A stretch of 36,625 nt of DNA from Lachnospiraceae bacterium. Its GTDB lineage: Bacteria > Bacillota > Clostridia > Lachnospirales > Lachnospiraceae. How positions within the stretch are numbered: position 1 is the stretch's first letter; every line of letters starts with the position of its first letter. This document shows, piece after piece, positions 1-36,625 of this stretch. Below the pieces are notes generated by a model. That model was not told where the DNA came from. It ran no database searches and saw only the letters and a list, made by a program, of their open reading frames with translations. A program made the position numbers and the translations under genes. Location: positions 1 to 36,625 of the forward strand of contig JAFQZU010000006.1 of assembly GCA_017405805.1 (NCBI GenBank), read 5' to 3'.

Positions 1-758
1 AAGTCGACGTCGCCGTCGCCGGGAACCGTGAACGTGCCCTTGCGGACGCCTTCAAGGAAGCTCCACTTGTTGGCGCGTGCCTCAGCTACGACGCTGCGGC
101 GAAGGTCCTTGAGGTGGATGTGGCGTGTACGGCCGATATATGTCGTCAGAACCTTGACGGGGTCGATATCAGCATAGCTGCAGTGGCCGCTGTCGAACAG
201 AAGGAATACATAGTTGGGATCTACCATATCCATGAAGCGGTCGATCTCTTCCTCAGTCTGCACGACGGTACCCATGTGGTGGTGGAAGGTGAGGGTCATG
301 TCCATATCCTTCGCAACTCTGCCGAGTTTGCTCAGGCCCTTTGTAAGAGTCTCCCACTCGTCGTCGTTCATGACATATTTGCCCTCAAGGATGGGCTGGG
401 GCTTGCCCTGGATGCTGTAGCTCTGCTCGGAAGCGCCGATGACGCGCGCGCCGACATAGTGCAGGAATTCGCACTGCTTTACGAATGCCTTCTCGACTTC
501 TTCATAGGGCTGTGTCAGCAGGAAGGAGGAGAACCACTGGTTGCAGATGACCATGTCGCGAAGGTCCAGAGCCTTCTTCAGCTCTTCCTTATCAGTGGGA
601 TAGTGGCTGCCCACTTCGCTTCCCTTGAAGCCTGCAAGTGCCATCTCGCTGATGGTCTGCTGGAAGGTATTCTCCTTGCCCAGCTCAGGCATATCATCGT
701 TTGTCCAGCCGATGGGAGCAATGCCGAGTTTTACTTTTTCTTTGTTCAGAATAGCCAT
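1..758 (-). CDS. iolE: Inosose dehydratase IolE, 3' end cut by window edge
   Basis: The minus-strand frame is open from an ATG at 758 (start MAILNKEKVKLGIAPIGW) to the first base of the window, about 252 residues; the family is usually near 300, so roughly the last 45 are missing. It reads as a xylose-isomerase-like TIM barrel. The opening GIAPIGWTNDDMPELG, the central SYPTD-like region and the TFHHHMGT, LLFDSGH and HIHLKDLR segments carry the His/Asp/Glu metal ligands expected of 2-keto-myo-inositol (inosose) dehydratase. Family knowledge: IolE removes water from scyllo-inosose to give the trihydroxycyclohexane-dione substrate of IolD. It lies 67 bases downstream of iolB on the same strand, so it is probably the fourth gene of the transaldolase-iolD-iolB-iolE transcript. 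An AAAGGTG ribosome site precedes the ATG. Confidence 0.88.
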   Translation of the reverse strand, partial: MAILNKEKVKLGIAPIGWTNDDMPELGKENTFQQTISEMALAGFKGSEVGSHYPTDKEELKKALDLRDMVICNQWFSSFLLTQPYEEVEKAFVKQCEFLHYVGARVIGASEQSYSIQGKPQPILEGKYVMNDDEWETLTKGLSKLGRVAKDMDMTLTFHHHMGTVVQTEEEIDRFMDMVDPNYVFLLFDSGHCSYADIDPVKVLTTYIGRTRHIHLKDLRRSVVAEARANKWSFLEGVRKGTFTVPGDGDVD

Positions 759-825
759 GTTGACACCTTTCTGAGGCCTGATAGCCTCCCTCAATACATT
801 TAGTTATTACAATGAACAGTCTCTT

Positions 826-1635
826 TTACCAGGGCTGGTTTACGATCTTGGCATCGTGCAGCCACAGGAAGGCGGTATCTTCGTTGCGGTCGGTCTGCAG
901 CCAGGGATTGCCGGGCAGATGACGGATCATCCAGCAGGTATACATCAGATAACCGGGCGCTGCGGACTGCGGATGAAGCCTTCCGCCGGGGATGGCGGAG
1001 AAGCTGTTGTCCACGCTCTTGAATACGTCGTCTCCGACAAAACTTGCGCCGAACCCTTCCGGACGGTCAAACTTGAAGTAGTAGAGCTCCGGCTGGGGAT
1101 GTCTGTGCGGCAGATATCCGGACCAGTTGCCGCGGTCGTTCATGACTTCACCCAGGACCATGTTGGACTCGGGGCAGATGTCGTGATCGAAGATGGTGTT
1201 GACCTGGCGGTTAGCCGTGTCGCCGAACTTGCCCTTGGCGCCGGAATACTTCCACGGAGCCTCTTCGGGCGCATACAGGTGGGAAGCAAAGGTCTTCTCG
1301 TTCTGTGTGCACTGCACGAGGATCTCGGTGTCCTTCTCAGCCTTGACGCAGGCCTTCACGCCGCCCGCGACGTGGAGCGCCCAGGGGCCTTCCGTGAAGA
1401 CGTCTTTTCTCGAAACGGTCTTCTCACCGTCGGGCCATGTGAAGGTGACTTTGCCCGAGAGCAGCAGGATCGCGATCTCCTCGCCTTCCCTGCAGAACTC
1501 CCTGGTCGTACCTTCGGGCATGCGGTAGACGCGGACGTCCATCAGCATGTCGCGATACTCATTGTCGTATGTGGACAGGATCTCCTCACCGTTCTCGTCA
1601 AAAGTGGGATATCCGAATAATTTCTTTTCTACCAT
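826..1635 (-). CDS. iolB: 5-deoxy-glucuronate isomerase IolB
   Basis: The 269-residue product matches the length and pattern of IolB, a double-cupin metalloenzyme that isomerises 5-deoxy-glucuronate to 5-deoxy-5-keto-gluconate in inositol breakdown. Visible marks are the YLPHRHPQPELYYFKF stretch, whose His and Glu residues are the cupin metal ligands, and the C-terminal MYTCWMIRHLPGNPW signature typical of the family. The ATG at 1635 is the only sensible start; the ribosome site (AAAGGA) lies rather far upstream, suggesting modest translation or coupling. It sits 135 bases after iolD and 67 before iolE. A G+C-rich hairpin lies in the iolD-iolB gap. The plus-strand reading frames over this gene are compositional shadows. 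Confidence 0.94.
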   Translation of the reverse strand: MVEKKLFGYPTFDENGEEILSTYDNEYRDMLMDVRVYRMPEGTTREFCREGEEIAILLLSGKVTFTWPDGEKTVSRKDVFTEGPWALHVAGGVKACVKAEKDTEILVQCTQNEKTFASHLYAPEEAPWKYSGAKGKFGDTANRQVNTIFDHDICPESNMVLGEVMNDRGNWSGYLPHRHPQPELYYFKFDRPEGFGASFVGDDVFKSVDNSFSAIPGGRLHPQSAAPGYLMYTCWMIRHLPGNPWLQTDRNEDTAFLWLHDAKIVNQPW

Positions 1636-1678
1636 AGTTTTTCTACGATCCTTTCCCTTTTGGGGATAACGCCCCTCT

Positions 1679-1707
1679 CCCGCCGACTCCTGAAGGGAAC
1701 CGGCGGG
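1679..1707 (-). other. Hairpin in the iolD-iolB gap
   Basis: CCCGCCG at 1679-1685 pairs with CGGCGGG at 1701-1707 around a 15-base loop. There is no following T-run on the minus strand, so it is more likely an mRNA processing or stability stem than a terminator. Confidence 0.4.
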
Positions 1708-1770
1708 ATCGGACTTTTCATGTTTTTTATTGTTTATGTGACTGCGCTTACAGACCTGAGCGGCAGGCGA

Positions 1771-3702
1771 TCAATATTTTCTCGCCTCTGCTCTGTGCTT
1801 GAGCACGTCGTCTGCTGCCTCGCGGACGCTCTCGCTGTCGGAGACCATAGCCATACCGACGTTCCACCAGGAGCCGTAGCCGTCTGTCATGGTCTTCGGA
1901 ACGACCTTCAGGTCGAACAGGCATGCAACGGTCTGCTTCTTGGAGTCGATCAGGGCATCGCGAAGCTCTTCCACGCTGCGGCAGGAATAGGTCTTCATGC
2001 CGTAAGCATCGCCGATCTTGGTGTAATCGGTGGGGATCAGGTCGCCGCAGGGCTTCTTGCCGTCGGTGTAACGGAACTCGGTAGCGATGCTGCCGATGCC
2101 GTGCGTCATCTCCAGGTTGTTGATGCAGCCGAAACCGCAGTTATCGAAGACAAGGATGTTGGTCTTGCGGCGCTCCTGCATGATGGTTCCGAGCTCACTG
2201 TTGAGCATCTGGAAACCGGAGTCACCGATAACCGTGTATTCCTCGTGATCGGGATCAGCCATCTTCACGCCGAGGGAAGCACCTACTTCATAACCCATGC
2301 AGGAGTAGCCGTACTCGACATGGTAGCCGCCGCGCTTGTCGGTCTTCCATACGCGCTGCAGGCAGCTGGGAAGGGAACCGCCGGCCGTGATGACCGTATC
2401 GTCGGGACCCATGCATGCGCGGAGCGTTGCCAGCGCTGCGGTCTGGGTCAGGGACGTGCCGTACATGCGATAGAATTCCGGAACGGTTCTGGGATCTCTT
2501 GCCTTGATGATGGGCTCGAAATCCTCACCCGTGCAGACGATGCCGCCCAGGCGCTCCAGCTCAGCATCCCACTCAGCCTTCGCATCTTTGATCTCATTGG
2601 TGTAAGCGGACTTGTAACCCTTCGCACGAAGGATCTCAGCCAGTGCCGCCACAGTGACCTTCGCATCGCCGACAGCCTTAACTGCGTCATACTTGTAAGC
2701 ATGATAGCGGCTGTTGTTGATGGACACGAAGCGGACGTTCTCACCCTGGAACAGCCACTTGGAGCTGGTGGTGAAGTCGGACATCCTTGTGCCGATCGCG
2801 ATGATGCAGTCTGCTTCCTTCGCGATCTTGTTGGAAGCGGAAGTGCCGGTCACGCCGATGCCGCCGAGGCAGTAAGGGTGGCTGGACTTGCATGCGCTCT
2901 TTCCTCCCTGGGTCTCGCCGAAAGGAATGCCGAACTCCTCGCAGAAGTTCTCGACGACCTCACCGGCCAGAGAGTAGCGGACGCCGCCGCCGACAATGAT
3001 CATAGGCTTCTTGGAAGCGGTGATCTCCGCAGCGATGTCTTCGAGCTCTTCCTGCACTGCCACAGGTCTTGTGATGCGGTGCACGCGCTTGTTGAAGAAG
3101 CTCTCGGGATAGTCGTAGAACTCACCTTCTACGTCCTGAGGAAGGCCGATCGCAACTGCGCCGGTCTCAGCGGGATCTGTCAGCACGCGCATGGCGTTGA
3201 TCATGGCGCTCATGAGCTGCTCAGGTCTCTGGATGCGGTCCCAATACTTGGTGACGGGCTTGAAAGCGTCATTGGTAGTGGTCGCAAGGCTGTTGGACTG
3301 CTCAAGCTGCTGCAGCACCGGGTCGGGCTGTCTGGAAGCGAACGTGTCCGCAGGGAAGACCAGCAGAGGGATGTTGTTGACCGTAGCGGTCGCGCATGCA
3401 ACAACCATGTTGGCGGCGCCGGGGCCTACGGAAGATGCGCAGGGGATGATCTTCTTGCGGTCGCTCTGCTTTGCGTAAGCGATCGCGGCGTGGCACATGC
3501 CCTGCTCGTTGCGGCCCTGCATCACGCGGATGCTGCCGGGATTTCTGTCAAGCGCTTCGCCAAGTCCTACTGCGATGCCGTGCCCGAAGATAGTGAAGAA
3601 TGCTTCGACGAACTTGGTCTCTTCGCCGTCCATGCACACGTACTGATTGTCAAGGAACTTCACAATCGCCTGTGCTGTTGTCAGTCTCACTGTTTTTTCC
3701 AT
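1771..3702 (-). CDS. iolD: 3D-(3,5/4)-trihydroxycyclohexane-1,2-dione hydrolase IolD
   Basis: This 643-residue thiamine-diphosphate enzyme opens the ring of the IolE product to 5-deoxy-D-glucuronate. The order is that of the acetolactate-synthase superfamily. The N-terminal pyrimidine domain has the catalytic Glu in GRNEQGM (Glu66) and the VGPGAANM motif. The central domain has IIVGGGVRYS. The C-terminal diphosphate domain has the GDSGFQM...NCGFGCINN cofactor motif. The AETGAVAIGLPQDVEGE stretch is typical of IolD. Length agrees with Bacillus IolD (about 637). The ATG at 3702 follows GAGGTG with 5-base spacing. It lies 73 bases downstream of the transaldolase-like gene and 135 upstream of iolB in one minus-strand series. 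Long open frames on the opposite strand are shadows caused by codon bias. Confidence 0.96.
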   Translation of the reverse strand: MEKTVRLTTAQAIVKFLDNQYVCMDGEETKFVEAFFTIFGHGIAVGLGEALDRNPGSIRVMQGRNEQGMCHAAIAYAKQSDRKKIIPCASSVGPGAANMVVACATATVNNIPLLVFPADTFASRQPDPVLQQLEQSNSLATTTNDAFKPVTKYWDRIQRPEQLMSAMINAMRVLTDPAETGAVAIGLPQDVEGEFYDYPESFFNKRVHRITRPVAVQEELEDIAAEITASKKPMIIVGGGVRYSLAGEVVENFCEEFGIPFGETQGGKSACKSSHPYCLGGIGVTGTSASNKIAKEADCIIAIGTRMSDFTTSSKWLFQGENVRFVSINNSRYHAYKYDAVKAVGDAKVTVAALAEILRAKGYKSAYTNEIKDAKAEWDAELERLGGIVCTGEDFEPIIKARDPRTVPEFYRMYGTSLTQTAALATLRACMGPDDTVITAGGSLPSCLQRVWKTDKRGGYHVEYGYSCMGYEVGASLGVKMADPDHEEYTVIGDSGFQMLNSELGTIMQERRKTNILVFDNCGFGCINNLEMTHGIGSIATEFRYTDGKKPCGDLIPTDYTKIGDAYGMKTYSCRSVEELRDALIDSKKQTVACLFDLKVVPKTMTDGYGSWWNVGMAMVSDSESVREAADDVLKHRAEARKY

Positions 3703-3730
3703 AAATTCACCTCATTTGAAAGGAGTGACA

Positions 3731-3757
3731 GAGGCCTCTGCCTCCGGAGAGGCCCCC
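3731..3757. other. Hairpin between the transaldolase-like gene and iolD
   Basis: GAGGCCTCT at 3731-3739 pairs with AGAGGCCCC at 3748-3756, with one imperfect pair, around CCTCCGG. Only the plus strand has a T-run after it (3759-3765), so for the minus-strand operon it is better read as an intercistronic stem that may set the ratio of the two products. Confidence 0.4.
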
Positions 3758-3775
3758 ATTTTTTTAAAGATCGGA

Positions 3776-4834
3776 TCAGACGATCATGTAGCTGCGGATG
3801 AGCTGTACAAGGCTGTCATATCCACCCAGGAACTGGTTCATGGTTGCCTTGAAAGCGCCGTAGTGCTGGAACTCTTCTGGCTTGAGGCCGTCGGGCTCGT
3901 AAGCCTGGATGAATTCAGGCATCTTCTTGAGGAGATTCAGATAATTCTCATCAACGGGCTTGTCGATGTTGCTCTCCATCTTTACCCAGTCAGCGTTAGC
4001 GAACTTTCTCTGCCAGTCGGAGGTGATGGTCATGACGATATCGCCGCCGAGGAAGTCAACCCAGTGATGGAAGTTTCTGTAAGCAGCGGTCAGGAGCTTG
4101 GTGCGGAAGCCTCTCTCTTTGTAGACTTTGTAAGCGTTCTTCATGACAGCGACGCCCGCGAGGTCCAGAGCTTCCGGAGGGATGCACATATCGCTTGCCT
4201 TGTTGACGGTCTTGAGATAGTCATCGGTACGGCCGATCATGATGGTGCAGACGGGGTGCATCCAGGAAGTATCCTTGCCCTCGGCTTCTCTTCTCTTGAG
4301 GCCGCGCTCAACTGCTTCGCCGACTGCAACTGCCTGTGCGCAGGTGAAGGAGACGGTAGCGTTGATGGAAACGCCGCGATAGGTCAGCTCTTCGAATGCC
4401 TCGACACCGGCTTTGCTGGTGGGAGCCTTGATCTGGCTGTTGGGAACAAGGGCAGCGAGCTTGCAGGCCTGCTCGACCATCAGATCCTTGTTGCCATAAT
4501 ATTTTGCATTGGTCTGGAAGGAGATGCGGCCCTTCTGGCCATGGGACTCCTCAAACATAGGCAGCAGAAGTTTGGAAGCCTTTGTTCCGAGCTTGCCGAT
4601 GATATCCCAGGCAACATCATCTTCGGTCCAGGTCGGATTGTCAGCGATAACCTGCTTGATGGTATCTTCCCAGTCAGGGAGCTCTTTCTTCAGAACGTTG
4701 CCGACGATAACAGGATTCGTGGTTGCGCCGGAACCGCCGTTCTCGATTGCGTAAGCGAGCTCTTTGCAGCTGCAGGAGTCATTCCAGAACTCGGTCTGCG
4801 GGAATGTTGCTACCATTTCGTTTAACTTGGACAT
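3776..4834 (-). CDS. Transaldolase-family protein in the inositol cluster
   Basis: The 352-residue product is a class I aldolase-type barrel of the transaldolase family. SGATTNPVIVGNVL (residues 35-48) is the family's TTNP motif. QIKAPTSKAG places the expected Schiff-base lysine at Lys136. Next is ISINATVSFT-like sequence (VSINATVSFT), as in transaldolases. It is longer than the short fructose-6-phosphate aldolase group (about 215 residues) and close to the longer TalAB-like group. An excellent GGGAGGGG site precedes the ATG. It heads the block transaldolase-iolD-iolB-iolE, directly behind a promoter region rich in putative repressor sites. Two roles are open: cleaving the inositol-derived keto-deoxy acid phosphate in place of IolJ, or feeding triose phosphate into pentose-phosphate metabolism. 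Family assignment is secure, substrate unknown. Confidence 0.85.
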   Translation of the reverse strand: MSKLNEMVATFPQTEFWNDSCSCKELAYAIENGGSGATTNPVIVGNVLKKELPDWEDTIKQVIADNPTWTEDDVAWDIIGKLGTKASKLLLPMFEESHGQKGRISFQTNAKYYGNKDLMVEQACKLAALVPNSQIKAPTSKAGVEAFEELTYRGVSINATVSFTCAQAVAVGEAVERGLKRREAEGKDTSWMHPVCTIMIGRTDDYLKTVNKASDMCIPPEALDLAGVAVMKNAYKVYKERGFRTKLLTAAYRNFHHWVDFLGGDIVMTITSDWQRKFANADWVKMESNIDKPVDENYLNLLKKMPEFIQAYEPDGLKPEEFQHYGAFKATMNQFLGGYDSLVQLIRSYMIV

Positions 4835-4864
4835 GTTTTTTACCCCTCCCTTTCATAAGGAATT

Positions 4865-4898
4865 ATTATAATAATACTGTTAACAATCTTACCACAAA
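4865..4898 (-). promoter_or_regulatory. Candidate promoter of the transaldolase-iolDBE block
   Basis: On the minus strand TTTGTG (4898-4893) and TATTAT (4876-4871) are spaced by 16 bases, and a TATAAT lies at 4870-4865. This A+T-rich stretch is 30-60 bases upstream of the ATG and just downstream of the repeated GCGTGC/GCACGC sites. The exact -10 is uncertain. Confidence 0.45.
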
Positions 4899-4910
4899 CG
4901 AGGCATCTTC

Positions 4911-5148
4911 GCAACATTATTTGCGTGCATTTTTGCGTGCTTTATTGCGTTCCTCTTTGTGCTTTTAGATTAGCACGCTTCCATTCAGCGTGCAACATTA
5001 TTTTAAAAAAAGTCCCATTTTCTACCTATTGCACAAATCCAAGCCCCCTGCTTTGTGAATATTTCAAGTTCGCTTTCTATTGTTTCCGCCAACTGGCCGA
5101 CAGATTGGTTTGCGTGCTATTAATCACGGCACGCATTCCTGCGTGTAA
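4911..5148. promoter_or_regulatory. Cluster of GCGTGC/GCACGC operator-like sites
   Basis: The gene-free stretch upstream of the transaldolase gene holds many copies of one half-site. TTGCGTGC occurs at 4921-4928, 4933-4940 and 5110-5117, with a partial copy at 4945-4950 in a 12-base period. TAGCACGC at 4971-4978 faces GCGTGCAA at 4988-4995. TTGCAC is at 5029-5034. GGCACGC at 5128-5134 faces GCGTGTAA at 5141-5148. The same half-sites overlap the -35 box of the neighbouring LacI gene. They are the natural candidate operators of that regulator. Binding is inferred. Confidence 0.6.
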
Positions 5149-5195
5149 CATTTTCCAGCTATCCGGTAATACTTTCGACTGTGCTTATGCACGGT

Positions 5196-5240
5196 AAAAA
5201 ACCTGCCCGCTTCCGTTTATTTTCGCGGAAACAGGCAGGT
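5196..5240 (-). terminator. Rho-independent terminator of the LacI-type gene
   Basis: Arms at 5201-5215 and 5226-5240 pair over 15 positions (two as G-U in the minus-strand RNA) around a 10-base loop, and the minus strand continues with a T-run complementary to A5196-A5201. It stands about 40 bases after the stop of the regulator gene. Confidence 0.85.
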
Positions 5241-5282
5241 CTGAAGTACGGCGCAGACACGGCATCTCGTCCATGCTGCGCA

Positions 5283-6305
5283 TCAGAGGTTATATTTATT
5301 TTTAATAATGATATCCGTCAGAAGGAACTCCTCCTCCGGCTGCATATTTTTCTGGAGAAGGTCCGCAAGGATGAACAGCGGCCTGTTTCCCTGCACATAC
5401 CCGTGCTGATCGATCAAAAAGTCCACTGTGTCGTCAAGGAGCGCCTTTTCATTTTTGGGCGTCTGGTCATAGATCACGACATGGGGCCTCGGGTCAGGCC
5501 GCAGCATATCAAAGGCGGCGCGTATCCCCGCCTGTCCTCCGGAGACGAGAAAGATCCCGCCCAGGTCGGGGATGTTGCGCATGGTGTTCTCCACGATCCT
5601 CTCCACTTCGGAAGCATCGTCAAAACTTCCCTGCACCCCAACGATCTCAATGTCCGGACATGATGTCTTCATCTCCTCGATAAAGCCGGCCACGCGGGAA
5701 TTTGCGACGTGGCTGGTGAAATACCCTGTGATCACAAGCACCTTTCCGGTGCCCCCCATCATCATATTCATGAGGCCCGCTGCAGTGCGTCCGCTCTTGG
5801 TGTTGTCCATCCCGACAAAACACCGCCGCTTCGTCCCCACGATATCCGAGTTGAAGGTCACGACCGGGATGTTTTCCTTTTCGATCAGCTCGTTCATCTT
5901 CTCCCGGACGCCCTCGCTGTCCACGGGCATGATGGCCAGGCCTTGTATTCCTTCTTTCTCAAGCTCCTTGATCGCTTTCAGCTGTTCCTTTTCATCAACA
6001 GCATAGCCCTCTTTGAGGATGACCTCCACGCCGCGCTCTCTCAGCTCGGCTGCCGCGTCCCGGATCCCCCGGTTGATCTCCAGCATGAAAGAAGCGCCTG
6101 CCAGCTGCGTCACGACGCCGATCCTGCAGGACTTGTTCCTGCGGCTTGTCCTGCGCGGCTTTTTCACATATCCGAGCTCTTCGGCTGCTTTGCGGACCCG
6201 CTCCGCCACTTCCGGATTGACCCTTCCGCGATTATTGAGGGCACGGTCTACCGTACCTCTTGATACGCCTGTCGCATCTGCGATCTGCTGCACTGTAACT
6301 GCCAC
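5283..6305 (-). CDS. LacI-family transcriptional regulator of the inositol locus
   Basis: The 340-residue product starts with a LacI helix-turn-helix (TVQQIADATGVSRGTVDRALNNRG, residues 4-27) followed by a type I periplasmic-binding-protein-like sensor (IGVVTQLAGASFMLEINRG onward, FVGMDNTKSGRTA, ITGYFTSHVANSRVAGF). The recognition helix has TVDRAL where most LacI proteins have TVSRVL. The start is a GTG at 6305 with an AAGGG site. It is encoded alone between the transport block and the transaldolase-iolDBE block, with its own promoter and terminator. Its promoter -35 overlaps a palindrome whose half-sites recur upstream of the transaldolase gene. It is therefore probably an autoregulated repressor of inositol catabolism, released by inositol or an early intermediate; the ligand is inferred from context. 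Confidence 0.92.
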   Translation of the reverse strand: MAVTVQQIADATGVSRGTVDRALNNRGRVNPEVAERVRKAAEELGYVKKPRRTSRRNKSCRIGVVTQLAGASFMLEINRGIRDAAAELRERGVEVILKEGYAVDEKEQLKAIKELEKEGIQGLAIMPVDSEGVREKMNELIEKENIPVVTFNSDIVGTKRRCFVGMDNTKSGRTAAGLMNMMMGGTGKVLVITGYFTSHVANSRVAGFIEEMKTSCPDIEIVGVQGSFDDASEVERIVENTMRNIPDLGGIFLVSGGQAGIRAAFDMLRPDPRPHVVIYDQTPKNEKALLDDTVDFLIDQHGYVQGNRPLFILADLLQKNMQPEEEFLLTDIIIKNKYNL

Positions 6306-6366
6306 TTTGCCCTTCTCTCTGCATCGGCGGTGCCGTGCTATCCTGCGTGCTATTTATTACATAATA

Positions 6367-6395
6367 ATTATATCCAAGTTGCACGCAGTGTGCAA
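6367..6395 (-). promoter_or_regulatory. Sigma-A promoter with overlapping operator, LacI gene
   Basis: On the minus strand TTGCAC (6395-6390) and TATAAT (6372-6367) are exactly 17 bases apart, a near-consensus promoter about 60 bases upstream of the GTG start. The -35 box is part of a 17-base imperfect palindrome (6379-6395, half-sites TTGCAC/GTGCAA on the plus strand), and a further GCGTGC copy lies downstream at 6345-6350. This arrangement predicts autorepression. Confidence 0.8.
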
Positions 6396-6418
6396 GTCCA
6401 TGTTATGCACATATCGTC

Positions 6419-6455
6419 AAAAAAAGGACTGCACAGCGCATTGGCTGTGCAGTCC
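6419..6455 (-). terminator. Strong terminator ending the inositol transport block
   Basis: A perfect 12-base stem (6426-6437 with 6444-6455) with a 6-base loop is followed on the minus strand by seven T residues (complement of A6419-A6425). It lies 40 bases after the permease stop. Confidence 0.95.
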
Positions 6456-6494
6456 CGCATTTGGATCGATATAATACCATCCGGCACGGAAGAA

Positions 6495-7484
6495 TTAAGC
6501 TTTGACTCTGTTCTTGCGCATATCGAATGCGACGGCGCCGATGATGATGAGACCCTTGACGATGAATGTCATCTGGTCGTTGACACCCATCATGACCATG
6601 CCGTTGTTGATAACGCCCATGATCAGGATACCGGCTGCGACACCGGAGATGCGGCAGATACCACCGGTCTGGGAAGTTCCGCCGACGGTCGCGGCTGCGA
6701 TAGCATCCAGCTCGTAGTTAAGACCTGTGTTAGCAGGGTCTGCGGAGTCGGAACGGCCTGCCAGAAGGATGCCGCCGAGTGCTGCACAGACGGAGCACCA
6801 CATATAAACACGGATCAGAACGCTCTCAACGTTGATACCTGCAACTCTTGCTGCCTGGTCATTACCGCCGACTGCGTATACGGATTTACCGAAACGGGTC
6901 TCGCGGAGAATGAAAGCGGAGATGCAGAACAGGATGATCATAACAAGGACGATCATGTGAAGAGGACCAATTCTGCCGTTGCCCAGGAAACGGAAGCCGG
7001 GGGTCAGCTTGGAAACAGGTCCGGGTGTAAGGAGTTTGCAGATAGCGCGGCAGATCAGCTGCGTACCCAGTGTAGCGATGAAGGGATGCAGGTGCAGATA
7101 AGCAACCATCCATCCGTTTGCAAAACCGACGATGCAGCCGATCGCGATACCGGCAAGGATACCGACGATAGCGGGCATTGTGCCGAGGCCGGCCCACAGC
7201 TTTGTAGCAGTTGCCTGCTGGCAAAGCGCTGCGGAAACGATAGCGGAAAGAGCTGCCACGGAGCCGGTGGACAGGTCGATACCTTTGGAAAGGATCGCCA
7301 TCATAACGCCGAATGTAAGCACGCCCTTGACAGACTCACCGGTCAGCAGAGCGACCGCGTTCTGCGGAGTCAGGAAGTTGCGGTTTACCAGAGTGATCGC
7401 GATGATCAGGACTACCAGAACTACCCAAATACCATTGTCCGAAAGAAATTTACTGAATTGAGATTTATCTGCTTTTGATTTCAT
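6495..7484 (-). CDS. Sugar/inositol ABC transporter permease (RbsC family)
   Basis: The 329-residue hydrophobic protein has the ribose/inositol-type permease pattern: about eight to ten membrane segments, GVMMAILSKGIDLSTGSVAALSA near residue 50-75, and ELDAIAAATVGGTSQTGG near residue 230-250, the conserved region contacting the ATPase. The start is the ATG at 7484 (MKSKADKSQF), which has a GGGGAG site at the right distance; an upstream ATG at 7517 would overlap the ATPase gene and lacks a site. It is the last gene of the binding protein-ATPase-permease set, 19 bases after the ATPase stop and just before a strong terminator. Substrate by context: myo-inositol or a related inositol. Confidence 0.92.
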   Translation of the reverse strand: MKSKADKSQFSKFLSDNGIWVVLVVLIIAITLVNRNFLTPQNAVALLTGESVKGVLTFGVMMAILSKGIDLSTGSVAALSAIVSAALCQQATATKLWAGLGTMPAIVGILAGIAIGCIVGFANGWMVAYLHLHPFIATLGTQLICRAICKLLTPGPVSKLTPGFRFLGNGRIGPLHMIVLVMIILFCISAFILRETRFGKSVYAVGGNDQAARVAGINVESVLIRVYMWCSVCAALGGILLAGRSDSADPANTGLNYELDAIAAATVGGTSQTGGICRISGVAAGILIMGVINNGMVMMGVNDQMTFIVKGLIIIGAVAFDMRKNRVKA

Positions 7485-7503
7485 TCGTATCTCCCCTCTT
7501 TCA

Positions 7504-9030
7504 TTAAGACTCTGCATTTACGGTCTGCTTGAGACCTTCGATTGCAGATCCGCCGGTAGCGTAACGCATCAGAAGCTCCTGAGAGAAGTCCTTGCGCTCG
7601 ATAATACCGGTCATCTCACCTTCATGCATGACTACGATCCTGTCAGAAATACCCATGACCTCAGGCATTTCGGAGCTGATCACGATGACAGCCTTTCCTT
7701 CGCCTGCCAGCTTGGACAAAAGCTCATGGATCTCGGATTTCGCACCGACGTCGATACCTCTTGTAGGCTCGTCGACGATCAGTACGTCGGGCGCGGTCAG
7801 AAGCCATCTGGCCAGCAGCACCTTCTGCTGGTTACCGCCGGAGAGGTTCATGATGCGCGTCTCCCAGGTAGGAGTCTTGGTACGGATCTTGGTATTGAAT
7901 TCCTCCGTATCCTTAAGCATCTGTTTGTGATTCATCGGCATGCCGTACGCCTTCCAGTTTGCCACGGTCGTATTGTCCGTGATGGAGAGCAGCCCGAAGA
8001 TACCGTTGCCTCGTCTGTCCTCGGTAAGCATACCGATCCTGTTGTCAATTGCATCTCGAGGAGATTTGATATCCAGTTCTTTTCCGTTCAGATAAACCTT
8101 GCCGCTGTCCTTCTTGCGCATGCCGAAGATGGTCTCCATCGTCTCGGTACGGCCGGCGCCTACCAGGCCTGCAAAGCCGAGGATCTCGCCTTTTCTGACC
8201 TCGAAGGAAACGTTCTTGACCTGCTTGCCGGAGCTGAGGTTCTCGACCTTGAACATGACGTCGCCGATCGGGCAGGGAATCTTCGGGAACATATTCGTGA
8301 TCTTACGGCCGACCATCATCTCGATCAGTTTGTCGTGATTGAGGTTTGCGGCGCGGTCTGTCCCGACATAAGTACCATCACGGAAAACGGTGATATCGTC
8401 GCTTATACGGAAAATCTCATCCATCTTATGAGAGATGTAGATGATCGCAACATTCTTTGATTTAAGATCTGCAATAATGCGGAACAGATCTTCAACTTCA
8501 GCATCCGTCAGGGCGGATGTGGGCTCGTCCATGATAACGATGGACGCATCGTGGGAAACAGCCTTTGCGATTTCGACCATCTGCTGCTTAGCAACGGTCA
8601 GGTCTTTCATCTTCGCATAGACATCAACATCAAGATTTAATTTTTTGAAAAGCTTCTCTGCTTCAACATAGAGTGCCTTGTTGTCGCACATGAACTTATT
8701 CTTCATAGGTTCACGGCCGAGCCAGAGGTTGTCGGCAACTGTGCGCTCAAGAACGGGAGACAGCTCCTGCTGGATCATGGTGATACCGGCGTGGATGGAG
8801 TCCTGCACGCTCTTGAAATGGACCTCCTGGCCCTTATAAATGATCTGTCCTTCTGTTACCGGCTGCATGCCGATCAGACACTTCATCAGTGTTGATTTGC
8901 CGGCGCCGTTCTCACCCATCAGTGTGTGAACCGTTCCGGGGCGGACCTGCAGCTCAACGCCGTCCAGCGCCTTTACGCCGGGAAAGTATTTACATATCCC
9001 GTGCATCTCCAGAATATATTCATCAGCCAA
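7504..9030 (-). CDS. Sugar/inositol ABC transporter double ATPase (RbsA/MglA family)
   Basis: The product (about 508 residues from the chosen start) has two fused ABC domains. The first has Walker A GENGAGKST, the variant signature LTVAKQQMVEIAKA and Walker B IVIMDEPTSALT. The second has the degenerate GLVGAGRTE loop, LSGGNQQKVLLARWL and VLIVDEPTRGIDVG. This is the standard layout of ribose/galactose/inositol importers. I prefer a TTG start at 9030 because GGGGGAGG stands 8 bases upstream; the frame is open to an ATG at 9126, but that extension would cross a perfect hairpin and lacks a site, and ATG 9006 is another option. It lies between the binding-protein and permease genes and powers their uptake. 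Confidence 0.93.
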   Translation of the reverse strand: MADEYILEMHGICKYFPGVKALDGVELQVRPGTVHTLMGENGAGKSTLMKCLIGMQPVTEGQIIYKGQEVHFKSVQDSIHAGITMIQQELSPVLERTVADNLWLGREPMKNKFMCDNKALYVEAEKLFKKLNLDVDVYAKMKDLTVAKQQMVEIAKAVSHDASIVIMDEPTSALTDAEVEDLFRIIADLKSKNVAIIYISHKMDEIFRISDDITVFRDGTYVGTDRAANLNHDKLIEMMVGRKITNMFPKIPCPIGDVMFKVENLSSGKQVKNVSFEVRKGEILGFAGLVGAGRTETMETIFGMRKKDSGKVYLNGKELDIKSPRDAIDNRIGMLTEDRRGNGIFGLLSITDNTTVANWKAYGMPMNHKQMLKDTEEFNTKIRTKTPTWETRIMNLSGGNQQKVLLARWLLTAPDVLIVDEPTRGIDVGAKSEIHELLSKLAGEGKAVIVISSEMPEVMGISDRIVVMHEGEMTGIIERKDFSQELLMRYATGGSAIEGLKQTVNAES

Positions 9031-9058
9031 ATCAATTACCTCCCCCTTATAAAAATGC

Positions 9059-9082
9059 GGGTATCGGGAAACCCCGATACCC
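9059..9082 (-). other. Intercistronic hairpin after the binding-protein gene
   Basis: A perfect 10-base stem (9059-9068 with 9073-9082) closes a 4-base loop, and the minus strand continues with a short T-run. Its place between a binding-protein gene and its ATPase gene fits the usual role of raising binding-protein output relative to the membrane parts by RNA stabilisation or partial termination. Confidence 0.75.
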
Positions 9083-9192
9083 ACATTGTCTGGTGTTTTG
9101 GAGTCAACCGCCTGATCAAATTGCAAATCGAGGATATGACCTGAATAAAGTGATTATTCCTTACGGTTCGATTTCCTCAAAAGAGCAAATGA

Positions 9193-10266
9193 TTACCGAT
9201 TCTCGTATTCCTCAACGTTCTCGGGCGTAACTTCCTCGAAAGGAACCCAAAGGATGTGACCGGTCTCTTCGTCGATTTCGAAATCGGTGTTAGCATTGAG
9301 GGCCTCGCCGTTAGCAAGGTTCACAGCTGCCTGGACAGAGCCGCCGCCCTGGCCGTTGGGATCCTGGAATACGGACATTGCAAGGGTGCCGTCCTTGATA
9401 GCCTGGCGGCCGTCAGCCGTAGCATCGATACCGACGATCGGGAAATCGATGGTTCTGCCGGCGGTGTTGCAAGCCTCGATTGCGCCCAGAGCCATGGAGT
9501 CGTTGTTGGAGATGATGCAGTCAAATTCCTTGGAAGCATCTGCCAGGATGTTGGTCATCTGGTTAAGGGCCTCTGTACGGTCATACAGGCAGCTCTTTGC
9601 ATAAGTCTCGGTAGCGTTGATGCCGTTGTCAGCGAGAGCCTTCAGAACGGACTCGGAACGAAGAGTCGTAGAGGTCTGGCCTTCAATACCTCTGAGCAGG
9701 ATGTACTTGATGTCGGTCTGGCCTTTTTCCTTGAAGTAGTTTGCAAGGAAATCGCCCTGGAACTTACCGGAAGTATGCTCGTCGGAACCAACATAGACAG
9801 CCTTGTCGGTCAGAACGCTTACGTCGTCCGGAACACGGTTAACGAATACGACAGACATATCGCCGGCCGCGTCGATGATGGACTGGCATGCGGAAGGGTT
9901 GATCGGGTTAACGATGATGACCTTCTGTCCGTCTGCAGCAGCAGCCTGAACGTACTGGATCTGCTTACTCTCGTCCTGGTTAGCATCCTGTGTGATCAGG
10001 TTGACGCCCAGCTCTTCAGCTTTCTTCTTGGCGCCTGCCTCAAGGGAGCTCAGGAACTCGTCACGCTGGGACATGACCAGGGTGATCTTAAGTCCGCTGG
10101 CATCAGCTGCCGCAGCCTCTTCGCCGCCTTCTTCAGCGGTCTCTTCTTCCGCAGCTGCATCGCTGCTGCCGGTGGAAGCGGTGCTGCCGCTGCCGCCGCA
10201 AGCCGTGAGGCCGACCACCATAGCGGTCGCCAGTGCCAGAACTGTGGCCAGTTTAATCTTTCTCAT
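9193..10266 (-). CDS. Sugar/inositol ABC transporter substrate-binding lipoprotein
   Basis: The 357-residue product begins with a lipoprotein signal (MRKIKLATVLALATAMVVGL) and lipobox LTAC with Cys23 as the lipidated residue. An Ala/Ser/Glu-rich tether (about residues 24-55) and a type I sugar-binding fold follow. KITLVMSQRDEFLSSLEAG, IIVNPINPSACQ, YVGSDEHTSGKFQGDFLANYF and DFPIVGIDATADGRQAI resemble RbsB and inositol-binding IbpA-like proteins. The ATG at 10266 has a GAGGAGG site. Its gene is preceded by a promoter and a 22-base palindrome, and followed by the ATPase and permease genes. It should capture an inositol at the outer face of the membrane; the ligand is inferred from the iol genes around it. 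Confidence 0.93.
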   Translation of the reverse strand: MRKIKLATVLALATAMVVGLTACGGSGSTASTGSSDAAAEEETAEEGGEEAAAADASGLKITLVMSQRDEFLSSLEAGAKKKAEELGVNLITQDANQDESKQIQYVQAAAADGQKVIIVNPINPSACQSIIDAAGDMSVVFVNRVPDDVSVLTDKAVYVGSDEHTSGKFQGDFLANYFKEKGQTDIKYILLRGIEGQTSTTLRSESVLKALADNGINATETYAKSCLYDRTEALNQMTNILADASKEFDCIISNNDSMALGAIEACNTAGRTIDFPIVGIDATADGRQAIKDGTLAMSVFQDPNGQGGGSVQAAVNLANGEALNANTDFEIDEETGHILWVPFEEVTPENVEEYENR

Positions 10267-10322
10267 AAATGTACCTCCTCTTTTTTGGTGGACATTTTGC
10301 CCACAAATTATTAGTCATACTG

Positions 10323-10371
10323 ATTATACATTCACGCGGTTTCATCCGAAATATGTAAATTGTTACATATT
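10323..10371 (-). promoter_or_regulatory. Promoter and palindrome before the binding-protein gene
   Basis: On the minus strand TATAAT (10328-10323) lies 17 bases from a weak -35 TTTCGG (10351-10346). A palindrome with perfect 9-base arms (AATATGTAA at 10350-10358, TTACATATT at 10363-10371) around ATTG abuts that -35. It resembles a cre-type site lacking the usual central CG. It could serve CcpA-like or pathway-specific control. Confidence 0.5.
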
Positions 10372-10399
10372 CCACTCTCCAAAATCATACAAAATAACT

Positions 10400-10420
10400 A
10401 AAAAAGTGTCTCGCAACACT
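10400..10420 (-). terminator. Weak terminator-like hairpin after iolH
   Basis: AGTGT (10405-10409) pairs with ACACT (10416-10420) and the minus strand continues with T residues. The short stem suggests partial termination between iolH and the transporter genes. Confidence 0.45.
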
Positions 10421-10424
10421 GTCT

Positions 10425-11345
10425 TTATTTACCGAGCAGTTCTCTCTCGATGCGCTCTCTGGCCTCAGGCGCCTGCTTCTCCATCTTCTCCGGGAAGCCG
10501 AAATAGGACACGCATGCGATGTTGTCGCCGCCGACCTTGGGAGCGTCGGGCTTCAGCTGCCTGTTAGCGAAATCCATCTCGCGCAGCGTCTCGAAAATGC
10601 CGTCGAAGTCCACTTCGCCCTCGCCCATGGCGGTGTGCTGGTGGATCGTCACATCCGCTCTGCCATGCGCGTTCAGCCACGGCGGATTGAGGATATAACG
10701 GCAGTCCTTGGTCTGGTTCCAGGTGTCGGCGAACAGCACGTGGGTGAGCTCGTCGCCCGCATACTTGAGCATATGCCTTACATCACCCTTGCCCTGATCA
10801 TAGAAGAAGCCGTGGGAAGCGCAGTAAACATAGCCCAGGTTGGGAGAACGGAAGGACTTGACCAGGTCGCAGGCCTCGTCGTTCAGTTCGCAGAAGTCAT
10901 ACGGATGGGACTGCACTTCGACACGCAGGCCTTCTCTCTCGATGATGGGAAGAAGCTCCTCCATGGAACGGAACCACATGCCGTTGCAGATCTCCTGCTG
11001 GTTGGGATCGCCGGAGAACTCGGTGTTGATGACCGGAACGCCCATGTTGACGGCGATCTCGATGATCCTCTTCCAGTTGGCCACCGCGTGCTGACGCTGC
11101 TCTTCCGTAGGGCCGGACCAGCGGTAAACTACGATAAAGGAAGAGATCTCAACGCCCGTATCCTTGAGAGCCTGGCGATACTCAGCCTCAGCCTCCTTGG
11201 AGAAAAGCGGATGCTTATAGAAGGGATTGATCCTCGGGTGAGGGGACTGCTCGATATATTTGTAGCCCCAGTCCGCCACCTTGTAGACCATGTCTTTGAT
11301 GCTCATCTGTTTTGCCAGAACGTCGACATCAAATGCAATTTTCAT
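10425..11345 (-). CDS. iolH: Inositol-cluster TIM-barrel protein IolH
   Basis: The 306-residue product opens MKIAFDVDVLAKQMSIKDMVYKVADWGYKYIEQSPHPRINPFY, which I recognise as the IolH pattern of enterobacterial and Bacillus inositol clusters, a sugar-phosphate isomerase/epimerase-like barrel. EVQSHPYDFCEL, HGFFYDQG and ADTWNQTKDCRY contain the candidate metal and substrate ligands. The ATG at 11345 follows GGAGG by 8 bases, so it is preferred over the ATG at 11360. Biochemical function of IolH is not firmly established; an isomerase or epimerase role on inosose or a later keto acid is the common guess. It sits between iolI and the importer genes on the same strand, with 169 bases of regulatory-looking sequence in front. 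Confidence 0.85.
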   Translation of the reverse strand: MKIAFDVDVLAKQMSIKDMVYKVADWGYKYIEQSPHPRINPFYKHPLFSKEAEAEYRQALKDTGVEISSFIVVYRWSGPTEEQRQHAVANWKRIIEIAVNMGVPVINTEFSGDPNQQEICNGMWFRSMEELLPIIEREGLRVEVQSHPYDFCELNDEACDLVKSFRSPNLGYVYCASHGFFYDQGKGDVRHMLKYAGDELTHVLFADTWNQTKDCRYILNPPWLNAHGRADVTIHQHTAMGEGEVDFDGIFETLREMDFANRQLKPDAPKVGGDNIACVSYFGFPEKMEKQAPEARERIERELLGK

Positions 11346-11374
11346 AGTGTCTACCTCCATTACTGGTATTTATA

Positions 11375-11480
11375 TGCTGCAACACTGATTATTATACAAC
11401 AATATGCACAACAAATCACTTGCCCAGGTGTGATTTTTTTACAATTTTACGAGGTACAATGACGCAAGTTGTGCATATTG
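11375..11480 (-). promoter_or_regulatory. Promoter region of iolH with 13-base inverted repeats
   Basis: CAATATGCACAAC at 11400-11412 is repeated in exact inverted form at 11468-11480, with 55 bases between. Inside the interval an AAATCAC/GTGATTT stem (about 11414-11437) is followed on the plus strand by T residues. On the minus strand a TATAAT-like box lies just downstream of the inner repeat, about 45 bases before the iolH start. The ATGCACA half-site resembles the TGCAC core of the LacI operators at 4911-5148, so looping by the same regulator is possible. Confidence 0.5.
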
Positions 11481-11514
11481 AGGTCAAAATACGAAGTTAT
11501 TACAGGACCAGCAA

Positions 11515-12390
11515 TCAGTTGTCCCAGTATTTGGCAACATGTGCGCGGGTGTGCTCAGCAGCGGCCTTGATGTTCTCTTCGTTGGTGAGCTTGTAGTAGT
11601 CGGGGCGGAAGACTTCCATGGTGCAGACGTCGCCCTCGAAGCCGATCTTCTTGAGGGTGTCGGCAAATCTCTTGTGAGGAAGGCAGTCGCCGGGTTCGTC
11701 GGGCCACAGGCGCTTCTCGTCCGTGTTGTACTTGGCGCCGCAGGGAACGTTCTCAACGCCGTTCAGGTGCCAGATGAAGATCCTCTTGCCGTCAGCCTTC
11801 TCGAGGGACTCGAAGGAGGAAGCCTGTCCGTGGAAGTGGTACTGGTCAAGCGTGATGCCTACGTTGGGAGAGCCGACTTCCTCGACGATGGCAAGCGCAT
11901 CCTCGAAGCGGTTGATGGTCATTGTGGGCTGGCCGATGAACTCGATGGAAAGCTTGATGCCGTGAGGGTCGCACTTCTTGACCATCTCGCGAAGGACTTC
12001 GACTGCATCCTTGCGGATGTCGTCGATGGTGGGCTCGCACCACTCGATATCCATGGAAGGAACCACGACGATCATCTTGCACTGAAGCTTGTTGCAGATC
12101 TCGATGATCTTGTCAAGCTCTGCCATGACGGCATCCTTCTCCTCCTGGGTCTCCTTCATATTGAAGAATACCAGCGCGTTGTAGGAAAGCATCTTGAGAT
12201 GGTGCTTGGGATCCGCGAACCATGCAGCCAGATCGTCGATGGTGTACTTTCCGGCAGGGATCTCCCTGTCAAGGCACTCGGACTGGATGTCGATATAGTC
12301 AACGCCGTACTTTTCGCAGAGCTCAAGGTCTTCAAGGACGGAGTGATTCTCGCAGAAACGGTTGCAGCCTTCGTTAAAACCGATCTTCAT
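11515..12390 (-). CDS. iolI: Inosose isomerase IolI
   Basis: The 291-residue TIM barrel resembles Bacillus subtilis IolI along its length: LELCEKYGVDYIDI near the start, ALVFFN, LDQYHFHGQASSFESLEKADGKRIFIWHL, and the closing EVFRPDYYKLT. The four metal ligands seen in IolI map to Glu in LSIEFIGQP, Asp in LDQYHFH, His in IWHLNG and Glu in TMEVFRPDYY. Family knowledge: IolI interconverts 2-keto-myo-inositol and 1-keto-D-chiro-inositol, allowing D-chiro-inositol use. The ATG at 12390 follows AAAGGAG. It lies 134 bases after iolG and 169 before iolH, same strand. Confidence 0.92.
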   Translation of the reverse strand: MKIGFNEGCNRFCENHSVLEDLELCEKYGVDYIDIQSECLDREIPAGKYTIDDLAAWFADPKHHLKMLSYNALVFFNMKETQEEKDAVMAELDKIIEICNKLQCKMIVVVPSMDIEWCEPTIDDIRKDAVEVLREMVKKCDPHGIKLSIEFIGQPTMTINRFEDALAIVEEVGSPNVGITLDQYHFHGQASSFESLEKADGKRIFIWHLNGVENVPCGAKYNTDEKRLWPDEPGDCLPHKRFADTLKKIGFEGDVCTMEVFRPDYYKLTNEENIKAAAEHTRAHVAKYWDN

Positions 12391-12425
12391 TAGTATTTTC
12401 TCCTTTGATCAAAATATTGAATGGA

Positions 12426-12496
12426 GGGCCGGAAACGGCCCGTGAAGATTTTTAATATCCCGCGCGGGAAACATGAGAACTTGCATCCCGCGCGGG
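12426..12496 (-). other. G+C-rich hairpins between iolG and iolI
   Basis: GGGCCG-GAAA-CGGCCC at 12426-12441 is a perfect hairpin with a GNRA-type loop on the plus strand. Two identical self-complementary decamers CCCGCGCGGG lie at 12459-12468 and 12487-12496 and can pair with each other around an 18-base loop. No good T-run follows on the minus strand, so RNA stability or processing control is more likely than full termination. Confidence 0.6.
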
Positions 12497-12524
12497 GGGT
12501 AACAGATAGATAATTGGCTTTTTA

Positions 12525-13538
12525 TTATTTCTTATAGAAATCAGGTGTGCCGCCGGTCACGACCTTCTCGGTCTTGCCGGACTTCTGGGAGGCGACAAGT
12601 GCGTCAGCGGTGAGCGCCGCAACATAGCCTTCCCATGCGGAGGAGCCGCCGGTGGTTCCCTTGACAACGTTGTCTACCCAGTCCTGAAGCTCCACGTCGT
12701 AGGAGTCGATGAAGCGAAGGATCCAGTTCTTCTCGATTGCAGTAGCAACCTGGAAGTTGTGTCTTGTGACAGGGAAGGAAGGGCAGGGAAGGTTGATCAC
12801 GCCGTCTTCGCAGACCACTTCACAGTTGATGTCGTAGCCGAAGCCGCAGTTTACGTTGACTTCGAGGATGCAGACGACGCCGCTCTTTGTCTTCATGATC
12901 ATGACCTGGGGATCAGCCAGTCCTTCGTGTGCGTTCTTTGTGGCGCGGGGGAAGATGCACTGAACTTCGTCCCACTCCTCGCCTTCGCCGATCAGCCAGG
13001 GAAGAACGTCGATCTCGTGAATAGCGGTATCTGTGACTGCCATCTCGGTGGTGTAAGCGTCGTCAACGTTCTCAGCGCGGTGTGTGCACTTAAGGATCAT
13101 CGGCTTGCCGTACTCGCCGGACTGGATCATCTCTCTGACCTGGTTGTAACCGCGGTCATAGCGGCGCATGAAGCCAACCTGTACCAGGTGCTTGCCGGAT
13201 GCCATCTCAGCGTCCACGATCTCTTTGCAGTCAGCAGCCGTGGTGGTGAGGGGCTTCTCCGTGAAGACGGGCTTTCCTGCCTTGATGGCGGAAAGGATCG
13301 GTCCCTTATGGAAATTGCCGGGTGTCGTGACGACAACTGCGTCTACATCGGGATCAGCGATCAGTTTGTCAGCATCCGTATAGATCTTGACGCCGCCGAT
13401 CAGATCGGAACAAGCCTTTGCGCCAGCTTCAAAAACGTCACAAACCGCAACAACTTCCACGCCCTGAATCTTGTACTGCAGTCTCTTCGCATGCTCTTTG
13501 CCGATCATACCGCAGCCAACAATACCTACTCTCAACAT
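12525..13538 (-). CDS. iolG: Inositol 2-dehydrogenase IolG (Gfo/Idh/MocA family)
   Basis: The 337-residue product has an N-terminal Rossmann fold (VGIVGCGMIGKEHAKRL), the EKP motif with catalytic Lys95, and the DTAIHEIDVLPWL segment giving Asp170 and His174, the Lys-Asp-His set of inositol dehydrogenases. Length matches IolG (about 340). It oxidises myo-inositol to scyllo-inosose with NAD, the first step of the pathway served by the genes downstream. The ATG at 13538 has an AAAGGAG site. It is the first gene of the minus-strand block that continues with iolI, iolH and the importer. Two copies of a 19-base operator-like sequence lie about 80-130 bases upstream, matching one at the LacI-type gene at 17271. 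A related substrate such as D-chiro-inositol cannot be excluded. Confidence 0.9.
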   Translation of the reverse strand: MLRVGIVGCGMIGKEHAKRLQYKIQGVEVVAVCDVFEAGAKACSDLIGGVKIYTDADKLIADPDVDAVVVTTPGNFHKGPILSAIKAGKPVFTEKPLTTTAADCKEIVDAEMASGKHLVQVGFMRRYDRGYNQVREMIQSGEYGKPMILKCTHRAENVDDAYTTEMAVTDTAIHEIDVLPWLIGEGEEWDEVQCIFPRATKNAHEGLADPQVMIMKTKSGVVCILEVNVNCGFGYDINCEVVCEDGVINLPCPSFPVTRHNFQVATAIEKNWILRFIDSYDVELQDWVDNVVKGTTGGSSAWEGYVAALTADALVASQKSGKTEKVVTGGTPDFYKK

Positions 13539-13618
13539 AGTTTCTTCTCCTTTTTGTGTTGTCCGTCCGGCCTCCCCGCCGGTCTACGGACCGAACTGTA
13601 TAATGTTACCCCTTTTTT

Positions 13619-13669
13619 GCGAGACCGGTATCTCTCGTCCTCTAAAAAATGCGAGACCGGTATCTCTCA
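13619..13669. promoter_or_regulatory. Twin operator-like sites upstream of iolG
   Basis: The stretch GCGAGACCGGTATCTCTC occurs at 13619-13636 and again at 13651-13668, 32 bases apart, close to three helical turns. A third copy (ACCGGTATCTC at 17186-17196) lies against the -35 box of the LacI-type gene at 17271. The remaining parts of the 13539-14006 gap are A+T-rich; I see no second gene there. Confidence 0.75.
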
Positions 13670-14006
13670 CGTGTTTTATGTTATCGGATTCTTCCATTTT
13701 TTTCCATTGACATTTTACCTAAATATCATCATTTCTTTTTATGCAAACTGCATGAGCGCGTTTCCGGCTTGTTCCGGCAGGCGTTTCGGGCCGTTTATTC
13801 TCCTCCTTTCTCCTCCTTTTTTTTCTTGCCGGCGCGCAACAAACAGAGAGGTTACAAACAGAACATTTTAGAGCACATGTGGGTATTCCAAACTCCCGCT
13901 CCGTAATATATACTTGTGTCAACAAGCAAGGGAAACACAGCTGACACAAACAAGACATTCTTCGCCGGCTTTTGAGCCGAGACAGGAAAGGCGGCGCAGG
14001 GCCGGA

Positions 14007-14879
14007 ATGAGTCACGACGTCAGAGAACATCTTTCCATCCACGATGAGAAAGGAATAGTTGAAAGGGGCGAGAGTTCCTTCCATAGTCCCCTTGATTTCG
14101 CGGCAGACAATCTGTTTTACGTCGTCTGGAGCAACCGCTACAAATGCAGCAGTCAGTACGCGGTCAAGCGCGACTGCCTGGACTACTACTCGGTGATCTT
14201 CGTCATAGGCGGGCAGATGGAAGTGTTCTACGAGGGCGAGCGGATCGTCGTCAGGGAGAACGAAGCCGTGCTTCTGGATTTCAGAAGGCCCCACGAGTAC
14301 AGGACGCTGGGCGATCAGCTTGAGAAATGGGAGATGGTCTTTAAGGGCAATGCTTCCGATGCTTATTACAAACTGATCACGGAGCAGTGGGGACACCGCT
14401 TCGAGGTGCGGGGCAGGATGAAGGAAATCCTCCGCAGCCTCATGAAAGAACTGGCAGCCCCCTTCCCTTCGGACCACGTGATCTCCTCGAAGATACATGA
14501 GATGTTCAGCAGCATGATCGAGCAGAAGGCAGTGCGGCTCTCGCCGGCCATACAGGAGGCGATCTCCTATATGTACGCACACTACGGGAGTCCTCTCCAG
14601 ATCAACGAGATCGCAGACCACGCGGCGCTGAGCAGACCGTATTTCTCCAGAAGGTTCACGAAAGAGACCGGTCGTTCGCCATATGATTATCTGGCGCAGA
14701 TCCGGATCAACGCGGCCAAGGAAATGCTTGCGGAACAGGATCTTCCGATCGCTGAGATCGCAGAGCGCTGCGGCTTTACGGGCCCGTCTCACTTCTCCAG
14801 CTTTTTCCGGGAGAAAACGGGCCAGACACCGGCGGGCTTCCGCAAGGTCTTCCGCCTGACGGATGCCGGTTCGAAATGA
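14007..14879 (+). CDS. AraC-family transcriptional regulator
   Basis: From the ATG at 14007 the product has 290 residues: a cupin-like sensing domain (SVIFVIGGQMEVFYEGERIVVRENEAVLLDFRRPHEYRT) and a C-terminal pair of AraC helix-turn-helices (LQINEIADHAALSRPYFSRRFTKETGRSPYDYLAQIR, then IAEIAERCGFTGPSHFSSFFREKTGQTPAGFRK). The frame is open further upstream to an ATG at 13914, but that extension is Arg/Gln-rich and unlike the family, so the internal ATG is preferred although its ribosome site is weak. It is 81 bases upstream of a dehydrogenase and a TIM-barrel gene on the same strand and diverges from iolG. It probably activates that two-gene operon; the ligand may be the sugar or inositol they use. 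Confidence 0.9.
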   Translation: MSHDVREHLSIHDEKGIVERGESSFHSPLDFAADNLFYVVWSNRYKCSSQYAVKRDCLDYYSVIFVIGGQMEVFYEGERIVVRENEAVLLDFRRPHEYRTLGDQLEKWEMVFKGNASDAYYKLITEQWGHRFEVRGRMKEILRSLMKELAAPFPSDHVISSKIHEMFSSMIEQKAVRLSPAIQEAISYMYAHYGSPLQINEIADHAALSRPYFSRRFTKETGRSPYDYLAQIRINAAKEMLAEQDLPIAEIAERCGFTGPSHFSSFFREKTGQTPAGFRKVFRLTDAGSK

Positions 14880-14960
14880 GGACCGCATCTTTTTCACAAG
14901 AATGATCGTCGCTCTCAACGCGATCAGAATACACTGACTTTAATAAGGAGGAAAGCAATC

Positions 14961-16136
14961 ATGATTAACGGATCAAAGGTACTGGATCACTCCATTCGCT
15001 GGGCAATGGTAGGCGGCGGCCTGGGCAGCCAGATCGGCTATATCCACCGCTCTTCCGCGCAGCGCGATGGCAATTTCAAGCTGGTCGCCGGCGCGTTCGA
15101 CATCAACCCTGAGCGCGGCATGGCATTCGGAAGAGATCTGGGCGTAGATCCCGATCGCTGCTACCCCGATTACCAGACCATGTTTGCCGAGGAGGCAAAG
15201 CGCGAAGACGGCATCGAAGCAGTTTCCATCGCAACCCCCAACGGCACGCATTACGCCATCACCAAGGCAGCACTCGAAGCAGGTCTCCACGTAGTCTGCG
15301 AGAAGCCCGTCTGCTTCACCTATGAAGAGGCCGAGGAGCTGGTCGCTCTCGCCAAGGCCAAGAACCGCGTGGTCGGCGTCACCTACGGATACTCCGGACA
15401 TCAGATGATCCAGCAGGCCCGCCAGATGATCAAGAACGGCGACCTGGGCCAGATCCGCGTGATCAACATGAGCTTCGCTTTTGGCGCTTACAATACCAAG
15501 CTCGAAGAGACCAATCCCGCCGCAAAATGGCGCTTCGATCCCTCCAAGGCAGGCATTTCCTTCGCCATGGCCGACGTCGGCACACACCCGCTTTACATCA
15601 TCGAGGCGATGATCCCGGATATGAAGATCGACAAGCTCATGTGCACGAGACAGGCCTTCATCGAGGGCAGACAGCTCGAGGACAACGCCTTCACCATCAT
15701 GGAGCTCGAGGGCACCGAGAACGTGCAGAAGGGCGCGCAGGTCTACTGCTGGTCCAGCTCCATCAACTGCGGCGCACGCCACGGCCACAAGATCCGCGTC
15801 GTGGGCGAGAAGGCATCCATCGAGTGGGACGACGAGAGACCCAATCAGATGACCTATGAGATCGAAGGCGAGCCCGTCCGCATCCTTGAGCGCGGCGCCG
15901 GCTACCTGTATCCCGAAGCACGCGTAGAGGACCGCATCGGCGGCGGCCACGCGGAGGGACTGTTCGAAGCATGGAGCAACCTTTACAGAAGATTTGCCGT
16001 CGCTATGTCCGGCGCGGACAGCGCTGAGTACGGCGATTTCTGGTACCCCAACGTCGAGGCCGGCGCGAACGGCATCAAGTGGCTCGAGAAGTGTGTCGAG
16101 TCCGCTGACAACGGCGCCGTCTGGGTCAAATACTGA
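14961..16136 (+). CDS. Gfo/Idh/MocA-family dehydrogenase, second inositol/sugar type
   Basis: The 391-residue product has the nucleotide-binding start (IRWAMVGGGLGSQIGYIHRSS), the EKP motif with Lys115, and ADVGTHPLYIIEAM supplying Asp205 and His209. All three catalytic positions of the Gfo/Idh/MocA family are thus kept. It is about 50 residues longer than iolG here and only distantly similar, so it is not a recent duplicate. The ATG follows a textbook AAGGAGG site. It is followed after 36 bases by an IolE-like barrel gene and preceded by an AraC regulator. Plausible substrates are another inositol isomer (for example scyllo-inositol) or a sugar 3-dehydrogenase substrate; the sequence alone does not decide. 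Confidence 0.88.
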   Translation: MINGSKVLDHSIRWAMVGGGLGSQIGYIHRSSAQRDGNFKLVAGAFDINPERGMAFGRDLGVDPDRCYPDYQTMFAEEAKREDGIEAVSIATPNGTHYAITKAALEAGLHVVCEKPVCFTYEEAEELVALAKAKNRVVGVTYGYSGHQMIQQARQMIKNGDLGQIRVINMSFAFGAYNTKLEETNPAAKWRFDPSKAGISFAMADVGTHPLYIIEAMIPDMKIDKLMCTRQAFIEGRQLEDNAFTIMELEGTENVQKGAQVYCWSSSINCGARHGHKIRVVGEKASIEWDDERPNQMTYEIEGEPVRILERGAGYLYPEARVEDRIGGGHAEGLFEAWSNLYRRFAVAMSGADSAEYGDFWYPNVEAGANGIKWLEKCVESADNGAVWVKY

Positions 16137-16172
16137 TCATCATCCGAACTGCCATAAAAGGAGGTAAACGAC

Positions 16173-17105
16173 ATGCCTATGCAGATCTGCGGTGCTCCGG
16201 CGAGCTGGGGCGTAGACAATCCCGAGAATCCCTATCTTCCTCACTGGACAAAGGTGCTCTCCGAAGCACATCAGGCAGGATATACTGCCATTGAACTCGG
16301 ACCTTACGGCTACATGCCCATCGACGCCGATGTCGTCGCGGCAGAGCTTGAGAAAAATGAGCTCGCCATCGTTGCCGGCACGATCTTCCACGATCTCGTG
16401 GATCCCGCAAACCAGCCCTCCGTCCTGGAGGCCGTGGACAACATCTGCCGCCTGATCACTGACCCCAGGCTCCCCAAGCTCCCGGTCCTGGAAGGCCAGA
16501 AGTTCCCCACCCCCTACCTGACGGTCATGGACTGGGGACACGACGAGCGCGACTACAACGCAGGTCATCCCGACCGCGCGCCCCGCATGAATGACGAGGA
16601 GTGGAAGCAGTTCATCGGCCACGTCCGCGCTGTATGCGACCGCGCGAACAGCTGGGGCGTCCGTCCCGTGATCCACCCGCACTCCGGCACCTACATCGAG
16701 TACTCCGATGAGATCGCCCGCTTCGTGCAGGACATCCCGTATGACGTCGCAGGCCTTTGCCTGGATACCGGCCATCTGTATTACTGCAAGATGGATCCGG
16801 TCACCTACCTCAAGAAGTATGCTGACGTTCTGGACTACGTACACTTCAAGGACGTCAACCAGAAGGTATATGAATCCGTCATGAACAAGCACATCCGCTT
16901 TTTTGACGGCTGCGGCGAAGGCACGATGTGCCCCGTCGGCACCGGCGCCCTCGACTATCCCGCCATCAAGACGGCCCTCGAGGAGATCGGCTACAGCGGC
17001 TACATCACGATCGAGCAGGAGCGCGATCCCAGGAACCAGGAGACCTCCCTCAGAGACGTCAAAGCCAGCGTGGATTACCTCAAGAGCGTAGGCTACCAGA
17101 TCTGA
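16173..17105 (+). CDS. IolE-like sugar isomerase/dehydratase TIM barrel
   Basis: The 310-residue xylose-isomerase-like barrel opens with QICGAPASWGVDNP, as IolE proteins do. It has the ligand-bearing segments VRPVIHPHSGTYIEY, CLDTGHLYY, DYVHFKDVNQ and YITIEQERDP. GTGALDYPAIKTALEEIGYSGY is the typical IolE-type C-terminal strand. AGGAGG stands 8 bases before the ATG. It is the second gene of the operon with the 14961 dehydrogenase and is followed by a strong terminator. The pair mirrors iolG-iolE (oxidation, then dehydration or isomerisation), suggesting a parallel entry route for a second cyclitol or sugar acid. It differs clearly from the iolE at the window start. Confidence 0.86.
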   Translation: MPMQICGAPASWGVDNPENPYLPHWTKVLSEAHQAGYTAIELGPYGYMPIDADVVAAELEKNELAIVAGTIFHDLVDPANQPSVLEAVDNICRLITDPRLPKLPVLEGQKFPTPYLTVMDWGHDERDYNAGHPDRAPRMNDEEWKQFIGHVRAVCDRANSWGVRPVIHPHSGTYIEYSDEIARFVQDIPYDVAGLCLDTGHLYYCKMDPVTYLKKYADVLDYVHFKDVNQKVYESVMNKHIRFFDGCGEGTMCPVGTGALDYPAIKTALEEIGYSGYITIEQERDPRNQETSLRDVKASVDYLKSVGYQI

Positions 17106-17131
17106 CACATATTAAAAATCGGACATTTTTT

Positions 17132-17170
17132 GCCCCGGCAGCACAGCAGGCCTGCCGGGGCTCTTTTTTT
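17132..17170 (+). terminator. Rho-independent terminator of the dehydrogenase/TIM-barrel operon
   Basis: GCCCCGGCAG (17132-17141) pairs perfectly with CTGCCGGGGC (17152-17161), followed by TCTTTTTTT. It lies 27 bases after the stop codon. Confidence 0.95.
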
Positions 17171-17180
17171 GCGGCCCTCT

Positions 17181-17225
17181 CCGACACCGGTATCTCTTGC
17201 TTTTTCCCTCTATCTTTTTTATAAT
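17181..17225 (+). promoter_or_regulatory. Sigma-A promoter and operator of the second LacI-type gene
   Basis: TTGCTT (17197-17202) and TATAAT (17220-17225) are exactly 17 bases apart. ACCGGTATCTC at 17186-17196 directly abuts the -35 box and is shared with the twin sites upstream of iolG. This points to autoregulation by the product of the gene that follows. Confidence 0.8.
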
Positions 17226-17270
17226 TTTTATGTGTCCTGTTTTGTGTACATCCAAGTAGAGGTCAATCCT

Positions 17271-18299
17271 ATGAGCGTAACGTTGAAGCAGATCGCCGAT
17301 CTGGCAGGGACTACCAAATCCACCGTGGACAAGGTCATCCACGACCGCCCGGGCGTCAGTGACAAAAAACGCCGTGAGATCAAAAAGCTCCTGCAGGAAT
17401 ACGGCTACGAAGCCAATCCCCTGGCGAAAGCCCTTAACTACCAGAAGCGCAAGATGAAAGTCGCCATCATCATGCCTGCCGTGACGGCGGCGCCTTCCAT
17501 CCGGAAGGGAATGGAGATCGTGCGCCAGGATTTCCAGAGTTTCAATATACAGGTGGAATACCATGAAGTGGGCGCCGCGGACGCAGAGGAACAGGTGAAG
17601 TGCATCCGGAAAGCCGCAAAGGAAAAGGTCTCCGGCGCCATCATCCTGCCCATCCGCTCGGACATTGTCCGGGATGCCATACAGGAGCTGATCTCGCAGG
17701 ACATTCCTGTCGTGATCGTCAATTCGGAGCTGCAGGCGGACGGCATCCTCTGCTATGTGGGACAGGATATGTTCCAGTCCGGAAGCGTCGCCGCGAGAAT
17801 GCTGGATCTTTTTACGGACGGAAAAGCCGAGATCGGGATCATCTCCTGTACCAACATGATCGGCCACGAGCAGCGTGAACAGTCCTTCAAAAACAGCGTC
17901 ACGAGCAGCTATCCCGGCTTTCACATCGCGCAGACCAGGTATATCCTGGAGACGTCCGAGGACGCCTACCGCCAGACGCTGGAGATGCTGCAGGAAAATC
18001 CGGAGATCGACTCCGTCTTCATCACCTGCGGCTGTGTCGCGGATATCTGCCGCGCCGTCCGGGATCACAAAAAGGCCGCGCATAGGGATGCGCAGCCTGT
18101 GATCATCTGTTATGAGAAGTATAGAGAGATCCGCGATCTCATCCGCCGGAAGGAAATCGCCTGCTCCCTGACGGGAAGCCTCTCCAAGCAGGGCCGCATC
18201 TCCATGCGCGTCCTGTTCGAATATCTGGTATACGACCGGCTCCCGTCCGAGAAGCGCTACTATTTCAGCAACAAGATCATGATCTGCGAGAACTGCTGA
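17271..18299 (+). CDS. LacI-family transcriptional regulator, second copy
   Basis: The 342-residue product has an N-terminal LacI helix-turn-helix (TLKQIADLAGTTKSTVDKVIHDRPGVS) and a periplasmic-binding-protein-like sensor domain. In the sensor, MKVAIIMPAVTAAPSIRKGMEI, ILPIRSDIVRDAIQELI, YVGQDMFQSGSVAARML and VFITCGCVADICRAV resemble sugar-responsive LacI proteins. As in the regulator at 5283, the recognition helix has TVDK rather than TVSR. The ATG at 17271 follows GAGG by 8 bases; the longer frame from 17130 would run through the terminator and promoter. The shared ACCGGTATCTC sites link it to itself and to iolG. Its last 23 bases overlap the 3' end of the convergent gene at 18277. Confidence 0.92.
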   Translation: MSVTLKQIADLAGTTKSTVDKVIHDRPGVSDKKRREIKKLLQEYGYEANPLAKALNYQKRKMKVAIIMPAVTAAPSIRKGMEIVRQDFQSFNIQVEYHEVGAADAEEQVKCIRKAAKEKVSGAIILPIRSDIVRDAIQELISQDIPVVIVNSELQADGILCYVGQDMFQSGSVAARMLDLFTDGKAEIGIISCTNMIGHEQREQSFKNSVTSSYPGFHIAQTRYILETSEDAYRQTLEMLQENPEIDSVFITCGCVADICRAVRDHKKAAHRDAQPVIICYEKYREIRDLIRRKEIACSLTGSLSKQGRISMRVLFEYLVYDRLPSEKRYYFSNKIMICENC

Positions 18300-19203
18300 G
18301 GCATGCCTGCATGGCCGCAAACAGCTTTTCGATAAAAAAGGGCTTTTCGGCAAAAGCGTTCATTCCCGCGTCCATGGACGCTTTTCGATCCTTTTCACTG
18401 ACATTTGCGCTGGCAGCGATGATGGGCACGGAGGCTTTCCCCGCATCCGGGATGGCGCGGATCCTGCGCGTGGCCTCGATCCCGTCCATCTCCGGCATGA
18501 TAATATCCATCAGGATCAGATCATAATAGCCTGCCGGCGCATGCTCCACCATTTCCAGGCAAATCTTCCCGTTCCGGGCGTATTCCACCTCTGCGCCCGT
18601 CTGTCCCAGGATCTCTCCCGCAATCTCGCGGTTGATGGCAATATCCTCCGCGACGAGAATGCGGCGTCCGGTAAAATCGTAATCCCGTATGGATTTCCCT
18701 CTTCTGCCGGATAGTTTATCCAGATACTCATTCAGAGGCTTTGCCTCTGTCTTCGAAGCTGCGCGCAGCGTTTCCATCGTCCTGCGCTCCTGATCCGTGA
18801 CCTCCATGATCCTGTCAAAAGCACCCAGAAGATACTCACCGGAAATGCGTATGTTTTCCAAATAATGTGTGAGCTGCTGCTCGTCTTCCTTGTGGCTTTG
18901 CGCCATTTCCACGCACCCGAGAATAATGTGCAGGGGCGTCCGGATATCCGGGGACATCTCAAAGATCTGCAGGAGCCGGGAGGGCCGCCCCTCCCAGACG
19001 CTGTCATTCACGAGATCGTTGACCGTCACACCCAGAATGTCCGCAAGCTTCGGAAAAAGAGTGATATCCGGATAGGAAAGATCTCTCTCCCATTTCGAGA
19101 CAGCTTTGTCCGTGACACCTATTTTTGCGGCAAGCTGTGCCTGTGTCATCCGGTTCTGCGTCCGAAGGGAGCGAATTAATTTACCAAAAGATGTTTTTTT
19201 CAC
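18277..19203 (-). CDS. XRE-HTH / degenerate histidine-kinase / receiver fusion protein
   Basis: The 308-residue product joins three parts. Residues 6-65 form a Cro/CI helix-turn-helix (LIRSLRTQNRMTQAQLAAKIGVTDKAVSKWERDLSYPD). Residues about 80-145 look like a HisKA dimerisation helix pair, but the motif reads MSPDIRTPLHIILG: the phospho-accepting His is replaced by Pro85. There is no ATPase domain. Residues 180-302 are a receiver domain with acidic pocket Asp187, phospho-acceptor Asp233 (LILMDIIMPEMDG), Ser265 and Lys287 all present. The GTG at 19203 follows GGGAGG by 8 bases; the frame upstream to 19338 is not coding. It probably binds DNA and is phosphorylated by an unlinked kinase. It converges on the LacI gene at 17271. 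Confidence 0.88.
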   Translation of the reverse strand: MKKTSFGKLIRSLRTQNRMTQAQLAAKIGVTDKAVSKWERDLSYPDITLFPKLADILGVTVNDLVNDSVWEGRPSRLLQIFEMSPDIRTPLHIILGCVEMAQSHKEDEQQLTHYLENIRISGEYLLGAFDRIMEVTDQERRTMETLRAASKTEAKPLNEYLDKLSGRRGKSIRDYDFTGRRILVAEDIAINREIAGEILGQTGAEVEYARNGKICLEMVEHAPAGYYDLILMDIIMPEMDGIEATRRIRAIPDAGKASVPIIAASANVSEKDRKASMDAGMNAFAEKPFFIEKLFAAMQACLSSSRRS

Positions 19204-19315
19204 TCGATGTACCTCCCTCGTATGACAAGGGTAGCATGGAGGAGGTCTCTGCGCAATCGACGGGTGGTTTAGCGCAGCCGGGCCGGATCCGGCATATGCG
19301 TTCAGGGCAGCGGCG

Positions 19316-19879
19316 TCACTTCCGCTCCTTCGGAACACTGATCTCGCCGCCCCGGTTCTGCGCCGTATACACGCCGCAGTTGCCGACGAAGATGTTCCAG
19401 TAGGCGCCGTTTGATCCCGGCGTCAGATATTCCAGTATGCCCTTCATGGCGATCGCGTGCGTGGAGATCAGGATGTTGCCCTCCAGATGCCGGATATCCT
19501 CCACGAACCTGCCCGCTCGCTCCACTACTTCGGACAGCTGCTCCATTCCCTCCGGCGCCGGATTGTTGACGAAGTCCTTGAAAAAAGTGACCATCTCAGG
19601 CGGAAGGTTTCCCAGGTCCGTCCCCTCATAGGGACCGTACTCCATCTCGATCAGCCGCTCGTCGATCACGGGCTGCGCGTAGGGCGCGACCAGCTGTGCC
19701 GTCTGCACCGCCCTGGTCAGCGGACTCGTAAAAACATAGTCAAAATGGACGTCCTGCAGGGAGGCAGCCGCCTCTTTTGCCTGCCGGATCCCCGTCTCAT
19801 TGAGCGGGTAGTCGCTCCTGCCCTGCAGAACCCTGCGGTTATTCATCTCTGTCTGTCCGTGCCGGATAATATAGATCAT
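19316..19879 (-). CDS. Histidine phosphatase family protein (phosphoglycerate mutase-like)
   Basis: The 187-residue product carries the phosphohistidine motif IIRHGQTEMNNRRVLQGRSDYPLNETG at its start (His7), the second-arginine segment SPLTRAVQTAQL, the EMEYGPYEG acid region, and a second catalytic His in ILISTHAIAMKGIL. These define the branch of small-molecule or cobalamin-type phosphatases (CobC/GpmB-like). Substrate cannot be assigned. GGGGAG precedes the ATG. It is 45 bases downstream of the metallophosphoesterase gene and 112 upstream of the XRE-receiver gene, all on one strand, so co-transcription is possible. Confidence 0.9.
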   Translation of the reverse strand: MIYIIRHGQTEMNNRRVLQGRSDYPLNETGIRQAKEAAASLQDVHFDYVFTSPLTRAVQTAQLVAPYAQPVIDERLIEMEYGPYEGTDLGNLPPEMVTFFKDFVNNPAPEGMEQLSEVVERAGRFVEDIRHLEGNILISTHAIAMKGILEYLTPGSNGAYWNIFVGNCGVYTAQNRGGEISVPKERK

Positions 19880-19924
19880 CTCTGTCTCCCCGTCTTTGCA
19901 AACATCCTGCGGCTTTTCATCTGA

Positions 19925-21163
19925 CTATTCGCTTTGCAGCGGCACTTCCAGATGCAATGCACTCATTTTTGTTCCCTCGAGCACGGATTTCATCCACGGC
20001 CCGTAATTGTAATCCCACAGCACTTCGATCATTCTTTTATAATACATCTCCTGCCGGATCTGCGCAGCATGCTCCGCGATCGTCCCCTCCCGGAAACACT
20101 CCATGAATTGACCGATCAGCTTCATGATCTGATTGTACTCATAGCCCACGACTTTTTCCCGGTCCAGAATGGAGGCAAACATCTGCTCCATATAGGCCGC
20201 GCTCTCTTCGTCCAGTTTTTGGAGCCTTTCTGCCCCGCTGTTTCCGAGAAAGGCCGTATCGAAGGGTTCCGACAAGTAAACGATCCTGTCCTCTCCGACC
20301 GCCAGCCTTCCGATCGGGTGACCGCCGGAAAAAGGCATGCCGCTCAGGATTTCATACAGTCCGTCCGTCTCCAGAATATACTGAAAATGCATGTGGCCGG
20401 TCAGGGCCAACCGCACGCCGCCATCGCGCAGAAGTTCGGGAAGCGCCGGATTCTGGATCAGATGGGTCTGCGCGCCCTCCTCGCCCTGCCCGTAAAGCAC
20501 GTTGTGGTGAGAGAGGAAGATCACCGTATGGCCCCGGTATTTCTCCAGCATCTCTTCGAGCCACTGCATGGTCTCCCGGCAGAAAACGCCCGGTCCGCCC
20601 GGATCGACGGTATTGTCATCCATGGCCAGAAATACCACATCCTTCACGACGGCGGTATAACTGAGGGATGCCGCATCCCTGTCAGCCGGTGTGAGGAGCC
20701 CGAAATACCTCTCTTCGAAGGCCGCGGCGTCCATGCCGTCAAAATCGTGATTGCCGGTCGTCAGAATGACCGGAATGCCCGCGTCCCGCACCTTCTGCAG
20801 CTTTTTGACCAGCCCGGATACGTCGTCAGCATATCCGCTGTCCGTGTTGTCCCCGGTCATGATGAAGACGTCCGGCTTTTCCGCGATCACCTGCGCAAGA
20901 AGAGCGTCCGTGATCTCCTCCGCCATCGCGATGCCGGGAACGACCGACCCGTCTGCCTCCCGGTTTTCGGTATAGTGCAGGTCCGAGATGACGAAAGCTT
21001 TCAGACTCTCTTCGTCTGACCAGACGGGATCATCTGCCCATTCTTCGCCGGCAGCAGTTTCTTCGGCTTCCCCGGATGTGCCGCCCGTCGATGCCGAGCA
21101 TCCGGCGGCGGCAGCGCAAAGCACCGCGGCCATGATCGTAAAAAGAATTCTTCTGTAAACCAT
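19925..21163 (-). CDS. Metallophosphoesterase lipoprotein (calcineurin-like)
   Basis: The 412-residue product starts with a lipoprotein signal (MVYRRILFTIMAAVLCAAAAGC, Cys22) and a Glu/Ala-rich tether. All calcineurin-type metal motifs follow in order: FVISDLHYTEN, IMTGDNTDSG, LTTGNHDFDG, FLSHHNVLYG and ALTGHMHFQYI. It is therefore an exported, membrane-anchored phosphoesterase with two metals, acting outside the membrane on a phosphate ester or nucleotide. The C-terminal 130 residues (NQIMKLIGQFMECFREG onward) are helical and of unknown role. The ATG has only a weak AGAAAG site. It follows the MtmB-like gene by 92 bases holding a terminator-like stem, so it may be expressed partly by read-through from that operon. 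Confidence 0.9.
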   Translation of the reverse strand: MVYRRILFTIMAAVLCAAAAGCSASTGGTSGEAEETAAGEEWADDPVWSDEESLKAFVISDLHYTENREADGSVVPGIAMAEEITDALLAQVIAEKPDVFIMTGDNTDSGYADDVSGLVKKLQKVRDAGIPVILTTGNHDFDGMDAAAFEERYFGLLTPADRDAASLSYTAVVKDVVFLAMDDNTVDPGGPGVFCRETMQWLEEMLEKYRGHTVIFLSHHNVLYGQGEEGAQTHLIQNPALPELLRDGGVRLALTGHMHFQYILETDGLYEILSGMPFSGGHPIGRLAVGEDRIVYLSEPFDTAFLGNSGAERLQKLDEESAAYMEQMFASILDREKVVGYEYNQIMKLIGQFMECFREGTIAEHAAQIRQEMYYKRMIEVLWDYNYGPWMKSVLEGTKMSALHLEVPLQSE

Positions 21164-21190
21164 GAACTTTCTGTTTTCAAACGGAAACAG

Positions 21191-21214
21191 CGAGGCCGCC
21201 GTAAGGCAGCCCCG
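21191..21214 (-). terminator. Terminator-like hairpin after the MtmB-like gene
   Basis: A 10-base stem (21191-21200 with 21205-21214, two G-U pairs in the minus-strand RNA) closes a 4-base loop; a mildly T-rich stretch follows. Probably leaky. Confidence 0.45.
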
Positions 21215-21255
21215 CGTAGTGATTGTAAAATGCTTTTCTCAGTTCAGGCTTTCCG

Positions 21256-22632
21256 TCAAAGCGCAAGACCCATATTCCGCAGATCTTCCACGACCTCGTC
21301 GTACATCTGCTGCCACGCCGGCACGGGCGTGATCGTCTCCATGTCGTACGCCTCGTCGAAAGGACGGCCGGGATTTCCTCCCTCCATCCGGAAGGCGTGC
21401 TCGTACTTATCCAGGAGCTGCAGGACGATCCGGTTCGCTTCGCTCCGCGTCATTTTCATGCGCGCGACGGCTTTGCCGACTTCTCCCATCAGACGGCACT
21501 CCAGGCCGGTCCCGTGAGGAACACGGCCGTTGGCAGCCCCGATCCCCTCGAGATGGCCGCCGCTGACCGTCACGACGATGGAGTTTGCTGCCACTTCATA
21601 GAGCAGTTCCTTCGTCATGCTGCCGCTGGTCGGCCACAGGTCACAGACGATGATGGCCGGCGCATGCTCCGCAAAGGTCTGGCAGAGCACCGACTGCAGC
21701 CACAGGCACCCTCTTGCGGTGGTGGCCACGTCCGTGATGTGGATGGGGTGGCAGAGATGATAGTCCGCGGCGGCAAAAAGGTTAGCCGCCATGATGGAAG
21801 CGATCATGATCATGCAGCTTCCGGGCGCGTCGCCGCCCAGTCCGCCGACCATAGTGCAGGCCAGGGACGCGTTCTTCATCCCGTAATCCAGGGAGCTGGC
21901 TGCCCGCACCAGATTTCCGTTGTCCATGATCAGCTCGTTGAACAGGGCCACCAGATGCGAATCACACGGTCTGAGCCATCTCTCCGAGACGGCCGCAATG
22001 TCTCCGATCTCCGTCACGGCGCTCTCCGCGGCGAGAAGCCCGAGGCCGGGTCTGCCGACCTTGTTCAGGGCTTTATGGAGATACTCCATCTCCTTGCGGA
22101 CCGCAAAGACCTCGGAGGGCTCCCCGTTCTGGACCGGATATCCGTCCACATCTACCAGCGATCCGCAGGTCAGAAGGTCGATGACCGGCTCCTTGGCCAC
22201 GCTCTCGATGATCGGATAGTACAGTCTCTCAGGCGTCGGGCAGCCCGGATTGCCTGCCCAGATGGCCGGCGGGCGCTCGTCCTCGACGCGGCGGGCCACA
22301 AGCGTAAAGGCGTCTTTTCCCTCGCCCATGGTCAGCTCCGTCTTCATGTTCCTAAGGCCCTCGTCGATCTCCTCTTCCGAGAGCTTCATGATCCTGCCGG
22401 TGCTCATGTTGTAGATGCCGGTGCGGATCAGGAGTTCTTTGGCCGCCTGAAACATATTGGCAAAGAGCTCGCTGTCCTCCGGGATCAGTTCCTCCCGATC
22501 CCAGTCAAAGTCATATTCCTCGACAAGATCCATGACGTTTTCCACGATGTAGTCCACGTCCCAGTCGTTTTTGTCGACCTTTTCTCCTGTCTTTCCCCTC
22601 TCATAGAGGGCAAGAAACTGTTTTCTGTCCAT
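21256..22632 (-). CDS. Non-pyrrolysine homologue of monomethylamine methyltransferase MtmB
   Basis: The 458-residue product has the exact length of archaeal MtmB (monomethylamine:corrinoid methyltransferase). By eye it aligns end to end: GRPGLGLL against GRPGMGV-Pyl, NELIMD, DYHLCHPIHI, TGLECRLMGEVGKAVA, FDEAYDMETITPVPAWQQMYD. In methanogens pyrrolysine 202 is encoded by an in-frame TAG; here the aligned residue is Leu200, codon CTC at 22035-22033, and there is no internal stop. Two acidic residues I recall lining the pyrrolysine pocket (Glu229, Glu259) also appear replaced. The gene lies 10 bases after a BMP-type lipoprotein gene in an ABC-import operon. No corrinoid protein, methylcobamide:acceptor methyltransferase or pyl gene is in the window. 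It may demethylate an imported amine onto a corrinoid protein encoded elsewhere, or have lost that chemistry. Confidence 0.85.
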   Translation of the reverse strand: MDRKQFLALYERGKTGEKVDKNDWDVDYIVENVMDLVEEYDFDWDREELIPEDSELFANMFQAAKELLIRTGIYNMSTGRIMKLSEEEIDEGLRNMKTELTMGEGKDAFTLVARRVEDERPPAIWAGNPGCPTPERLYYPIIESVAKEPVIDLLTCGSLVDVDGYPVQNGEPSEVFAVRKEMEYLHKALNKVGRPGLGLLAAESAVTEIGDIAAVSERWLRPCDSHLVALFNELIMDNGNLVRAASSLDYGMKNASLACTMVGGLGGDAPGSCMIMIASIMAANLFAAADYHLCHPIHITDVATTARGCLWLQSVLCQTFAEHAPAIIVCDLWPTSGSMTKELLYEVAANSIVVTVSGGHLEGIGAANGRVPHGTGLECRLMGEVGKAVARMKMTRSEANRIVLQLLDKYEHAFRMEGGNPGRPFDEAYDMETITPVPAWQQMYDEVVEDLRNMGLAL

Positions 22633-22642
22633 ATCCTACCTG

Positions 22643-23965
22643 TTATTCCGCTGCTTTCCAGGATGTGGAAACGCCTTCGACGAAGAAGTTCTGGAAGATG
22701 ATATCCTCATCGGGCATCACTTCGCCTTCCGCCACCAGGACATTTCCTTCATTGTCCTTGATCTCTCCGCCAAATACCTTCACTTCGCCGGATTCGATCT
22801 TCGCCTTCAGATCGTTGACCTGTGTGACGACCTCTTCCGGTACGAAAGCGGCAAAATCAGAGAGCTTGGAGCAGTCGCCGCCCCAGTAATAGAAGTCATT
22901 GGCCGTCGCGGTTCCTTCTGCAGCGTTGATCATGATGTTCTTGAAGATGGGTGCGAAGTTCCACATGTGGGAAACAAATACCGCGTTCGGTGCGAGGGCG
23001 GACATATCGTTGTGATAGCCGACCACGAATGCGCCGTTCTTCTCGCAGGTCTCGGGAATTGCGGGGGAGGAAGCTTCCATGCCCATGTACTTGATCCCGG
23101 CGTCGATCAGAGACTGCGCACACTGGGTCTCCTTGTCGATATCATACCAGGTGTCGGCGGATGCAACGCGCACCGTGGCTTCCGGATTGGCGTACTTTGC
23201 CCCCAGCGCATAGGCATTGATCGCCGTACGCACGGAGAACTCGTTGGCGGAAGCGGAGAAGCCCAGCTCGGGATTGGTCTCCTGAGAGAGGAGCTCACTG
23301 GCGTAACCGGCAAGGAACATGCCCTCGTAGCTGCGGATCTCGTAGCCGATCATGTTGTCGACCTTGTTGCCCCACTGCGCAAACATAACTTCGGGATGCG
23401 CCGCGGCGATCTCCGGCAGGAAGGACGCATAGCCCGTGGAACAGGCAAGGATCAGATTGCATCCCTCGTTGACCAGTTCCTCGGCTGCCGTCTGGGAGGC
23501 AGCCTGATTGTAGTCGTCGACGTTTTCAAGCAGGATCAGGTTCTCTTCGGGAATTCCCAGTTCCTTCATGGCCGCGACGATGCTCTCGTGATTGGCCTGG
23601 CACCAGCCGCCGTCATTGATATAGTAGGACTCCATCTCGCCGATCTTGAAGTTCGAGAAATCCGTCCCTTCCGCGGGCATCTGGGCCATTTTGTCCTCAC
23701 CGATCATGTTGAGGCCGGCAGCAGCCGTCTCTGCGGGCGCCGTCTCCTCTGCGGCGGTCTCCTCAGCCGCGGTCTCCTCTGCTGCTGTCTCCTCTGCTGC
23801 TGTCTCCTCTTCGGGTGCAGCCTCTTCCTCGGCAGGGGCTTCTTCAGCCTGCTCCTCGGCAGCCGCCTGCTCCTGGGCGTCCGACTCGGTCTCGCTGGCA
23901 CATCCGGCCAGTGCAGCACATGCGAGCAGTGCCGCAAGGCAAACGGAAATCAGTTTCTTTTTCAT
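22643..23965 (-). CDS. BMP-family ABC substrate-binding lipoprotein
   Basis: The 440-residue product has a lipoprotein signal with lipobox LAGC (Cys22), a long acidic tether (residues 23-83) containing Ala-Ala-Glu-Glu-Thr repeats, and a basic-membrane-protein (PnrA/Med-like) binding domain. In that domain, YINDGGWCQANHESIVAAMKELG, ENVDDYNQAASQTAAEELVNEGCNLILACSTGYASF and RSYEGMFLAGYASELLSQE are typical. Characterised family members bind purine nucleosides or related small molecules; the ligand here may differ. The ATG has a good AAAGGAG site. It follows two BMP-type permease genes and an ATPase gene, and is followed after 10 bases by the MtmB-like gene, suggesting that the transporter delivers the methyltransferase substrate. 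Confidence 0.93.
   Translation of the reverse strand: MKKKLISVCLAALLACAALAGCASETESDAQEQAAAEEQAEEAPAEEEAAPEEETAAEETAAEETAAEETAAEETAPAETAAAGLNMIGEDKMAQMPAEGTDFSNFKIGEMESYYINDGGWCQANHESIVAAMKELGIPEENLILLENVDDYNQAASQTAAEELVNEGCNLILACSTGYASFLPEIAAAHPEVMFAQWGNKVDNMIGYEIRSYEGMFLAGYASELLSQETNPELGFSASANEFSVRTAINAYALGAKYANPEATVRVASADTWYDIDKETQCAQSLIDAGIKYMGMEASSPAIPETCEKNGAFVVGYHNDMSALAPNAVFVSHMWNFAPIFKNIMINAAEGTATANDFYYWGGDCSKLSDFAAFVPEEVVTQVNDLKAKIESGEVKVFGGEIKDNEGNVLVAEGEVMPDEDIIFQNFFVEGVSTSWKAAE
23726..23812 (-). repeat. 15-base coding repeat (Ala-Ala-Glu-Glu-Thr) in the lipoprotein tether
   Basis: Residues 52-80 of the BMP lipoprotein repeat a five-residue unit, EETAA, with five close copies before the pattern breaks up. 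The two copies near 23775-23805 are identical at DNA level, so the array could change length by slippage in 15-base steps without breaking the frame. Confidence 0.8.
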
Positions 23966-24014
23966 AACTTCTCCTTTCTGGGCGCATAAGCGCTTTTTTC
24001 AGTGTTCTTACTGA

Positions 24015-24947
24015 CTATCTCTTCTCCCGGTCATACGGGATGGTCAGCGCCGCGGGGGCACTGGACCGCCTTCCGCCAAAATTACCGGTCGTAAAGATCA
24101 ATACAATGATGGTCGCGATATAGGGGAGCGCCGCAAAGACCTGGGACGGCACACTGGGAAACAATGTCTGCACATCGATCCCGATGATACTGATCGCTCC
24201 GAAGAGCATGGCGCCAAAGGTCGCCGTAAGCGGATTCCACGCCGAGAATACGACCAGGGCCACCGCGATCCAGCCCTTTCCGCTCGTCATGCCGTCGCTC
24301 CAGAAATTGGTGTAGGCAAGGGACACGACCGCCCCGCCGACCGCCGTCATGATACTTCCGAAGATGACATACGCGTAGCGCAGCGCATAGACATTATAGC
24401 CTGCGGAATCCAGCGCCGCGGGGTTTTCTCCCAGGGCGCGCAGGATCATGCCCGCGCGTGTTTTATATATGTAGATCATGGACAGCGGAATGATCAGATA
24501 GATCAGGTAAACCAGAATGTTCTGGCTAAAGAGCGAGGGGCCCAGCACCGGGATCCGGGACAGGACCGGGATCGGAATCGGCTCGAAGGCCAGATCCGCG
24601 TTCACGCCGGCGACGCTCTTTCCCAAAAAGCCGGACAGGCCGGTGCCGAAGGTCAGCATCGCCATGCCGCAGACCGTCTGGTCCGCCTGCATGGTGACCG
24701 TCAGGAAGGAAAAGACCAGACCCAGCGCCGCGCCGACCAGGATCACCACGCACATGGCCAGAAACAGGTTTTGCTGGTAAACCGCGACCATATATCCGGA
24801 AACGGCTCCCATCAGCATGATCCCCTCAAGGCCGAGGTTCATGACCCCTGCCCGCTGGGAAAAGATCTCGCCGACCGCCGCGTAGAGGACTGTCGCAGCG
24901 TAGACCACCGCCGTGGATATGATGGAAATAAGCAATGCTGTAGACAT
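24015..24947 (-). CDS. BMP-type ABC transporter permease (second)
   Basis: The 310-residue hydrophobic product shows the NupQ/YufQ-like pattern: an N-terminal helix, AVGEIFSQRAGVMNLGLEGIMLMGAVSGY (residues 24-52), FSFLTVTMQADQTVCGMAMLTFGTGLSGF in the middle, and GKGWIAVALVVFSAWNPLTATFGAMLFG near the C-terminus, the region that meets the ATPase. The ribosome site is weak (GGGGAT), consistent with translational coupling to the preceding permease gene, which ends 19 bases upstream. It forms the membrane channel with the 24967-26034 product. Confidence 0.92.
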   Translation of the reverse strand: MSTALLISIISTAVVYAATVLYAAVGEIFSQRAGVMNLGLEGIMLMGAVSGYMVAVYQQNLFLAMCVVILVGAALGLVFSFLTVTMQADQTVCGMAMLTFGTGLSGFLGKSVAGVNADLAFEPIPIPVLSRIPVLGPSLFSQNILVYLIYLIIPLSMIYIYKTRAGMILRALGENPAALDSAGYNVYALRYAYVIFGSIMTAVGGAVVSLAYTNFWSDGMTSGKGWIAVALVVFSAWNPLTATFGAMLFGAISIIGIDVQTLFPSVPSQVFAALPYIATIIVLIFTTGNFGGRRSSAPAALTIPYDREKR

Positions 24948-24966
24948 ATCGGATCCCCGCTGCGCG

Positions 24967-26034
24967 TCAGGCGCGCTCCTTGCTTTTTACGCCCGCAAAT
25001 TCATACCGGTTGAAAAACTCTCCCGCGACCACGAACAGCATGATGCTGCCCTGGATCATGGTGGATACCTGGGACGGCACCCCGGTCAGCTGCACGGCGA
25101 CAGAAGAGATCTGCAGCGCACCAAAAAAGAAGCCGACCAGAGGAACGACCAGCGGGTTCAGCCCCGCCAGAAAGGCAATGACGATGCCCGTATAACCGGC
25201 GCCGTCCGGCAGATTGGCCTGCACCCTGTGCAGGATCCCCGCGACCTGCGCAAATCCCGCAAGTCCGGCGATGGCGCCGCTCATGCATAGTGTCAGGAGC
25301 GTCGCGGTCCGCACGGACATACCGGCGTACTGCGCCGCCCGCGGATTCTGCCGGATGACCTCCATCTTGTATCCCCACTTCGTCTTTGTGTGGAACAGAT
25401 ACATGAGCACCGCGATGAGAAGTACGATGACCAGGACGGAGCTGACCCCTGTGGAGCCGAGGTCCGGGAGCCAGTATTTTTCCTTGATCGCCTTGGTCTG
25501 CGCGACCATCTGTCCCGGCTCCTTCCAGGGCCCGTACACGAGATAATCCATCGCGTACAGGAAAACGTAGTTGAGCATCATGGTCAGGATCGTCTCGTTC
25601 ACGCCCCACTGCGCCTTGGGAAAGGCTGCGATCAGCGCCGCCAGGGCGCCGCCGAGCATGGCGATCACGAACATGCACAGGATCTTAAAGACGGGCGGCA
25701 TGACCGGCCCGAACAGTGCAAATCCCGCGCAGAGGAGGGCCCCCAGGGCATACTGTCCGTCCGCGCCGATATTGTTCAGATTCATCCTGTATCCGAAAGT
25801 CACGGCAAGACCTGTCAGCATCAGGGGGATCCCCGCCTCGATACTGCGGGACAGGCCGCCCGTTGATCCGACCGTGCTTATCATTTTTCCGTAGACGGCG
25901 ATCGGCTCATGCCCCATAAGCGCCAGAAACAGCGCACAGAAGGCAAGCGCAGCCAGAACGGATATGACCGGCGTCATGACCCGCCGCAGGGCGGAAACAG
26001 AGGTCCTTTTCCGGAACCGCAGATATCTGCTCAT
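24967..26034 (-). CDS. BMP-type ABC transporter permease (first)
   Basis: The 355-residue product starts at the ATG at 26034 (MSRYLRFRKRTSVSALRR). GGGAGG lies 7 bases upstream and the ATG overlaps the ATPase stop codon by 4 bases; the frame upstream to 26127 lies inside the ATPase gene and is not used. It has about nine membrane segments. Family marks are VTFGYRMNLNNIGADGQYALGALLCAGF, MMLNYVFLYAMDYLVYGPWK and PDGAGYTGIVIAFLAGLNPLVVPLVGFFFGAL, as in nucleoside-type BMP importers. Its partner permease follows 19 bases later. Tight overlaps show a single transcription and translation unit. Confidence 0.93.
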   Translation of the reverse strand: MSRYLRFRKRTSVSALRRVMTPVISVLAALAFCALFLALMGHEPIAVYGKMISTVGSTGGLSRSIEAGIPLMLTGLAVTFGYRMNLNNIGADGQYALGALLCAGFALFGPVMPPVFKILCMFVIAMLGGALAALIAAFPKAQWGVNETILTMMLNYVFLYAMDYLVYGPWKEPGQMVAQTKAIKEKYWLPDLGSTGVSSVLVIVLLIAVLMYLFHTKTKWGYKMEVIRQNPRAAQYAGMSVRTATLLTLCMSGAIAGLAGFAQVAGILHRVQANLPDGAGYTGIVIAFLAGLNPLVVPLVGFFFGALQISSVAVQLTGVPSQVSTMIQGSIMLFVVAGEFFNRYEFAGVKSKERA

Positions 26035-27575
26035 ACTGTTTCCTCCCGTTCTCCGGACATCATCCGGCCGATCTCCTTCAAATCCGTCTCGCCCGCCGCG
26101 CGGATACCCATCAGTTCCCCGTCGCACAGGACGCCGATCCGGTCACACATGGAAAATATCTCCTCCAGCTCCTCCGAAATAAAGACAATGGCCGTCCCCT
26201 GCCGGCTCTGCTCCCGCAGGATCCCGCGGATCGATTCCGCGGCGCCGATATCCAGGCCGCGGACGGGATAGGCCGCGACGATCAGGCGGGGTTTTCCCGA
26301 GACCTCACGCGCGAAAAGGAGCTTCTGCTGATTGCCGCCCGACATCAGGCCGACCGGCAGATCCAGGCCGCCGTGACGTATATCATACCTTGCCGCATAC
26401 TCTGCGGCGTCGGCATGCATGGCCTTCTCCTGCAGGATCCCGTTCCTGCTGTACCGCTCCGAATCGCTCTTTTTCAAAATTACGTTCTGCACAAAGGACA
26501 GCTCCGGCACAAGCCCGGTCTGCAGGCGGTCCTCCGGGATCAGCGCGATCCCCTCCCGGATATGCTCTTTGACAGAAGCTTTTGACAGTTCTTTTCCGCT
26601 GAGGGTAAGACTGCCCTCCGTGACCGGCCGGAGTCCGGCTATGACCTCCGAAAGTTCCCTCTGGCCGTTGCCCGCGACGCCTGCGATCCCGAAGATCTCT
26701 CCCGCGCGGACCGAAAGACTGACGCCCTTCAGTGCGGGAAGACCGCGGTCATTCAGGGCAGAGACATTCTCCATGACGAAGATCTCTTCTCCCAGTCTTC
26801 CCTGATCGCCGCGCTCCGCGTCCTCCGTGGTCTGCTGCGGCAGCGTCCGTTCGCCGACGACGGCGCTGGTCAGGCGCGCAACGGTCGCCTCCGAAGCAGG
26901 CATGGTGTCCTCGACCATCCCGTTCTTGAGGACCGTGATCCGGTCGGCATTGGTCATGACCTCGTTCATCTTGTGGGAGATCACGATCACTGCTTTCCCG
27001 CTGTCCGCCATCCTGCGGAGCGTATCGAACATGCTCTGCGCTTCCTGCGGCGTGAGGACGGCGGAAGGCTCGTCCAGGATCAGTACCTCCGCTCCCTGAT
27101 GCAGGAGCTTGACGATCTCCACGCGCTGCTGCTCTCCGACCGAGAGCTGCCACACATAAGCTTCCGGCGAGACCTGCAGGTTATACTGCGAGGAGCACTC
27201 CCGGATCTCCTTCTCCATCTCGTCCCGATGAAGGAAGAAGGTCTTCTTTCCTGAATATAAAAAGACATTCTCCGCCACCGTCAGCGTGGGAATCAGTCGA
27301 AAGTGCTGATGCACCATTCCGATTCCCAGCGCTACGGCATCCTTGGGCGAATGAATGTCTCTATGTTTTCCTTTATATATGATCTCTCCCCCGTCCGGCG
27401 CGTAGATTCCGGTGAGGATGTTCATGAGCGTACTTTTGCCGGCCCCGTTTTCTCCCAGAAGCGCATGGATCTCGCCGGGATATACAGAAAGACTGACATC
27501 CCGGTTCGCGGTGACAGAACCGAATGTCTTTGTAATGTGCTTCATCTCAAGGACGGGACTCTTTTTTACTTCCAT
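26031..27575 (-). CDS. BMP-type ABC transporter double ATPase
   Basis: The 514-residue product contains two ABC domains. The first has Walker A GENGAGKST, the BMP-type IGMVHQHFRLIPTLTVAENVFL Q-loop region, signature LSVGEQQRVEIVK and Walker B LILDEPSAVLTPQE. The second has GVAGNGQRE in place of a normal Walker A, IPEDRLQTGLVPELSF, and MSGGNQQKLLFARE. This is the NupO/YufO type of importer ATPase. The ATG has an AAGGGA site. It is the first gene of the operon ATPase-permease-permease-lipoprotein-MtmB homologue and lies 126 bases downstream of the sigma-54 activator gene on the same strand. Confidence 0.94.
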   Translation of the reverse strand: MEVKKSPVLEMKHITKTFGSVTANRDVSLSVYPGEIHALLGENGAGKSTLMNILTGIYAPDGGEIIYKGKHRDIHSPKDAVALGIGMVHQHFRLIPTLTVAENVFLYSGKKTFFLHRDEMEKEIRECSSQYNLQVSPEAYVWQLSVGEQQRVEIVKLLHQGAEVLILDEPSAVLTPQEAQSMFDTLRRMADSGKAVIVISHKMNEVMTNADRITVLKNGMVEDTMPASEATVARLTSAVVGERTLPQQTTEDAERGDQGRLGEEIFVMENVSALNDRGLPALKGVSLSVRAGEIFGIAGVAGNGQRELSEVIAGLRPVTEGSLTLSGKELSKASVKEHIREGIALIPEDRLQTGLVPELSFVQNVILKKSDSERYSRNGILQEKAMHADAAEYAARYDIRHGGLDLPVGLMSGGNQQKLLFAREVSGKPRLIVAAYPVRGLDIGAAESIRGILREQSRQGTAIVFISEELEEIFSMCDRIGVLCDGELMGIRAAGETDLKEIGRMMSGEREETV

Positions 27576-27627
27576 GCTTATCCCTTTAAATCTGTATATT
27601 TATGCCCTCTTGTCCGGTGCCACGAAG

Positions 27628-27656
27628 ATTATACCTTGTTTACTACATGAAAGATA
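27628..27656 (-). promoter_or_regulatory. Possible promoter of the BMP importer/MtmB-like operon
   Basis: On the minus strand TATAAT (27633-27628) lies 17 bases from TATCTT (27656-27651), about 55 bases upstream of the ATPase ATG. The -35 is poor. The operon may also be reached by read-through from the sigma-54 activator gene. Confidence 0.4.
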
Positions 27657-27701
27657 GTACTGATTTATGGATGAATTGTATAAAAATCGCTTGTTTTTCA
27701 G

Positions 27702-29126
27702 TTATTTTTTCTTATCTCCGCTCCTGGACAGGCCAAGCTTCTCCATTTTCTTGTAGAAAGTCACCCTGTGGATCCCAAGCTCTTCCGCGCTCCTTGAGAT
27801 ATTGCCGCTGTTTCTGCGCAGTGCTTCCCGGAGGATCTCTCTCTCCGATTCGCACATAAGGCTCTCGAGACTCCTTCCGCCCGTGCCTTCCGAAAAGGTG
27901 TGGCCGGCCGGGAACAGCCGGACTGAGGAGATGATATTTCCTTTCCGCATGGCGTAGCTGCGGGAAATGACATTTTGCAGCTCCCGGATATTTCCAGGCC
28001 ACTGATACCTGGCGAGTTTGCTTCTGGCCGAAGGCGTAATGCGCACGGCCGTGTGATTGTCCCGGTTGAGGTTCTCCAGAAAAGCGTCGATGTAGTCGTC
28101 CAGATCCTCCATGCGCTGCCTCAGCGGCGGGAGGTAGAGCGGAATGACGTTGAGCCTGTAGTACAGATCCTCGCGAAACCGCTTTTCCTTGACGGCAAGC
28201 GGCAGGTTCTGGTTGGTCGCGGCGATGATGCGCACGTCCACGGGGATCGTCTTTGTCCCGCCCACGTGCTCCACTTCGCCCTGCTGCAGCACACGAAGGA
28301 GCTTTGCCTGCATGGGGAGCGGCATATCTCCGATCTCGTCCAGAAAGAGCGTCCCGCCGTCAGCCAGTTCGAACTTTCCCTTCTTCCCGTACCGGGACGC
28401 CCCCGTAAAGGCGCCCGCGTCGTAGCCGAAAAGCTCCGACTCCAGCAGCTCCGAGGGAATGGCGGCGCAGTTCACGTGGATCAGGGGTTTGCCCTTTCGT
28501 TTTCCCGCGTAATGGATGGCGTTGGCGAATACCTCTTTGCCCGTCCCCGTCTCTCCCTGGATCAATACGGGAAAATCGTTGTTGAGCGTCCGCAGGGCCG
28601 TATTTTTGGCGGCCAGGATCTTCTGGGAGTGGCCCAGGATATTCTGAAAGGAGTAGCGCTCGGCGGAGAGGCGGATCAGCTCGTCTTTGTAGTAGGAAAG
28701 TTCGTCGTATATGTCGTTCAGGGACGAGGAGAGGCGGAGGGTCTCCCGCACGAATTTGACCTGCCCCACGCCGGCCACGGGCTTCCCGTTCAGCGAGACG
28801 TTGGAGCGGTTGACGATGACATGGCGCTCCCCGTCGCGATACTGCTTCAGGGACGCCCTGTGTATCACGTTGTGCTCCGCTTCGTAATAGGGATTCTGCG
28901 CGGCCTCCCGCATTTTGGAAGTGTCGATGACCGTCTCGACGGGCACGCCGAGGAGTGAACGGGGATCCCGGTTCAGATAATCCGCATACGCCTTATTGAT
29001 GTAGGCTATATTTCCGTTCCGGTCCACGACCAGAAACCCGTCATCCGAGCTCTCGAGGCACCCGTAGAAGGCCTCCAGCAGATCTTCCGGGGACAAAGTT
29101 GTGGGGATTGGATGCGTATATTCCAT
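27702..29126 (-). CDS. Sigma-54-dependent transcriptional activator with PAS domain
   Basis: From the preferred ATG at 29126 the product has 474 residues; a GTG at 29135 is possible but the AGAGGTG site fits the ATG. Residues about 15-120 form a PAS sensor (YGCLESSDDGFLVVDRNGNIAYINKAYADYL). The AAA+ domain follows with Walker A GETGTGKE, the sigma-54 contact loop GAFTGA, Walker B GGTLFLDEIGD and the RFREDLYYRLNVIPL segment. A Fis-type helix-turn-helix (NISRSAEELGIHRVTFYKKMEKLG) ends it. There is no receiver domain, so it senses a ligand directly through PAS. It lies between the BMP/MtmB-like operon and the divergent crotonase operon, whose promoter is a consensus -24/-12 site; that operon is its most likely target. 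Confidence 0.95.
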   Translation of the reverse strand: MEYTHPIPTTLSPEDLLEAFYGCLESSDDGFLVVDRNGNIAYINKAYADYLNRDPRSLLGVPVETVIDTSKMREAAQNPYYEAEHNVIHRASLKQYRDGERHVIVNRSNVSLNGKPVAGVGQVKFVRETLRLSSSLNDIYDELSYYKDELIRLSAERYSFQNILGHSQKILAAKNTALRTLNNDFPVLIQGETGTGKEVFANAIHYAGKRKGKPLIHVNCAAIPSELLESELFGYDAGAFTGASRYGKKGKFELADGGTLFLDEIGDMPLPMQAKLLRVLQQGEVEHVGGTKTIPVDVRIIAATNQNLPLAVKEKRFREDLYYRLNVIPLYLPPLRQRMEDLDDYIDAFLENLNRDNHTAVRITPSARSKLARYQWPGNIRELQNVISRSYAMRKGNIISSVRLFPAGHTFSEGTGGRSLESLMCESEREILREALRRNSGNISRSAEELGIHRVTFYKKMEKLGLSRSGDKKK

Positions 29127-29157
29127 GCTGCTCACCTCTTATCTCTTCCGAATGTGT

Positions 29158-29182
29158 AGCCGTATATATACAATTATATACG
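29158..29182. promoter_or_regulatory. Candidate enhancer palindrome for the sigma-54 activator
   Basis: CGTATATA (29161-29168) and TATATACG (29175-29182) are perfect inverted arms around 6 bases, about 180 bases upstream of the -24/-12 promoter and just upstream of the activator gene. Location and symmetry suit an activator binding site. The rest of the 29127-29449 gap is G+C-rich with small hairpins and no gene. Confidence 0.5.
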
Positions 29183-29360
29183 CTATTCCGCATAATTACC
29201 ATGAATTGGCAGTTTTTTACTGTTGCCGAATGACTACATGTTGCGATGTATAAACATTTTCGGAGGCGGGGCGCGCTGCGCGTCCTGTGTCCCGATTCGG
29301 GAACCCGCCGGAAACAGGGCTTTTCCGCCGCCGGCTCAAGGCCGTCCGGCCGCGAATCGT

Positions 29361-29376
29361 TGGCACATTACTTGCT
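29361..29376 (+). promoter_or_regulatory. Sigma-54 (-24/-12) promoter of the crotonase operon
   Basis: TGGCAC at 29361-29366 is followed after exactly five bases by TTGCT (29372-29376), the full sigma-54 consensus with GG and GC in register. It lies about 75 bases upstream of the crotonase ATG and faces that operon. A sigma-54 activator gene is divergent next door. Confidence 0.9.
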
Positions 29377-29449
29377 TTTATAAGGGCAGAAAGTTTATTT
29401 GGGCCGGACATGCGTAAACAGTCCTGGGGGACAAAGAAAGGATGGAAAT

Positions 29450-30214
29450 ATGAGTTATCTGGAGAAGAAAAGAGAAGGGGCCGTCGTGACGATCACCATC
29501 AATCGCCCGGAAGTACTCAACGCGCTGGACGAAGACGTCCTGCAGGAACTGCGGGATACCTTTGTGGAACTCGATGGTGACGAGGATGTGAAAGTCATTA
29601 TCCTGACGGGTGTAAAGCGCGCTTTTGTCGCGGGCGCGGACATCTCCGTGATGCAGAAAATGACGCCGGAGGAGGCGCAGGCTTATTCCAGACTGGGACA
29701 GAGCGTCTTCGACTGCATCGAGCAGGTGCGCCCCGTGACCATCGCCGCCGTCAACGGTTTTGCCCTGGGCGGCGGATGTGAACTCGCCATGTCCTGCGAT
29801 ATCCGCGTGGCGGCAGCCTCGGCTAAACTTGCCATTCCTGAGACATCACTCGGCGTATTTCCCGGTTTTGCCGGCACACAGCGCCTTCCCCGCCTCGTGG
29901 GACTCGGCATCGCGAAAGAAATGCTGGCGACGGCCGGGATGATCTCGGCGCAGAGGGCGTACGAGGTCGGTCTTGTCAATCACGTCGTGGAGAATGAGCA
30001 GCTCCTTCCCTTCTGTATGGAGCTGGCCGGGAAGATCACAAAGAACAGCTGCAAGGCGATTGCCGCAGGAAAGCGCCTGATGACGGTCGGTATGGAGATG
30101 CCGTTCGACCGCGCCATCGAGCTCGAGGCAGCCCAGTTCGGCGTAACCTTCTCCACCTATGACCAGAAGGAAGGGATGACCGCCTTTTTGGAGAAGAGAC
30201 CGCCAAAATTCTGA
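29450..30214 (+). CDS. Enoyl-CoA hydratase/isomerase family protein (crotonase)
   Basis: The 254-residue product is a crotonase with both catalytic acids: Glu111 in ALGGGCELAMSCD and Glu131 in LAIPETSLGVFPGFAGTQRL. The oxyanion-hole segment AFVAGADISVM is also present. It should add or remove water across an enoyl-CoA double bond. The ATG at 29450 has an AAGGATG site; the longer frame from 29399 runs into the promoter leader. It is the first gene of a three-gene operon with a class III CoA-transferase and an acyl-CoA dehydrogenase behind a sigma-54 promoter. Together they suit reductive processing of a beta-hydroxy acid. The set parallels CaiD-CaiB-CaiA in function, but the sequences are not close enough to call it carnitine-specific. 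Confidence 0.93.
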   Translation: MSYLEKKREGAVVTITINRPEVLNALDEDVLQELRDTFVELDGDEDVKVIILTGVKRAFVAGADISVMQKMTPEEAQAYSRLGQSVFDCIEQVRPVTIAAVNGFALGGGCELAMSCDIRVAAASAKLAIPETSLGVFPGFAGTQRLPRLVGLGIAKEMLATAGMISAQRAYEVGLVNHVVENEQLLPFCMELAGKITKNSCKAIAAGKRLMTVGMEMPFDRAIELEAAQFGVTFSTYDQKEGMTAFLEKRPPKF

Positions 30215-30285
30215 GATCTGCTGCCGAACGCCGGTACAGCATGGAAACGTCACTGCACAACGCTTGTTTATAAGGAGGAATTCAA

Positions 30286-31503
30286 ATGAAACCGGATATC
30301 TTAAAAGGAATAAGAGTCGTTGATTTTACCACCTACGTCGCGGCACCGGCGGCGACCCGGATCATGGCGGACTGGGGCGCGGATGTCATCAAAGTCGAAG
30401 CGCCCGGAGGAGACCTGTACCGCGGCTACGGCGCACAGATGGATTCCCCGATCGACGAGGATAAGAATCCGATCTATTTATTGAAAAACTGCAATAAAAA
30501 GGGATTGGGCCTGAACCTGAAGAACCCCGAAGGCATGGAAGCCATGCACAAGCTGATCGCGAGCGCGGAGATCTTCGTGACCAATGTGCGCATGAAATCC
30601 CTGAAGAACCTTGGCCTGGACTACGAGACCCTTCACGCAAAATATCCGAAGCTGGTATACGGCTTCTGCGGCGGATACGGCCTCTACGGCGAAGAGAGCG
30701 GCCGGCCCGGCTTTGATATCGTTACATTCTGGGCGAGAGGGGGCATGATGGCCGATCTTCCCCCGATCGGTCATCCCCCCATCTCCATTCCTTCCGGCGT
30801 CGGTGACAACGCCACCGGCCTGGCTCTCCTTGGCGGATGCATGGCTGCCCTGATCAAGGCAAGGGCGACCGGAATGGGCGAGATGGTCGTCGCTTCCCTG
30901 TACAATACGGCGATCTATGTCAGCGACCTGATGATCACTTCCACCCAGTTCAACGACAAGTTCCCCAAATCCCGCTATGCCGTCGGACACCCGCTCTCCA
31001 ACACCTATCAGACAAAGGACGGCGAGTGGTTTGCCTTCGCCATGCTGCAGTATGAGAAGATGTTCCCGAAGCTCTGCAAGGTGCTCGGACTGGATCAGTA
31101 TGCCGAAGATGAGCGCTACTGCACGCTCAAGACGGTGAAGACCGAGAATCATGTGGAGGAATTCTGCAAGATCCTCGAAGAAGCCATGGCCAAGTATGAT
31201 TCGGCCTACATCACGAAGGAATTCTCCGCGAATGACCTGACCTTTGAGCGCTGCCACCACTTCTCGGAGCTCTCCTCCGACAAGCAGGCGCTGGAGAACC
31301 ACTACCTGAAGGAATACACCTTTAAGGACGGCTCCACGGTGCAGCTTCCCGCCGACCCGGTACAGTTCATGAGCAATGAGATCGTGGATATCGACCCGGC
31401 TCCGGCCGTCGGAGAACACAATGACGAGATCCTGGCGGGCCTTGGCTACTCCGCCGCGCAGATTGCGGCTATGATGGAGAGCGGCGCCATCGTCGACAAA
31501 TAA
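30286..31503 (+). CDS. Class III (CaiB/BaiF family) CoA-transferase
   Basis: The 405-residue product has the family's N-terminal Rossmann-like part (LKGIRVVDFTTYVAAPAATRIMADWGADVIKVEAPGGD), the LNLKNPEG motif, and catalytic Asp174 in GVGDNATGLALLGG. It moves CoA between an acyl-CoA donor and a carboxylic acid without ATP. By eye it looks closer to the 2-hydroxyacid/aryl-acid transferases of clostridia (FldA/HadA type) than to carnitine CaiB, although the length equals E. coli CaiB. AAGGAGG precedes the ATG. The gap after the crotonase gene is 71 bases and the acyl-CoA dehydrogenase gene follows after 20, giving one operon. Confidence 0.93.
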   Translation: MKPDILKGIRVVDFTTYVAAPAATRIMADWGADVIKVEAPGGDLYRGYGAQMDSPIDEDKNPIYLLKNCNKKGLGLNLKNPEGMEAMHKLIASAEIFVTNVRMKSLKNLGLDYETLHAKYPKLVYGFCGGYGLYGEESGRPGFDIVTFWARGGMMADLPPIGHPPISIPSGVGDNATGLALLGGCMAALIKARATGMGEMVVASLYNTAIYVSDLMITSTQFNDKFPKSRYAVGHPLSNTYQTKDGEWFAFAMLQYEKMFPKLCKVLGLDQYAEDERYCTLKTVKTENHVEEFCKILEEAMAKYDSAYITKEFSANDLTFERCHHFSELSSDKQALENHYLKEYTFKDGSTVQLPADPVQFMSNEIVDIDPAPAVGEHNDEILAGLGYSAAQIAAMMESGAIVDK

Positions 31504-31523
31504 GATAAGGAGGAGGACTTAAA

Positions 31524-32663
31524 ATGTATACATTTACAGAGGACCAGCTTTCGATTCAGGAAGTCGCGCGGGATATTGCCCAGAACCAGTTAAAGGCTCT
31601 GGCCGATGAAATCGATAAGACCGGCAGGTTTCCGGAGGAGAATCTCAATCTCCTCGTGGAGGCCCAGCTCCTGCAGCTGAGCATCCCGGAGGAATACGGC
31701 GGCGCAGGAATGGACGATGAGATCGCAAAGGCGCTCGTCGTCATGGAGCTCGCCAAGTGCTGTGCCGCCACGGCCGAGATCGTGGACGTACACTATCTCT
31801 CCACCGACATTCTGATGCGGAAGGGAACGGATGCGCAGAAGGCGCAGTATCTGCCGGAGGCGGCCAAAGGAAAGCTGGGCGGCTTCGCGCTGACGGAGCC
31901 GGGCGCCGGATCCGATGCGGCCGGCATGAAGACAAGAGCCGTCAAAGACGGGAGCGACTATGTCATAAACGGCACCAAGTGCTTCATCTCCAATCTGGGG
32001 CCCAACGAGGGCAACCACTTTGTGGTGATCGCCGTCACGGAGCCCGGGATCGGTACCAAGGGAACGACCGCCTTTTTGGTGGACCGCTCCATGAAGGGGG
32101 TCTCCTGCGGAAAGACAGAGGATAAGATGGGCATACGCGGCGCGGCGGTCTCCGAATTGATCCTGGAAGACGTCCGGGTGCCCGAAAGCGCTGTGCTCGG
32201 AAAGCTCGGAGAGGGATTCAAGATCGCCATGATGGGCCTTGACGGCGGCCGGATCGGCATCGCCTCGCAGGCCTGCGGCGTGGCTTTTGGCGCCATCGAT
32301 GAGGCCATCAAATACGCCGGACAGCGCGTGCAGTTCGGCAAACCCATCAGCGCAAACCAGGGCATCCAGTGGTACCTGGCGGACATGGCGACCCGCGCCG
32401 AAGCGGCCTGGGCGCTCACGCTGAAAGCGGCCTCCCTGCGGCAGCAGGGCCTTCCCTGCACGAAGGAAGCCGCCATGGCCAAGTACTATGCCGGCGAGGC
32501 GGCCTGCTTCTGCTGCGACCTGGCCCTGCAGATCCACGGCGGCTATGGATATATGAAGGACTATGCCATCGAGCGCATGTACCGTGATGCACGCATTATG
32601 CGGATCTATGAGGGGACGTCGGAAGTGCAGAAGATGGTCATCGGAAGGATGCTCATCAACTAA
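31524..32663 (+). CDS. Acyl-CoA dehydrogenase
   Basis: The 379-residue flavoprotein has the full family signature: [19 protein letters not shown] (FAD and substrate contacts), [15 protein letters not shown], the middle beta-domain, [50 protein letters not shown]. The catalytic base is Glu363 in IYEGTSE, the short-chain/butyryl-CoA type position. In anaerobes such enzymes often run in the reducing direction with electron-transfer flavoprotein. No etfAB gene is in the window, so the partner is encoded elsewhere. GGAGGAGG lies ahead of the ATG. It ends the sigma-54-driven operon and is followed by a repeat element with terminator-like inverted repeats. Confidence 0.95.
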
Positions 32664-32668
32664 TTTAT

Positions 32669-32820
32669 ATGGAGCCGTATATTTATGACCTTGGGCACCT
32701 TGGTGCGATGCAGGGCAGGAGCCGTATATAAGTACCCTTGGGCACGCTCGCCTATGCTCGCTCGTTCGCGGCCCTATAGCCGCTCAAAGGCCCGGCAGGT
32801 TACTTATATATGGCTCCTGC
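32669..32820. repeat. Repeat element with long inverted repeat downstream of the acyl-CoA dehydrogenase gene
   Basis: Arms of 20 bases (32715-32734 and 32801-32820) match at 19 positions in inverted order around 66 bases. A partial direct copy of the left arm and its following CCTTGGGCAC lies at 32671-32698. The right arm is followed by a T-rich stretch, so the large stem could end transcription. The inner part contains palindromic GC-rich sequence. The rest of the 32664-32896 gap shows no gene. Confidence 0.8.
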
Positions 32821-32896
32821 TTTGTATTTAGTGATGAAATTGTAGAACAGAGAGTCCGTGTGGGGGCGGACTCCTTTGAACGAGCGTTAGTCTGAG

Positions 32897-33772
32897 TTAG
32901 GGCGTCTGGGCCGGAAGGCGGGGCCGCAGGGACGCGGCTCCCGCGGACCTGCGTGGAGGGATGTTTGAGGATTCCGCATTCACTTTTGCACCTTTGTTTT
33001 TCTCCCGGATGAGGAGCAGCATCTCTTCCAGAAATAAGCTTGCCAGCATGCGGTTTTTTTCGCTTGCCGAGCGCCCGGCGAGAACAGCGTCGGCGGTGTG
33101 GGACATCTCGACGGCATTCGCCTCAGTGAGGGCAAAATCATAGATATAGATATCGTCATCGGCCTCCCGCGGGAGCAGGAAAGGGAATCCTAAGCTGTGC
33201 TTTTTCGAAAATCTCCAGTAAATCAGCTGCGAGCAGATGAGTATGGAAAGAAGAGGCGCGCAGCCAAGGCCAAACCACAGGCCGACGTGCGACCCGGTCA
33301 GTACGGAGAACAAAACTGACAGAAAAAGCGGACTGATCACATTCTTGATCACACAAATCTCAAAAGCCAGTCTCTGTCTGCCGATCAGGTAGTAATAAAT
33401 AAAGAACAGTACCAGCAGTGCCTGCAGGACCAGCGTGGATGAGACGATGCGCAGCGCCTTCGTATTATTCTCTCCCATCAGCGTGCCGATCAGGGGCTGC
33501 GCCGCCATGGAAAGGCCGATAAAGAGGGTCAGCAGTCCCAGATACTTCTCCACCATGATAAGCACGACTAAAGTAACAGCGTCAAAACTGGACACCGCGA
33601 AGACATTGATTGCAAAGATCGTAACGCCTTCCAGCGCCCTGAGCCCGATCAGATTTCCCGCGACGATCCCGTCTGTGAGGGAAACAATAAAACTGACGGA
33701 CTCCACCACGACCGCTGCCCACAGGATCGATCTGTATTTTTTAATGATAAAAATCGGTTTGCCCTCAGACAA
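32897..33772 (-). pseudogene. Remnant of a MATE-type membrane protein fused to an ATPase domain
   Basis: The 291-residue frame from a TTG at 33772 looks like a shortened MATE-family transporter joined to a histidine-kinase-type ATPase, a fusion common in Lachnospiraceae. The first MATE helices (SLTDGIVAGNLIG) run straight into a later region (IIMVEKYLGLLTLFIGLSMAAQPLIGTLMGENNTKAL-like), so the middle is missing. The C-terminus begins the ATPase part (SLFLEEMLLLIREKNKGAKVNAESS) and then changes to IPPRRSAGAASLRPRLP, which looks like frame-shifted read-through, so the nucleotide-binding motifs are absent. It probably no longer works as transporter or ATPase. It lies between the repeat element and galK. 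Confidence 0.65.
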
Positions 33773-33807
33773 CGGTTTCGCCTTTCTTCATACATTTCCG
33801 ACTACAT

Positions 33808-35100
33808 TTACGCAATCACAATCCCGCCGTACGGACGGATCTGCAGCACGTTGCAGCTCCCCTCACCGAGCACTCGTTCCATTTCCTGCCGGAATTCCTC
33901 CACTTGATCTTTCGGAACAAATGCCTGGATGGTTCCCGCAAAACCGCCGCCGTGAACACGGCATGCTCCTTCTCCGCCGAGGATGTGTTCCGCAATCATC
34001 AGTGCAACTGCCACTGCCTGCTTCCCCGGCAGCCGGCTGCTGAATACATTCTGCAGGTACATGAATGAGGAATGTCCTGATTCTCTCACAACGTGCAGAT
34101 ATGTCTGGAAGTCTCCGGCCAGAAGCGCCGCTGTCTCAGCCTTCACCCGTTCGTTCTCTCTGTAAAAATGTGACGCGCGCAGAACTGCACGGTCCCCGCA
34201 TGCGTTCCGGAGCGATACAATCTGATCGTAGAACTGTTCTTCCGACACTTCGCGCAGTACCTCTTTTCCGAAATAGTTAGCAATCGACTTCATCTCAGCC
34301 GGGACAGCAGCGTAGTCTTCGGTCAGATCCATGTGGTCCGCACCGGAATCAATGATGCAAAGCTGATAGCCGCTGTCCGCAAATGAAAACGGCGCCCTGG
34401 TGATCTGCGGGTTCTCCTGTTGTTCAAAATCAATGGCAATGACGCCGCCTACAGAACATGCCATCTGGTCCATGAGACCGCAGGGTTTTCCGTAGTATAC
34501 ATTTTCCGCATACTGCCCGATCTTCGCGATCTCCACCGCATCCAGAGCGTCTCTGCAGAACATGTGATTGAAGATCACTCCGATCAAAGACTCAAAAGCC
34601 GCCGAAGAAGAAAGGCCTGATCCGCCCGGCACATCAGAGATGACACATGCATTGAATCCCTGCGGCTGATAGCCTCGCTGCCGGATTGCAGCGGAAATGC
34701 CGCGAATCAGCGAAGCTGTCTGATTGACTTCTTCCGGATGCACCGTTTCATCGGAAATATCGATGCGCAGTACGTCATACCCCTCTGATTCCAGCACAAC
34801 AGTGCTTGTCCCATTCGGTGCTGCAGCTGCCATCAGATCCAGACTGATACTGGCTGCAAGGACACAGCCGCGCTGATGATCCGTGTGGTTGCCGCCGAGC
34901 TCCGTCCGGCCTGGTGCGCTGAACAATTCGACCTGCCCGCAGACCGGCCCATTGTCCTGCCCAAAGCGCGCGTCGTACATATCCAGCACTTTTCGGGTAC
35001 GCGCACGCTGCTCTGCCGGATCCTCCGACAGATAAATCTCCCGCAGACGCATGTCCAGAGCGCCGCTTTCCAACTGTTTCCGCAGCTTCTCAGTTCCCAT
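33808..35100 (-). CDS. galK: Galactokinase
   Basis: The 430-residue product has the galactokinase signature GRTELGGNHTDH, the GHMP ATP-binding motif DVPGGSGLSSSAAFE, the substrate/catalytic segment GKPCGLMDQMACSVGG, and the C-terminal GGEGACRVHGGGFAGTIQAF motif. It phosphorylates galactose to galactose-1-phosphate, the first Leloir step. The ATG at 35100 follows AGGAGG closely; the frame extends to 35136 without a better site. It lies 69 bases downstream of a broken galT on the same strand, so this galactose operon can start but not finish the pathway unless a second galT exists. That would risk galactose-1-phosphate build-up, so either another transferase is present or galK is on its way out too. 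Confidence 0.96.
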   Translation of the reverse strand: MGTEKLRKQLESGALDMRLREIYLSEDPAEQRARTRKVLDMYDARFGQDNGPVCGQVELFSAPGRTELGGNHTDHQRGCVLAASISLDLMAAAAPNGTSTVVLESEGYDVLRIDISDETVHPEEVNQTASLIRGISAAIRQRGYQPQGFNACVISDVPGGSGLSSSAAFESLIGVIFNHMFCRDALDAVEIAKIGQYAENVYYGKPCGLMDQMACSVGGVIAIDFEQQENPQITRAPFSFADSGYQLCIIDSGADHMDLTEDYAAVPAEMKSIANYFGKEVLREVSEEQFYDQIVSLRNACGDRAVLRASHFYRENERVKAETAALLAGDFQTYLHVVRESGHSSFMYLQNVFSSRLPGKQAVAVALMIAEHILGGEGACRVHGGGFAGTIQAFVPKDQVEEFRQEMERVLGEGSCNVLQIRPYGGIVIA

Positions 35101-35169
35101 ATGATCCTCCTGTTTTATATCCCGGATGTAAAACATTCTGCCAGCTATGAATGAAAGAATGCAGTTTAA

Positions 35170-36445
35170 TCATGAAACCAGACCTGTCTGCCTGCAGAAT
35201 CGTAGGAACGCCGATTTCCCTTCCGGAGTGCGTTTGTACACACCGGCATCCTCCAGGACCTGCATAAACACTTTTCCTATCTCATCTCTTAATATCATAT
35301 CCACATTTTCTTTGTCAAATCGATACTGCTTCTGTAATGATTCTGCCCAGTCCGCATGTGCGGCTCTCCGTCCGTCTCCGCAAAAATAAATGCATCCGGA
35401 TCCGAATATCCCCGCCACGCAGTCAGGATCTTCTCCGCCAAATGCACCAGTGCATCGTCATCCGCCGAACGCAGCCGGATGGCCGAAAGCGGCCACTTCA
35501 CGATGCCGGCCTCCACGTCCGGATACCCGCTGCAGACAAGCGGTGTCTCGATCTCAGCCTTTTCCATGGCAAATGTATAGTGCCCGCCCTGAAAATGATC
35601 GTGCGAGAGTATCGATCCTCCGACGATCGGAAGATTCGCATTCGAGCCCACAAAATAATGCGGAAACTGCTTCACAAAATCCAGCAGTTTCCGGAATGCT
35701 GCCGCATCAATCCTCATAGGTACATGCTGACTATTAAATACAATGCAGTGCTCATTGTAATAGACATAGGGTGAATACTGGAAGTACCACGGATTGTTGT
35801 TGATCGTAATCGGAATAATCCTGTGATTTTCCCGCGCCGGATGATTCAGTCTTCCCGCATACCCCTCATTTTCCACACACAGCTGGCACTTCGGATAGGC
35901 TGACTGCGGCATATTCCGGGCCGCCGCGATCGCTTTGGGATCCTTCTCCGGCTTGGAGAGATTGATCGTGATATCCAGCTCGCCGTACTCTGTTTTCGTC
36001 ACCCATTTGACATCTCTTCTGATCCGGTCCCGGCGGATGTAATTGGTGTCCTGGGAAAATTCATAAAACCAGTCCGTGGCTGCTTCCGGCGACTGTGCAT
36101 ACCGCCTCGCGAACGTCGCTCTGACCTGCGCGGGGCGCGGCGTCAGCACGCCCATCAGTTTCGTGTCGAACAGGTCATGACTCACCACGCCGTCGTCCGA
36201 CAGGGCTCCGGTTTTGAGGGCAGCACTGCAGAGCCTGTCCAGGATTCCTGCGATATCCTCCGCATCCTCTTCCTTCTCCCCGTGTGCAGAAGTTCTGCTG
36301 TCCGTATCTGCTTCTGCAAGTGTCTCGCTGCTGTCCGCCTGCAGGATCATCAGAATCTGGTTATACGCCCAGATCCGATCCGTTTCCTCCAGCATTTTTT
36401 CCTGATCCCATAATCTATCAGATCGTGAAGCTCACATGAATATAT
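35170..36445 (-). pseudogene. galT: galT (UDP-glucose-hexose-1-phosphate uridylyltransferase, type 2), disrupted
   Basis: The main frame (36395-35295) holds recognisable Firmicute-type GalT: RIWAYNQILMIL, DLFDTKLMGVLTPRPAQV, YPKCQLCVENEGYAGR and the active-site segment GGSILSHDHFQGG. At ETDGEPH (near 35360) the expected ITPIAR-type continuation is absent. Instead a different frame resumes with the normal C-terminus ADWAESLQKQYRF...DEIGKVFMQVLEDAGVYKRTPEGK (ending 35170). By comparison with roughly 500-residue relatives, about 100-130 codons are deleted at that junction. At the 5' end the typical LHDLIDYGIRKK reads in another frame, shifted by one base at the A-run 36400-36395, and has no start codon. 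Two independent lesions argue for a real pseudogene rather than a sequencing slip. Confidence 0.88.
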
Positions 36446-36625
36446 TCACGTGCTTCCAATCTGCGGCTTATGCCGCAGGACCGCTTTAGGCGGCCAGACT
36501 AACGCACCTGCGGATACACACATCTGCTTAGCTCCGGGTACCGATCGGTACTCCGTCACCACACAGAAGGCAGTCCGCAGCGTGTCTGCCTGCATCTACG
36601 CGCTCAGGCCATTCTCCCGCATCAC
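36433..36625. other. Gene-free, palindrome-rich end of the window
   Basis: No convincing coding frame is seen. CACATGAATATATTCACGTG (36433-36452) is a 20-base palindrome with one imperfect pair, lying over the 5' remnant of galT. CTGCGGC/GCCGCAG (36461-36478) is a perfect hairpin, CCGC/GCGG (36481-36493) a small one, and GTACCGATCGGTAC (36538-36551) a perfect palindrome. The density suggests a structured RNA or the end of a mobile element, but I cannot name a family. Confidence 0.4.

Follow-up and report, generated by a model that had tools for sequence, protein, structure and literature searches.

The methyltransferase gene studied here lies in a 36,625-nucleotide stretch of the draft genome of a Lachnospiraceae bacterium (contig JAFQZU010000006.1, hereafter the window). 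Positions 21256–22632 of its minus strand form a single open frame of 458 codons plus a stop. An initial annotation had the coordinates right and left the strand unstated; a plus-strand reading of the same interval gives an unrelated protein. The gene is the end of a five-gene minus-strand operon that runs from an ABC ATPase through two permeases and a BMP-type lipoprotein to the methyltransferase. The features, in the direction of reading, are:

27628..27633, minus strand: TATAAT hexamer, a promoter-like candidate seen in the sequence of the 126-base gap ahead of the ATPase gene
26031..27575, minus strand: ABC ATPase with two ATP-binding domains, first gene of the operon (PF00005 in two stretches, 171.2 bits)
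24967..26127, minus strand: ABC permease 2, BPD_transp_2 (PF02653, 127.9 bits from residue 96); translation probably begins at an internal ATG near 26034
24015..24947, minus strand: ABC permease 1, BPD_transp_2 (PF02653, 100.6 bits)
22643..23965, minus strand: BMP/PnrA-type substrate-binding lipoprotein, 10 bases upstream of the methyltransferase gene (PF02608, 119 bits)
21256..22632, minus strand: non-pyrrolysine MtmB-family methyltransferase of 458 amino acids, final gene of the operon (PF05369, 1l2q, fold match)
22033..22035, minus strand: codon CTC, encoding Leu200 in the column of MtmB pyrrolysine 202 (phmmer alignment, translation)

A Pfam search with the predicted protein returned one family only, MtmB (PF05369; 328.8 bits against a cut-off of 25), with residues 9–456 aligned to positions 6–450 of the 450-position profile. 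The phmmer alignment with 1l2q (E 2.9e-66, residues 8–457) placed the modified residue X202 opposite Leu200, which stands within GRPGLGL-L, the GRPGLGL beginning at residue 193. Translation of the whole 458-codon frame revealed no in-frame TAG, which ruled out an MtmB with a hidden TAG. An AlphaFold2 model based on a 28-sequence alignment (mean pLDDT 94.2) superposed on 1nth, 1l2q and 1tv2 with TM scores of 0.95–0.96 at 31% identity; against MttB-type structures the best score was 0.57 (MttB, 7xcl), and MtgB (9yce) gave 0.50–0.53. The protein thus equals pyrrolysine MtmB (1l2q, 1nth) in length and fold over a full-length alignment. Its similarity to the non-pyrrolysine MttB superfamily (MtgB, COG5598), which are likewise pyrrolysine-free TIM-barrel methyl donors to corrinoid proteins, is remote and structural; those enzymes act on quaternary amines, and no MttB family profile matched the protein in Pfam, MtmB being the sole match. 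The initial description of a full-length MtmB homologue of 458 residues was borne out by the profile score, the 1l2q alignment and the fold (TM 0.96). Its placing of Leu200 (CTC) in the pyrrolysine column of a gene without TAG held up in the alignment and the frame reading, so that the exchange of pyrrolysine for leucine is real and not due to chance.

Related loci were collected by a scan of named genomes with two peptide patterns, which is biased to close relatives and yielded 67 loci besides the window, giving a clade of 68; L150, a fragment too short to align, was dropped from the residue counts, which therefore cover 67 members. Glu229, Glu259 and Gln333 of MtmB, together with Tyr335, are presumably the residues around the pyrrolysine site, and we take the two glutamates and the glutamine to be methylamine-activating. 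The columns of Pyl202, Glu229, Glu259, Gln333 and Tyr335 read X/E/E/Q/Y in 12 of 12 TAG-containing proteins. The window clade differs from these at the first four columns, where Leu200, Leu227, Leu257 and Asp331 are fixed in all 67 members, and carries Trp (37) or Tyr (30) at the fifth; the remaining non-TAG clades vary. As the pyrrolysine-site residues are replaced throughout the window clade and E/E/Q is kept in every TAG protein, a different substrate is likely, as had been suggested initially. Leu200, Leu227, Leu257, Asp331 and many other residues are strictly conserved across several phyla, in a clade that spans Bacillota, Chloroflexota, Spirochaetota, Planctomycetota and proteobacterial lineages. 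The tree of proteins with and without TAG that the initial annotation had called for was computed from 112 rows by a quick method, leaving out alignments below 300 residues and with several non-TAG rows on long branches; the window clade and the TAG clade each formed one side of a branch with SH-aLRT support of 100. Judged from these alignments, the window clade seems to have a single function and an invariant pocket of its own, in which hydrophobic residues take the place of the acidic ones of MtmB and one aspartate is new.

The initial annotation knew of no characterised non-pyrrolysine MtmB, a premise of novelty that is out of date since the publication in March 2026 of MtqB from Methanococcoides methylutens Q3c (PMC13044021). 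That account describes MtqB as a non-pyrrolysine MtmB homologue with corrinoid-dependent transfer to free cob(I)alamin and activities of 37, 42 and, more weakly, 11 nmol/min/mg with tetramethylammonium, choline and methylamine, respectively; in its tree of 1,061 sequences the other non-pyrrolysine enzymes are labelled as of unknown function (PMC13044021). Compared by description, MtqB is archaeal and adjoins its corrinoid gene, whereas the window protein is bacterial and shares an operon with a purine-type ABC importer. Another bacterial non-pyrrolysine family member, Ga0180325_111810 of 'Ca. Formimonas warabiya', is reported to be strongly induced by dichloromethane, a difference from the protein described here, and to share about 30% identity with other family members (PMC9768040).

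The solved structures nearest to the BMP protein of the window were AtzT (6pi5, E 5e-36) and 3s99 (E 2.6e-31), both from other bacteria, AtzT sitting with atrazine genes. According to PMC6834077, AtzT carried guanine in its site on purification (KD 110 nM for guanine, 2.5 µM for adenine), and adenine was modelled in the site of 3s99. When the AtzT ligand positions were mapped by hand from the printed alignment onto 27 binding proteins of the clade, the ring-sandwich positions Tyr45 and Trp194 were aromatic in all (W24/F3 and W27, respectively), Ser97 was kept in all and Asn218 was replaced by Glu in all; in the same hand mapping Asn220 and Phe98 were not conserved. The NCBIfam models nearest to the window transporter are for vitamin B6, far under cut-off. 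Within 5 kb of the methyltransferase gene, 26 of the 68 clade loci had genes for BMP ABC transporters and 27 had one for TRANS2, a membrane protein of another type. ECF-type transporter genes were present in four further loci (L121, L122, L130 and L133), the component of L130 belonging to PF09819, a family named for cobalt transport. The linkage between methyltransferase and transporter outlives rearrangement, since in L114 and L131 the methyltransferase gene precedes the transporter genes rather than following them. TRANS2 had no Pfam match, no NCBIfam match at 1e-10 and no sequence match in the PDB; a poor model (pLDDT 57.6) placed it in the UraA/SLC26 superfamily, with SLC26 anion carriers ranked first and UraA eighth by Foldseek, so that it says little on purines.

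The genetic linkage of the clade to purine enzymes is beyond chance. An adenine deaminase gene adjoins the methyltransferase gene or its transporter operon in 8 of the 68 loci: it is the first gene of the transporter operon in four loci from Blautia (L099, L101, L106 and L107), adjoins the methyltransferase gene in divergent orientation in L105 (Robinsoniella peoriensis) and L137 (an Oscillospiraceae genome), follows TRANS2 in a Eubacteriaceae genome (L117) and forms part of a single run in L126 (Anaerolineales), corrinoid protein > MtmB-like > adenine deaminase > XDH-like subunits. Adenine phosphoribosyltransferase adjoins in two more (L098 and L118), in each as the head of the transporter operon, which brings adenine enzymes to 10 of 68 loci. 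Neighbours were labelled by BLAST to reference proteins at 80 bits or more, with some deaminases at only 25% identity; by NCBIfam equivalog models, all eight adenine deaminases passed TIGR01178 (518.8 to 628 against 472.5) and both phosphoribosyltransferases passed TIGR01090, the enzymes of L105 and L098 being scored through identical copies, L024 and L019. Across the 68 loci (987 kb) every match to either enzyme adjoins the gene or the transporter operon, and the remaining marker matches are further XDH-like genes of L126, of which one subunit (642.9) did not pass the PucD cut-off of 783.65. In 26 genomes, 11 adenine deaminase genes scored over cut-off, a density that predicts about 0.12 per 987 kb; the Poisson probability of at least eight is near 1e-12, and of at least five, with related loci merged, 2e-7. 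A plain near/far comparison within the window clade revealed no enrichment (5 markers inside the 5 kb limit, 9 outside it, p 0.17), because the operon heads sit about 5 kb away, just past the limit; the near/far test on S2 gave a moderate result (47 against 11, p 0.018). No purine-catabolism gene was found as neighbour in 58 of the 68 loci, including that of the window. Adenine deaminase over cut-off was absent from the five genomes of the genus that carry the gene and present in two of nine that do not, so adenine would need salvage in that lineage.

The association with purine genes extends to the other non-pyrrolysine clades. A phylum sample of 398 genomes, 28 of them with an MtmB match, provided neighbourhoods from 19 non-TAG and 8 TAG genomes, to which those of G050 and G291 were added; matches that consisted of fragments only (G641, and in G774 a piece of 23 positions) were excluded, and G516 and G498 had only broken or partial genes or short contigs. 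A purine marker lay within 5 kb in 13 of 19 non-TAG genomes against none of 9 TAG genomes (10 loci; Fisher 0.0008), or in 10 of 19 against none of 9 (Fisher 0.0098) when genomes with PucR as the only marker (G516, G589 and G653) were dropped. The markers of the 13 were XDH subunits, guanine- or 8-oxoguanine-deaminase-like amidohydrolases and the PucR regulator; within the same 5 kb none was seen in six sampled non-TAG genomes (G498, G532, G642, G739, G768 and G771), and a control of 18 reactivase/corrinoid loci (319 kb) held one. XdhA of L163 and L032 and the 8-oxoguanine deaminases of L155 and L166 scored above curated cut-offs; the amidohydrolase of L031 and the guanine deaminase-like protein of L032 fell short of theirs. 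The presence of a PucR domain was confirmed in four cases. A corrinoid protein gene lay within 5 kb in all 31 non-TAG loci (29 from the phylum sample and two of G291), and one for a methyl-THF:corrinoid methyltransferase (MeTr-like) in 7 of the 31. A single run in L155 reads GntR > corrinoid protein > MtmB-like > 8-oxoguanine deaminase > MeTr > BMP, which may be taken as a picture of the entire pathway proposed below. In G768 (L161), a gene recognised by eye as a BCCT-like transporter stands before those for the corrinoid protein and MtmB; in the tree L161 falls outside the window clade.

The partner proteins of a corrinoid methyltransferase were sought in the host genomes. The draft genome of the window contains a RACo/RamA-type reactivase (G000:C29 79665-80372, 224.7 bits), which in this genome (L033) lies beside a DUF2284 gene and genes resembling those of cobamide synthesis. 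A stand-alone corrinoid protein was not found in the draft, which is 84% complete; the sole corrinoid domain lies within an 873-residue frame that we take to be MetH. The absence of any corrinoid protein and reactivase gene had been named initially as counting against the assignment, and in this draft the reactivase is present and the stand-alone corrinoid protein is missing. The four other gene-bearing members of the genus all have both. All 15 family genomes with an MtmB match had a reactivase, which was absent from the single match-free genome searched; in the genus it was present in five of five gene-bearing genomes against one of nine without the gene, the nine having been picked for completeness out of 57. 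Stand-alone corrinoid proteins were found in 14 of the 15 family genomes, and in the genus in four of five with the gene against one of eight without. Corrinoid protein and reactivase genes adjoin in L189, L190 and L192, together with a DUF2284 gene, and no corrinoid gene stands beside the MtmB-family gene in 65 of the 68 clade loci. In L130, a single run reads reactivase > corrinoid protein > MtmB-like > ECF transporter. The PylS C-terminal model scored over cut-off in one of 19 genomes with an MtmB hit, the TAG genome among them (G050), and not in the 84% complete draft of the window.

The window protein belongs, on comparison of genes and genomes, to a real, conserved clade of non-pyrrolysine MtmB proteins of gut-type anaerobes, one linked consistently by its gene neighbourhoods to adenine metabolism and the uptake of purines. 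We propose that it is a corrinoid-dependent methyltransferase that removes a methyl group from an N-methylated purine, likely a methylated adenine, probably yielding adenine, an assignment whose chances of being right or wrong we consider about evenly balanced. From the fold and family, the lost pyrrolysine site, the operon, the gene linkages and the co-occurrence with reactivase and corrinoid proteins we infer a substrate, methyl position, leaving group and methyl acceptor as follows. The BMP-type ABC transporter would import the methylated purine, most likely a methylated adenine base or nucleoside, and the MtmB-fold enzyme would bind it at the site that the pyrrolysine-methylamine adduct occupies in MtmB. 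The N-methyl carbon would then be attacked by Co(I) of a separate corrinoid protein, and the purine would depart as a neutral heteroaromatic base, a leaving group for which pyrrolysine should not be needed. Adenine may be salvaged by adenine phosphoribosyltransferase, or deaminated by adenine deaminase and passed to xanthine dehydrogenase-like enzymes. The methyl group of the corrinoid protein would be transferred to tetrahydrofolate by a MeTr-like or UroD-like methyltransferase, with the RACo/RamA-type reactivase keeping the cobalt reduced. The fixed Asp of the enzyme and the fixed Glu of the binding protein would suit a cationic methylpurine. Several findings weigh against the proposal: the 58 of 68 loci in which no purine gene adjoins, the draft genome in which no stand-alone corrinoid protein was found, the lack of adenine deaminase over cut-off in the gene-bearing genomes of the genus, the SLC26-like fold rank of TRANS2, the PF09819 component of L130, the vitamin B6 models nearest to the window transporter and the AtzT residues Asn220 and Phe98 that the binding protein does not share.

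More tentatively, and with somewhat more doubt than trust, corrinoid N-demethylation of purines can be envisaged as a widespread anaerobic route, with much of the non-pyrrolysine MtmB family purine-specific: the window clade would yield adenine from cationic methyladenine and the sister clades guanine or xanthine. The family is already known and one member characterised; the substrate class is what we propose, and no report of corrinoid-dependent purine demethylation was found among the papers listed by searches of the open-licence literature, those for corrinoid methyltransferase with methylxanthine and for MtmB with xanthine dehydrogenase returning none. If the proposal is true, anaerobes could demethylate purines without oxygen and draw bases as well as one-carbon units from RNA, DNA or purines of the diet that carry methyl groups, which would connect the one-carbon metabolism of gut and rumen bacteria with methylated nucleobases. 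Pyrrolysine MtmB would then represent a specialised offshoot, the other branches of the family acting on heterocycles, and the need of MtmB for pyrrolysine would appear in a new light, as a substrate with a good heteroaromatic leaving group could do without it. A substrate class would also be gained for a large family that, MtqB apart, is labelled as of unknown function (PMC13044021). Culturable hosts within the clade, Bilifractor porci and Lactonifactor longoviformis among them, make the proposal directly testable.

The residues that we take to activate methylamine are all replaced in the window clade, which speaks against methylamine itself as substrate, that is, against neighbouring deaminases cutting methylamine from N6-methyladenine or N2-methylguanine and the MtmB-like enzyme demethylating it without pyrrolysine. 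Sixty of the 68 loci have no such deaminase nearby, the adenine deaminases that are present pass the adenine deaminase equivalog cut-off, and adenine phosphoribosyltransferase in two operons fits adenine as product. Deaminases of the required kind do exist: Bh0637 and Bsu06560 release methylamine from N6-methyladenine (cited in PMC13296781) and NdmH, a methylated-purine deaminase, dimethylamine from dimethylguanine (PMC13054789). A similar superfamily includes the guanine-type deaminases seen near other clades, and MtqB has its low activity on methylamine (11 nmol/min/mg, PMC13044021); E. coli AdeC, however, is reported as inactive on N6-methyladenine (PMC13296781), and we hold this reading to be quite improbable. 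A quaternary-amine methyltransferase that acts, like MtqB, on choline, tetramethylammonium or some other N-methyl cation and has its purine neighbours by coincidence appears equally improbable. It would accord with the substrates of the sole non-pyrrolysine MtmB characterised to date (tetramethylammonium and choline, PMC13044021), with the fold common to the family of MtqB and the window protein, and with the BCCT-like transporter assigned by eye in one non-TAG genome. That transporter, however, belongs to a locus (L161 of G768) outside the window clade, no betaine or choline transporter was recognised adjoining the genes of the clade, the co-transcribed binding protein is nearest to purine binders and adenine enzymes adjoin in 10 of 68 loci. 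Quaternary amines had also been suggested initially, by analogy with MttB; the gene context lends no support to them and indicates purines.

A planar heterocycle of another kind that carries an N-methyl group, for example a pyrimidine, a base resembling a vitamin, N-methylnicotinate or N-methylnicotinamide, is unlikely as substrate, if less so than these amines. In its favour, vitamins are also among the cargo of BMP and ECF transporters, a B6 transporter is what the nearest NCBIfam models describe, L130 has a PF09819 component, and the molybdenum hydroxylases encoded near other clades may be enzymes other than xanthine dehydrogenase (642.9 against 783.65 in L126); on the other side, adenine is the substrate of both adenine deaminase and adenine phosphoribosyltransferase, and the nearest solved binding proteins are reported to hold guanine or adenine (PMC6834077). 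Loss of methyltransferase activity, with the protein serving as a sensor or in some other role, seems very improbable. The strict retention of Leu200, Leu227, Leu257, Asp331 and many other residues over several phyla argues for a working enzyme, as do the reactivase in every searched family and genus genome with the gene and the corrinoid protein directly adjoining in L126 and L130; the draft genome of the window (84% complete) without a stand-alone corrinoid protein and the 65 of 68 clade loci without a corrinoid gene alongside would fit a loss.

As to regulation of the methyltransferase operon, a PrdR-like sigma-54 activator (27702-29135) was considered and rejected, the exact -24/-12 match at 29361-29376 fronting a divergent crotonase operon; with up to two mismatches allowed there were 18 such matches against 17.1 expected, so that at most the single exact match is notable. 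Rfam searches over 22 sources detected no riboswitch within the window and cobalamin riboswitches in L031 only, where one lies just upstream of the corrinoid and MtmB-like genes.

In a neighbourhood from another phylum-sample genome (L155), a single run of genes (7552-12907) encodes, in this order, GntR, a corrinoid protein, an MtmB-like protein without in-frame TAG, 8-oxoguanine deaminase and a methyl-THF:corrinoid methyltransferase, with a gene for a BMP-type ABC substrate-binding protein just past it (13205-14347); the locus is apparently a complete pathway cassette. Both MtmB types, with and without TAG, were found in genome G564 (neighbourhoods L179 and L184), the TAG gene adjoining a corrinoid protein gene and the non-TAG gene adjoining purine genes, which makes a within-genome comparison of the two possible. 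At L161 (6123-10122) a BCCT-like transporter gene, recognised by eye, precedes a corrinoid protein gene and a gene for an MtmB without TAG, the latter a candidate quaternary-amine relative.

The second transporter type, TRANS2, is a conserved membrane protein of ~520 aa whose gene immediately follows the MtmB-like gene at L105 (11444-12997) and 27 further loci. No Pfam family was matched by TRANS2, and a weak structure model suggested a likeness to the UraA/SLC26 superfamily.

At L031 a cobalamin riboswitch (11476-11664, (-) strand, 97.4 bits) lies immediately 5' of corrinoid protein and MtmB-like genes that adjoin xanthine dehydrogenase-like genes; a second cobalamin riboswitch is at 14167-14347. 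In several genomes a DUF2284 gene adjoins that for the reactivase, and its product is possibly an unrecognised partner in corrinoid reactivation:

L033 9124-9666, DUF2284 gene, PF10050 confirmed
L034 6064-6621, DUF2284 gene adjoining reactivase
L035 13662-14222, DUF2284 gene, PF10050 confirmed
L189 6961-7503, DUF2284 gene adjoining reactivase
L190 6963-7499, DUF2284 gene adjoining reactivase

The window also carries a sequence, TGGCACATTACTTGCT, that matches the -24/-12 element of sigma-54 type exactly, and the acyl-CoA genes directly downstream of it probably form a separate operon with its own activator:

27702-29135, (-), PrdR-like sigma-54 activator gene, adjoining the element
29361-29376, (+), -24/-12 element
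29399-32663, crotonase-like, CaiB-like and acyl-CoA dehydrogenase genes

Elsewhere in the window, a gene run at 826-13538 and 14961-17105 resembles inositol catabolism and sugar ABC transport, with genes that we take to be iolB-, iolD-, iolG- and iolE/iolI-like; adjoining genes at 33808-36395 (-) are presumably galK- and galT-like.
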